The notes beneath the pieces were generated by a model, which saw only the letters and a list, made by a program, of their open reading frames with translations, was not told where the DNA came from and searched no databases. Made by a program: the position numbers and the translations under genes. DNA of 46,622 nt, taken from positions 1 through 46,622 of the IMG/VR virus record IMGVR_UViG_3300047462_000775; one strand, given 5' to 3'. Below are positions 1 to 46,622 of the stretch, one piece after another. How positions within the stretch are numbered: position 1 is the first letter of the stretch; the number at the start of each line of letters is the position of its first letter. The DNA comes from a virus.

Positions 1-894
1 ATGGGCATCGCATCGGACGTCAGCATTCTGTTAGCCGAGTTGCAGGGCAACTCCGACCGTCGCGTTGTCGGTCAACTGCAAGCTTTGATCTCTGGCCGGA
101 AATTCAAATGGCCGATTTTGTTCAACGACGCGCTTGAGCCGGATCAGATCGTGACGATATCGAGCTTCCTGGAGGATGCCGCGGCAAACCCCCGCTCGGG
201 CGGCATCGTCGCTGCGACCGGGATCATCCGCGCCTACGGAACCACGTGGCGCAAGGTTCTCCGCGAGTTCACGCCTCGCACTTCGATCACAGCGGTGCCA
301 GAGATCTCACCGCAACCGCAGAACGCAATCGCAACGCTTATCGGCGAGACTGGCTTGCCAGATTTGAGCGGATCAGACCAACCACCTGACAGCGATGAAA
401 CCAACCCTGGCGACGACGAACATCCTCGCATATATTTTAAAGCGCTCTGCCAAAAGACGTTCAAAAGATTCACCTACGTCGCCGAGGTGTTTGATGATAA
501 TTCGTTCGAGATAGTCGTCGCCCATGCTGTCGCCCAACGCCAAGACGCGCAAGATTCCGCTTCGGGCGTTTACCGGAGTACCCCGAACGTCCATAAAGGG
601 ATTCTTCGATCATATTCGAGTATTGTTCCGTGTCCGCATTGCAGTTCTCGATATGCTCTAAAGTGCCCTACATGCGACGCGTGGATGTGCTGGACAGGTC
701 TGCCGAGCGAGACTTGTCCAAGTTGCTATTGTAATTGGACCTGGGGGACGTCTTCATCTCATAAGAATAAGGTGATGTCCTTTGAAGTCGCATCACCGCC
801 ATCGTCTCAGGCGACGATCAGGAGTGGCTCACCCGCGCAGGTCGGCCAGCAAACCAGTCTTCCACCTGTGTCAAGCACGATTCGCCTCAGGTAG
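1..894 (+). CDS. Hypothetical protein with C-terminal four-CxxC-type zinc ribbon (TerY_C-like)
   Basis: A 297-residue soluble protein of unknown role. The distinctive part is near residues 211-246: CPHC, then CPTC, a lone Cys, then CPSC followed by a Trp-rich tail. This spacing resembles the zinc ribbon at the C terminus of TerY-type von Willebrand proteins, which work with PP2C phosphatases and kinases, but no VWA domain is present here. The N-terminal 110 residues look helical; residues 115-145 are acidic and Pro-rich, a likely linker. The window begins exactly on this ATG, so upstream partners cannot be seen. It is followed after 14 bp by a coiled-coil membrane protein gene on the same strand, probably co-transcribed. 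The zinc-binding inference is good; the family name is tentative. Confidence 0.6.
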   Translation: MGIASDVSILLAELQGNSDRRVVGQLQALISGRKFKWPILFNDALEPDQIVTISSFLEDAAANPRSGGIVAATGIIRAYGTTWRKVLREFTPRTSITAVPEISPQPQNAIATLIGETGLPDLSGSDQPPDSDETNPGDDEHPRIYFKALCQKTFKRFTYVAEVFDDNSFEIVVAHAVAQRQDAQDSASGVYRSTPNVHKGILRSYSSIVPCPHCSSRYALKCPTCDAWMCWTGLPSETCPSCYCNWTWGTSSSHKNKVMSFEVASPPSSQATIRSGSPAQVGQQTSLPPVSSTIRLR

Positions 895-908
895 CAGGAG
901 TTCGACAG

Positions 909-1985
909 ATGGCGATGAGAGACGGTGACCAAGAGATTGCGAAGGCTAATGCGGCGGCCAAGAAAAAGATTGATATACTGGAGGAGCTGAATAAAGGCCT
1001 TAATGCGGAGAATGAGAGACTCCGGAAAGCTGGAAGCGCCGAGGCCGCCAACAAACTGATCGATGCCAATATCAGGATCAAAGAGCTTGAGGCCAGCGTC
1101 GCGTCGCTCAAGAAGGCGCAGCCACCTGAAGACTTTAAGGAGCTGATGCGGCTTCATGCCAGTCGCATTGCAGCACTCGAAAAAGAGAAGAATGCCGCGT
1201 TAGATGAGATCGATAGCCTTAAGGAAGACTGTGTCGCGTTCCGGAACAAGATCGAATATATGGAAATCACCAACGCACCCGGCAATCTTAAAGGTCTGTT
1301 ATCGCAGAAAGTTGGTCGCATCCGGCAGCTGGAAAAGGAGATCACACGTCTTAACGCTGCTGCGCTCACTAGCGCCGAGATCATTCGCAAGACGCGCGAG
1401 TATATCGGAAGTCTGGAGAAGCGGCTTGCCATGCGACCGTTCTGGCAAAGGCCGCTCACGCTCTCGGGCCTTTCTGCCGCAGATCGCTTTGCTGTTTATT
1501 TCTTTCCGACGATTTTTGTTTTGGGAGTTGCGTTCAGCATACCGAAGTGGGCAGAAGACAGTATGAGCTGGGTCGCCCACGGTTCTTCGCGTTTCGCCGG
1601 ACTTACCGAGGTTGGCAAACACGCGGATAGCGACCCGACCATCATGTATTCAGACGGAAATAACAACTGGATCATCTATTCGAAAGAGAAAGATGGCTTT
1701 CGATGCCCAGGCTCAGATAAATTTGAGCCGGATTGGCATGACTTGCCGTGTGAAAGTCGTTCGTCCAGAAATGATGCAAACCAGACTCCGGCTCGCGGGA
1801 CTGCGGAGCGCGTCGCGCCTAAAGCTTCCTCGACATCGCTTTCGCAGCGCGAGGATACGCTACCTCACGACATGTCGTTGGTGCGAACCGACGGCGTAGA
1901 GGTTTGGTATAATGGAAAGAACCGCCAGTTTCACTGTTGGGGTTCAACCGAGGAAAGCCCTTACCCGCCTTCGCTGAAGTGTTAA
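909..1985 (+). CDS. Coiled-coil membrane protein with duplicated Cys-containing C-terminal module
   Basis: A 358-residue protein I do not recognise. Residues about 5-170 are almost entirely heptad-like and charged (long coiled coil). A hydrophobic stretch around residues 190-212 is a single membrane span. After it come two similar short modules: one near 245-277 (DG, Trp, a Tyr-x-Lys, FRCPGS, closing Cys) and one near 327-358 (DG, Trp-Tyr, Lys, FHCWGS, closing Cys), each able to form one disulphide if periplasmic. The start ATG follows GCAGGAG by 10 bp, a good ribosome site. It is linked to the zinc-ribbon gene upstream. The topology suggests a cytoplasmic coiled coil anchored by one span with a small extracytoplasmic sensor-like domain; that is inference. 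Confidence 0.6.
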   Translation: MAMRDGDQEIAKANAAAKKKIDILEELNKGLNAENERLRKAGSAEAANKLIDANIRIKELEASVASLKKAQPPEDFKELMRLHASRIAALEKEKNAALDEIDSLKEDCVAFRNKIEYMEITNAPGNLKGLLSQKVGRIRQLEKEITRLNAAALTSAEIIRKTREYIGSLEKRLAMRPFWQRPLTLSGLSAADRFAVYFFPTIFVLGVAFSIPKWAEDSMSWVAHGSSRFAGLTEVGKHADSDPTIMYSDGNNNWIIYSKEKDGFRCPGSDKFEPDWHDLPCESRSSRNDANQTPARGTAERVAPKASSTSLSQREDTLPHDMSLVRTDGVEVWYNGKNRQFHCWGSTEESPYPPSLKC

Positions 1986-2033
1986 CCATATTGCAATGAC
2001 TTGCTGATACCGCTATATAAATTTGCAATATGG
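1986..2033 (+). promoter_or_regulatory. Promoter bracketed by a perfect 11-bp inverted repeat (putative operator)
   Basis: CCATATTGCAA at 1986-1996 and its exact reverse complement TTGCAATATGG at 2023-2033 enclose 26 bp. TTGCAA (1991-1996) and TATATA (2014-2019) stand 17 bp apart, a plausible sigma-70 promoter whose -35 lies in the left arm and whose start point would fall near the right arm. No T-run follows, so a terminator is unlikely. Best read as a repressor operator controlling the DUF6456-type gene and possibly the phage genes beyond. Confidence 0.5.
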
Positions 2034-2051
2034 TCTTGCATTCGGTGATGA

Positions 2052-2687
2052 TTGAAACGCGCTACCAAAAAACAGCAGATTCCGACTTTCATCACCAAAG
2101 CCCGCAAGGCCTCGCGTAAGCGATCATCCGCCATGCGGCATGGGCAACAGTCCGATGTCGGCAATGTCGCGCTCCACAACCATCACCGGATCGTCGAAGA
2201 GGTCCGGGACATGTCGTCCACCGGCCACGTGATCGCCAAGGGCGCGCGGGTCATGGACCAACTGCCGATCGACCGCTACCACGACCGCCACGAGCTGGCG
2301 CCACGGCCTGACCACGTGAAGAACGCCGCGCTTTACCAAGCCGCCAGAAAGCTGCTGGCCGATTTTCACGCCTCGGGGCTGCTCGAGAGCGGCAAAACCT
2401 CGTTCATTCGCATGCCGGGCGGCGGGGCAGGGGCCGACAAGGCCATGACCCTGCATGTCGAAAGCCTCAAGGCCTATAATAAGGCTATGCTGGCCGTTGG
2501 GCCCAGCCTGCGCTCCATCTTGCATTATGTGGTCTGCGAGGGCCAGACAGCCGGAGGGTGGGCAAGGTCCAGCCATGAGAACGCTGAGGGCGCTATGGCC
2601 CTCCTGCGAGCCGCCCTGACCGATTTGGCGTGGCACTACCGGCTGTTGTCGTCGAAGCGAACCTCGCCAAGGCCGAGAAGTCGCTAA
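2052..2687 (+). CDS. DUF6456-type protein
   Basis: A 211-residue basic protein. The C-terminal 110 residues match the DUF6456 pattern found in alphaproteobacteria: an AARKLLADFHASGL helix, then KAMLAVGPSLRSILHYVVCEG, a GWARSS turn and a final helix ending LAWHYRL. The N-terminal 28 residues are very Lys/Arg-rich. The role of the family is not established; it often sits beside helix-turn-helix proteins and early phage genes, so DNA binding is a reasonable guess. The TTG at 2052 gives the longest frame; the ATG at 2133 is an alternative that would drop the basic N terminus. It follows the bracketed promoter directly and overlaps the tail of a convergent gene by 4 bp. Confidence 0.6.
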   Translation: MKRATKKQQIPTFITKARKASRKRSSAMRHGQQSDVGNVALHNHHRIVEEVRDMSSTGHVIAKGARVMDQLPIDRYHDRHELAPRPDHVKNAALYQAARKLLADFHASGLLESGKTSFIRMPGGGAGADKAMTLHVESLKAYNKAMLAVGPSLRSILHYVVCEGQTAGGWARSSHENAEGAMALLRAALTDLAWHYRLLSSKRTSPRPRSR

Positions 2688-3112
2688 TCTTCTGCAAGAG
2701 CTTCTTTCTCCAACGCGATCTTCTGTCGCTTCAATTCCTCGTCGAACATCCCAGGGTTAAGATCATCTACAAGTCGGATACCGCGCTCAAATGGCGTGGT
2801 CATGTAGTGTCTGTAAAATGCCGAAGGAGAATGTAGCTTGGCGCTTTGTAAACCATCCACGTAGCGCCGGTGAGACTTCCTCAAGCGGGCATTCTCAGCT
2901 TCGTTGCTCTGCTTTGCAAAAAAGCGAACGACAAAGTTGAGTTCTTTTCCTTGATCACGATATGTCATGGACGACCGAATCAACGCTGCCGCGTAGATCG
3001 CACCTAATTCGTGCAGATGCGCATACCACCACAATTCGTGATCTTGTTCGGACAATCGAGCCCAAGGCCGATATGGCGGAGACCCTGGGTATTTCACCTC
3101 GTGTTCCTGCAC
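2684..3112 (-). CDS. Hypothetical protein, lone minus-strand gene in the left half
   Basis: A 142-residue charged, aromatic-rich soluble protein with no motif I recognise. Residues 20-45 (WARLSEQDHELWWYAHLHEL) and 100-140 are helical and amphipathic. It is the only convincing gene on the minus strand before 34 kb and runs against the early genes, overlapping the DUF6456-type gene by 4 bp tail to tail. The start is a GTG at 3112 with a weak ribosome site; a second GTG lies at codon 6. Composition and lack of a better frame on the other strand support it, but it remains uncharacterised. Confidence 0.45.
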   Translation of the reverse strand: MQEHEVKYPGSPPYRPWARLSEQDHELWWYAHLHELGAIYAAALIRSSMTYRDQGKELNFVVRFFAKQSNEAENARLRKSHRRYVDGLQSAKLHSPSAFYRHYMTTPFERGIRLVDDLNPGMFDEELKRQKIALEKEALAED

Positions 3113-3196
3113 TGAATTGCTCTAGCGGCAGAGGGCGTACAAAACGCAGGTGCGGTCAAGTCTTCATGTTACCCAAATTAGGTATCAATATTTCTC

Positions 3197-3225
3197 TTGA
3201 TTCGTAAACGGATCATAAGTACACT
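3197..3225 (+). promoter_or_regulatory. Sigma-70-like promoter
   Basis: TTGATT (3197-3202) and TACACT (3220-3225) are separated by 17 bp in an AT-rich gap ahead of the small genes leading to the terminase. It is the best promoter candidate for this run of rightward genes. Confidence 0.4.
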
Positions 3226-3291
3226 CTTTTTCCATGATGGGTAACTGACCCCTTGGGGAATGAAGACTTTTACCCGTCACCCTCATTCATC

Positions 3292-3387
3292 ATGCTCTAT
3301 CACCTCATCACCGCCTCAATCTACCTGCTCACCGCATTCGGTTTGCTGGTCTGCGGCTATGTCTGGCTGATCGTCCTCCATCATTAA
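3292..3387 (+). CDS. 31-residue single-span membrane peptide
   Basis: ATG at 3292 to TAA at 3385 encodes 31 residues, almost all hydrophobic (ITASIYLLTAFGLLVCGYVW core) with a His-His end. This is a single transmembrane helix. No clear ribosome site precedes it, which lowers confidence. It lies 11 bp before the next small gene in the same direction. Small membrane peptides are common in phage early regions, but no function can be assigned. Confidence 0.4.
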   Translation: MLYHLITASIYLLTAFGLLVCGYVWLIVLHH

Positions 3388-3397
3388 CCATTCGCCT

Positions 3398-3574
3398 ATG
3401 CCTCTCGATAACTCTCAACCGCCCATGGCAGCATCGTCCAAGATCACGATCACCTGCGTCAATGGCAGCTTCGCCTTCTACGACCATTCGACCACCGCCG
3501 TGCCACGCATCGCGCACACGCCGGATCAACTGTCGTCGATGGTCTACCAGTGGGCGCTGAGACAGCGGAGATGA
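3398..3574 (+). CDS. 58-residue hypothetical protein
   Basis: ATG 3398 to TGA 3572-3574. The product has a compact beta-like centre (ITITCVNGSFAFYDHS) and a basic helical end (MVYQWALRQRR). An internal ATG at codon 10 is an alternative start. Its stop overlaps the next ATG in the classic ATGA arrangement, supporting translation of both. No family recognised. Confidence 0.5.
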   Translation: MPLDNSQPPMAASSKITITCVNGSFAFYDHSTTAVPRIAHTPDQLSSMVYQWALRQRR

Positions 3575-3750
3575 TCCACTTAAAGGCAGCTTCCCCGGAA
3601 ATGGTGCGGGCGGTGCGCAAACTCATCGGATTACCTGAAGAGTTAGGTGATGCCCTCGTCAAGATCGTCATCACGCTTGAGACAGGCAATGTGGTCAAGG
3701 TCGAAGAGACCAGATACGTCATCGAACACGATGATACCGCCAAGCGGTGA
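3571..3750 (+). CDS. 59-residue hypothetical protein
   Basis: ATG at 3571 overlaps the upstream stop (ATGA); a GTG at 3550 would add seven residues but fits the coupling less well. The product has two parts: a helix (SPEMVRAVRKLIGLPEELGD) and a beta hairpin (ALVKIVITLETGNVVKVEET). Small alpha-beta proteins of this form are typical ahead of phage terminase genes. No function known. Confidence 0.5.
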   Translation: MIHLKAASPEMVRAVRKLIGLPEELGDALVKIVITLETGNVVKVEETRYVIEHDDTAKR

Positions 3751-3848
3751 GTGGCTGAACAACCGCTGGCCATGACGGCTTTCCCTCGACCTTTCGAGCT
3801 GTGCATGGTCGGACAGCTGGAAAGACAGCAAACCAACATTGGTCGCAC

Positions 3849-4136
3849 GTGAAAAGCTCAATCCCGCGCTTAGCTTCGGTCAAACTCAAGACCGGTGCCA
3901 CATTACGCATACTCCGCAATGAGATTGCAGCCGACTGCCTTGCCGCGTTCGATAGGGACTGCGCCAGCATCCGGCAGTTCCGTGCAGACTCCATGGTAGG
4001 TTTCGCGATCGTCGCATGGGGCCTTGATGGAGGCGTATCCACCACGATCAGGGTGCGTGATAGCCGTCACATGGGCCTTAGCATGGTCCCAGACTTTGCG
4101 CGGACTGCGCTGATCGATCATATCGCCAGAGATTAG
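3849..4136 (+). CDS. Hypothetical protein, small basic
   Basis: The frame is open from GTG 3801, but protein-like sequence begins at GTG 3849, giving 95 residues. Two beta-rich halves are visible: SVKLKTGATLRILRNEI and the segment around residues 45-75 (SMVGFAIVAWGLDGG then TTIRVRD). Its frame has better composition than the antisense alternative. It is the last small gene before the terminase genes. No recognised domain; the start is uncertain. Confidence 0.4.
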   Translation: MKSSIPRLASVKLKTGATLRILRNEIAADCLAAFDRDCASIRQFRADSMVGFAIVAWGLDGGVSTTIRVRDSRHMGLSMVPDFARTALIDHIARD

Positions 4137-4203
4137 CTCCGCATATCCCAAGATTGCTTACCCTCTAAATCAAGTCAAATTCAACTTTCGCTAAAACAAT
4201 CAA

Positions 4204-4515
4204 ATGGCACAAGGCGGCAAGAGACCCGGCGCAGGGCGCAAGAAGGGTTCAACCACCCGACGCACCCGCGCTATCGCCAACATGCTCGCCGAAAGCGGGC
4301 TTACGCCACTCGAATTTATGCTGAAGATCCTGCGCGACAAGTCGATGCCGGACGGCATGCGTTTCAAAGCCGCCGAGTCCGCAGCCCCCTACATTCACCC
4401 CCGCCTTGCAGCCGTCGAACACAGCGGCAGCATCGCGCAAACGCACGAAGATGCGCTCAACGCCTTAGAAAAAGATGGATCAGAGGGAGAAGGACCTACG
4501 CCGCCGTCTCCGTGA
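4204..4515 (+). CDS. Terminase small subunit-like protein
   Basis: A 103-residue protein beginning with an AT-hook-like basic segment, GGKRPGAGRKKGSTTRR, seen at the N terminus of many phage small-terminase or packaging-associated proteins. A helical middle follows (LTPLEFMLKILRD, MRFKAAESAAPYIHPRLAAVE) and an acidic Pro-rich tail. It overlaps the large terminase gene by 41 bp, the usual packaging gene order. The role would be recognition of phage DNA and handing it to the motor; this is inferred from position and the basic motif rather than from a full domain match. Confidence 0.65.
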   Translation: MAQGGKRPGAGRKKGSTTRRTRAIANMLAESGLTPLEFMLKILRDKSMPDGMRFKAAESAAPYIHPRLAAVEHSGSIAQTHEDALNALEKDGSEGEGPTPPSP

Positions 4516-5905
4516 CGACCTTGTCTATTATGCTCCTCGCTGCCTTTTTATCCGCACCAAGAATGGCTCTGTCTCACCGTTCCATCTGAACGAAGCCCAG
4601 CTTTACCTGCATGGCCTGCTCGAGGACCAAAAGCGCCGCACCAGCAAGGTCCGCGCGCTGGTTTTGAAAGGGCGGCAGCAAGGTTGCTCAACCTACGTCG
4701 AGGCCCGGTTCTTCTGGCGCACGACCAATGGGCGCGGGCTCAAGGCCTTCATCCTGACGCATCTGGATGACGCGACGAACAACCTGTTTGGCATGGCCAA
4801 ACGGTTCTACGACCACTGCCCCGCGCTGGTCCGACCCGAACGCACGGCCAGCAACGCCAAGGAAATCATCTTCAACCGCCTGGACAGCGGCTACAAGGTC
4901 GGCACCGCCGGTTCGAAGGGCACGGGCCGCGGCGACACCCTGCAGCTGTTCCACGGCTCTGAGGTCGCCTACTGGCCCAATGCCGACACCCATGTCGCTG
5001 GCGCCCTTCAGGCTGTGCCTGACATGGCAGGGACCGAGGTCATCCTCGAAAGCACGTCAGCGGGTCCGAAGGGCCTTTTCTATGAGATGTGCGCCGCCGC
5101 GATGCGAGGGGATGGGGAGTATATCCTCGTCTTCATCCCGTGGTTCTGGCAGAGCGAGTATCGCAAGCCGGTCCCTGACGGGTTCGTCCCGACCGCTGAT
5201 GAACTGGCTTACCAGCAAGATCACGGGCTCGATCTTGAGCAAATCGTCTGGCGCCGGAGCAAGATCGCCGAGCTGAACGGCATCCATAATTTCCGCCGCG
5301 AATACCCAGCGACGGCTGCCGAGGCCTTCTCGACCGAGGTGCCGGGGGCGCTCTGGAAGCGCGAGCAGATCGACAATCTCCGGGTCCATGCGCACCCTGA
5401 GCTGAAGCGCATCGTCGTGGCGGTTGATCCGTCCGGCGGCGACAAGGAACGCAATGACGAAGTCGGCCTGGTGGTCGTCGGCGTCGATGCCCAGAAGCAC
5501 GGGTATGTGCTGGCCGACCACTCCGGGCGATACAGCCCTGAGACATGGGCCAGTAAAGCCGTTGCGCTCTACCGCCAATTCAAGGCTGACCGGATTGTAG
5601 CTGAGGCGAACTTCGGCGGTGCGATGGTCGAAAGCACCATCCGCATGGTGGACCGCAACGCGCCCGTCACACTCGTTCACGCCTCGCGAGGCAAGCATGC
5701 GCGGGCTGAACCGGTCGCAGCCATCTACGAACAGGGCCGCATGCACCATGTCGGGACATTCATCGGCCTCGAGGATGAGATGGTCACCTGGGTGCCGCTG
5801 ACATCCACCGACAGCCCGAACCGCGTCGATGCCCTCGTCTGGGCCGCGACCGAGCTTCTCGTCGATGGACCAGGAACGGCAACCGTCACACCGCTACGCC
5901 TCTGA
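4475..5905 (+). CDS. terL: Terminase large subunit (packaging ATPase-nuclease)
   Basis: A 476-residue DNA-packaging motor. The ATPase half shows a variant Walker A (LKGRQQGCST, residues 64-73), a Walker B-type segment ending in the catalytic Glu (LQLFHGSEVA, Glu163) and the coupling motif LESTSAGP (191-198). The C-terminal RNase H-like nuclease shows Asp318 in VAVDPSGG, Glu377 in VAEANFGG and Asp452 in NRVDALVWA, the three metal-binding acids. Length is normal for the family. It pumps DNA into the prohead through the portal and cuts it. The start ATG at 4475 lies inside the small-terminase gene, suggesting coupled translation. Confidence 0.93.
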   Translation: MDQREKDLRRRLRDDLVYYAPRCLFIRTKNGSVSPFHLNEAQLYLHGLLEDQKRRTSKVRALVLKGRQQGCSTYVEARFFWRTTNGRGLKAFILTHLDDATNNLFGMAKRFYDHCPALVRPERTASNAKEIIFNRLDSGYKVGTAGSKGTGRGDTLQLFHGSEVAYWPNADTHVAGALQAVPDMAGTEVILESTSAGPKGLFYEMCAAAMRGDGEYILVFIPWFWQSEYRKPVPDGFVPTADELAYQQDHGLDLEQIVWRRSKIAELNGIHNFRREYPATAAEAFSTEVPGALWKREQIDNLRVHAHPELKRIVVAVDPSGGDKERNDEVGLVVVGVDAQKHGYVLADHSGRYSPETWASKAVALYRQFKADRIVAEANFGGAMVESTIRMVDRNAPVTLVHASRGKHARAEPVAAIYEQGRMHHVGTFIGLEDEMVTWVPLTSTDSPNRVDALVWAATELLVDGPGTATVTPLRL

Positions 5906-5937
5906 AAAATTTCAATCATCAATCACAGGAGCTACAC

Positions 5938-6486
5938 ATGACAGCCACTCTCAGCGAAGTATTTGGAAACAGCACTGCCAGCTTTGGCCTCGAAGGCAAC
6001 CTTGCCAGCCAGTTTAATGCTGGGATTAACCCAGCCGCGACCGGCGGCGACTATGTGCTGGCCGTCTATACGCTGCCTGCTAATGCATTCGACCAAGCCG
6101 GTCGCCAGGTGCAGATCACGGCGAACGGCGCATTCGGCGCCAATACCAACAACAAGCGCGTCAAGATTTTTGTCGGCGCTACCACCGCCGCCCTCGGAGC
6201 TGCCATCTCGGGCGGGACGGCCATCGCCGATACCGGCACGGTCACCACCAATGGCTCCGGCTTTCAGGTAAGCGCGACTATCGGCAAATACGGGGCAGCC
6301 GGTTCGAACACGCAGATCGGCGTCCATAACGGCGCGCAGGTAGGTGCTGCGGTGAGTGCTCTGGTTGCTCCGACACCCCTTACCCTACTCGAGAACTCAC
6401 CGATCCTCATTGCCGTAACGGGTAATGCCGGGACGACTGCGACCGACATCGCGCTCAATGCCTTTGAAGTGAATGTCTGCAACTGA
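5938..6486 (+). CDS. Phage structural protein, beta-rich (possible head decoration)
   Basis: A 182-residue protein dominated by Ala, Gly, Thr and Asn with alternating hydrophobic residues, typical of a jelly-roll virion protein. A strong ribosome site (AGGAG, 9 bp before ATG) precedes it, suggesting high expression. It sits between terminase and portal. No family name is secure; a capsid decoration or minor structural role is inferred from composition and position. Confidence 0.55.
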   Translation: MTATLSEVFGNSTASFGLEGNLASQFNAGINPAATGGDYVLAVYTLPANAFDQAGRQVQITANGAFGANTNNKRVKIFVGATTAALGAAISGGTAIADTGTVTTNGSGFQVSATIGKYGAAGSNTQIGVHNGAQVGAAVSALVAPTPLTLLENSPILIAVTGNAGTTATDIALNAFEVNVCN

Positions 6487-6511
6487 CTCTGGCTAAAGAT
6501 CGCAGCCGCCC

Positions 6512-7900
6512 ATGACCGATGCCGTCCGCCAGCAGTCCGATGCAGTCCTCAAGATGCAGGAGGACTGGACTGTCATCGATGGCGTGATGGGCGGCACCAA
6601 GGCTATGCGAGCGGCTGGCACCCGCTTTCTTCCACGGTGGCCTGCCGAGGAGCAAAAGAGCTACGAAATGCGGCTTGCCACGGCGACGCTGTTCCCAGCC
6701 TACGAGCGGACAGTGTCGGTGATGACAGGCAAGCCGTTCAGCAAGCCGATCACGGTTGGCGAGGACGTACCGGCACGGGTCAGGGACTGGCTCGAGAATG
6801 TCGACACGATGGGGCGAAACCTCGACGCCTTTGCCGCCGATCTCTGTGCCGAAGCGCTGGGCTACGGTCTGGCCGGGATTTTAGTCGATTATCCGAAGAA
6901 CACGGGCCTCAAGACTGTCGCCGACGAGCAGGTGGCGGGTGTCAGGCCGTATTTCGTCCATGTCTGCCATGATGCCATCCTCGGGTGGCGCGCGGCGAAC
7001 GTGAACGGGGCCATGCAGCTCCTGCAGCTCCGCATCCTAGAGACCGTGAGTGAGCCAGACGGGCCGTTCGCCGACAAGGTTATCGAACAGGTCCGCGTGC
7101 TGGAGCCCGGCAGCTGGGCTACCTGGCGAAAGGCCCGGACGCAGGACATGCAGGAAAGCTGGATGCCCTATGAAAGCGGCACCACGACGCTGCCGGTCAT
7201 CCCGTTCGTGCCGATCTACGGCAAGCGCAAAGATTTCATGATCGGCACGCCGCCGATGCTGGAACTGGCGCATCAGAACATCGAACACTGGCAGAGCAAG
7301 AGCGACCAGCAGACCATCCTCCACATTGCCCGCGTGCCGATCCTTTTCACCAAGGACCTCGGCGAAACGCCTATGTCCGTCGGGGCAGGGGCGATGATCT
7401 CAGCCTCGTCCAAAGACGCGGACGCGAAGTATGTCGAGCACACCGGCGCCGCTATCGAAGCAGGCCGCCACTCCATCCTCGATCTCGAGGACCGCATGCG
7501 CCAGACCGGCGCCGAACTCCTAATCATCAAGCCCGGCAACACCACCGAAGTCCAGACCGTCGCCGATAACGAGCAGGGCATGTGTGATCTGCAAAGGATC
7601 ATGCAGACGCTGGAAAACGCCCTCGATAAGGCTCTCGACTTTATGGCGCAGTGGGTCGGCATCAAAGACGGTGGCGGGCATGTCACCATCTATCGCGACT
7701 TTGGCGCGGCGACGCTGGCCGAGGCCTCTGCGAACCTCCTTTACGAGATGAGGTCTACCGGAGATCTGAGTGAGGCAACTTTATTAGCTGAACTCAAACG
7801 TCGTGGGATATTGAGCCCGGACATCGACATCGATGAAGAAAAGCTGGCCGCCAAGGCAGACGCGCCGGCGGTAACAGTTCAGGAGACCGTACGACCATAG
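6512..7900 (+). CDS. Portal protein (DUF4055 family)
   Basis: A 462-residue protein with the DUF4055 pattern: an N-terminal RFLPRWPAEEQKSYEMRL region, AYERTVSVMTGKPFSKP (residues about 68-84), and an ALGYGLAGILVDYP segment near 115-128. DUF4055 proteins are phage portals: a dodecameric ring at one capsid vertex through which DNA enters and leaves and to which the neck attaches. The order terminase, portal, scaffold, coat agrees. The C-terminal part (residues 390-440) is helical. Confidence 0.85.
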   Translation: MTDAVRQQSDAVLKMQEDWTVIDGVMGGTKAMRAAGTRFLPRWPAEEQKSYEMRLATATLFPAYERTVSVMTGKPFSKPITVGEDVPARVRDWLENVDTMGRNLDAFAADLCAEALGYGLAGILVDYPKNTGLKTVADEQVAGVRPYFVHVCHDAILGWRAANVNGAMQLLQLRILETVSEPDGPFADKVIEQVRVLEPGSWATWRKARTQDMQESWMPYESGTTTLPVIPFVPIYGKRKDFMIGTPPMLELAHQNIEHWQSKSDQQTILHIARVPILFTKDLGETPMSVGAGAMISASSKDADAKYVEHTGAAIEAGRHSILDLEDRMRQTGAELLIIKPGNTTEVQTVADNEQGMCDLQRIMQTLENALDKALDFMAQWVGIKDGGGHVTIYRDFGAATLAEASANLLYEMRSTGDLSEATLLAELKRRGILSPDIDIDEEKLAAKADAPAVTVQETVRP

Positions 7901-7992
7901 ATTTTGCCGCAATGCAGGTGCTGCGCGGTGCCAATGGGAGCTGGATAGCTCTCAACAACTCAGCCGGATGGCTGAAGAAAGACTAGCCTACC

Positions 7993-8775
7993 ATGCAACT
8001 CAAGACAATCGAACTGAACGGCGTCACTTACGGCGAACTGCAAGACGGCAAGCCACTATTCGTGCATGACGATGGAAAGACCATCGCCTTCGACGCGCCC
8101 GGCACGCTGGCGACCATCTCGCGGCTGAACGCCGAAGCCAAGGGCCATCGTGAAGAAAAAGAGGCGCTAGCGACCAAGATGAAGGCCTTCGAAGGCATTG
8201 ACGATCCAGCCAAAGCTCTGAAGGCGCTGGAGACCGTCAAAAACCTCGACGACAAGACCCTGATCGATGCCGGTCAGGTCGAGAAGGTCAAACAGGAAGC
8301 CCGAGCAGCTTTTGACGAACAGCTCAAGGCGATCGAAAAGACCTACGAGCCGATCGTGGCCGAACGCGATAAATACAAGTCGGATTTCTTCAACGAGGTC
8401 GTCGGCGGGGCATTCAGCCGGTCGAAGTTCATAGCTGACAAGCTCGCCATTCCCGGCGATCTCGCACAAGCCAAGTTCGGCAGTAATTTCCTCATCGAGG
8501 ACGGCAAGGTCGTCGGCAAGAACGCGGCCGGCGAGCGCATCTTCAGCCGCACGCGACCCGGCGAAATCGCCACGTTCGACGAGGCACTTGAGAGCCTGAT
8601 CGAGGATTACCCGCACCGGGACACGATACTTAAAGGCATAGGCGCCTCTGGTGGTGGTGCTGGCGGCAGCACACGCATGGTCGGCGGCAAGAAGACGATG
8701 TTGCGGTCGCAATTCGATGCGCTTGATCCGGCTGCGCAAATGGCCGCTGTCAAGGACACGGCAATCGTCGACTAA
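7993..8775 (+). CDS. Capsid scaffold protein (DUF6651-like)
   Basis: A 260-residue protein with a short beta N terminus (LKTIELNGVTYGELQDGKPLF), a long charged coiled coil (residues about 45-135), a mid-domain with GAFSRSKFIADKL, and a Gly-rich linker before a C-terminal helical segment (TMLRSQFDALDPAAQMA). This architecture, directly before the coat gene, matches DUF6651-type phage scaffolds. It would template coat assembly and then leave the prohead. No protease gene is visible, so release rather than cleavage is likely, as in P22-type heads. Confidence 0.8.
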   Translation: MQLKTIELNGVTYGELQDGKPLFVHDDGKTIAFDAPGTLATISRLNAEAKGHREEKEALATKMKAFEGIDDPAKALKALETVKNLDDKTLIDAGQVEKVKQEARAAFDEQLKAIEKTYEPIVAERDKYKSDFFNEVVGGAFSRSKFIADKLAIPGDLAQAKFGSNFLIEDGKVVGKNAAGERIFSRTRPGEIATFDEALESLIEDYPHRDTILKGIGASGGGAGGSTRMVGGKKTMLRSQFDALDPAAQMAAVKDTAIVD

Positions 8776-8892
8776 CGACACCCGAATTTAAGTCAAGTCC
8801 TGAACCTGGATGGGGGAGGGAGTCCGAGCTGGATGGCTCACCAACGAAATTCACTCAACTCCTTCTCTCAACCAAAATAAGGAATTATCAAA

Positions 8893-10062
8893 ATGGCCTC
8901 AACTTTAACTGGCTTAATCCCTACACTTTACGAAGCTCTGGATGTCGTTTCCCGTGAAATGATCGGGTTCATTCCCGCCGTCGCGAAAGACACCTCATCT
9001 GAGCGTGCTGCTTTGAACCAACAGATCCTGGTTCCGGTCACTCAGGCTCAGCCTGCGCAGAACGTCACTCCTGGCGTCATTCCTCCCGATACCGGCGATC
9101 AGACCATCGGCAACGTGGCGATGACAATCACGAACAGTATGATGGTTCCGATCCGTTGGAACGGCGAACAGCAGAAGGGCATGAAATCAGCCGGGACCTA
9201 TAATCAGGTTCTCCGCGATCAGTTCGCCCAGGGTTTCCGTACACTGGCTAACCTGGTCGAAACCTCATGCTTCAATGCGGCTTATCAGGGTGCCTCGCGT
9301 GCTTATGGTACACCGGGCACGGCTCCGTTCGGCACTGCTGGTGATTTGTCCGGCGCCGCTCAGCTCCGCAAAATCCTCGATGATAACGGTTGCCCGCAAA
9401 GCGACCTGCACCTTGTTCTCGGTTCCTCGGCGGTCGCGAACCTCCGTGGCGTTCAGACAATTCTGTTAAAAGCCAACGAAGAGGGTAGCAATGCCTTCCG
9501 TCGCACGGGTGCGCTGACAGACATTCCGTTGGATGGCTTCATGCTGCACAACTCGAATGCGATCCAGCCTGTCACCAAGGGCACAGGAACAGGCTATGTG
9601 ACCTCGGGCGACACCGCACCGGGTGTGAACACGTCCGTTCTCGCGACTGGTTCAGGCACTGTTCTCGCCGGCGACGTCGTCACCTTCGCTGCGGACGCCA
9701 ACAATGCTTACGTGGTGAACACGGGCGTCTCGGCTCCTGGCACGATCACCATTGGTGGCCCCGGCGTCAAAGTGGACGTTCCAACTGGCAATGCCATGAC
9801 CATCGGCAACAGCTATACGCCGAACGTCGGCTTCACCAAGTCGGCTATTCAGCTCATAACTCGAGCCCCGGCTATGCCTGAAGACGAGAATGGCAAGCCA
9901 TCCGATCTGGCCGAGGATGTGATGATGATCACCGATCCGGTATCGGGCATCTCGTTTGAAGTTTCCATGTACAAACAGTATCGCCAGTTGGTCTTTTACG
10001 TAGCATTAGCATGGGGTTGTACAGCAATTAAGCCGGCCCACATTGCATTGCTACGCGGGTAG
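8893..10062 (+). CDS. Major capsid protein, P22 coat type
   Basis: A 389-residue coat protein of the P22 gp5 branch of the HK97 fold. Recognisable features are the N-terminal ALDVVSREMIGFIPAV, VPIRWNGEQQKGM (about residues 86-98), the FAQGFRTLANLVETSCFNAAYQG helix region, and a C-terminal ISFEVSMYKQYRQLVF strand followed by ALAWGCTAIKPAHIALL. It is slightly shorter than P22 coat (about 430 residues). The ribosome site AAGGAAT precedes the ATG. Codon use here is unusually even, fitting high expression. Confidence 0.9.
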   Translation: MASTLTGLIPTLYEALDVVSREMIGFIPAVAKDTSSERAALNQQILVPVTQAQPAQNVTPGVIPPDTGDQTIGNVAMTITNSMMVPIRWNGEQQKGMKSAGTYNQVLRDQFAQGFRTLANLVETSCFNAAYQGASRAYGTPGTAPFGTAGDLSGAAQLRKILDDNGCPQSDLHLVLGSSAVANLRGVQTILLKANEEGSNAFRRTGALTDIPLDGFMLHNSNAIQPVTKGTGTGYVTSGDTAPGVNTSVLATGSGTVLAGDVVTFAADANNAYVVNTGVSAPGTITIGGPGVKVDVPTGNAMTIGNSYTPNVGFTKSAIQLITRAPAMPEDENGKPSDLAEDVMMITDPVSGISFEVSMYKQYRQLVFYVALAWGCTAIKPAHIALLRG

Positions 10063-10106
10063 TTCCTACAGGTAACATCTTACGGCAATTCCGAGACATA
10101 GCAGTG

Positions 10107-10141
10107 CCAGAGGATCGGTGTAACACCCATCGATTCTCTGG
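10107..10141 (+). other. Stem-loop downstream of the capsid gene
   Basis: CCAGAG (10107-10112) pairs with CTCTGG (10136-10141), GAT with ATC, and GGTG (10117-10120) with CACC (10124-10127) around a TAA loop; GATT (10132-10135) is bulged. It lies in the 154-bp gap after the coat gene. There is no T-run, so it may be an mRNA-stability or processing hairpin rather than a strong terminator. Nothing else is apparent in this gap. Confidence 0.45.
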
Positions 10142-10216
10142 GACGTGCGTGGATTATCAAAAGACTTCCGACCGCCTAGTTCAACGGGCGATCCACAAAA
10201 CCCCAAGGAGAACCAC

Positions 10217-10483
10217 ATGGCTAAATCCGACAAGACCGAAACATTGAGCCTCGAAGAACAGCTCGAAACCGCAAATCGCGAGATTGCCGACCTGAAGAGC
10301 ACCGTCACCGTCGAAAAGACCCGTGCCGACGAAGCGGAGTTCGCCTTGCGCGAATTGCAGGATAAGGTCGCGGCCACTGATCCCGATGCACAGCATGTCG
10401 AGGTCCAAAAGGGCTCCGAGATCAAGCGCATCCATCCTGCGACCGTCGAATCGCATCGTCAGGCCGGCTGGAAGCGCGTCTAA
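10217..10483 (+). CDS. Small coiled-coil head protein
   Basis: ATG 10217 follows AAGGAG with a 6-bp gap and gives 88 residues; the longer frame from 10145 has no ribosome site. Residues 10-55 form a charged coiled coil (LSLEEQLETANREIADLKS), followed by a short C-terminal module with AQHVEVQKGSEIKRIHP and HRQAGWKRV. Proteins of this design, immediately after coat genes, often carry a small C-terminal motif that packs on neighbours. Exact role unknown; it lies 21 bp before the next structural gene. Confidence 0.6.
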   Translation: MAKSDKTETLSLEEQLETANREIADLKSTVTVEKTRADEAEFALRELQDKVAATDPDAQHVEVQKGSEIKRIHPATVESHRQAGWKRV

Positions 10484-10504
10484 AGCTACTGACGGATCAC
10501 GACC

Positions 10505-10897
10505 ATGACACTGACTGCCCAGCAAATTGTTGACGTCAGGCGTTATGGCGGCTGGAGTTTGACAGGCAACACGACGTCTCAGCCATATCGCGAGCCGGTC
10601 TACAGCGACGTCACACTTGCAAGTTTGTCGCTCGATTACCGCCTCGCCAACCTGAGCGCTGAGGAAGAAAACACCCTCACGACCTACTATCTCGCGAACC
10701 TTTACCAGCGTGAGGCCGAGATCCAGGCTGCTTCGGCCAATCTCGACACCGAAAGCGCGGCGGTGTGGAAGCACAACGCCAACGAACTGTCCGACCGTCG
10801 TTCGCTGTTCCGCGAACTGCGTCTCGACCTCTGCAATTTCCTCGGCTTCGAGCCGGGCAAGGCGCTGATGGGCGCAAATCGGCTCGTGAGAGCATAA
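10505..10897 (+). CDS. Probable head-tail adaptor
   Basis: A 130-residue largely helical protein that starts with TLTAQQIVDVRRYGGWSL and contains a helix pair (LSLDYRLANLSAEEENTLTTYYL; SDRRSLFRELRLDLCNFLGF). A small helical protein directly after the coat genes is where gp6/gp15-like connector proteins, which dock under the portal, are normally encoded. The family match is by position and fold type only. Confidence 0.5.
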   Translation: MTLTAQQIVDVRRYGGWSLTGNTTSQPYREPVYSDVTLASLSLDYRLANLSAEEENTLTTYYLANLYQREAEIQAASANLDTESAAVWKHNANELSDRRSLFRELRLDLCNFLGFEPGKALMGANRLVRA

Positions 10898-10922
10898 TTC
10901 ACCTCTGACTCCCGGCTACCCC

Positions 10923-13900
10923 ATGAAACTGAAAGCCCTCCTCGTCGCGGCACTCTGCCTGCTGGCGCTCCCCGCCCATGCCCAGAAGCTCAGTGCGCTG
11001 CCATCTGGCGGATCGCTGTCGCCAAACGACCTAGTGGCGGCCACCCGCAACGGCAACACCTATGGCGTTCTGGCTCAGGCCATCGGATCGACCAGCTACG
11101 GCTTGGTCCCGCCGACCTACACCTATCCCAGCAATTACACCCTGACCGTCGCCGGTTGGGCTGCGCCCACGGGGGGCTCGAGCTCCGGCGTCACGACGTT
11201 TAACTCGCGCGCGAACGCCGTCACCCTGCTCGCCGCGGATGTCGGGTCTGTCGTCTCGGTCTCGCCCGTCACCCACCAATTCCTTACCGGCCTCAACTCC
11301 GCAGGCGCTTTCAGCCAGGCCCAGCCCGCATTCAGCGACATCTCCGGCACCGTCGCCGGCGCGCAGCTTCCCGCCCCCACCACATCGACCTTCGGCGGCG
11401 TTCTCGCCCTCGCCAGCTCCACGGCGCACCAGGTTGTCCAGTACATCAATACCAGCGGCCAGCAGGTCCTGGCTCAGCTCGGATTCGCTGACCTTTCAGG
11501 CACGATCTCGGCTGCCCAGCTCGGGACCGGCTATACCAACGGCCAGCTCCTGATCGGCAGCACCGGCACCGGCCAGCTGGCTACCGGCACCCTGACGGCG
11601 GGCAGCAATGTCACCATCACCAATGGGCCGGGGACGATCACCATCGCTGCGTCCGGCACCGGCGGCAGCATGGTCTATCCCGGCGCTGGCATCCCGCTAT
11701 CGACCGGCTCGGCTTGGGGCACGTCCTACGGCACCTCTGGCACCGGTAATGTGGCGCTGACAGCAGGTGCCACCCTGACAGGCGCGAGCGTCAACGGCGT
11801 ATCGCTCACTACAGGAGGCGCCTCAACGCAATTCTTGAACGCCGCGGGCTCGTATTCGACCCCAACAGGCACTGGTTCGGGCGTTACCAGTTTTGCGGGC
11901 CGTACAGGCGTCGTGGTCGGTTCGACCGGCGATTACATCGTTTCTCAGATCACCGGCGCAGCGCCGCTGGCATCACCCACATTCACCGGCACAGTCACGC
12001 TTCCCGCTAACCAGGCCGTCAATGGCGTCACGCTCCAAAGCGGCGGCAGCACTTCTTCCTATCTCAACGCATTCGGCACATACACGACGCCAGCTGGCGG
12101 TGGGGGTTCGGTAGTTCTCGGGACTGCTGCGGCTGCACCAAGCCCATATTCAAACTCAAGTTCAACCACAGGACTTTACTCGACAGGCGCCAACCAACTT
12201 GGCTTTTCCGTAGCTAGCACCTCCATGATTTCGGTAGGCAGTGCTACTGTCGCGCTTCCCTACTTGAACAGTGCGGGCGTTGTTGTAAATGATGGCAGCG
12301 GCAACCTAACCTCAGCGGCGGCGTCGACGGCCGCTCAGTCAGCTCTTCAGTACATAGAGGGCAAGCCTGCATTTTACGTTACGAATTATGGGGCAAAGTG
12401 CGATGGATTGGTCCTTAGCGACGTAACGACAACTGCTAGTAGCGCTGTAATTACCAGCTCAAGCCACAGCTTCATAGCCGCCGATGTGAATAAATACATT
12501 GATATCTATGCGGGCACTGCAACGTCACTGACGGCCTCGATCACGGCTAATTCTAACGTTGTCACCGTATCATCCACATCGGGTGTTCGTAATACGACTG
12601 CCGTGTATGGGACGGGCATACAGGCTGGAACTACCGTCTCGGCGATCCTCAGCTCAACTCAGTTCACGATGAGCAAGGCCGCAAGCGCAACCAATGCCAC
12701 AGCCGCACTCACAACAGTAGAACCAATTGCCACATACATTGTCAGCACAAGCGGCGGTGCAGCGACATTAAACACCAATATGACAACAGCACAAACGGGA
12801 GCCTTGGCTACGTTTGGAACTAATGATGCATCTGCTTTTCAGACTGCTGAAAATGCGGCAGCAGTATCAGGCGGTATTGTTAGGTTTCCGGCAGCGATGT
12901 GCGTGGTTGGTGCAACTATCAACGTTGGGAACGAAGTCAGCTTCCAAGGCCTAGGTGCAGGTAAATCCATTATAAAATGGCTATCGCAAACGGCCATGAC
13001 TACCGCTGTTTTCAAAGGTTATACAGGTAGCAATTCATGTACTCCTGACATTGCCAGAGGATGGACAGACAATCAGTTCAGGGATTTCGAAATAGACGCT
13101 TCTGCCGCATTGGTATCCCCTGTTTATATCGACAGCAAGGCCATCAGTATGAATTGTACTGTGCGCATGGTTCAAGATCATATCTATGCGCACGATACAC
13201 CCGCAACTTGCTTAGCCGGAGACTATCAATTTGGCGGCACACAAACATTCAATATAGTGCAGAATTGCGGCGCATTAGATGTTAATGGCGTAGGAGGCAA
13301 TGGCATTGGTGATGCAACAGAAGGCTTGGTCGGAGAATCATACATTATTGCTGGTAACACCATTATTAATCCCGGCCATGTAGGTGCGCTTGTTGAAAAT
13401 CAAACTTCAACTTCTTCGAACGCCCACGTCATAATTGCCGACAACTATATTCAAGCCACGCAAACTCAAGGCTCAATCGGCCAAGGTGGTATTGACGATG
13501 GTTCTATCGGTGGCGTTATTACTGGAAACCGAGTTTTTGGTCCTCCGTACACTAACTCTGCGTGGGCATGCATTAGAGCATCTTCGGGTACAACATCACA
13601 ATCACCCGGACTTGAAACTGTCATTACTGGAAATAGCGCAGAAAATTGCGGATACGCTGGTATTCTTGTTGACCAAACTACGAATGGTTCACTACCTGCC
13701 AATGTTTTGGTTGCAAACAATCGCGTCAAAAATATCTACAATTCCGGTATCCGATTTTTAGCAAATGCCTCATCGCCAATGGATGGGGTAAGCGTTGTGG
13801 GAAATACGGTTTTGAGTAGTTTTGGTTCAGGTATTTCTTTTACAGGGGCCGGTGGATTTAAAAACGTCAAGATCAACGATAATACTTTGGCTAATAACGG

Positions 13901-14828
13901 AACTTCTGGTGGTGGCTACGTTCAATCTGGCATTTCTGCTAGTTCTAATATAGCTGGCCTCACAATGGTGGGTAACCTTGCGTATGACGACGCAACTGGA
14001 ACTCAGAAATACGGTTTTGCTATTAATACGGGAGTATCCGTCACTAACGCTTTAACCGCCGATAACAATTTCGACGGTAACGCCACATCTCCTTACGACA
14101 TATTGGGAACAATTTCCGGTGTGCTTCAGACACAAGGATCTTCCTCTAGTGGCGGTGTTGCTCTAAGTAACAGCGCAATGAATGCTGCTACTGCTGGCAG
14201 CATATTTGATCTTAGTAGCGCATCCGACTCTATGATCCTGCCTATAGGAACAACGGGTACGCGCCCAACTGGGGTTAATGGTATGCTCCGTTATAACAGC
14301 ACCGGCCCACAGGTTGAAGCTTATGTCGGCAATACTTGGACGGCTATCGGAACAACCGGTGGTGGAGGCGGTATCACAGCACTTACGGGAGATGTAACAG
14401 CTTCTGGTTCTGGTTCGGTCGCGGCGACAGTCAACAGCATCGGCGGTGATGCAAATGTGGCTTTCCTGGACAAGGCCGAAGTTTTCACGAAGTCCCAGCG
14501 CGGCACGCCGGTGGCAGTCACGCTTAGCACCTCGACATTCTCGCCTGACTTCTCAACTAGCAACAACCAGACGTTTGCGCTTGTGCATGCGTCTTGCCCT
14601 TGCACTATAGCTAATCCAACAAACATAGTTGCAGGTCAAAGCGGTATGCTGGCAGTAAGTCAAAGTTCAACAGGGTCTGATACAATTACTTGGGGAACTT
14701 ACTTTAAATTTGCTGGTGGCACAGCCCCAACACTTAGCACGACAGCAAGCGCGACCGATCTTCTGCCCTATTACGTGATCGACTCTACCCATATTGCAAT
14801 TGGTGCTGGTGTCCTCAATGCACACTAA
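10923..14828 (+). CDS. Secreted-type giant fibre/tailspike with signal peptide and beta-helix
   Basis: A 1301-residue protein. Residues 1-20 are a textbook Sec signal peptide (MKLKALL, hydrophobic core, LPAHA then Q). KLSALPSGGSLSPNDLV follows, a phage-fibre N-terminal motif. The next 370 residues hold Gly/Ser/Thr-rich fibre repeats, including two copies of a VTxFxxR(A/T)(N/G)xV motif and two of VNG(V)xLxxGG...YxTP (near residues 289 and 365). A beta-helix depolymerase-like domain begins around residue 485 (NYGAKCDG). The last 90 residues form a fibre C-terminal domain (DTITWGTYFKF...HIAIGAGVL). From about 12.1 to 14.4 kb the DNA is visibly more AT-rich than its flanks, a mark of recent exchange of the receptor-binding part. 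Confidence 0.8.
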   Translation: MKLKALLVAALCLLALPAHAQKLSALPSGGSLSPNDLVAATRNGNTYGVLAQAIGSTSYGLVPPTYTYPSNYTLTVAGWAAPTGGSSSGVTTFNSRANAVTLLAADVGSVVSVSPVTHQFLTGLNSAGAFSQAQPAFSDISGTVAGAQLPAPTTSTFGGVLALASSTAHQVVQYINTSGQQVLAQLGFADLSGTISAAQLGTGYTNGQLLIGSTGTGQLATGTLTAGSNVTITNGPGTITIAASGTGGSMVYPGAGIPLSTGSAWGTSYGTSGTGNVALTAGATLTGASVNGVSLTTGGASTQFLNAAGSYSTPTGTGSGVTSFAGRTGVVVGSTGDYIVSQITGAAPLASPTFTGTVTLPANQAVNGVTLQSGGSTSSYLNAFGTYTTPAGGGGSVVLGTAAAAPSPYSNSSSTTGLYSTGANQLGFSVASTSMISVGSATVALPYLNSAGVVVNDGSGNLTSAAASTAAQSALQYIEGKPAFYVTNYGAKCDGLVLSDVTTTASSAVITSSSHSFIAADVNKYIDIYAGTATSLTASITANSNVVTVSSTSGVRNTTAVYGTGIQAGTTVSAILSSTQFTMSKAASATNATAALTTVEPIATYIVSTSGGAATLNTNMTTAQTGALATFGTNDASAFQTAENAAAVSGGIVRFPAAMCVVGATINVGNEVSFQGLGAGKSIIKWLSQTAMTTAVFKGYTGSNSCTPDIARGWTDNQFRDFEIDASAALVSPVYIDSKAISMNCTVRMVQDHIYAHDTPATCLAGDYQFGGTQTFNIVQNCGALDVNGVGGNGIGDATEGLVGESYIIAGNTIINPGHVGALVENQTSTSSNAHVIIADNYIQATQTQGSIGQGGIDDGSIGGVITGNRVFGPPYTNSAWACIRASSGTTSQSPGLETVITGNSAENCGYAGILVDQTTNGSLPANVLVANNRVKNIYNSGIRFLANASSPMDGVSVVGNTVLSSFGSGISFTGAGGFKNVKINDNTLANNGTSGGGYVQSGISASSNIAGLTMVGNLAYDDATGTQKYGFAINTGVSVTNALTADNNFDGNATSPYDILGTISGVLQTQGSSSSGGVALSNSAMNAATAGSIFDLSSASDSMILPIGTTGTRPTGVNGMLRYNSTGPQVEAYVGNTWTAIGTTGGGGGITALTGDVTASGSGSVAATVNSIGGDANVAFLDKAEVFTKSQRGTPVAVTLSTSTFSPDFSTSNNQTFALVHASCPCTIANPTNIVAGQSGMLAVSQSSTGSDTITWGTYFKFAGGTAPTLSTTASATDLLPYYVIDSTHIAIGAGVLNAH

Positions 14829-15543
14829 GATATTCCTTTCGATCGCAGGATTACTTCTTTTGGCTGGGAGTGCCAACGCGCAGATTATTAATGCCTTTGT
14901 CCAAGGTTCTACGACTGGTTCTTTTAAAACTATGTCGGTGGACGGCGCGTTCAGTTCAACAAACAACCCCACCACAATGGCCCTTACTGGCTCAAGCGAG
15001 CTGGTGATGTGCTTCGTTAGATCGACGAGCAGTCAACCAACCAGCATAACTGATTCAAAGGGCCTTACTTGGACAATGAGAGCTTCGGGCAACACCGCGG
15101 GTGGAGCATATGTTTCTGAATGGTGGGCTATATCACCTAGTTCAGGCTCAGATACAATAACGGCAAACTACAGCGGAGGGGCTTTCGCTCACTCGATTTT
15201 TTTCTGTATAATACTCGCCACTTCATCAACGCCGTTTGATCCTAATTCTTCCGTTCCGGTCCTAAGCAACACGACCAGCACATCAGGAGCGACTCCAGTA
15301 TCTCCCATCAGTACAAATGTTTCGCATGATATGATATTAGCTTCCTATCTGACAAATGCATCCGAGGGAACGGTAACTTATCCAGCGGGTTTTACGCAAA
15401 CTACTTCTGCAGGTACCGCAACTGATGTTTCTTATCAAATCGTTACAACCGTTCAATCTGGTATAAGTCCTACATATAGTTGGACAGGAACGGCTCCAGC
15501 AGTTGGTATATTCGATGCAGTACAGGCAGCGTTTGGACCATGA
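14818..15543 (+). CDS. Beta-rich surface protein with signal peptide, partner of the fibre
   Basis: The start at ATG 14818 overlaps the fibre stop by 11 bp and gives a 241-residue product beginning MHTKIFLSIAGLLLLAGSA followed by NAQ, a clear signal peptide. The frame can be opened upstream at TTG 14794 but that would mask the signal. The rest is Ser/Thr-rich beta sandwich with LVMCFVRS and SEWWAISPSSGSDTITANYSGG segments, similar to small beta proteins encoded beside tail fibres. Co-translation with the fibre suggests they act together, for instance as an accessory tip protein or fibre chaperone. AT-rich like the end of the fibre gene. Confidence 0.65.
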   Translation: MHTKIFLSIAGLLLLAGSANAQIINAFVQGSTTGSFKTMSVDGAFSSTNNPTTMALTGSSELVMCFVRSTSSQPTSITDSKGLTWTMRASGNTAGGAYVSEWWAISPSSGSDTITANYSGGAFAHSIFFCIILATSSTPFDPNSSVPVLSNTTSTSGATPVSPISTNVSHDMILASYLTNASEGTVTYPAGFTQTTSAGTATDVSYQIVTTVQSGISPTYSWTGTAPAVGIFDAVQAAFGP

Positions 15544-15563
15544 CCTCTCATCGTGTATGAAAT

Positions 15564-16538
15564 GTGCCTACACAAGCCACCATCCAGTCCAAGATTTATC
15601 GAGGCTACGGGCAGGCTGCCAAACGCCTTGGTGACTCCTTCTACTTCTACCGTCCTGCGCCCGCGCCATACCTTCTGACCGAGCAGGGTCGCATCCTGCG
15701 CGGCGAGAACGGCATGCCGCTGCTGGCGGAGCCGCAATCACCGCTGCTGTCCGAGTCTGGGCAGTACCTCCAGACCGACGCCTCCCCGACGCTCGATGCC
15801 GAGACCGGACTTCCGCTGCAAGCTGAGAGCGGGCAATTCCTCGCACTAGATTCCACGTCTCAGACTCAGTCGCAGAACCTGCAATCCGACATGCCGCCTG
15901 TCTACGGGATGAACCCGACGGCGGACGGCACGCATTATACCTCGATGCTCGTGTCCCTGAATGCCGAGGACATGGGCTACAAGCGGCCCAACAAGTACGG
16001 CAAGGCGACCTGGTACGCGCTGTTCGACGCCACCAATGCGCAGGTCGGCGACTATCTGATAAGCGGCGGTGCGCCACTGCTGGGAGAGAACGGCCAACAG
16101 CTGCTCGCCGAAAGCGGGCAGGGGCTTGTTGCCGACGTCGCCTATTACAGCCGATCAACCTATTTCATTGCTGCGATGCAGCCATTGCTGCCGATCCTCG
16201 TGGTCGAGTGCAACCGCGTCATCGACGTCGTCAGGACGGCGCAGACCTCAGCCCCGGGGGTTACGGCCTATGGCGGTCGGCAGGCATCGACCGACACGCT
16301 GCTGATGCAGCAATGGCCGGCATCGATCCTCCAGGGACCCAAGGGCGAGAAAGACGAAGTCGGACTGCCGGGCGATACGCGCCAGCCATGGTGGGTCGTC
16401 CTGCTTCCCTACTATCTCGGGGTCGAGCTCCGCACCGGCGACCGGATCAATGACGATCTCGGCCGCAGCTACACGCTGTCGAGCGTGGAACTCACTGACC
16501 TCGGATGGCGCGCCACTGCACAACAGGCCACGTCATGA
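15564..16538 (+). CDS. Neck/tail-completion-like structural protein with inserted Leu-Glu-Gly repeats
   Basis: A 324-residue protein starting at GTG 15564. The core (YGQAAKRLGDSFYFYRP at the start, WYALFDATNAQVGDYLI around 150-166, YFIAAMQPLLPILVVECNRV near 200-219, WWVVLLPYY near 275) looks like a conserved phage structural protein placed before the tail terminator. Two blocks rich in L-x-x-E-x-G units (residues 36-96 and 170-190) interrupt it. Its stop overlaps the next ATG (ATGA). Assignment to the neck comes from position between head adaptor and sheath genes. Confidence 0.6.
   Translation: MPTQATIQSKIYRGYGQAAKRLGDSFYFYRPAPAPYLLTEQGRILRGENGMPLLAEPQSPLLSESGQYLQTDASPTLDAETGLPLQAESGQFLALDSTSQTQSQNLQSDMPPVYGMNPTADGTHYTSMLVSLNAEDMGYKRPNKYGKATWYALFDATNAQVGDYLISGGAPLLGENGQQLLAESGQGLVADVAYYSRSTYFIAAMQPLLPILVVECNRVIDVVRTAQTSAPGVTAYGGRQASTDTLLMQQWPASILQGPKGEKDEVGLPGDTRQPWWVVLLPYYLGVELRTGDRINDDLGRSYTLSSVELTDLGWRATAQQATS
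15669..15851 (+). repeat. Degenerate L-x-x-E-x-G peptide repeat, block 1
   Basis: Residues 36-96 of the neck-like protein contain units such as LLTEQG, LRGENG, LLAEPQ, LLSESG, LDAETG and LQAESG spaced about 8-11 residues apart. A second, shorter block is at 16071-16133. Confidence 0.6.
16071..16133 (+). repeat. Degenerate L-x-x-E-x-G peptide repeat, block 2
   Basis: Residues 170-190 read LLGENG then LLAESG, the same unit as in block 1, inserted between a GDYLISGG strand and the YYSRSTYFIAAMQ segment. Confidence 0.6.
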
Positions 16539-17353
16539 GCGATCTATCGGACGTCCTTTCGGCCCTCGCTGCCATTGTCGGGCAGACCGTCTACCCAAAC
16601 GGCACAAACCAACCCAGCCTGACGGGCAACCTCGTCTTCATCTATCCGGGCTGGCCATCGCCGGCGAAGCTCGATCAGGACCTGGCGGCAGGCAACGTCA
16701 ATATCTCGATCTTCCCGAAAAATGAGGAACGGAACACCACCCGCTATCCGACCGATCAACAGGTGACGGTTCCGGCCAATCCGACGCTCACGGCGACGAT
16801 CTCGGGCCAGACGGTCACCATAGGCGGGACGAACAACGGCCAGGCGCAGAACATCGCTATCAACGTCAATGGGACGCCCTACGTCTACGCCGTGCAGCCC
16901 ACGGATACCCTCCCGGGCATCGCCACAGCCTTCTCGATACTCACAGGCGGGGCGAACACCGGCCCGGTCATCACACTGCCTCCTACCGCCCGCATTCTGT
17001 CGGCACGGGTGGGCGCAGCCGCGACGGTCGCCGCCGAGCTGAAGCGACAGGAGAAGGTATTCATGATCTCGATCTGGGCCAATTCGCCCCAGATCCGCGA
17101 TCTGCTGGCAGGACCGATCGACACCGCGCTGGCGGGAATCGAGAACCTGACCATGCCGGACGGCTACGCCGCGCGCCTGATTTACAAGAACACGACCCAG
17201 ACCGACGGGCTTCAGAAAGAGAATCTTTTCAAGCGCGACCTAAATTACAGCGTCGAGTGGGCCACCACGAAGGCCGGAACAGCACAACAAGTCATCGTCG
17301 GCGTCGAGAATCTCACCGATCCCAATCAAAGCACATTCACCGTCAATTACTGA
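16535..17353 (+). CDS. Tail terminator/neck protein
   Basis: ATG 16535 overlaps the previous stop by 4 bp; 272 residues. The N terminus (MSDLSDVLSALAAIVGQTVYPNG) and the segment VNISIFPKNEERNTTRYPTDQ are typical of phage proteins that cap the tail tube just before the sheath gene. Residues about 80-150 form an inserted Ig-like module (TVTIGG, GTPYVYAVQPTDTLPGIATAF). The C terminus (YSVEWATTKAGTAQQVIVGV) is beta. A strong terminator follows. Confidence 0.6.
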   Translation: MSDLSDVLSALAAIVGQTVYPNGTNQPSLTGNLVFIYPGWPSPAKLDQDLAAGNVNISIFPKNEERNTTRYPTDQQVTVPANPTLTATISGQTVTIGGTNNGQAQNIAINVNGTPYVYAVQPTDTLPGIATAFSILTGGANTGPVITLPPTARILSARVGAAATVAAELKRQEKVFMISIWANSPQIRDLLAGPIDTALAGIENLTMPDGYAARLIYKNTTQTDGLQKENLFKRDLNYSVEWATTKAGTAQQVIVGVENLTDPNQSTFTVNY

Positions 17354-17382
17354 CATCTAAGACAAGCCGTCTTTTCAGCCAC

Positions 17383-17408
17383 AAGCCGTCCTTCGGGGCG
17401 GCTTTTTT
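17383..17408 (+). terminator. Intrinsic terminator with UUCG tetraloop
   Basis: AAGCCGTCC (17383-17391) pairs with GGGCGGCTT (17396-17404) around a TTCG loop, with a T-run at 17403-17408. It separates head/neck genes from the contractile tail genes. Confidence 0.85.
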
Positions 17409-17423
17409 ATTGGAGCTTCGCCT

Positions 17424-18959
17424 ATGACTATTTCGCAGCAAGGCCAGATCAACACGACGGCATTAGTGCTGCCGGATCTTTACGTCCAAATCGTCCCACC
17501 ACAGCCCCTTCTAAACGGCGTACCGACCAACATCGGGGCTATCGTGGGCACCGCCTCGTGGGGTCCGGTCAACAGCCCGACGATCATCGGCAACTACGCG
17601 CAGTACGCCCAGACCTTCGGTCCGATGCAGCCGCGCAAGTTCGACGCCGGTACGGCTGTCGCAGCCGCTGTCCTGCAGGGCGCCTCCAATTTCCGCATTG
17701 TCCGCGTCACCGACGGCACCGATACCGCCGCCAGCGTCGTCGTCCAGACCAGCTGCATCACTTTAAGCTCGATCTATACCGGCAGCCTCGGCAACACCTC
17801 ACAGGTAACGCTCTCGGCAGGCTCAAAGGCCAGCACGTTCAAAGCCACGGTCGCCATGCCTGGCGCCTATCCCGAAGTCTTCGACAATGTCGCCGGGACT
17901 GGCAACGCCTTCTGGGTTGCACTGGCTCAGGCTATCAATCAGGGCAATTCGCCTCTGCGCGGCCCATCGAAGCTCATCACCGCGGTCGCCGGCGCTGGCA
18001 CCGCTGCCCCCACTCTTGCGACCCTCAGCCTGTCGGGCGGCACTGACGGGGTTACGACCATCACCTCCGCGGTCCTCATCGGCCAGGACGCCATCCCGCG
18101 CTCCGGCATGTATGCGCTGCGCAATACCGGCACCTCGGTCGCCATGCTGGCGGACGCCGACGACAGCACCCAATGGACCAACCAAGTCGCCTTCGGGCTC
18201 TCGGAGGGCATCTACATGATTATGACCGGCCCGTCGGGTGACACGATCGCCAATGCGGTCACGACAAAGGCGTCTGCTGGCATCGATAGCTATGCCGCCA
18301 AGCTGCTGTTCGGCGACTGGATCCTGTTCAACGACACCGTCAACCAGCTCCAGCGCTATATCAGCCCGCAGGGCTTCATCGCCGGGCTGCTATCGAACCT
18401 GTCGCCGCAGAACTCGACGCTCAACAAGCAGCTCCAGGGCATCGTCGGCACCCAGAAAAGCTCGATCAATCAGGTCTACAGCTCTGCCGATCTGCAAGCT
18501 CTCGGCTCGGCTGGGATCGACATCATCACCAATCCAGTGCCCGGCGGCTCCTATTTCGGCGCGCGCTTCGGCCATAACACCTCGAGCAATGTCGTCATCC
18601 ACGGGGACAATTACACCAGGATGACCAACTACATTGCCAGCACGATCAACGCCGGCATGGGTATCTATGTCGGTCAGCCACAGACCCCAAAACTGCGCCT
18701 GCAAGCCAAGGCGACGCTCTATCAGTATTTCCTCAACCTACTCAATCAGGGCCTGATCGGCACTGCCGACGGATCGACCCCATTTCAGGTCATCCTCGAC
18801 AACTCGAACAACCTGCAAAGTCGCGTTGCGCTAGGCTACATGCAGGCCGACATCAAGGTCATCTATCTCAGCATCGTCGAGTTTTTCATTGTCAATCTCG
18901 AAGGCGGTCAATCGGTGACGATCAGCCGCGCCGGTAATCCCACGCCCGTCCTTTCATAA
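17424..18959 (+). CDS. Contractile tail sheath protein
   Basis: A 511-residue sheath subunit. The N terminus holds PTNIGAIVGTASWGPVNSP (about 33-51) and FRIVRVTDGTDTAA (about 90-103), hallmarks of myovirus sheath proteins; the C terminus contains VIYLSIVEFFIVNLEGGQSVTI, the strand that links neighbouring subunits. It polymerises round the tail tube and shortens on infection to drive the tube into the cell. Its presence shows the virion has a contractile tail. Followed 17 bp later by the tube gene. Confidence 0.9.
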   Translation: MTISQQGQINTTALVLPDLYVQIVPPQPLLNGVPTNIGAIVGTASWGPVNSPTIIGNYAQYAQTFGPMQPRKFDAGTAVAAAVLQGASNFRIVRVTDGTDTAASVVVQTSCITLSSIYTGSLGNTSQVTLSAGSKASTFKATVAMPGAYPEVFDNVAGTGNAFWVALAQAINQGNSPLRGPSKLITAVAGAGTAAPTLATLSLSGGTDGVTTITSAVLIGQDAIPRSGMYALRNTGTSVAMLADADDSTQWTNQVAFGLSEGIYMIMTGPSGDTIANAVTTKASAGIDSYAAKLLFGDWILFNDTVNQLQRYISPQGFIAGLLSNLSPQNSTLNKQLQGIVGTQKSSINQVYSSADLQALGSAGIDIITNPVPGGSYFGARFGHNTSSNVVIHGDNYTRMTNYIASTINAGMGIYVGQPQTPKLRLQAKATLYQYFLNLLNQGLIGTADGSTPFQVILDNSNNLQSRVALGYMQADIKVIYLSIVEFFIVNLEGGQSVTISRAGNPTPVLS

Positions 18960-18976
18960 TCAGGAGATTCTAGACC

Positions 18977-19402
18977 ATGCCCGTAAATAATATGACGGTC
19001 GGCAAGGATGTTTCCCTTGTCCTCCAGACCGCGACCGGTCCGCTGACGATCAGTATCACCGAGTTCAGCGCCAAGCCGCTCTATACCCCGCTGAAGAGCA
19101 AGCCGCTTTCCGGCGAGACCATCTATGGCAAGATCCCTGACGGCCACGAACTGTCATTCAAGTTGGATCGTCTCAGCCCGGCTGTCGATGACTATTTCGC
19201 GGCCGAAGAAGCTGCCTATTTCGCCGGGCAGAATCAACTCTCTGGCACCGTCTACGAGACCATCCAAGAGGTCAGCGGCATCACCCAGTACAGCTATACC
19301 GGCGTGATCATCATGCTCGAAAATTCGGGCGACTATGCTGGCGACAAGAAGGTCGAGCAATCGATCAAGGGCATGGCAACGAAGAAATTAAAGGTCAGCT
19401 GA
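18977..19402 (+). CDS. Tail tube protein
   Basis: A 141-residue protein immediately after the sheath, with MTVGKDVSLVL, ITEFSAKPLYTPLKSKPLSGE and a C-terminal IKGMATKKLKVS. Small beta-barrel tube proteins of this length always follow the sheath gene in contractile phages. It forms the hexameric rings of the DNA channel. AGGAGA precedes the ATG. Its stop overlaps the chaperone start (TGATG). Confidence 0.8.
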   Translation: MPVNNMTVGKDVSLVLQTATGPLTISITEFSAKPLYTPLKSKPLSGETIYGKIPDGHELSFKLDRLSPAVDDYFAAEEAAYFAGQNQLSGTVYETIQEVSGITQYSYTGVIIMLENSGDYAGDKKVEQSIKGMATKKLKVS

Positions 19403-19752
19403 TGGATACGCCCTCAGAAGCCATTATCAAGGCTGCGAACGCAACCGAGGATGTCAAGGACGCGTCGGGTCGCGTTCTCACGCTGAAAAAGCTCACAGCA
19501 CTGGATCGCATGCGGCTATTCGAGGTGGTTGGGGCCGAAAACGTCAAAAATGACTACTATCTCGGCTATGCCACGCTTGCCTTTCAGGTTGTAGCCATTG
19601 ACGGCGTGGACGTGGCTCGCCCGACCTCAAAGCTAGCGCTGGAAGGCCTCGTTCAGCGTCTCGGCGATGATGGGATCAACGCCATTGCAGCGAATGCACG
19701 GGCTGATACGGAAAATGACCACGACGCCAAGGAACTGGTAAAAAACGCGTAG
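19402..19752 (+). CDS. Tail assembly chaperone, short (unshifted) form
   Basis: A 116-residue product (MDTPSEAIIKAANATEDVKD...) located between tube and tape measure, the position of the gpG/gpE-type chaperone. It ends VKNA at the in-frame stop just after the slippery site A AAA AAC. Most ribosomes would make this form. It binds the tape measure during tail assembly and is absent from the final virion in known systems. Confidence 0.8.
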   Translation: MDTPSEAIIKAANATEDVKDASGRVLTLKKLTALDRMRLFEVVGAENVKNDYYLGYATLAFQVVAIDGVDVARPTSKLALEGLVQRLGDDGINAIAANARADTENDHDAKELVKNA

Positions 19753-19919
19753 AGCATCCCGAATTGGTCAAGAGCCTATGGCTCGTGAAGAACGGGGTGC
19801 CTTTCGACGTAGCTCTGTCGCTCGATGACATAGACCGGACGGCATACTGCATCATCTTCGGCGGTTTCGAAGGGCATAAATGGAACTGGTCGCGCATGGA
19901 GTGGGAAAAGCATGAATAG
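19402..19919 (+). CDS. Tail assembly chaperone, -1 frameshift fusion form
   Basis: After residue 115 (AAC codon ending at 19746), a -1 slip lets reading continue from 19746 to TAG 19917-19919, adding 57 residues that begin RVEHPELVKS and end WSRMEWEKHE, for about 172 in total. The extension includes YCIIFGGFEGHKWNW, which is typical of the second chaperone frame. It has no sensible start codon of its own. Fused forms of this type link the short chaperone to the tape-measure protein in many tailed phages. Confidence 0.8.
19740..19746 (+). other. Programmed -1 ribosomal frameshift heptamer A AAA AAC
   Basis: The heptamer A AAA AAC is exactly in the zero frame of the chaperone gene (codons GTA AAA AAC) and stands one codon before the stop TAG at 19750. 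This is one of the most efficient bacterial slippery sequences. A small hairpin GAGCC-TAT-GGCTC (19772-19784) lies downstream but further away than usual stimulators. Confidence 0.85.
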
Positions 19920-20370
19920 CTTCGCCTCATTCGCAGGGTTTGCCGCTCACCTGGCCGAAGTCATGGTGGAGACCGCGATCGTCGAGCGCGAAGCCCTCGA
20001 GAATGCCGCCGTTATCATCGAAAAGGCCGCGAAGGCAAAGATTGGCGAATATCAAGATCAGGCTGGTGAGTTCGCTGCCTGGGCCGATCTGGCAGAGAGC
20101 ACGAAACAGGATAGGGTCGCCAAGGGTTTCTCTGAAGACGATCCGGGCCTGCGCACAGGGCAGATGCGTGACAGCATCGAGCATCAAGTTCATGGCTCAG
20201 AGGCCGAGATTGGCTCGAATGATGATGACATGGTCTGGTTCGATCAAGGGACCGTCAAGCAACCGCCACGCAGTGTATTCGGTGGCACAGCTTTCGAGCA
20301 GGGTCCAGTCGTAGCGGCTGAAATTGGTGCTGAGATGTTCGCGGTGCTTTCCGGCACGCGTAAGAGGTAA
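19912..20370 (+). CDS. HK97 gp10-like / virion morphogenesis protein
   Basis: A 152-residue protein; helices AAVIIEKAAKAKIGEYQ and AAWADLAESTKQDRVAKGF followed by DDPGLRTGQMRDSIEHQV and IGSNDDDMVWFDQGT and a final PPRSVFGGTAFEQ. The L-x-TG-x-M-x-DSI followed by a beta segment and W-x-D-x-GT is the pattern of gp10/gpG-type tail-completion proteins. ATG overlaps the frameshifted chaperone stop by 8 bp. Placement before the tape measure is less usual for this family but seen in some contractile phages. Confidence 0.65.
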   Translation: MNSFASFAGFAAHLAEVMVETAIVEREALENAAVIIEKAAKAKIGEYQDQAGEFAAWADLAESTKQDRVAKGFSEDDPGLRTGQMRDSIEHQVHGSEAEIGSNDDDMVWFDQGTVKQPPRSVFGGTAFEQGPVVAAEIGAEMFAVLSGTRKR

Positions 20371-20373
20371 GTC

Positions 20374-21879
20374 ATGGAAGCCTACAAAATTGGCGTCACA
20401 ATCGCCCTGACGAACCTCGTCGGCACCGAGCTCACAAACCTCATCGGCCAGTTCGGCAGAGCCGACAAAGCGGCTCTCGGTCTAGCCGGTTCGATGAAGC
20501 TGCTCGGCGGTATCGTGGCTGTGGGTATCGTGTCAGCGTTCGCAGCCGGTGTTGAAGAAGCGAAGAAATTTCAGACTGAAGTCGCCAAGTTCCAGACACT
20601 CGGCTTTGGCGACAAGGTCAATGGCGACGCCCAGAGCTTTGCCGAGCATATGCGCACGGCAGGAACCAGCGCGCGGGAGAATATGGCGCTCGTAACCGAC
20701 GCCATGGCGGTGTTCAAGAATCTCGATCATGCCGAGATGGCCGCGCCAATCATGGCGCAGATGAAATTTGCGAACGCTGCGCTCTATGGCGATCAGGGCG
20801 GCGCGCGTGATCAGAAGTTCATGGACATGCTGAAGGTCATCGAGTTCCGCGGCGGACTGTCGAGTGACGCGGAGTTCCAGACCCAGGCCAATTTCGTACA
20901 GCAAGTCATCAACGGCAGTCGTAATCGCGTCGATGGGACCGCATTGCTTCAGGCCCTCAAGACCGGCGGCGTCGCCCTGTCGCGTCGCGAGAACAGCGCC
21001 TTCTATCTTGGTTCCGAACCGCTCATTCAGGAATTTGGCGGCCAACGCTATGGCACCGGCGCGATGAGCGCCTATCAGAACCTCGTGATGCTCCGGACAA
21101 CGCAGCGGGCTTTGACCGAAGACATGCGCCTCGGGCTGCTTGATCCCCATAAAATCGAGATGAATGGCTTCACCGGCAAGGTCAAAAGCGCACAGCCTGG
21201 TGCCATGAAGGGCGGAGATATCCTCGCGAAGGAAGGCGAACTGGCTTTCCTCGAAAAGGTCCTGCTACCAGCCTTCGCGGCAAAAGGCATCACATCCGAC
21301 GACGCTATCATCCAAGAACTCGGCACGATCCTGACCAATCGCACGGCCTCAGGCCTCTTCGCCCGCATTTACCAGCAACGCAATCAGCTGCACACGCAGA
21401 TCGACGCCAATCGTAATGCGCAGAATATCGCGCAGACCGTCAAAACGGCGGACCTGACGCAGGCGGGCCAGCTCATCGAGCTCGAGGCCCAATGGCACAC
21501 TCTTTTGAAGGAACTGGGCACGCTGATCCTTCCCACGGTGATCTCGGTCACCAAAGGCCTTGTCGCTGTCCTTCGGGAAGTAAACGGCTTCTCCAACTGG
21601 AAGTCCGACGCCGAGAAGTCGATAAAGGATCAAGGGCGTGACGGCCTATCGGGTTCACTTAACTGGTGGTCGACTCATCTTGGCGGCTCGTCGTCGGTTC
21701 CTCAGGCCAAGCAGTCCGCGATAACGATCAACACCACCACCGTCCTTGATGGGCAGGTCATCGCCAAATCGGTCACCAAACATCAGGACATCCAGATGCA
21801 GGGAGTCGCCTCGATGGGATCGACCGGCTCGACCGCCGATTATGGCCTCACGCAATACCGTCCGTCGTTCGGCTACTGA
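20374..21879 (+). CDS. Tail tape measure protein (short)
   Basis: A 501-residue, largely helical protein directly after the chaperone genes. Residues 38-62 are a hydrophobic segment (LAGSMKLLGGIVAVGIVSAFAAG region), and a second is near 385-400 (LGTLILPTVISVTKGLVAVL), as expected for tape measures that insert in membrane. At about 0.15 nm per residue it predicts a tail near 75 nm. The C-terminal 70 residues are low complexity. Its stop overlaps the next start (TGATG). Confidence 0.75.
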   Translation: MEAYKIGVTIALTNLVGTELTNLIGQFGRADKAALGLAGSMKLLGGIVAVGIVSAFAAGVEEAKKFQTEVAKFQTLGFGDKVNGDAQSFAEHMRTAGTSARENMALVTDAMAVFKNLDHAEMAAPIMAQMKFANAALYGDQGGARDQKFMDMLKVIEFRGGLSSDAEFQTQANFVQQVINGSRNRVDGTALLQALKTGGVALSRRENSAFYLGSEPLIQEFGGQRYGTGAMSAYQNLVMLRTTQRALTEDMRLGLLDPHKIEMNGFTGKVKSAQPGAMKGGDILAKEGELAFLEKVLLPAFAAKGITSDDAIIQELGTILTNRTASGLFARIYQQRNQLHTQIDANRNAQNIAQTVKTADLTQAGQLIELEAQWHTLLKELGTLILPTVISVTKGLVAVLREVNGFSNWKSDAEKSIKDQGRDGLSGSLNWWSTHLGGSSSVPQAKQSAITINTTTVLDGQVIAKSVTKHQDIQMQGVASMGSTGSTADYGLTQYRPSFGY

Positions 21880-22646
21880 TGACCGTCGCCCTCACCCTTG
21901 GCGGCGTCCTGTTCGCCGACTTCGAGGTCCCGGAAAAGATCAATTTCGGGGGCCAACAGGTCCTCGTTACCCACAAGCTCCCCGGCGGCCAGCGCATCAT
22001 CGACGCCATGGGGCGGGATGACATGCCCATTCGCTGGTCAGGCCGCTTCCGCGGTTCGTCAGCCGAGTTCCGCGCGCGGTCGCTCGACTTCCTCCGGGTT
22101 GGCGGGCAGGTCCAGCAGCTGGCCTTCTCGACCTTCCGCTACAGCGTCCTGGTCGATAGCTTCGAAGGCGATTTCCGCCAACCCTACGAGATCCCCTACT
22201 CAATCAGCTGCACGGTGGTCCAGGACCAGACCAGTCCGATCCTGACGGCCCTTATCGGCCTCGATCAGGCGGTCGGGGAAGACGTCAACAGCCTGGTCCA
22301 GATCGGCGCCAACCTCAATCTGCCGGGCGTCACCACCGCGATCGGCGGCGTCGTCACGGCGACCAGCACGATCCAGACCTTTCAGGGCGTGGCGTCCTCG
22401 GACGTATCGGCAGTCCAGACGGCCATATCTCTCGCACAAGGGGCCACCGGGACCGCCATAACCGCTGGAAACGGCACCGTGGCGGCGTCTGGCAGCGTCG
22501 CGGGCATGGTTGGGGGTCTTGACCCATCCGGCCTCGCCAGTGGGCTCGTATCACAGGCCACGGCCTTCGCGAACCTCGGGCAGCTCTATCAGCTCCAGTC
22601 GTCCCTCACCCGGATGGCGACTAACATCACCAATGGGGTCGGCTAA
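21879..22646 (+). CDS. Baseplate/hub-associated protein
   Basis: A 255-residue protein in the Mu gpN / DNA-circulation-like position between tape measure and hub. The N-terminal 120 residues hold INFGGQQVLVTHKLPGGQRIIDAMGR-type and IRWSGRFRG segments, and FRYSVLVDSFEGDFRQPYEIPYSISC, a beta domain that resembles baseplate wedge-hub adapters. Residues 130-255 are Ala/Gly/Thr-rich and helical. It overlaps both neighbours by one base. The function comes mainly from gene order. Confidence 0.55.
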   Translation: MTVALTLGGVLFADFEVPEKINFGGQQVLVTHKLPGGQRIIDAMGRDDMPIRWSGRFRGSSAEFRARSLDFLRVGGQVQQLAFSTFRYSVLVDSFEGDFRQPYEIPYSISCTVVQDQTSPILTALIGLDQAVGEDVNSLVQIGANLNLPGVTTAIGGVVTATSTIQTFQGVASSDVSAVQTAISLAQGATGTAITAGNGTVAASGSVAGMVGGLDPSGLASGLVSQATAFANLGQLYQLQSSLTRMATNITNGVG

Positions 22647-22831
22647 TGCGCACCATCGTTGTCTCCGGCGGGGACCTGTTTCACCTCGCCCTCAAATATC
22701 TGGGCGATGCGACGCAGTGGTCCCGTATTGCTCAGGCAAACGGCATCCTCGATCCTCAGATAGCCGGCGTGGTCACCCTCAAAATCCCGAAGGTCGATCT
22801 GAGCCAGACTGGAGGAGTGCTTGTCCTTTGA
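22646..22831 (+). CDS. Tail protein X-like LysM-type protein
   Basis: A 61-residue protein: an MRTIVVSGGDLFHLALKYLG start, a WSRIAQANGILDP middle and VVTLKIPKVD, which is the LysM-like layout of P2 gpX / T4 gp53-type small baseplate proteins (D-L-F-x-L-A, W-x-x-I-A-x-A-N-G, L-x-I-P). It lies between hub proteins and overlaps both neighbours. Confidence 0.75.
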   Translation: MRTIVVSGGDLFHLALKYLGDATQWSRIAQANGILDPQIAGVVTLKIPKVDLSQTGGVLVL

Positions 22832-23918
22832 TCTCGCCCAGCCCCAGGGCAGCGTCGCCCGCTACCCTGTCTGCAAAGCGACCCTGAACGGGAGCACGCT
22901 GCCGGGCGTCATCAGCGCCGAGGTCACCAATAATACCCATTTCACGGCGGACACCTATCACCTGACACTGGCGATGAGCGCCCTGCCTTCCGGCATGGAT
23001 GCGGCCTATTTCAGCTCCTCCGCCAACGACCAGGTTGCCATAACCGCGTCCTTCGCCGACGGCTACCAGCCCGATCAGCTGCTAATTATCGGACAGGTCG
23101 ATGATGTCGATGTGGACCTGGTCAAGCGCACCCTGACGCTCACCGGGCGCGATCTATCCGCGCAGATGATCGATACCAAGACCTCGGATCACTTTCAGCA
23201 AAACACGGCGAGCGAGATTGTGGCAATCATTGCCGGTCGGCATGGTTTGCAGACCAACATCGCCGCCACGACGACCAAGGCCGGAACCTACTACGAGCTG
23301 TATCACTCGCGGCTGACGGTATCACAGACCGAATGGGACCTGCTGATCTTCCTCGCCGAACAAGAAGACTTCGATCTCTGGGTCAGCGGCAACACGCTCA
23401 ATTTTCAGCCCTCGGTCGCTGAAACCGATCCACCATACGTGCTGCTCTGGTCCGATCTGGGCCCCGGCAACAAGTCGAGCAACTGCTCAGACCTTCAGCT
23501 GAAACGGTCGCAAACGCTGGCAAAAGATATCATCGTCAAGGTCCGCAGCTGGAACCAGGCTCAGGGTGTCGCCTTCACTGTCGAGAGCAAGCGCAATCAG
23601 GCGGCAAAGTCTCAGCGCTCTGGCGGACAGGCACAAACCTACTTTTTCCGCCTAGCCAATGCCACACAGGCGCAGGCCCAGCAATTCGCGAACAATATGC
23701 AGGAGAAGATCAGCCGACATGAGCGCGTCGTCACCGCAGCAATGCCCGGCGATAACCTGCTGACGATCAGAAAGCCTGTGAAGCTGGTCGGCACCAATAC
23801 CGACTGGGACCAGGTTTACTACGTCGACTCGATCCATCGGCATATCTCGATGCAAGGCGGCTATCGCATGGAAGTGCGAGCCAAGAACCACAGCACGGCG
23901 AGCATGGTGACCGAATGA
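22821..23918 (+). CDS. Baseplate hub protein (P2 gpD-like)
   Basis: A 365-residue late-control/hub protein. The start is TTG 22821 behind a strong GGAGGAG, inside the end of the preceding gene. Features are the LTGRDLSAQMIDTK segment (about 110-123), WDLLIFLAEQEDFDLWVSGNTLNFQP (residues about 173-198), which is typical of gpD/gp27-fold proteins, and VYYVDSIHRHISMQGGYRMEV near the C terminus. It forms the trimeric ring that joins tube to spike. Confidence 0.8.
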   Translation: MSFDLAQPQGSVARYPVCKATLNGSTLPGVISAEVTNNTHFTADTYHLTLAMSALPSGMDAAYFSSSANDQVAITASFADGYQPDQLLIIGQVDDVDVDLVKRTLTLTGRDLSAQMIDTKTSDHFQQNTASEIVAIIAGRHGLQTNIAATTTKAGTYYELYHSRLTVSQTEWDLLIFLAEQEDFDLWVSGNTLNFQPSVAETDPPYVLLWSDLGPGNKSSNCSDLQLKRSQTLAKDIIVKVRSWNQAQGVAFTVESKRNQAAKSQRSGGQAQTYFFRLANATQAQAQQFANNMQEKISRHERVVTAAMPGDNLLTIRKPVKLVGTNTDWDQVYYVDSIHRHISMQGGYRMEVRAKNHSTASMVTE

Positions 23919-24502
23919 GCGACGTTCTGCGCAACCATATTCGCATAGAGATTGCCAAGGCGTTGGCGAACCTCGGAACCACGCTGCACGGCACGGTCCA
24001 GAGCTATGATCCGGCGCACTACAGCGTTCGGGTTGCCATTCAGCCCGATGGCGTCCTGACAGGCTGGATACCGCTCAAAGCAGAGGCGGTCGGCAATGGC
24101 TTTGGCGTCGTCTATGGGCCGAATATCGGCGACGCCGTCGAGCTGACCTTTCAGGAGGGCTCGCTGCAGGCCGGTGTGTGCGGTGGCCGGTTTTTCAACG
24201 CGCAGAACCAACCACCTCCGGTTCCATCAGGTGAGTTCTGGATTGTCCACAAGAGCGACAGTATCGCCAAATTCCATAATGACGGGTCAGTGGAATTAAC
24301 TGCCAACACGAATATGACTCTAACGGCAGGCGGTACGCTTCGCCTTACCGCTCCAACCATTCAGCTCCACGCGACCACAGAATACCGCTGGGACGTCAAC
24401 GGTCATGGCCAGGCATGGCTCGGAACCAAGATCGATACCTATCAAATCGGCGAAACTGCCGGTTCGGCCCACGCAATCAGCCCACCAGAGATCGGCGACT
24501 AA
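23915..24502 (+). CDS. Baseplate spike protein (gpV-like)
   Basis: A 195-residue protein. The N-terminal OB-like domain has LHGTVQSYDPAHYSVRVAIQPDG and TGWIPL, then VVYGPNIGDAVELTFQEGS; a C-terminal beta-helical spike follows (DGSVELTANTNMTLTAGGTLRL). This is the P2 gpV / Mu gp45 arrangement, the membrane-piercing tip. It overlaps the hub stop by 4 bp (ATGA). Confidence 0.85.
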   Translation: MSDVLRNHIRIEIAKALANLGTTLHGTVQSYDPAHYSVRVAIQPDGVLTGWIPLKAEAVGNGFGVVYGPNIGDAVELTFQEGSLQAGVCGGRFFNAQNQPPPVPSGEFWIVHKSDSIAKFHNDGSVELTANTNMTLTAGGTLRLTAPTIQLHATTEYRWDVNGHGQAWLGTKIDTYQIGETAGSAHAISPPEIGD

Positions 24503-24505
24503 CCT

Positions 24506-24880
24506 ATGGCCGACCTTGATCACACTTACTCGGGCGATTTATCCGTTTCGGCCAATGGCGACCTTTTGACCGCAGACAGCCTCGAACTTAGTAAACAGCT
24601 GGTCTTACGACGACTGCTGACCAACCCGTGGGCTTATATCTGGCATCCAGAATATGGCGCAGGGCTGCCAGCGATGATCGGTCAGCCCATTGATGCTCCG
24701 ACTGTCAGCGGCATCATCACGGCACAAATGTTCCTTGAGGCATCGGTTGTCCAAGACCCGCCACCCACGATCACCGTGACGCCGATCGCCAACGGCATGT
24801 TCGTCGAAATCGCCTATTTCGAGACCGATTCTGGCGAGCAAGTCACGCTCGCATTCAATCCAGCCGACTTAAACCAGTAG
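24506..24880 (+). CDS. Baseplate wedge protein (gp25/gpW-like)
   Basis: A 124-residue protein with DLSVSANGDLLTADSLELSKQLVLRRLLTNPWAYIWHPEYGAGLP, which carries the gp25 family layout (Q-x-x-x-R-R-L-x-T-x-P and Y-G-x-G-L). It nucleates the baseplate wedge and sheath. It sits in the expected V-W-J order. Confidence 0.85.
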   Translation: MADLDHTYSGDLSVSANGDLLTADSLELSKQLVLRRLLTNPWAYIWHPEYGAGLPAMIGQPIDAPTVSGIITAQMFLEASVVQDPPPTITVTPIANGMFVEIAYFETDSGEQVTLAFNPADLNQ

Positions 24881-24886
24881 ACTTTC

Positions 24887-26011
24887 ATGGCTTCATTGCA
24901 AACTGCCGATTTTACAACCCTAGTGCGATCGATGGTAGCTGCTGTCCAAGCTGGCACGGCAACACTCATCAACCTGAACGTCGGCAGCGTCTATCTGGCG
25001 ATGATGGAAACAGTGGCCGCGCAGCTGCTATGGCTGCAAGGCCTCGTCGTCTACGTCCTGACGCTCACGCGGGCGGCGACCAGCTCGGGGAAGGACCTCG
25101 ACAGCTTCGTCGCCGATTTCGGCCTGACCCGCCTTGCCGCCAACTATGCAACCGGGGTGGCTACCTTCGCGCGGTTCACCACGACCACACAGGCCGTCGT
25201 CCCATTCAACACGCCGATCCAGACCGCTGACGGCACCCAGAATTTCCTCGTCGAAGCCGATCCGACCAATGCCGCCTATAACGCTGGTCTTGGTGGCTAC
25301 GTCCTGTCGATTGGCACCTCGAGCGTCTCGGTCCCCGTCATCGCCATCACCGCTGGATCTGCGGGCAACGTGCTCGCCGGCACCGTCACCTCGATCAATC
25401 AGGCCGTACCTGGCATCGATACCGTCACTAACGCATCCGGGTTTATCAACGGCCTCGATGCCGAGACCGATCAGGCCCTACGCATTCGCTTCGTCGCCTA
25501 CTTCGCCTCGCTGTCGAAGGCCACTGCGGCCGCCATCGGCTCAGCCATCGAAAATGTGCAACAAGGTCTCCAATTCACCCTGAGCCCAAACGTCAACTAC
25601 TCCGGTGCAACTCAGGTCGGCTATTTCGTGGTTGTCATCGATGACGGGTCCGGCGCTCCCTCATCATCGCTGCTGACCGCTGTTGCGCTCGCGATTAACG
25701 CTGTCGTGGCGCTCACGGTCACCTTCGGCGTATTCGCCCCCGTGGTCATCACAGCGACGCCTTCGATGACGCTGACTACGGCCTCCGGCTATGTCCATGC
25801 CACAGTCGTGGCTCAGGTCGTCACGGCGCTTCAGAACGCGATCAATGGCCTGGGCCTCGGCAATAGCCTGCCTTATACGCGATTGGCCGCAATTGCTTAC
25901 AGCGTCCCGGGCGTCACCAACGTCTCCTCCGTGCTGCTGAACGGCGGCACTGCCGATCTGACCGCTGACGCGCTGCATACTGTAAAGTGCGGAACTGTGA
26001 CCGTCGGGTGA
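24887..26011 (+). CDS. Baseplate J-like wedge protein
   Basis: A 374-residue protein. N-terminal helices with a GSVYLAMMETVAAQLLWLQ segment, then the J-type core: GVATFARFTTTT, ITAGSAGNVLAGTVTSI (residues about 155-171) and GLDAETDQALRIRFVAYFAS (about 188-207), the E-T-D-x-A-L-R-x-R signature of baseplate J. Follows gp25/W by 6 bp and precedes the I-like gene with a GTGA overlap. Confidence 0.88.
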   Translation: MASLQTADFTTLVRSMVAAVQAGTATLINLNVGSVYLAMMETVAAQLLWLQGLVVYVLTLTRAATSSGKDLDSFVADFGLTRLAANYATGVATFARFTTTTQAVVPFNTPIQTADGTQNFLVEADPTNAAYNAGLGGYVLSIGTSSVSVPVIAITAGSAGNVLAGTVTSINQAVPGIDTVTNASGFINGLDAETDQALRIRFVAYFASLSKATAAAIGSAIENVQQGLQFTLSPNVNYSGATQVGYFVVVIDDGSGAPSSSLLTAVALAINAVVALTVTFGVFAPVVITATPSMTLTTASGYVHATVVAQVVTALQNAINGLGLGNSLPYTRLAAIAYSVPGVTNVSSVLLNGGTADLTADALHTVKCGTVTVG

Positions 26012-26670
26012 GCGGCGATCAGACCGATATCCTCGGCAGGCTGAAAGCGGGCCTGCCGACTGGCTGGTTTCAGGCACCGACACCAATTCTCGATTCGGTG
26101 CTGTCCGGTTTCGCCGCAGTGCTGGCACAGGCCTATTCGCTGATCCAGTTCGCCAAACTCCAGACCCGCATAGCAACGGCCACAGACGGCTTCCTTGATC
26201 TGATCTCACGGGACTATCTTGGGACGACTCTGCCACGTAACAGCGGCGAGATGGACGGTACCTTCCGGTCCCGCATCCAGGCAGCCATCCTCCGCCAAAA
26301 GGCAACGCGCGCGGGCATGATCGCAACGCTGGTGGCGCTCACAGGTCGAGTTCCAGTGATCGTCGTGCCATCGACCCCGAATGATGTCGGCGCCTACGGT
26401 GTCAGCACTTCGGGCTACAGGGTCGCCGGCTATTACGGTTCGCTGCTGCTGCCATACCAGTGCTTCATCACCGCCTATCGCGCGCTGGGATCGGGCATTC
26501 CGAATGTCGCAGGTTACGGCATCTCGACGGCTGGATACGGCGTCGCCAGTCAAAATTGCTACTGCGATTTGAGCCAAGTCACCGGCAGCGTTCCTGACTC
26601 GGCAATTTACGCGGCGATTGCCGCGACGGAAGCTGAAGGAACGATCTGCTGGACTGAAATATTATCATAA
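26008..26670 (+). CDS. Tail protein I-like
   Basis: GTG 26008 overlaps the J stop (GTGA) and gives 220 residues. It contains TPILDSVLSGFAAVLAQAYSLI, RIATATDGFLDLISRDYLG and RSRIQAAILRQKATRAGMI (adapters of the P2 gpI / T4 gp6-C type) and ends with two Tyr/Gly-rich copies: GAYGVSTSGYRVAGYYGS and GYGISTAGYGVASQ. Such proteins join fibres to the baseplate. The second fibre gene follows. Confidence 0.65.
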   Translation: MSGDQTDILGRLKAGLPTGWFQAPTPILDSVLSGFAAVLAQAYSLIQFAKLQTRIATATDGFLDLISRDYLGTTLPRNSGEMDGTFRSRIQAAILRQKATRAGMIATLVALTGRVPVIVVPSTPNDVGAYGVSTSGYRVAGYYGSLLLPYQCFITAYRALGSGIPNVAGYGISTAGYGVASQNCYCDLSQVTGSVPDSAIYAAIAATEAEGTICWTEILS

Positions 26671-26683
26671 CCAAGGAGACTGA

Positions 26684-28114
26684 ATGGATAGAGTCATCAA
26701 CTGGGCTGGGGCAATTCCACTCGAAACCGACCTTCTTAATACAAACAAGAACACGATGGAAGCTCTTGGGTATCTGGCCCAAGCGATACTTGGGTCTTCG
26801 AAGATATTCGATGGACTGGCCTGCACGCCGACATCACCCGCATCGCTTCAGGTCAATATCGGGGTCGGTTCCTGCTACGCCCTCGCTGCTGCTGATGCCT
26901 CGGCCTATAGCAGTCTTGCCGCTGACACCACACAGATCCTGAAACAGGGCATTCTCGGATCTTCGATCCTTCTGACGTGCGCTGCTCCATCAACGACCGG
27001 ATACTCGATCAACTATCTCATTCAGGCCGAATATGCCGATAGCGATAGCGGATCGACGGTCCTCCCATACTACAATTCCAGCAATCCCTCAGTGGCTTAC
27101 AGCGGTCCAGGCAACAGCGGCGCAGCCAATTATACGGTCCGTAAAGGCACAATCTCGATCAACGCCAAGGCTGGCGCAGCTGCGACCACTGGAACACAGA
27201 CCACGCCATCCCCAGACCCTGGATACACCGGGCTCTATGTCGTCACGGTCGCCAACGGCGCGACGACGATCGGCAGCGGAAATATCAGCTTTGCTCTGAA
27301 TGCGCCGTTTATCGGGGTGAAGCTACCGCTCATTCCGACCCTCATACGCACGCGCTTAACGGCCAACACGTCATATTATGTCTCGACCAGCGGCAGCGAC
27401 TCGACCGGCAACGGAAGCTCAGGACTTCCTTGGGCGACCATTCAGAATGCCGTCAATTACGTGCAAGACAATATCGACCTGAATGGCTTCACCGCGACGA
27501 TCAATGTGGCTGATGGTACTTATAGCCCCTTCTCGGTATCCGAGCCGCTTGTCGGGCCCGGGCTGCTACAGGTTACTGGTGACATCGCTAATCCAGATAA
27601 TTGTATTATCTCGGCTTCGGGAGCTGCTGACTGTATAGTGGCCGTTTACGGAGCTACAGTTTCCGTATCAGGCTTCAAACTGATTGGGTCATCTGGTAAC
27701 GGCCTGCACGCATCCTACGGTGGCACCATCATGGTGAGTGGCAGTATGGACTTCGGCGCAATCGGAAATGCGCAAATCGATTCCGATGGCATAGGATCAT
27801 CGATCATCATCACCAGTCCCTACAAAATAAGTGGCAGCGCCAGCTATCATCTAGCCACATTCTATGGTGGACATATTGTAGTTGGGGCTGTGGCACTGAC
27901 GCTGACTGGAACGCCCGCATATTCGGTCGGGTTTGCGGCGACAGTGGGCGGCGGCGGTCTGATCCAATGTAGCGCCGTGTCTTTCTCCGGATCAGCTACA
28001 GGACCGAAATATAACTCCTCGTTGAATGGTGTGATAAACACTAATGGCCAAGGGACAAGTTATTTCCCTGGTAGTACAGCTGGAAGCACCCCGACTGGCG
28101 GACAGTACGCATAA
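26684..28114 (+). CDS. Tail fibre with right-handed beta-helix
   Basis: A 476-residue protein without signal peptide. Residues 1-40 (DRVINWAGAIPLETDLLN, then EALGYLAQAILG) are a baseplate-attaching fibre head. Residues about 225-420 form a parallel beta-helix beginning YYVSTSGSDSTGNG and PWATIQNAVNYV, a classic start of phage and polysaccharide-degrading helices. It could bind or cleave a surface glycan; no catalytic pair is evident. AAGGAG lies 7 bp before ATG. Confidence 0.8.
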   Translation: MDRVINWAGAIPLETDLLNTNKNTMEALGYLAQAILGSSKIFDGLACTPTSPASLQVNIGVGSCYALAAADASAYSSLAADTTQILKQGILGSSILLTCAAPSTTGYSINYLIQAEYADSDSGSTVLPYYNSSNPSVAYSGPGNSGAANYTVRKGTISINAKAGAAATTGTQTTPSPDPGYTGLYVVTVANGATTIGSGNISFALNAPFIGVKLPLIPTLIRTRLTANTSYYVSTSGSDSTGNGSSGLPWATIQNAVNYVQDNIDLNGFTATINVADGTYSPFSVSEPLVGPGLLQVTGDIANPDNCIISASGAADCIVAVYGATVSVSGFKLIGSSGNGLHASYGGTIMVSGSMDFGAIGNAQIDSDGIGSSIIITSPYKISGSASYHLATFYGGHIVVGAVALTLTGTPAYSVGFAATVGGGGLIQCSAVSFSGSATGPKYNSSLNGVINTNGQGTSYFPGSTAGSTPTGGQYA

Positions 28115-28140
28115 ATATCACCAGCTTTGATGTGTTCATC

Positions 28141-28620
28141 ATGACGGAAACGACGATGCAAGAGTTGAAAGACGACATCACCGAGCTTCGCACCTTGACG
28201 GGGGCGAACACCTCAGGCGTCGCCAAGCTGGAAGCAATCGTCTCGATCCTGACAGACCGCATTCAGGGCCTCGTGACGACCGTGTCGAACCTCACTCAGA
28301 CAATTCAGAGCAATGAGAAATACCACACCCGTGAGATGGAGTACTTCAAGGACAGCTTGGAAATTATCAAACAGCACGGCAAACAGCTATCTGCACTGGA
28401 GCACTGGCAAGCCGGTCAACAGAAGTGGGGAGAGAACGTGATAGAGCTGGTCACCGAAAACGACAAGCGTCTGAACAAGCACGGCGACAGTCTCGACGCA
28501 CGGGTCGATGATCTGGAAGCGTGGAAGAACAAGAAAGATGGTGGTTATGCCATGCTCGCGCTGGGGGTCGCCAATATACTGACAATAGTGGGTTTAGTCG
28601 TGGTATTTTTCCGCCATTAG
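28141..28620 (+). CDS. Coiled-coil protein with C-terminal TM (XhlA-like)
   Basis: ATG 28141 gives 159 residues; the frame opens at GTG 28132. Residues 1-130 are a long coiled coil (MQELKDDITELRTL..., ENDKRLNKHGDSLDARVDDLEAWK) and residues 135-156 are one hydrophobic helix ending FFRH. This layout resembles XhlA-type proteins found by holin-lysin genes. A lysis-accessory role is inferred from position. Confidence 0.6.
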   Translation: MTETTMQELKDDITELRTLTGANTSGVAKLEAIVSILTDRIQGLVTTVSNLTQTIQSNEKYHTREMEYFKDSLEIIKQHGKQLSALEHWQAGQQKWGENVIELVTENDKRLNKHGDSLDARVDDLEAWKNKKDGGYAMLALGVANILTIVGLVVVFFRH

Positions 28621-28670
28621 TGTAATATCAACTATAAACACCGCCTAACAACTAACGCCTTGGAGTTTAC

Positions 28671-29027
28671 ATGAATGTGTTCAAAGAAGCACTTGAGGGA
28701 CATCCCCTTATAGCCCTCGAAAAGATTTACGACACTGTTCTCGGCGTCCTGCCTGCTCCCATCGCAGCAATGGTCAAAAAAATCACCTCGGACGAATTTC
28801 CGGTCGTCGTCGATGCCGTATCGACTGTTGCTCAGGACGTGATCGCCGGCGGTCTGTCTACAGCGTCGTTCGTCAAAGCCGCGCTCGATGCCGAACAGAT
28901 CCTCATTGGCAAAGGCCTGACCGTCGCTCGCACGGATATCTTCGCCGCGCTCAACCTTCAGGTCAGCCAGTTACAGGCTGCTGCTGCAACGGCCCAACCG
29001 CAGACCGAGCCTACGCCAGCAAGCTGA
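28671..29027 (+). CDS. Hypothetical phage protein in the lysis region
   Basis: A 118-residue protein with TTGGAG 8 bp before ATG. Helical, mildly hydrophobic: HPLIALEKIYDTVLGVLPAPI and FPVVVDAVSTVAQDVIAGG; Ala/Gln/Pro-rich tail. No clear TM helix. A terminator follows directly. Not assigned; homologues are likely to be found beside holins. Confidence 0.55.
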   Translation: MNVFKEALEGHPLIALEKIYDTVLGVLPAPIAAMVKKITSDEFPVVVDAVSTVAQDVIAGGLSTASFVKAALDAEQILIGKGLTVARTDIFAALNLQVSQLQAAAATAQPQTEPTPAS

Positions 29028-29053
29028 TCGTCGCTTAGTTTCGAGTTCAACGA

Positions 29054-29088
29054 GCCTCGGTCAGCAGAAGCTGGCCGGGGCTTTTTTT
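29054..29088 (+). terminator. Strong intrinsic terminator
   Basis: A 12-bp stem (29054-29065 with 29070-29081, including three G-U-type pairs) around AGAA, followed by seven Ts (29082-29088). It closes the fibre/coiled-coil transcript ahead of the holin. Confidence 0.88.
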
Positions 29089-29110
29089 ATGTCAAAGGAG
29101 CAATCGTGAA

Positions 29111-29431
29111 ATGGCCGCCATTAATTATTCGCTTGTCGCTAAAACTGCCGCTGCAAACGGGATCACAGGGCTTGTGGGCATCGGTATCTACCTTCTTCTC
29201 CAATCCCAAGGCGTTCCTGTCACGCCTGATCAGGTCACAATCGTCGTCGGACTCGTGATGGCTCGCGTTACAGCCTTCATCGTCAATCATCACATCATCT
29301 CGCAAAAGCTCACCAACATCGGAGATAAAATTGATAGCCTGGTTAAAACGACTGCTGGGGATCTCCCCACCATCAACTACGCCGGTTCCGACTTCCCGGC
29401 TGGCAAGAACGGCTCCGCCGGCGGCCAATGA
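29111..29431 (+). CDS. Putative holin
   Basis: ATG 29111, 10 bp after AAAGGAG; 106 residues. Residues about 12-32 (NGITGLVGIGIYLLLQSQG) and 41-57 (VTIVVGLVMARVTAFIV) are two membrane segments, followed by a hydrophilic tail with GDKIDSLVKTT. A small two-span protein overlapping an endolysin is the usual holin layout. It would permeabilise the inner membrane to release the lysin. Confidence 0.65.
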   Translation: MAAINYSLVAKTAAANGITGLVGIGIYLLLQSQGVPVTPDQVTIVVGLVMARVTAFIVNHHIISQKLTNIGDKIDSLVKTTAGDLPTINYAGSDFPAGKNGSAGGQ

Positions 29432-29867
29432 CCTGGCGAGCCTGTCCGCGGTCGAGGTCATCGCACTCACGCTGATCGGCGAGGCGGAAAGCCTTGGCCA
29501 CCAGGGTATGCTCGAGGTCGCGTGCGTCATCCAGAACCGGCTACGGATCGCGCCGATGACCTGGGGTCTGACCCTTGCAGACGTTTGCCTCAAACCGTGG
29601 GCCTTTAGCTGCTGGTTATCAGCGCCGCGAGGCGAGAGGGAACGCTTGCTCCAGATTGTCGATACGAACCCACTATACGGGCCGTTTGTCTACGCGCAGG
29701 GTATCGCCGCCGATTTGCTCAAAGGCACGATAAAAGACGTGACTTCCGGCGCGTGCGGATATTTCAATAGCAAGACCGTCATGGCCCCGAGTTGGGCCGT
29801 CGGGAGGACGCCGTGCCATACCAACGGGCCGATCCTGTTCTATGATCGGTCGGCCATGCTGGGCTAG
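29331..29867 (+). CDS. Endolysin, SleB/CwlJ-type cell wall hydrolase
   Basis: A 178-residue enzyme with the Hydrolase_2 core: VIALTLIGEAES...GHQGMLEVACVIQNR (residues about 43-70, catalytic Glu51), WAFSCW and YAQGIAADLL, then YFNSKTVMAPSWAVGR. It starts at TTG 29331 behind GGAG (29321-29324), inside the holin gene, so 101 bp are read in two frames. The N terminus (MIAWLKRLLGI) is a short hydrophobic/basic helix, too short for a sure signal-anchor. It cleaves peptidoglycan. Confidence 0.82.
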   Translation: MIAWLKRLLGISPPSTTPVPTSRLARTAPPAANDLASLSAVEVIALTLIGEAESLGHQGMLEVACVIQNRLRIAPMTWGLTLADVCLKPWAFSCWLSAPRGERERLLQIVDTNPLYGPFVYAQGIAADLLKGTIKDVTSGACGYFNSKTVMAPSWAVGRTPCHTNGPILFYDRSAMLG

Positions 29868-29899
29868 CCTAACAGTATATTAGTACAGGAGCAGACAGG

Positions 29900-30115
29900 G
29901 TGACCCAATACCGCCTGGTTCCTGACGGACGACGCGATGAGGCTGATAAGGTCGTTGGTCCGTCGCTGCACGAGGTCGAGGAGACAGGGCGTTCCCGAGC
30001 ACTGACGTACGCCCGCAATAGTGGTCGCCTCCAGGAGTTCTATGCCTATTTTGGGCCGCAAGACGCCGTGCAGGAGCCTGTGAAGCAACGCGATACCGGG
30101 CGAGGCGGCCGGTAG
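29900..30115 (+). CDS. Hypothetical small charged protein
   Basis: A 71-residue protein starting at GTG 29900 with CAGGAG 8 bp upstream. It is charged throughout (RRDEADKVVGPSLHEVEETGR) with a short YARNSGRLQEFYAYFG segment. No TM or signal, so it is not a spanin. It follows the endolysin and precedes secreted cargo; function unknown. Confidence 0.4.
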   Translation: MTQYRLVPDGRRDEADKVVGPSLHEVEETGRSRALTYARNSGRLQEFYAYFGPQDAVQEPVKQRDTGRGGR

Positions 30116-30126
30116 GCCTTCCCGGG

Positions 30127-31755
30127 ATGTTGCGCCTCATAAGGTTGGCGGTCGTGGCTCTGAGCGTCGTCTCGGGAGCAGCGCGCGCAGCCGAGTTCAA
30201 AGCGCTCACGTCGCCGGATGGCTCCCAGGCCATAAGTATGACTGGGCAGATCGAGCTCAATGATGACGAGAAGTTCGCCCGCGTCGCGTCGAACCTCGAA
30301 GACGCGACGGTCTGGCTTAATAGCCCCGGCGGATCGACGATCGCAGGACTCAGCATCGGAACAGCGATCCGCCTTAAGGGGTGGAGGACCGCTGTGCCTC
30401 AGGGTGCCAGCTGCGCATCGTCATGTGGCCTGATTTGGCTGGCAGGGGCCAAGCGCATTCTGGGTTTGGGCGCGCGGGTCGGCTTCCACGCCAGCTACGT
30501 GATCAGGGACGGCGTTCCCATGGAAGCCGGCGCCGGAAATGCGTTGGTCGGTTCATATCTAAACAAGCTGGGTATGAGAGACACCGCGATCATTTATACG
30601 ACCTCAGCCTCACCAACGTCGATTACCTGGCTGACGGCTCAGGACGCAAAGGCTGTTGGTATCAGCGCGACGTTTGATAGCCTCGAAATGTTGCCTGGGT
30701 CGGCGCCTTCCCAGAAAGAGGCTGCTATCGTTGAGCCGCCGGCTACAGCTGCTCCGATGGTCACACCACGAGGCGATGAGAAGGGTGACCCAAGTGCGCC
30801 GACGCCTCCAGGCGACAGCCAAGTTCTTGGCCAGCTCTATCGAGGTTTTCCCGGATCGATTGTCATTGCCGGCGAGAAGCCCTGTTTGAGCCAGAAGTGC
30901 TCGGTTTCGATAAAAAAGAGAGAGTCGTGGCTAGGATCAGACGGTCAGCGAAGATTTGTCCTCATTGCTGCGGTCGAAATTCAGGGCGCCTGTCACGCCT
31001 GCCGCGCAGAACTCGGGGTCATCGTATTGAGGTGGGAAAATGGCGCTTGGATAATTGAGGAACGTGACCCGCTAGCTTCCGATATTGGCAGCTTCGGAAC
31101 TCTCGGTGGGGAAGTCGAGATAATGCACATCTATGGCTTCGATCCGCTCATTGAAATATCTGATACAGACATGCATTTTGGTGAAGTCGACCAACTCACA
31201 TCGATTCTTGGCCGCGTCAAAGGCCACATTAAGAGCATCATCGATATCACTACTATGCACGCAACAGGCGGTAGCTGTGATCCAAGCGAAGACGCTTGTC
31301 GGAGCAAGGCTGTAGCGCAAGACTACACTTCGACCATATCTTCTATAGTGGCCGCCGATGACGCAATCAATCTGTATCAGACCTTCTCCGGCGGGACGCC
31401 CATCTCACCGAGGTCCTGGCACGTCGATCGCAATGGAACAGTGACGGAGACGTCGGCTCCCCACGGGCCAGAGACTCAGTTCATCAGTTCCAGGTTCGAC
31501 GGACCATTCAATAATGGCCGAACCGATCGAGCTGAATATGAGAGATGGTTCTACACTCTGATCGGTGACGCGCGATCCGGCGCGGATTTTTGGGCTGGGC
31601 AGCGAAGCTTGAAGAACCCGGTGGCATGTTCGACCGTGAAGCCAGATAACCCACTGTGGACGAGTGGCTGTCTGGCCGCTCAACAGAAGCTTACGCCGTT
31701 GGATGCGAAGCGGAAGGCTGATCCTGAGTATCGTCGCGGATGGAACAGCTTGTGA
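30127..31755 (+). CDS. ClpP-like periplasmic protease-fold protein (COG3904-like) with novel C-terminal region
   Basis: A 542-residue exported protein. Residues 1-21 are a signal peptide ending GAARA. Residues 55-180 show a ClpP/crotonase fold: VWLNSPGGSTIAGLSIG (63-79), a GASCASSCGLIWLAGAKR block (93-110) with likely nucleophile Ser98 flanked by Cys96/Cys100, and GFHASY with His121. The family includes COG3904-type periplasmic proteins. Residues 225-500 are unfamiliar, with Cys pairs near residues 257-262 and 287-290. The end (LNPVACSTVKPDNPLWT... then LDAKRKADPEYRRGWNSL) has two more cysteines. It looks like host-derived cargo sitting after the lysis genes; substrate unknown. Confidence 0.65.
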   Translation: MLRLIRLAVVALSVVSGAARAAEFKALTSPDGSQAISMTGQIELNDDEKFARVASNLEDATVWLNSPGGSTIAGLSIGTAIRLKGWRTAVPQGASCASSCGLIWLAGAKRILGLGARVGFHASYVIRDGVPMEAGAGNALVGSYLNKLGMRDTAIIYTTSASPTSITWLTAQDAKAVGISATFDSLEMLPGSAPSQKEAAIVEPPATAAPMVTPRGDEKGDPSAPTPPGDSQVLGQLYRGFPGSIVIAGEKPCLSQKCSVSIKKRESWLGSDGQRRFVLIAAVEIQGACHACRAELGVIVLRWENGAWIIEERDPLASDIGSFGTLGGEVEIMHIYGFDPLIEISDTDMHFGEVDQLTSILGRVKGHIKSIIDITTMHATGGSCDPSEDACRSKAVAQDYTSTISSIVAADDAINLYQTFSGGTPISPRSWHVDRNGTVTETSAPHGPETQFISSRFDGPFNNGRTDRAEYERWFYTLIGDARSGADFWAGQRSLKNPVACSTVKPDNPLWTSGCLAAQQKLTPLDAKRKADPEYRRGWNSL

Positions 31756-32309
31756 GGCCGGCGACCGCAGGTCTGGTGGCATCGCTCTTTGCCGTAACCC
31801 TTGCCGCCAGGGCCGACGCTTACCGTAGTGCCGTCGAGCACGTCGTCGCACCAGGCGGGAAGACCGTCTACTACATCATGTCTGTGCCGGGTAAAGACGC
31901 CGCCGGTAATCAGAACCTGCAAATTGAAGTTCGGACGAACGACAAGAATACCGTATTGCTTGCCAACATACCGGTTGACAATCCAATGGAGAACCTGACA
32001 GGTTTCGCCAAGCTGATGTTGTCGCCAGCCGCCAAGACATTGTTTTTTGAAACCGATGCTTGGGCACGTCGTCCGCTGTTCACTCCCTCGACATCACGAC
32101 CAAACGAACAACCTGTGTAACCGCCAGCAGGCTTGGATGCGTCGTGTTGGGCGGTGAGTATCAGGGCGATCTCGTGGTCGAGCAGCATCGCCACTTCATC
32201 CAAGGTGGCAGCTACGACGCGCTCTATGTATAGCCCTAACGGCCGGCAGCTCGGCATCGTGTCGCAGGGGACGGATACGAAGACGGTCTGCCCATTACTC
32301 GGCAACTAG
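31740..32309 (+). pseudogene. Secreted protein gene broken by two compensating frameshifts
   Basis: ATG 31740 overlaps the protease gene by 16 bp and opens with a signal peptide (about residues 1-25, ending ARADA). Frame 0 stops at 32118-32120 after 126 residues, and the last residues are unlike the rest. Reading shifts to another frame near 32073-32082, where VHSLDITTKRTTCVTAS, LGGEYQGDLVVEQHRHF and IQGGSYDALYV follow, then returns to frame 0 near 32226-32231 as YSPNGRQLGIVSQG to the stop at 32307-32309. The restored protein would be about 189 residues. The two shifts cancel in length. Either a decaying gene or sequence errors. Confidence 0.7.
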
Positions 32310-32336
32310 CTGAAGCTCCCCTCCTCCGTAATCCGT

Positions 32337-32364
32337 TTGGCGCATAACAAACATTATGCAAAAA
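32337..32364 (+). other. XerC/XerD dif-like recombination site
   Basis: The 28 bp have the Xer layout: left arm TTGGCGCATAA (32337-32347), central CAAACA (32348-32353), right arm TTATGCAAAAA (32354-32364). Compared with E. coli dif, the left arm matches 8 of 11 (including the whole GCGCATAA) and the right arm 8 of 11 (including TTATG). GCATAA and TTATGC are exact inverted repeats. It lies between the cargo and transfer modules. Likely use: dimer resolution or host-Xer recombination. Confidence 0.6.
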
Positions 32365-32379
32365 CTTGCCAATTAGCGT

Positions 32380-32399
32380 CGTAGAATCAAACCTCTACG
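32380..32399 (+). other. Inverted repeat next to the dif-like site
   Basis: CGTAGA (32380-32385) and TCTACG (32394-32399) with an 8-base loop, 16 bp from the dif-like site. It may be an accessory protein site or just a hairpin; no T-run follows. Nothing else is seen up to 32471. Confidence 0.35.
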
Positions 32400-32471
32400 C
32401 TGACCGTGCCTTAATTGGGTTCGCTAACATCCGTGTTTGCAGCGGCTTCCAGGCGGCCTTACGCTCACCGC

Positions 32472-33356
32472 ATGAACGACGTTCTGGGATGGCTACCCTT
32501 TATTGACCTGGCGCTCGCCTTGGCATCGTTCGCCATCGGGTTCGGCTACACGCAGTATGAAATATGGTCGCGGCGCACGAAGGGCGAGACCTTCAACGTC
32601 GGTTCCAAGGGCTTTGACACGCGCTATCAGCAAGTGCGCGCGGATGTGTTCGATGGCCTCAGGATCAGCATCCCACTCGTTTACAGCAGCATTGTGCTCA
32701 ACATAGCAGCTAGTGCCATTGCATTTTACCAATCGTACGATCTCGCAATCGTCTATGAGCCTCTTAAGCTTGTAGGTTTCATATTTCTGATCCGCCCAAT
32801 GTTTTGGCTCGGTAAGCTTATAGCTGATACCATTTGCTGGCTCAGGTTGGAGCATTATGGTCCGTCTCTTTATCCAGGCAGCAATCAGGGAATCCGTATC
32901 GCCTATATCAATCTAAAGGACGGAGCGGTTGAGCCTGATACCCTGACGCGTGAAGCGCGACTTAAGCAACACACGCTTTGGAAGGAAACACGTCATGACA
33001 CGATAGCTGAATATCGGCCAGAACTCTATTTCTGGTCCGGGCTGGCGATTGCCGGAGCCGTGGCAGTTTATGTCCTGACAAGCATCCTGCCGTCGGACAG
33101 ATCGACGCGTGAACTGGCTGCGAATGTACTGCTCCTCCATCCCTACCTGCTTGTGACTGGCCTGTTTATCACCGCCGGAAAGGACACGTTCGCAGCACGC
33201 ATCACACTATTCCTCGACCTTTTCGCTTATTGGCTTGGCGCCCAGTTCATTGGCCATGCGCAAGTCAAAGATCCTCCAACCACAAGGACACCGGGCGGCA
33301 ATGTTTCAGATGACGACGACCTTGGCGGCGGCGGAATCAACGACCCCACCGCCTGA
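32472..33356 (+). CDS. Polytopic membrane protein upstream of the coupling protein
   Basis: ATG 32472 gives 294 residues (the frame opens at 32415). Hydrophobic spans lie at about residues 8-28, 65-85, 95-115, 190-210, 225-243 and 250-270, so some six segments. The C-terminal 35 residues are hydrophilic (Asp-rich then Gly-rich). No family recognised. Its end overlaps the VirD4-like gene by 56 bp in another frame. It could provide the membrane anchor missing from that protein, or be one half of a protein split by a frameshift. Confidence 0.55.
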   Translation: MNDVLGWLPFIDLALALASFAIGFGYTQYEIWSRRTKGETFNVGSKGFDTRYQQVRADVFDGLRISIPLVYSSIVLNIAASAIAFYQSYDLAIVYEPLKLVGFIFLIRPMFWLGKLIADTICWLRLEHYGPSLYPGSNQGIRIAYINLKDGAVEPDTLTREARLKQHTLWKETRHDTIAEYRPELYFWSGLAIAGAVAVYVLTSILPSDRSTRELAANVLLLHPYLLVTGLFITAGKDTFAARITLFLDLFAYWLGAQFIGHAQVKDPPTTRTPGGNVSDDDDLGGGGINDPTA

Positions 33357-34821
33357 CATATGGTCACAAAAATCCGGTATCTATCTCGGCTTCAAGATGA
33401 GAGTGGGAGATAAAGAGCCGATCACAATCCATCAAAACTTCATCTACAAGGGCGCCCGCCATATCCTGACGTTTGGCCCTAACTCGTCAGGCAAGACGCG
33501 GCGGCTTCTCGTGCCAAACCTCTGCGGCAATCTTCTCGACTGGTCGGTTGTCGTCGTCGATCCAAAGGGCGAACTATGCAAAATGAGCCGCGAGTATCGG
33601 CTCAATCGCGATGATGACGGTAATCCGCGAAATAAAGTCATCGTCCTCAACCCCTACAAACTCTTCGGCATACCGTCGGACGGTTTCAACCCAATCATGA
33701 GTCTTGACCCCAAGGCAGATGACTTCCCCGATGATGCGTTAAATCTTGCCGATGCCGTCATTAAAGTATCCGGCAGCGAGCGCGATCCTCACTGGACCAA
33801 TTCCGCGCAAGACCTCATCACAACACTTATCATGTTCGCTCGGATAACGGCGAACATCGTTTATAGCCGCACGGGGGAGATAGCTGACTTTCGCGGTCAT
33901 TTTGGCTATGTGCGTGAATGTCTCGGCTATGATGCTGATCACTTCAAAGAGCTTATCAAAGAGATCGTTGATACTGCAGAGTCTGAAGAGTATTATTGCC
34001 CCGAGTTAGCCACAAAGGCGAATCGCTGGAAGTCAATTGGGAACGACAATAAAGAACTGAATAGTATCATATCGACCGCCTTAACCCAGACCCGTTGGCT
34101 CGACAGCAGACCCATCAAACGCGATTTGCTCCGCGGCACTCACGATCTATCGAAATTAAAGGAGCAACCGACAACGTTATACCTGATCCTTCCCGCTAAT
34201 CGTCTTGCGACACAATCATCTTGGCTCAGGCTGATTATCGTGAGTATCGTTCAGAGCCTGATGAAGGATGCCACTAAACCGAAGACCCCTACCCTTCTGA
34301 TGCTCGAAGAAATGGCGCAGCTAGGCAATCTTGCGGTACTCGAAAACAATATCGCTTTGATGAGAGGGTACGGAATCAAGCTATGGGGCATCTACCAGGA
34401 TATGGCCCAAATCCAGGATATTTATAGCAAGCGTTGGGAAAGCTTTGTTGGTAATTCGGGCGTAGTCAATGCGTTCGCGCCGCAGGACGTCGTCACTGCA
34501 GAATATCTATCCAAAAGAAGTGGCGTTAAGACTATCTCGCTCAAAAATTCGTCCACAACCACAACTGTGCATGGCCTGGAACCCACGAAGGCTGGCATCT
34601 CGTTGAACCAAACACAGCGGCCAGTCCTCTACCCACAAGATATACGGGGAATGGACGATGGCGTTATGGTAACATTTACGCATGCAATAAAGCAGGAGGA
34701 TAAAAATAAGACCGAAAGAGGTCTATCCATCAAGGCCGAAAATTCCAACTTTATGTATGCCCCCTTCTATACCAATCTTGATGGTTTCACGGATATCGCC
34801 AAGCTCGATCCGTCGCTTTAG
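33301..34821 (+). CDS. VirD4/TraG-like type IV coupling protein
   Basis: ATG 33301 (or 33310) gives about 506 residues. ATPase features: Walker A GPNSSGKT (59-66), VVVVDPKGELCKM (Walker B-prime like; about 77-89), PTLLMLEEMAQLG (about 330-342, Walker B) and a C-terminal RPVLYPQDIRGMDDG-type segment. It would dock the relaxase-DNA complex on a mating channel. Unusually, the protein begins straight in the soluble part with no transmembrane segment. No VirB genes are present in the window, so a host or co-resident system would be needed. Confidence 0.85.
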   Translation: MFQMTTTLAAAESTTPPPDIWSQKSGIYLGFKMRVGDKEPITIHQNFIYKGARHILTFGPNSSGKTRRLLVPNLCGNLLDWSVVVVDPKGELCKMSREYRLNRDDDGNPRNKVIVLNPYKLFGIPSDGFNPIMSLDPKADDFPDDALNLADAVIKVSGSERDPHWTNSAQDLITTLIMFARITANIVYSRTGEIADFRGHFGYVRECLGYDADHFKELIKEIVDTAESEEYYCPELATKANRWKSIGNDNKELNSIISTALTQTRWLDSRPIKRDLLRGTHDLSKLKEQPTTLYLILPANRLATQSSWLRLIIVSIVQSLMKDATKPKTPTLLMLEEMAQLGNLAVLENNIALMRGYGIKLWGIYQDMAQIQDIYSKRWESFVGNSGVVNAFAPQDVVTAEYLSKRSGVKTISLKNSSTTTTVHGLEPTKAGISLNQTQRPVLYPQDIRGMDDGVMVTFTHAIKQEDKNKTERGLSIKAENSNFMYAPFYTNLDGFTDIAKLDPSL

Positions 34822-35402
34822 TGGTTATTAAATTTGTTGGCCTGGAGGAAACTTTCAATGGTGCCATTTTCCAGGTGCCATTGATACTTCTCGCCAAAGC
34901 TCATGTCGTCATAGCCCACTGACTTTAAGCGGCTATCTGCTTTCCGACCTTCGATGAGCTGGTGACGCCGGTCATGCCGCAATTCCATCTTGCTCTTGCT
35001 ACGCGGCTTGACGGCGACCTTGAGTGACTTACCACGGGCCTTGTGCCTGATAGTTGCTTGCTCTCTAAACTCATCAACCTTAAGTTGCCGCTCCGCTATA
35101 GCTTGTTCGTGTTTGACCATAGCGAGGCCGGGTAGGTAGGTCTTGAAGCGCGTCCGGTAGGTATATGGCTTAAATGTCGGTAGCCGCTGTGGTAGTGCTT
35201 CCTTTAGCTTCCTGGTAGCAATAAGCGTAAACTGATAGACGAATACCTGTTTGTGGTGATCATACCATAGCTGCTGCTTGAAGCTGCGTCGCGGCTTTCT
35301 GATCGTAAGTCCCGCCGTGCGCCTGAATGCCCGGCTCTGCCTGGTCTTTCGTTTTCTTCGTTTGCCTGAGCGTGACCGGGAGCCCGGTCTAGTCTCGCCC
35401 CC
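34818..35402 (-). other. Open frame: out-of-frame C-terminal extension of the relaxase or separate small gene
   Basis: On the minus strand a frame is open for 194 codons from the TAG at 35403-35405 to the stop at 34818-34820. It encodes very basic, protein-like sequence (KRRKRKTRQSRAFRR near the start; YDHHKQVFVYQFTLIATRKL; YTYRTRFKTYLPGL) but has no ATG until MVKHEQ at 35120, from which 100 residues follow. It begins exactly in the run of six Cs (35398-35403) at the end of the relaxase gene. Removing one base there would extend the relaxase to about 930 residues. Overlaps the coupling-protein stop by 4 bp tail to tail. Confidence 0.5.
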
Positions 35403-37593
35403 CTAGCCCTCCTTGGAGCGGCCTCCCACTTTCGGCCAATGCGCCTTCCGGCGTCGTGATCGCGCTGTCGTTCTCTTTGGCTGGTTGGGCCTGCGCACTC
35501 TCGCCGGCGCTATTGCCCGTAGCCGTATTCGTGTGCTGCGGCCGCGTTGGCTGCTCGGGCTGGTGTCCCTCGGCTTGCTGCCTCTGATCCTTGGCCTGCT
35601 GCTCACGCTGAGCGACCTGCTCAAGCAGTGCCGCCCGCTCGGCGCGAGCCTGATCACCGATCTCCTGCCACTCCTGGGCGCGACTGCGGTCGATGTCTCC
35701 AGCCTCTGACTTAGTGCCGCCATATCGATAGTCGGCATGTCCGCCGCAGCGGTTGTTCGTGATGGTCTGATAGCCAGCACCTAAAACTGTGCTTTGAAGC
35801 TCGATGATGCGTCTCTTCTCAGGGTCTTGCTCCAGTGCCGCCGCGACAGCGAGTTCCTGAATCTCCTTGGCGAAGATCTGGTATTCCTTCATGGCGGCCT
35901 GGATGCCCGTGCTTATCCAGTCACTGCCCTCCGTTTCACCCAGAGCCTCGGCATATCTCGCTCCGGGACTGCGAATGCCATCAGGCTCGGAGCGCGCTCG
36001 CTTCAAACGTTCCTGTTCGGCTGACTCCCGGCAGGACTCCGCGTGGTGCCTAGATTTCCACGCGAACTCAGTGCGGAAATCGTCTTCCGGGGTTGGTTGA
36101 TCGGTCCGGTCCCGAAGGGTCTCCCAACTATGGATGACCTTGTCGCGCTGCTTCTCATGCTCGGACAGATCGGGCTGGATGTCCTCGATGCGCTGTGCGC
36201 TCGTGGATTTCTGGTCTTGCTGGTCGGCTTGCGGCTTGCCCTCCTCGCCTGGAGGCGCCGGCTGCCCTGGACGGCCCGGTCGCGTGGGCTGTTCAGTATA
36301 ACCGTCTGAGCCAACGATGAAGTCGGCTTCTGACGTTACGCCCGAATAGTCGGGTGCCTTGGGCTTGGCGCCTGGCCGGGTCGCACTCTGGGCGTTTGCT
36401 CCAAAGGTCGCGTTTAGATGGCTTTTGCGCAGTTCGTCGAAGTCTTCCTTCGTCGTTTCGTGGCGCACTTCCAGGGCTTCCTTGTCCGCATCAGTTGAGG
36501 TTTCAGCGGTTGCAGGCGCAGGGATAGTCGGATCTGTGTCTAGGTCGGGATGCCGCGGGTACGGGTTCGTCGTGTGCCAGCTCTCCTCGGCAGCCTGGAC
36601 CCTGGCATCGCGGTCATGGGGCAGCTCGCCATCGCGTATTTCAGAAATCTTGGCATGGACCTCGTTCCACCGTTTCCCGTAGTCCTCGACCTCCCGTTCC
36701 CAGATTTCCAAGGCTGCTATGCTGGTTTCAGGTGCGGGTGACATTCTTACATCCGCAAGGTCTATGACGTTGGGTGCGGCTCCGGCTGTCTCGGCACGTA
36801 AGGCGGTCAGTTCGGCGTTGCGCTGGCGATTATCATTCTCGGCACGGACGGCGCGCCAGTCATTTCCGGCGTGGCTCTCGCGGCCCTCGCGCTCCATGGC
36901 GGTAGCCTGCGGACCGAGTTTGGGTTCGGGGATCAGGCCGGTGCCGCGCGCGGCGTGGCTCTCCATGCTGATACGGGCATCGTAGCCCCACTCAGCCATG
37001 CGGCCATTGACGTGGTATTCCCACGACTGACGCAGTTCGATCAGCGACTCTCTATTGTATCCAGGCTCATACGCCTTGGACTGACTGAACCCGATCCCGT
37101 CGCGATCTGACAAATCGACCGCTCGAGTGCTGACAAGGATGTGGGAATGCCAGTTCCGCGCATCGACGCCCGGCTTGTCCTCTGGCTCATGGATACCGAA
37201 CTCAGCGACCAGGCCGCGCGACAAAGCCATCTTCTCGATGAACCCGCGGGTGCCTTCGATTTTCTGGTCGAGGGTCCATTCATGCGGCAGCGAGACGAGC
37301 CATTCCCGCGCCACCATCGCGGATGAGGCTTTCCGATTATACGCGTCTTCTGCGCACTCGGCGGCATACCAAAGTCGCGTCCTGTCCATCATCCAGGAAG
37401 GTGCGCCCTCTGGGAGCATCACCTCGGCATGGACAACGCGCTGCTCACGGTTTTTGTCACCGCGTTCAAGCTTGCCGCGATACTCGTCGTAGACCTCGGT
37501 GCTGGATAGGTAAGCGGATGCTGCCGCAGCAGTCCTGCCTGCGGCACTAACCCCCCTGCCCCGCACCTTGGTTTCGAGACGCGCGATTGCCAT
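35389..37593 (-). CDS. mobA: MobA/MobL-type relaxase (MOBQ)
   Basis: A 734-residue conjugative relaxase. The N-terminal 200 residues carry the fold: AAAASAYLSS with Tyr28 (candidate nucleophile, or Tyr35/38), HEW near 104-106, GIHEP with His135 and NWHSH (147-151), the metal-binding His pair. It nicks oriT and leads the strand into the recipient. Residues 240-734 are charged, Gln/Glu/Pro-rich and largely disordered or coiled, without helicase or primase motifs. It is the third gene of a coupled minus-strand set. Confidence 0.85.
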   Translation of the reverse strand: MAIARLETKVRGRGVSAAGRTAAAASAYLSSTEVYDEYRGKLERGDKNREQRVVHAEVMLPEGAPSWMMDRTRLWYAAECAEDAYNRKASSAMVAREWLVSLPHEWTLDQKIEGTRGFIEKMALSRGLVAEFGIHEPEDKPGVDARNWHSHILVSTRAVDLSDRDGIGFSQSKAYEPGYNRESLIELRQSWEYHVNGRMAEWGYDARISMESHAARGTGLIPEPKLGPQATAMEREGRESHAGNDWRAVRAENDNRQRNAELTALRAETAGAAPNVIDLADVRMSPAPETSIAALEIWEREVEDYGKRWNEVHAKISEIRDGELPHDRDARVQAAEESWHTTNPYPRHPDLDTDPTIPAPATAETSTDADKEALEVRHETTKEDFDELRKSHLNATFGANAQSATRPGAKPKAPDYSGVTSEADFIVGSDGYTEQPTRPGRPGQPAPPGEEGKPQADQQDQKSTSAQRIEDIQPDLSEHEKQRDKVIHSWETLRDRTDQPTPEDDFRTEFAWKSRHHAESCRESAEQERLKRARSEPDGIRSPGARYAEALGETEGSDWISTGIQAAMKEYQIFAKEIQELAVAAALEQDPEKRRIIELQSTVLGAGYQTITNNRCGGHADYRYGGTKSEAGDIDRSRAQEWQEIGDQARAERAALLEQVAQREQQAKDQRQQAEGHQPEQPTRPQHTNTATGNSAGESAQAQPAKENDSAITTPEGALAESGRPLQGGLGGRD

Positions 37594-37775
37594 CAGCCGT
37601 CACACGGCAGATCGGGGTCATAGCCCCCCTGCCCGCTTGCACCGCAGATCGCACAGACGATCACGCCGTTCTGCTCAACCCACTTGTGCTCTGGCTTGGC
37701 TGATACCTGGCGCACAGGCGTGACCGGCTTCCAAGCTGCCGCCGACCTTCTGTTCCATGTGCGCCGAAGCCTCAC
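37593..37775 (-). CDS. Small CxxC protein of the mobilization operon
   Basis: A 60-residue protein with GTG start overlapping the upstream stop (GTGA) and its own stop overlapping the relaxase ATG (TGATG). The N terminus is Arg-rich; the C terminus reads NGVIVCAICGASGQGGYDPDLPC, a likely single metal site or knuckle. Unknown role; coupling suggests it serves the relaxase. Confidence 0.6.
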   Translation of the reverse strand: MRLRRTWNRRSAAAWKPVTPVRQVSAKPEHKWVEQNGVIVCAICGASGQGGYDPDLPCDG

Positions 37776-38050
37776 GTTTCCCCACGCAAACGAGCTTCGA
37801 TGTCTTGAAGCTGAAAATCAGTTAGGCCAGGTGTAATTAGCTTGATCACCAGCGATCGAAGAGCCAACTCGATGTGAAAATCTGAGACCTCGTTGAGAGC
37901 CTTGACTAAAGCTCGTCCTATGATTTCGTCGATATCTTCAATGGCTTTTACGGAAACGGCCTTGAATGGTTTTCCATGATGCCTGGCAAACTCTTCGTCC
38001 AAGCGATCCTGCTCTTTCTGCAGCTGCTTCTGAAGAGACTTCTTTTTCAT
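37772..38050 (-). CDS. Mobilization accessory protein (MobC-like by position)
   Basis: ATG at 38050 gives 92 residues beginning MKKKSLQKQLQKEQDRLDEEFARHHGKPFK, then helices VKAIEDIDEIIGRALVKALNEVS and ELALRSLVIKLITPGL. No ribbon-helix-helix is certain. Being first in the relaxase operon and next to the proposed oriT suggests an oriT-binding relaxosome factor. A TTG at 38062 would add four residues. Confidence 0.5.
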   Translation of the reverse strand: MKKKSLQKQLQKEQDRLDEEFARHHGKPFKAVSVKAIEDIDEIIGRALVKALNEVSDFHIELALRSLVIKLITPGLTDFQLQDIEARLRGET

Positions 38051-38111
38051 TAGCGCATCCAATCCGCAGGGTTGGTCAGGGTACAGGGGCAGGAAGGCCC
38101 ATCGTCGGGGT

Positions 38112-38142
38112 GTATTGGCTACCCAATACTTAACCGCGCTCT
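38112..38142 (+). other. oriT: Candidate oriT: hairpin plus RSF1010-like nic motif
   Basis: GTATTGG (38112-38118) and CCAATAC (38123-38129) form a perfect 7-bp inverted repeat with a 4-base loop. One base further is TAACCGCGCTCT (38131-38142), matching 9 of 12 positions of the RSF1010-family nic region TAAATGCGCCCT. Hairpin followed by nic motif upstream of the relaxase operon is the MOBQ layout. Confidence 0.45.
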
Positions 38143-38200
38143 CCTACTAACCTACGCCTCAGACCTCACTACCAAAACCACTCCCCAAACGCAATCATTA

Positions 38201-38209
38201 TGTTACAAT
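38201..38209 (+). promoter_or_regulatory. Extended -10 promoter for the rightward small gene
   Basis: TG-T-TACAAT (38201-38209) is an extended -10 without a recognisable -35, 26 bp before the start at 38235; GAGG lies just before that ATG. Confidence 0.4.
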
Positions 38210-38234
38210 CTAAGAACCCAACTGAGGACGACCA

Positions 38235-38474
38235 ATGCCAAAAGGCGCACGCAAAACCCCGGAACAGAAACTGGCCGCTGCGCAGGCTATGATGGCGAAA
38301 GCTGAGGCTGAAATGGAAAGACGCGCAGTGCCTTACGGCTTCATGCTGCTGAAGGCTGAGAAGCTACCGGAGAAGAAGAAACGCATCCTGCGGGACATAC
38401 TGGCCGAGGTCGTGACGGACCGTGGCGATATCGAACGACTGAACAAGCTGCTCGGTCCTGAGGTCACGGTCTAA
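38235..38474 (+). CDS. Small basic helical protein divergent from the relaxase operon
   Basis: A 79-residue protein, Lys/Ala/Glu-rich: KTPEQKLAAAQAMMAKAEAEMERR then LPEKKKRILRDILAEVVTDRGDIERLNKLLG. All helical, TraC/TraD-like accessory mobilization proteins and nucleoid-type proteins look like this. Divergent placement across the proposed oriT supports a relaxosome or regulatory part. Confidence 0.5.
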   Translation: MPKGARKTPEQKLAAAQAMMAKAEAEMERRAVPYGFMLLKAEKLPEKKKRILRDILAEVVTDRGDIERLNKLLGPEVTV

Positions 38475-38511
38475 GGGCTGACCGCTGACGGGTTTCACGT
38501 GAAGCCACGGC

Positions 38512-38919
38512 CTATCTGCCGCCGTCGAGCGGAAAGAACCCGAACGCCTTTCTCCCGCGCTTTATCTTGCCTTCGAGCACCCGCTGCTGTTGATCGAGCC
38601 GATCCCGGTAGAGTTCTGCGCAATTGTCGATCTTATGCAGGTGCATGTCGATCGTGTTGCCGATCACCTGCCACACCATCCCGATCCCCATGCTGGCCGG
38701 AACGCAACTCAGCTGCGGCGTGATGCGAACCTGTTCATCAAGCTTCATGAGGAACGCGAGCGTCTCCTCACCGGGCTGGGTTTCCGCGGTTGCTATCGCC
38801 TCGCCTTGTCCATTCCGCTCGTGCAGCGTGAACAGGTCAACCCGCCCGAACTTGCCGGGCATGAAGATGATCATCAGCTTGCCGGTGAGCATTCGGTCGA
38901 TCATCTCGTCGATGGTCAT
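38512..38919 (-). CDS. Hypothetical protein, last gene of the minus-strand establishment block
   Basis: A 135-residue soluble protein: MTIDEMIDRMLTGKLMIIFM, a beta-rich VDLFTLHERNGQGEAIATAE, and helical LYRDRLDQQQRVLEGKIKRGRKAF end. No family recognised. Lies 21 bp after the small membrane-protein gene and shares its direction. Confidence 0.5.
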   Translation of the reverse strand: MTIDEMIDRMLTGKLMIIFMPGKFGRVDLFTLHERNGQGEAIATAETQPGEETLAFLMKLDEQVRITPQLSCVPASMGIGMVWQVIGNTIDMHLHKIDNCAELYRDRLDQQQRVLEGKIKRGRKAFGFFPLDGGR

Positions 38920-38940
38920 GAGCGCCGCTCCTGCTCCCCG

Positions 38941-39147
38941 CTACTGGCGTTGGCCGCTATTGTCCGTATCGGGCGGCCTCACGTTTGGAAGGTCCGGCGA
39001 GGCGCTGCGATACGGAGGCATCTTCGCCGCTGGGTCGAAGGTGACGATCTTGTTCCAAAGGCTGGTCCAGACGCCCCCGCCAACTATCGTCCCGGCGATG
39101 AATGACAGGACCGCGACGATGACGAACGCCTTCCAGTGTCTGCGCAT
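38941..39147 (-). CDS. Small inner-membrane protein
   Basis: ATG at 39147 gives 68 residues; the longer upstream frame (to 39387) is only a shadow of neighbouring genes. Basic start MRRHWK, one hydrophobic helix (FVIVAVLSFIAGTIVGGGVW), then a hydrophilic Pro-rich tail. Two bases separate it from the stop of the preceding gene. Unknown function. Confidence 0.5.
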   Translation of the reverse strand: MRRHWKAFVIVAVLSFIAGTIVGGGVWTSLWNKIVTFDPAAKMPPYRSASPDLPNVRPPDTDNSGQRQ

Positions 39148-39149
39148 GC

Positions 39150-39344
39150 TTACGGCTCGCACTCCTTGATGAGCATGACGCCGCCGCGCTGCTTCCTCAA
39201 CGCATATCGCTTGCCGAGGACCTTGGCGGCCTTGCTGACAGCCTTTCCGTATTCTGGGGTCACGACATGGCCGGGCTGGTGCGCGACATACTTCCACAGC
39301 GCGCGCAGGGCCTCGGTGGCGGCTGTCTCCGATGGCTTCCTCAT
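39150..39344 (-). CDS. Small basic hypothetical protein
   Basis: A 64-residue protein (MRKPSETAATEALRALWKYV..., KAAKVLGKRYALRKQRGGV). Start overlaps the methylase-like gene stop (ATGA). Basic helical, possibly nucleic-acid binding. No family name. Confidence 0.5.
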   Translation of the reverse strand: MRKPSETAATEALRALWKYVAHQPGHVVTPEYGKAVSKAAKVLGKRYALRKQRGGVMLIKECEP

Positions 39345-40132
39345 GACAGGCCCTCGAAGAGGCTAAGCTGCCCTTTGGGATTGCCACGTGCTGGCCTCTG
39401 CGGTGGCTCTGGTATGCGGCTTATGACTTCCGGATGATCACCTTCCCTTTTCGCAAAAGGGTCGCCGTGGCGCATCAGGAAGGGCAGCAATGCCGGTGTT
39501 CGGGCATTCTCGAACATCTCAAGGCTTAGCGTGTTGCCGCGCCTGACCGTTGCCGGTATCCCGCGAAGCGATAACTGAACGTAGGTCATATGAAAGCACA
39601 AAGATGCCAGATCGGTGGCGTCGACGTATAGCGTCTGGCTGACATCAAAACCTTTGGATGCAATGACATCAGCGGCGGCTAAGATCATACCGCCTGCGCC
39701 GCTGGCCGGTTCTGACAGGGTGACGAACCCACGATCCTTGATGGTCTCGCCTACATCGGACAGCTGCATTTCGGCCATCAGCTTACATAATGCAAACGGA
39801 CTGAAGAACTGGCCCATATTGCCATTGAGCAATTCGAGCTCACCAACGACAGAGCCGAGAAAGTCGCCGCCCGCATACTGGCCGCCTAACTCACTCGCGA
39901 TGATGCCGAGTAGTTCCGGCATCTTGCGGATATCATCCGGCTTGTGCCTCGCCACAATGGCCATGTATCGCGCCTCGATGGCGTCCGCCGTCTCTCCGGT
40001 CGTTGTGGTTTTGGCAATGGCGCAATAGGCCATCTCCATGAAGTCGGCGAAGACGGTATGCCGATGATCGTGCAAAGCGATTGAGTTGAAGGCTTTGATA
40101 AAAGCTTTTTTGTTGTCGTGTGGTGTTGGCAC
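39341..40132 (-). CDS. N6-adenine methylase-like protein lacking the catalytic NPPY motif
   Basis: A 263-residue protein with HsdM-like features: MGQFFSPF (106-113, the GQFFTP signature) and SAM-binding motif I SEPASGAGGM (140-149), then an Asp at the end of strand 2 (YVDATD, 169-174). Where (N/D)PP(Y/F) should follow strand 4, the sequence reads VRRGNTLSLEMFENARTPA instead. So it likely binds SAM but may not methylate adenine. GTG start at 40132 behind an AGGGG. C terminus ends in a QLSLF peptide, which resembles a beta-clamp binding motif. Confidence 0.75.
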   Translation of the reverse strand: MPTPHDNKKAFIKAFNSIALHDHRHTVFADFMEMAYCAIAKTTTTGETADAIEARYMAIVARHKPDDIRKMPELLGIIASELGGQYAGGDFLGSVVGELELLNGNMGQFFSPFALCKLMAEMQLSDVGETIKDRGFVTLSEPASGAGGMILAAADVIASKGFDVSQTLYVDATDLASLCFHMTYVQLSLRGIPATVRRGNTLSLEMFENARTPALLPFLMRHGDPFAKREGDHPEVISRIPEPPQRPARGNPKGQLSLFEGLS

Positions 40133-40157
40133 GTCATAGCCGATCTGCCCCTTGGGC

Positions 40158-40484
40158 TTAGTCCATCAACCTTAAATCTTCGGCATGGTGGCGCATCGAC
40201 TGAACGATTTTGGCGTCAATCCGCCTGGCGTCATCTGGACAGGTGATGGACCGAAATTCCGGTATGGCTGATACAAAGTCGGCAAACCGTATCGCCTTCT
40301 GTAAATCCGGAAATTGCTCGCCAAAGGAAAGACCAACTGGGTCTAACGTAATGCTAAAATCTTTCGTAGGCTTCCTTTGCCCGATCAGGTAATGGGGCGT
40401 GACTACCATATTCCCATTGCGGTATAACTCTGGAACAGACTTTTCGCCTTCTATCGTCTTTATGACTATAGTTTTTTTAGACAC
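40158..40484 (-). CDS. Hypothetical protein
   Basis: GTG at 40484 with AAGGAG just upstream gives 108 residues; overlaps the preceding gene by 8 bp. Beta-rich N terminus (SKKTIVIKTIEGEKSV), then GQRKPTKDFSITLDPVGLSFGEQFPDLQKAIRFADFVSA-type region in the middle and a helical end. Not recognised. Confidence 0.5.
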   Translation of the reverse strand: MSKKTIVIKTIEGEKSVPELYRNGNMVVTPHYLIGQRKPTKDFSITLDPVGLSFGEQFPDLQKAIRFADFVSAIPEFRSITCPDDARRIDAKIVQSMRHHAEDLRLMD

Positions 40485-40758
40485 GATCTCCTTCTGCTTT
40501 CTGCCTGAATACAGGCATTGCATTTTCGTTTAACCATTCCTGCATTCCGACTCCCCTAGTTTTCAACAAGTCAAATGTCTTGTCTCCAGCATGAAACTCG
40601 TCTGCAATCTTGGTATACTTTGGCCTTCCAGTAGTTCGAGTATGCCGGGTTATCCCGCAAAGCATACCATCGGCCATAATCTCATAGTGCAGCTCAGAAA
40701 ACTGCGATCCGCCGTTGATGTGCATCGTCATCCGCTGTGTGAATACGGTATCACTCAT
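40477..40758 (-). CDS. Hypothetical protein coupled to ardC
   Basis: ATG at 40758 overlaps the ardC stop (ATGA) and gives 93 residues. Beta-rich start (MSDTVFTQRMTMHINGG...ELHYEIMADGMLCGI), then a helical end with GMQEWLNENAM. The longer frame to 41097 is the antisense-frame shadow of ardC. Unknown. Confidence 0.5.
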   Translation of the reverse strand: MSDTVFTQRMTMHINGGSQFSELHYEIMADGMLCGITRHTRTTGRPKYTKIADEFHAGDKTFDLLKTRGVGMQEWLNENAMPVFRQKAEGDRV

Positions 40759-41687
40759 GACGGCCTCGCCTCGTCCGGTGCTGCGCCCTGCCCTACTTCC
40801 GGTGCTACCGGGCGGCTTGGCTGTGGTTCGATCTCCGGCTTGGGTTCCGGGTAGATAAAGTCGGCGGCTTTCTGGGATTGGGCAAAGGCGTGGAAGATGG
40901 CGCGTTTGTCGGACTTCAGGACGCGGACCCAGCTGTTGAGATAGGTCGCGTGGTCCTTGCGCGGCTGTGCGCTGACGCCGGTGGTCGCGCATAGCAACGC
41001 CGCCGAGCACTCGGCTATGAGCTCCTCCGCCGCGTAGCTCTCGTCGCCGAAACGGCCCTTGAGGCTGCGGTTCAGGCGCGTCTCGTGGCCGGTCCAATGG
41101 GCGGCCTCATGCCACATAACGCTCCAGTAGGCCTCGGAGCTTGCGAACTGCTCCGGCTTCGGCATCTGGATCATGTCGCGTGACGGGCTGTAGTAGGCAC
41201 GATCACCGCGATAGCTGACCCGCGCGCCGGTCATTGCCAGAATGTCCTCGCACAGGGCGTTGCGCTCGATGGGCGTCAACGGGATGACGGACAGCGGCGG
41301 CGCGTTGTCCACCTGGTCGGCATTGAAGACGGTGAAGGTTTTGAGGACCGGGATCATCTTGTCCTCGCCCGTGTCCTTGTCGGTAACGGCATGAGGTTTA
41401 TAGAAGATGATCTGCGTGCCCTTCTCGCCTTTGCGAACCTGCGCATCGAGGTGCTGCCATTGCTGGTATGTGGCGAAGAATGGCGATGAGAACCCAGCAA
41501 ACCCAAGCAACGGCACATTCATGCCGCGATAGGCTCGTTTAGTCATGGCGTTCCGATAAGGGCCTGCACCCGTCCATTGCTGCGTCCACGACATGCCCGC
41601 AGTTTCCATGCGGCGGACGACTTCATCGGTGACAGCTTGATAAAGGTCGGTGCGAGTAACTTCAGATGAGGAACGCTTAAAAGACAT
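40755..41687 (-). CDS. ardC: ArdC-like antirestriction protein (ssDNA-binding plus zincin)
   Basis: A 310-residue protein. Residues 1-125 are the ArdC N-terminal ssDNA-binding domain (DLYQAVTDEVVRRMETAG, YRGMNVPLL, GEKGTQIIFYKP). Residues 140-285 are a zinc metallopeptidase with HEAAH at 193-197 and the third ligand in the AAEELIAE segment (219-226). ArdC proteins protect entering plasmid strands. The gene is preceded by AGGAGA and by a small CCTGC/GCAGG hairpin that partly includes the ribosome site. Confidence 0.88.
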   Translation of the reverse strand: MSFKRSSSEVTRTDLYQAVTDEVVRRMETAGMSWTQQWTGAGPYRNAMTKRAYRGMNVPLLGFAGFSSPFFATYQQWQHLDAQVRKGEKGTQIIFYKPHAVTDKDTGEDKMIPVLKTFTVFNADQVDNAPPLSVIPLTPIERNALCEDILAMTGARVSYRGDRAYYSPSRDMIQMPKPEQFASSEAYWSVMWHEAAHWTGHETRLNRSLKGRFGDESYAAEELIAECSAALLCATTGVSAQPRKDHATYLNSWVRVLKSDKRAIFHAFAQSQKAADFIYPEPKPEIEPQPSRPVAPEVGQGAAPDEARPS

Positions 41688-41731
41688 AGCATAGTCGATT
41701 CTCCTGCTACGCAGGGGTGAGTGGTTAATTG

Positions 41732-42130
41732 TTAATCGTCTTTAGCGGTTGAAACGACGACGTGATCGCCATTTATACCAAGTCCGACAATACGATCTCC
41801 GCAGCTACCATAATTAGCGAGCCAGACCATTGTGTTGCCGGTCATCCAGAAGTCGCCGCCTTTGTAACCTTCAAACACCTGCCCCATCGCAAACTTAGCC
41901 GAAGCCAAAGCATCGGCAACAGTCCCAGAACCTACGCCCTCGAAGGCAAGCTGGTCATAATATCCACGATAGCTATGTGGATTGCACAACTTGCATTTGG
42001 CGTCTTGCGGCAACTTCTCCAGTTCAGCGATAAGTTTGCCAAGCGTGAATTGGCCGGCTGCTTCAGCCTCTGCCCTGATCGCATGTTTAAGATTAGGAAG
42101 CAGGTCGTCGATGGAGATGATGCGGCTCAT
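41732..42130 (-). CDS. Conserved-looking hypothetical protein with SYRGYYDQLAFE motif
   Basis: A 132-residue protein. N-terminal helix (DDLLPNLKHAIRAEAEAAGQ) then TLGKLIAELEKLPQDAKCKL, PHSYRGYYDQLAFEG and GGDFWMTGNTMVWLANYG. The SYRGYY-x-x-LA(F/I) pattern recurs in phage and plasmid proteins of unknown function. ATGA overlap with the Nmad5-like gene. Confidence 0.55.
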   Translation of the reverse strand: MSRIISIDDLLPNLKHAIRAEAEAAGQFTLGKLIAELEKLPQDAKCKLCNPHSYRGYYDQLAFEGVGSGTVADALASAKFAMGQVFEGYKGGDFWMTGNTMVWLANYGSCGDRIVGLGINGDHVVVSTAKDD

Positions 42131-42690
42131 GCTGCACCGGCTGTTTCCTTCTTCTTCGGTAAGCCGAGAAGAACATTAACGTCGTCAAAGCGGATAGCAG
42201 GCAAACCTCCGATAACCGCCGCCTCGTCCAAGTAGGCGTAAAACTTCTTACCTTCAGGCCACAACTCTTTCAGCCGCTTTAGGCTTGTGATGCTATAAAG
42301 GAGTGCCTTTAGCTTCTCCGCAGCAACCTGTTCGTCCTTCTTCGCCTGCTCCTTTTCGGTAGCAAAGTCCTGAACCTCTTTTGAGATGTCACCCGTGAGG
42401 CTCCCAAGGTCATTGCAATAGCCGCTGTTGCCGGACGGAACGAGAACCGGGTCTTTGGTATTCAGGACAATCCGAAAGCCGCCTGCATTAAATCGAAGGC
42501 AACCGTCAGTGCGGAGCCAGCCCTTCGGAAGTTTTGCCGCTTGGCGCAATACCGCTGGATCATACAAAGACTTGTATGCACGCAGGGCGATCTCGCTTTC
42601 ACGCTTTCTGAGTCCATCCCTAATTGGCTGAAACTTAGCGATGATTGCCTTTTGGATGATGTTATCGTGTTCTTTATTGGTCAACTTCAT
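42127..42690 (-). CDS. Nmad5-like protein (putative nucleotide-modification associated)
   Basis: A 187-residue protein: MKLTNKEHDNIIQKAIIAKF, KLPKGWLRTDGCLRFNAGGF (about 53-72), a coiled middle, then ITSLKRLKELWPEGKKFYAYL and AIRFDDVNVLLGLPKK. This order resembles the Nmad5 family, predicted to be linked to DNA base modification in phages and mobile elements. Function in the family is predicted, not proven. No catalytic residues can be named. Confidence 0.5.
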   Translation of the reverse strand: MKLTNKEHDNIIQKAIIAKFQPIRDGLRKRESEIALRAYKSLYDPAVLRQAAKLPKGWLRTDGCLRFNAGGFRIVLNTKDPVLVPSGNSGYCNDLGSLTGDISKEVQDFATEKEQAKKDEQVAAEKLKALLYSITSLKRLKELWPEGKKFYAYLDEAAVIGGLPAIRFDDVNVLLGLPKKKETAGAA

Positions 42691-42720
42691 CGTCGTAGTC
42701 GCAGTCTGCCCGAATGGGCG
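42691..42720 (-). repeat. Duplicated hairpin leader element, copy A
   Basis: The 30 bases between the 59-residue gene stop and the Nmad5-like ATG (read on the minus strand) form GCCC-ATTC-GGGC followed by AGACTGCGACTACG. Copy B at 42901-42930 has the same length and layout. Confidence 0.6.
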
Positions 42721-42900
42721 TTAGAGTTTCGGGTTCAAGGCGTCGATAAACTTCTCAAGGGCATCAGCTGCTCCACACACGTCATCGTTGTATTCTTGAG
42801 ACTCGATGTGTGCTGCGCGGTTGGCTTCTTCCCTAACTATCGGGAGCGCCCTTTTTGCTGCTTCGATCCCCTGCTTTAAGATTTCGTCTGTCGTGGTCAT
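42721..42900 (-). CDS. 59-residue hypothetical protein
   Basis: ATG at 42900 to TAA at 42721 encodes 59 residues: MTTTDEILKQGIEAAKRALP, then VREEANRAAHIESQEYND and CGAADALEKFIDALNP. Helical and acidic. Flanked on both sides by copies of the hairpin leader element, which supports it as a real unit. No strong Shine-Dalgarno. Function unknown. Confidence 0.55.
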   Translation of the reverse strand: MTTTDEILKQGIEAAKRALPIVREEANRAAHIESQEYNDDVCGAADALEKFIDALNPKL

Positions 42901-42930
42901 TGCCGTAATCGCAATCTGCGCCGGAGCGCG
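42901..42930 (-). repeat. Duplicated hairpin leader element, copy B
   Basis: On the minus strand: GCGC-TCCG-GCGC followed by AGATTGCGATTACG, ending at the ATG of the 59-residue gene. 20 of 30 positions match copy A, and the third stem pair changes from C-G to G-C, a compensatory change. Confidence 0.6.
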
Positions 42931-42937
42931 TTAGGAG

Positions 42938-43192
42938 TTAGTCGCAGCCGTTCAAAGCGCAATCTTCGGCGAATTTCTGCGTATCGTGGCGGTCGTCTTC
43001 CACGGTGCGTGAGGACCATACCCTTTCAAACTCGGCGTCCGATAATGTCATCAGGTATGACATGATGCGGTGTGGCTTCATACGGATCAAGAAATCGGCA
43101 TTAGCGCGACGATTTGCATTTGCAGTATCTTCCATCAAACGGGCGGCATCGGCTTTAACGAGTTGTGTGGCAATCTCTGTGATGTTCTGCAT
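42938..43192 (-). CDS. 84-residue hypothetical protein
   Basis: ATG at 43192 with GGAG 7 bp upstream; 84 residues. Helical N terminus (MQNITEIATQLVKADAARLM), ANANRRANADFLIRM, then SYLMTLSDAEFERVW and an acidic end with two cysteines (CALNGCD). The longer frame to 43327 is a shadow of the methylase end. First gene of the leftward establishment operon, with start codon inside a palindrome. Confidence 0.55.
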   Translation of the reverse strand: MQNITEIATQLVKADAARLMEDTANANRRANADFLIRMKPHRIMSYLMTLSDAEFERVWSSRTVEDDRHDTQKFAEDCALNGCD

Positions 43193-43229
43193 AATTATCT
43201 CCAACTGGTAAGTTGATCTGATAATTATG
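43190..43229 (-). promoter_or_regulatory. Palindrome over ribosome site and start codon
   Basis: CATAATTATC (43190-43199) and GATAATTATG (43220-43229) are perfect 10-bp inverted repeats; inside, CAACT (43202-43206) pairs with AGTTG (43211-43215). On the mRNA the 3' arm contains the ATG and part of the GGAGAT site, so folding would block initiation; as DNA it could be an operator just after the promoter. Confidence 0.6.
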
Positions 43230-43238
43230 ACTATAAAC

Positions 43239-43247
43239 ATTATAGCA
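43239..43247 (-). promoter_or_regulatory. Extended -10 promoter of the establishment operon
   Basis: Minus strand TG-C-TATAAT (43247 to 43239) is a perfect extended -10. The -35 region (TCGATT at 17 bp) is weak. The start point would fall near 43232, at the edge of the palindrome. Confidence 0.55.
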
Positions 43248-43286
43248 CTAATGGCAACAATAATCGACGCAACATTATTGCGTTCT

Positions 43287-44729
43287 TCAGCCGTAGCAGT
43301 GATGGTTACCTTTATGTTTAATCTCAAGAATTACTGTGTTGCAGTTAGTGCCGACTGATGAAAATGAACGCTGCGGCAGATCATAAAAACGACCATTCTT
43401 GCCGCTAACCACTTCCCGGAAGGCTATAGACTTTTTGGTCTCCCGAAACTCCGTCCCTGCTGACATGATAGCCAGCAGCGTCCCCTTGGCTTTGAGGAAC
43501 TTCATCGCGTGCATGACGTGGTCTATGTCTCGCTCTCGATCAAAAGGCGGATTCATGACGACACAGTCATAAAGATCGGACGGTTGAACCGATAAAAAGT
43601 CGCATTGCATAACGCGGCGATAGCGGCCCGACTGCCGTAGCTGGTGCGCCCGTTCGCCGTGGATCTCGATGCAATCAACGATCGCGCCCTTGGCGGCGCA
43701 GCGTTGGGCCAGGTTGCCGGTTCCGGCACTCGGCTCAAGCACGGTTATCCGCGGGTCGCCTTCACGATGATAAAGCGGCGCAAGATCGATGACCCGGTCG
43801 GCGGCGGCGTCCGGCGTTGGGTAGAATCCGAAGTTTTTTGCAAGCTCGGTCTTCGGATTGTTGAGTCCGGTATCTGCATCCGGCGCGCGCTCCTCCGGTA
43901 GCGGATTCCCGTAGTAGTCGCCCAGTAGCTTGTTGATTTTTTCGAGCAGGTCGTCCCGCTTGAACCAGATATGAGCGTTCCCGTTCTTGAAAATGCGAAT
44001 CAGGAAATACTCCGTCTCAGCCTCGGTCTGCCGGGCGCCGAAGCCCCTCCCCCGCGCTGTCTCGATGGCCGCGCCTATGGCGCCTCCGTAGTTGGTCGGT
44101 TGTTTGGCTCCGTCCATCACGCAAAAGGTGCGCTCGATATCGACCATCGTATCCCGGTGGTTCCGGTGAAAACTCCAAGAGCCAAATCCATCGAACGCAT
44201 GATCGAGTATGACACGGCTGCCGATCTTCCAGCCGTCATGACTGCGGAAACGCCGATCTAGGTTGGAAAAGCATTCAGCAATCCCGCGCTTGAAGATAGT
44301 TCCAGCGTCCGCGGCGAACTGCTCAAGCGTGGCAAAGATATTATCAATCGTCGCTTCGGGCGGCTCGGTCATCAGCTGCTGCTGAAACTCGTCCTTCGCC
44401 TTCTTGTCCATCAGTCGCTCAAGATCGGTGATCTCGATGATGTGCGCCCATGCGTCAGTGTCGGTCAGTCGCCGCGCCGTCGTCATGAAGCTCTCGCGGG
44501 TCGGCAGGTCAATTCTGCCGATAAAGTCCTCTCGTTCCCGCTTCGAACTGTAATTGTAGCGATTGACGCCGTGGGTCGATTGAGAAGCCGTCTCCCGCGC
44601 TGCCTTGAGGGCTGACTCTGCTTGGTTCAGCGTCTCGAAGGCTGCACTATAAAGTTCGATAGCGCGATTGCGGCGGTGGACGATCTCTTCGACCGTGGCG
44701 CGTGGCATAAGTGATGTGGTTTCCGTCAT
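43287..44729 (-). CDS. DUF4942-type adenine DNA methyltransferase
   Basis: A 480-residue protein. Residues 1-300 correspond to a DUF4942-like region (WKIGSRVILDHAFDGFGSW around 165-185; DYYGNPLPEE near 270). The C-terminal Rossmann domain has FYPTPDAAADRVIDLA, motif I VLEPSAGTGNLA (329-340), an acidic strand-2 end (DCIEIHGER) and motif IV VVMNPPF (390-396). It should methylate adenine in plasmid DNA. GAGGAG precedes the ATG. No cognate endonuclease is visible. Confidence 0.82.
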   Translation of the reverse strand: MTETTSLMPRATVEEIVHRRNRAIELYSAAFETLNQAESALKAARETASQSTHGVNRYNYSSKREREDFIGRIDLPTRESFMTTARRLTDTDAWAHIIEITDLERLMDKKAKDEFQQQLMTEPPEATIDNIFATLEQFAADAGTIFKRGIAECFSNLDRRFRSHDGWKIGSRVILDHAFDGFGSWSFHRNHRDTMVDIERTFCVMDGAKQPTNYGGAIGAAIETARGRGFGARQTEAETEYFLIRIFKNGNAHIWFKRDDLLEKINKLLGDYYGNPLPEERAPDADTGLNNPKTELAKNFGFYPTPDAAADRVIDLAPLYHREGDPRITVLEPSAGTGNLAQRCAAKGAIVDCIEIHGERAHQLRQSGRYRRVMQCDFLSVQPSDLYDCVVMNPPFDRERDIDHVMHAMKFLKAKGTLLAIMSAGTEFRETKKSIAFREVVSGKNGRFYDLPQRSFSSVGTNCNTVILEIKHKGNHHCYG

Positions 44730-44771
44730 TGCTCCTCAATTGTTGGGGTCACGCGTCGAACTGAATCAGTT

Positions 44772-46622
44772 TTACGACCGCAAAGCTTCCGGCAACCACC
44801 TCTTGCCCTTCAACTCGTTGGCTATGGTCTTGGCTGCCTGATCGCGTTTCATGCTCTCGATCTGCTGGCGGGTCATCGGCTTCAACTCGCCATTCAACTC
44901 GGCCAGCACATGCTTCCTCGGAACGCGGCTAAAATAGCTGTCGGCCGAGGCTTCCCAATGGTCCGCCATGTCCAATTTCACGGCCTTCACTAATTCGCCC
45001 GCTGACGCCTTCGCCGCTGCGCCGTTGACCTGAACCAGATCGACGGTGAGGCCAGCGCATACCGCCAACAACGCATGCAGGGCTTCGGGCTTTTGCTTGG
45101 CGAGATACGCCCACAGATCGGCTGGGTCTTTCGGCAGCTTTTTCTGCCAGCCCTTGACCACGCCGGACAGCTTCTTGGCCGCTGGCGATTTCTGCACGGC
45201 CTCGCGCACCGCCATCGAGAATGCCGGCTGGTGGCCGCTGATGCCGAGGCTGCTGTGGCTCGCGCCTGCGTAGTCGTAGAGCATCCGCACGGCCAGCGCG
45301 TGGGTGACGGCCAGCAATCCGGCTTCCGAGTTCTGGGCCAGCATCAGCTGCGCCGCGACCGTCTTGTGCGCCGTCAGCTCGGTCAACAGCGAGGCGGGAA
45401 TGCCGCCTTTCGGCTTGGCGGTTGCATCCGGTTCGTTCGCTTCACCCCCCTGCCCTTCCGCGCTGGTCAACCGGCGCGCGGCGGCTTTGTCCTCCGGTTT
45501 GACGACACCGCGCCGGATGTCGATTTCGCCATTGTGGCCGATGGTCACATAGACGCCGGAAACGCCCTTCTGCGCGTCCGACCAGAGCTGCTCCCCTTCG
45601 GACAGCTCCTCGATCTTCTCGTTGAGGTCGGCAATCTGGTTGCAGACTTCGTCGTCCTCCGGCTCGTCGCCATATTTGTCGTGCAGCGCGTCGACCCTGG
45701 CTTGCAACTTGTCGATCTTCGCCTGCTGGGCGGCGGTCGGCTCGGCTTTGCCTGCCACAAGGCGCCCGTCTTTCTGAGTCTGCTCCCACGGGAACTCCGG
45801 CGCGGCCTCGACCCACTTGAAGCCCTCGGCGCGGAGCGCCACGGCGGCAGCTTCCAGCTTCTCGGTCGCCAGCCGCTGGGTCAGGTCGATGTTGGTCAGC
45901 CAGCCTGCGCCTTCCGGGTCGAACAGGTCGCGCATGATATGGCCGCCAGCCTTCTCGTAGGCTTCAAGCCCGACGAACTTCGCCAGCTTGCCGTCGGCGG
46001 CGATGTGCTGCTCGGTCAGAGCGCGGCGAATGGCGCGATCATCGCCTTGCTTCTTCGACCACTCCGGCAGTTCGGACCAAACCCGTTCCTGAGTTTTTTG
46101 GTCATCAGTAAGTGTGAAGGCCATCAGCTGGTCGAGCGTCATCTCGTCCTTGCGGAATGCGGCGATCAACTTCGGGCTGACCACAGCCAGCTTGAGCCGC
46201 TGTTTGACGAGGATCGGTGTCGTGCCGAACCGGGCGGCAATCGTCTCGACCCCCTGCCCTGCATCCGCCAAGTTTTTGAATGCGACAAATTCGTCTGCTG
46301 GGTGCATGCCCCGGCGAACCACGTTCTCGGCGAGGCTGATTTCCTTCAGAGCCGGGTCGGTCGCCGACAGGACGTTGCAGGCGATCTGGAAGTCGGCGGT
46401 GATCTTCCCCTGCTTCGCCAGCAGCATCAGCGCGGCGAGGCGGCGGCCTCCGGCGATGACCTCGAACTTGCCGCCGCGCTCGACGACCTGAAGGTTCTGC
46501 AACAGGCCATGCGCCTGAATGCTGGCCGCAAGGTCGGCAACGTCCTTACTGCCGTTGCCTTTACGCACGTTATCGGCACTTGTGGTGAGTTGATCTAAGG
46601 TTAGATAGCTGATAGTGGTCAT
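44772..46622 (-). CDS. parB: Plasmid ParB/RepB-type partition protein (long form)
   Basis: A 616-residue protein beginning on the last base of the window. The N-terminal ParB/Srx domain has NVRKGNGSKDVADLAASIQAHGL, VIAGGRRLAALM (55-66) and SLAENVVRRGMHPADEFVAF (about 96-115); a helix-turn-helix follows (TIAARFGTTPILVKQRLKLA). Residues 300-350 are charged coiled coil, and the C terminus (from about 480) is a helical domain of the long plasmid ParBs. It binds parS sites and, with ParA, segregates the replicon. No ParA gene is in the window; it may lie upstream, beyond the edge. No parS was identified. Confidence 0.85.
   Translation of the reverse strand: MTTISYLTLDQLTTSADNVRKGNGSKDVADLAASIQAHGLLQNLQVVERGGKFEVIAGGRRLAALMLLAKQGKITADFQIACNVLSATDPALKEISLAENVVRRGMHPADEFVAFKNLADAGQGVETIAARFGTTPILVKQRLKLAVVSPKLIAAFRKDEMTLDQLMAFTLTDDQKTQERVWSELPEWSKKQGDDRAIRRALTEQHIAADGKLAKFVGLEAYEKAGGHIMRDLFDPEGAGWLTNIDLTQRLATEKLEAAAVALRAEGFKWVEAAPEFPWEQTQKDGRLVAGKAEPTAAQQAKIDKLQARVDALHDKYGDEPEDDEVCNQIADLNEKIEELSEGEQLWSDAQKGVSGVYVTIGHNGEIDIRRGVVKPEDKAAARRLTSAEGQGGEANEPDATAKPKGGIPASLLTELTAHKTVAAQLMLAQNSEAGLLAVTHALAVRMLYDYAGASHSSLGISGHQPAFSMAVREAVQKSPAAKKLSGVVKGWQKKLPKDPADLWAYLAKQKPEALHALLAVCAGLTVDLVQVNGAAAKASAGELVKAVKLDMADHWEASADSYFSRVPRKHVLAELNGELKPMTRQQIESMKRDQAAKTIANELKGKRWLPEALRS

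Follow-up and report, generated by a model that had tools for sequence, protein, structure and literature searches.

A putative chromosome-style dimer-resolution site with converging KOPS in a phage record that carries mobilization genes

Replicon size is thought to set the mode of dimer resolution, with own resolvases on mid-size plasmids and FtsK-coupled XerCD/dif on chromosomes and megaplasmids. FtsK finds dif via GGGNAGGG motifs (KOPS), which point to dif (PMC13342612). In Enterobacteriaceae, FtsK-controlled XerCD sites (xrs) become standard only on replicons larger than 250 kb; those of 30-100 kb mostly lack xrs (PMC11724359). An FtsK-controlled site on a small phage or plasmid replicon would thus be unusual. 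The xrs of megaplasmids and secondary chromosomes (R27 and others, PMC11724359; large replicons, PMC13342612) are single 28-bp sites with an 11-6-11 layout. Their arms are of the chromosomal type, their centre is different, and KOPS converge on them. In bacteria with several chromosomes or replicons, the dif arms are alike and the centres vary between replicons (PMC2731167). XerCD sites with different centres do not recombine in Acinetobacter (PMC11705084). A dimer-resolution site where KOPS converge is also described for the phage-plasmid P1 (cited in PMC11724359); it belongs to the Cre/loxP system, for which P1 encodes its own recombinase. Phage-plasmids with a relaxase or an oriT are rare, the reported cases being two P1-like ones (PMC10879196).

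The window, i.e. the whole stretch of DNA that was analysed, is an IMG/VR virus record of 46,622 nt. At 32337-32364, it contains the 28-bp sequence TTGGCGCATAA-CAAACA-TTATGCAAAAA (Table 1). The preliminary description had taken this for a dif-like XerC/XerD site, and both the 11-6-11 layout and the CGCATAA / TTATG cores were confirmed. The features by which membership in the dif family was judged, the ATAA-N6-TTATG cores and an A at position 25, are present. We consider it probable that this is a chromosome-style XerCD/FtsK dimer-resolution site (xrs) of an alphaproteobacterial replicon with phage and mobilization genes. All of the xrs properties listed above for large replicons recur in the window. 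The difference from the Enterobacteriaceae megaplasmids (>250 kb) is in the carrier, which here is a phage/plasmid hybrid (46.6 kb seen) and, for a related site described below, a 73.5-kb circular repABC plasmid. Plasmid sites of the cer/psi type are accompanied by accessory sequences, and the cer core has an 8-bp centre; the centre in the window has 6 bp.

The site is intergenic and occurs once; a search through the window for a second copy returned none. It lies in a non-coding stretch (32311-32471), 27 nt past the end of a frame-broken gene (32310) and 107 nt before an ATG (32472), in a window with a coding share of 89%. No terminator or promoter was found at the site, and no tRNA or Rfam features were detected. 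The exact 28-mer is found in no other IMG/VR record. A pdif module, as had been proposed, requires at least two sites, and the trimmed record has one (the next PWM match, see below, reaches 8.4 bits). The Acinetobacter pdif / xrs cassettes (PMC11705084) are likewise 28-bp XerCD sites on a plasmid-like element, but they come as two flanking sites. The gene immediately to the left (31740-32310) has two apparent frameshifts, and its stop at 32310 is in another frame. It appears to be broken, being either a pseudogene or affected by a sequencing error.

Table 1. Features of the window that are discussed in the text.
Feature	Position	Strand	Remark
Putative XerC-binding arm TTGGCGCATAA	32337..32347	+	fits the dif PWM; 9/11 identical to the candidate dif of G402
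Central hexamer CAAACA	32348..32353	+	absent from the ~90 chromosomal dif-type sites surveyed
Putative XerD-binding arm TTATGCAAAAA	32354..32364	+	10/11 identical to the candidate dif of G402; A25 as in the published consensus
KOPS GGGCAGGG	2425..2432	+	points right, at the site
KOPS GGGCAGGG	7383..7390	+	points at the site
KOPS GGGGAGGG	8813..8820	+	points at the site
KOPS GGGCAGGG	16116..16123	+	points at the site
KOPS GGGTAGGG	34287..34294	-	points left, at the site; inside a + strand gene
KOPS GGGCAGGG	37554..37561	-	points at the site
KOPS GGGCAGGG	37627..37634	-	points at the site
KOPS GGGCAGGG	40786..40793	-	points at the site
KOPS GGGGAGGG	44045..44052	-	points at the site
KOPS GGGCAGGG	45448..45455	-	points at the site
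KOPS GGGCAGGG	46252..46259	-	points at the site
Phage morphogenesis module	4475..28114	+	left of the site; terminase, DUF4055 portal, P22-like coat, tail sheath, baseplate J, tail protein
T4SS coupling protein (T4CP; VirD4/TraG type)	33235..34821	+	right of the site; PF02534, E=1.9e-55; 51% aa identity to G011:C4
MobA/MobL (MOBQ-type) relaxase	35389..37593	-	PF03389, E=8e-41
ParB-like protein	44772..46622	-	PF02195; phrog_7783, E=8e-77

The resemblance to dif was quantified with a position weight matrix (PWM) built from 48 proteobacterial dif sequences (Carnoy & Roten 2009, Table 1; PMC2731167). The arms of the site score 24.9 bits, which is within the leave-one-out range of the 48 true dif sequences (27% of them score lower); the second-best independent position in the window reaches 8.4 bits. 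Only one other site as high as 24.9 bits was encountered in a background of related DNA from phages and plasmids (2.10 Mb, excluding two loci fetched as dif hits), which corresponds to ~0.02 expected per window. The pattern CGCATAA-N6-TTATGNAA occurs in 69 of 81 genomes from one order of Alphaproteobacteria, almost all having TTATGGAA, and the reversed control gave 0; in these 69 genomes, it clearly marks dif. It also occurs in 22 of 80 genomes from the order of a Sphingomonas MAG (reversed control: 3 hits). Control hits amount to ~2e-4 per window-length, but this pattern was picked with the site already known, so that 0.02 per window is the safer chance figure. As far as the sequence can tell, the dif-like site of the XerCD type at 32337-32364 is confirmed.

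A chance resemblance, or a regulator operator in which the palindrome GCATAA-N6-TTATGC would bind a transcription factor ahead of the transfer operon, was weighed as an alternative. Palindromes of 6 bp with a 6-nt gap are common, and degenerate copies are neither enriched nor depleted in the window (15 found, 14.0 expected). Unrelated phages, too, have chance patterns of this sort in their coding DNA (L153-L162). The part that is specific to dif (CGCATAA, TTATG and A25) is, however, far from random, a second operator copy is lacking in the window and KOPS converge on the region. We regard this alternative as quite unlikely.

Relatives of the phage module are found in many Pseudomonadota, and the longest shared gene runs include two Sphingomonadales MAGs (L031/L113; L080/L114-L115). 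The host is likely alphaproteobacterial. A Sphingomonadales genome (G402) has a candidate dif, AGGGCGCATAATTTATATTATGCAAAAT, the arms of which are identical to those of the site at 19 of 22 positions, the centre at 2 of 6. Its assignment as dif is supported by a flip of KOPS orientation (11+/0- in the 20 kb to the left, 0+/7- in the 20 kb to the right) and by a sign change of GC skew along the contig. This is the best arm match. A refuting condition named in the preliminary description, a host dif that differs in both arm cores, is not borne out for the host class, whose dif arms are similar. A point against our preferred reading is that the XerD arm TTATGCAA is rare; dif of Hyphomicrobiales is almost always TTATGGAA. 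The exact arm pair of the site was found in 2 of 339 Pseudomonadota genomes. Six alphaproteobacterial genomes (G001, G474, G501, G515, G520 and G544) have two CGCATAA-N6-TTATGNAA sites each, with different centres. These pairs probably reflect the dif of secondary replicons.

KOPS (GGGNAGGG) provide a second line of evidence, independent of the first. They occur 11 times in the window, and all 11 point at the site, with 4+/0- on its left and 0+/7- on its right. Among 56 permuted motifs, KOPS rank first in polarity, and none of 1000 synonymous-codon shuffles matched the net KOPS polarity. Among 2117 gapped heptamers that occur 11 times or more, only 3 are fully polarised toward the site, one of them being KOPS. 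The polarity is confounded in part, since gene strand flips near 35 kb and control motifs are "correct" in 71% of cases (120/170); against this rate, 11 of 11 corresponds to p=0.02. Gene strand alone does not explain the polarity, as the minus-strand KOPS at 34287 is inside a plus-strand gene, an orientation predicted by the position of the site. Further points against the preferred reading are the width of the interval in which the polarity switches (16.1-34.3 kb) and a GC skew that shows no sign change at the site. If the replicon is circular, the KOPS divergence (the origin side) would fall into the missing part between the record ends, and this would fit the absence of a rep gene from the record.

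Convergence of KOPS on a dif site is also what a much larger replicon would show. The site might thus be the dif of a chromosome, chromid or megaplasmid, with the window being mobile DNA piled up at the terminus and the KOPS polarity being that of the host. All large replicons have a dif and polarised KOPS, and dif is known to attract insertions (PMC2731167). The record begins and ends with inward-pointing gene starts (ATG at base 1, CAT at the last base, 46622), and a record that ends exactly on gene starts resembles a provirus trimmed in silico from a longer contig. Yet, all recognisable genes on both sides belong to mobile elements, and no chromosomal gene was seen in the window. The lack of a GC-skew switch also argues against this possibility, as does the occurrence of a related transfer module on a 73.5-kb circular plasmid with a site of its own. 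On balance, we consider the larger replicon unlikely.

This plasmid, G011:C4, encodes the closest T4CP (51% identity). It is a 73.5-kb contig with overlapping ends, which indicates that it is circular, and is a repABC plasmid (RepB, RepC and a ParA-type protein; L149-L152). The gene order is that of the window, with the T4CP gene in forward orientation followed by a convergent relaxase gene. In G011:C4, 25 of 27 KOPS agree with a split into two arms, and none of 300 label shuffles was as good. The KOPS switch within 17778-21780, and the best dif-like site of the contig, GTGCACCATAAAGGACGTTATGTTACAC at 18047, is inside this interval. It scores 15.4-16.6 bits, and the next best in the contig 8.0. 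Unlike in the window, there is no dif-like site upstream of the T4CP gene in G011:C4, which counts against the preferred reading. Conservation in related elements, which had been named as a check, thus holds for the kind of site and fails for its position. Between these two elements, the arrangement of dif and KOPS is conserved and the placement at a module boundary is not. The idea that phage and transfer modules had been joined by Xer recombination is not supported: a second site is lacking in the window, and G011:C4 has the same T4CP/relaxase layout with its site elsewhere. The dif-like site is not a general feature of such plasmids, since in five other mobilizable plasmids from Alphaproteobacteria or Xanthomonas that encode related T4CPs, no candidate for such a site exceeds 7.8 bits. 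Several of these five have annotated recombinases instead.

Alternatively, the site could serve as attP for an IMEX of the VGJ or island type, with double-stranded phage DNA integrating at the host dif via XerC/XerD. The ORFs scanned in the window yielded no integrase gene and none for a tyrosine or serine recombinase. The arm pair is indeed used by real Xer elements. A scan of IMG/VR with CGCATAA-N6-TTATGCAAA yielded 50 contigs, 8 of which are filamentous phages, recognised by families of Zot and replication proteins, that have the motif outside coding sequence; the reversed-pattern control (29 contigs) contained 0 filamentous phages. This finding concerns the arm pair and is not evidence that the window integrates. 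The filamentous sites are of the CTX type. They share with the window the CGCATAA / TTATGCAAA arms, the 6-nt centre and the non-coding location (inoviruses L167, L168, L176, L181, L185 and L189). In CTX-type attP, the single-stranded DNA folds into a duplex that resembles dif, by means of a hairpin and a second, inverted arm. Both are present in the filamentous sites, the second arm with a duplex z of -2.2 to -6.7 and the hairpin, a strong one, with z of -2.5 to -6.9, whereas the window site has no second arm (duplex z -0.9) and only a weak hairpin. A CTX-type folded attP was therefore rejected for the window site, and with it the earlier suggestion of a dif-integrating phage of this type. In addition, integration requires homology of the centre beside one arm or both, and none of the ~90 host-class dif-type centres surveyed matches CAAACA, which disfavours integration at the host dif. 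The site also has a central rather than a terminal location in the element. The attP alternative is thus considered very unlikely. Contigs with CTX-type folded attP, for which z is mostly below -4, are L167, L168, L169, L176, L179, L181, L185 and L189, and possibly L194 and L196. A stricter arm pattern gave 10 IMG/VR matches, which were rejected as Xer sites because they represent one lineage of coding sequence. The contigs L172, L175, L178, L184, L186, L187 and L199 have in common the dif-like motif AAGTCGCATAATACGACTTATGCAAATT, which in this case is part of coding DNA, namely of a conserved ORF of 288 bp.

Dimer resolution, the other function proposed in the preliminary description, is supported by the host-class arms and the converging KOPS, and we predict the following course. 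Two circular copies of the replicon would fuse by homologous recombination, giving a dimer in which the site is present twice, as a direct repeat. Host FtsK would load on the GGGNAGGG motifs during septation and follow their common direction to the site. FtsK would then activate host XerD, followed by XerC, and strand exchange across CAAACA would separate the monomers. The private centre would permit exchange between sister copies, not with chromosomal dif. We infer binding and recombination by XerCD, the requirement for FtsK and the extrachromosomal phage-plasmid nature of the replicon from this arrangement. In contrast to P1, the recombinase would not be the element's own, the site being of the host Xer type.

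It may be speculated, with less confidence than for the site itself, that a tailed phage-plasmid well below 250 kb and a plasmid family sharing its transfer genes both resolve dimers in the chromosomal manner, using a host-type dif with its own centre, converging KOPS and the host FtsK-XerCD, and no resolvase of their own. If true, the size rule from Enterobacteriaceae would not hold in Alphaproteobacteria, and coupling to host cell division could arise long before megaplasmid size is reached. A virus could then hand the upkeep of its prophage to the division apparatus of the host. In the open-access literature, no description of a tailed phage-plasmid with such a dif/KOPS arrangement was found, which is weak evidence of absence. 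The dif PWM combined with KOPS convergence provides a simple computational screen for such elements.

A phage-plasmid would unite phage structural genes with plasmid replication and partition genes on one extrachromosomal replicon. The element, a possible phage-plasmid, has phage, T4CP, relaxase and ParB-like genes; a replication (rep) gene was not found in the trimmed 46,622-nt record. The phage module on the left is of the contractile-tail type and also includes baseplate V and a cell-wall hydrolase. To the right of the site, there are additional genes for an ArdC-type antirestriction protein, a methylase, Nmad5-type proteins and DUF4942. The ParB-like protein is common in Alphaproteobacteria (39 of 385 genomes of the class). 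In IMG/VR, no close relative was found for either the T4CP or the flanking 313-aa protein, and GTDB yielded none for the T4CP; an alignment search of IMG/VR gave T4CP relatives of only 27-30%.

With a VirD4-type coupling protein and a MobA/MobL relaxase (33235-46622) in a tailed-phage record, the element is apparently mobilizable by conjugation as well as packaged, as judged from its gene content. A role of the dif-like site as oriT was considered and rejected, because the MOBQ nic-like sequence TAAGTGCGCCCT adjoins the relaxase gene in related plasmids and is not at the site. Weak MOBQ nic-like matches in the window are oriT candidates: AAGGTGCGCCCT in the relaxase gene and CATGTGCGCCGAAG upstream of it (37398-37411 and 37756-37769).
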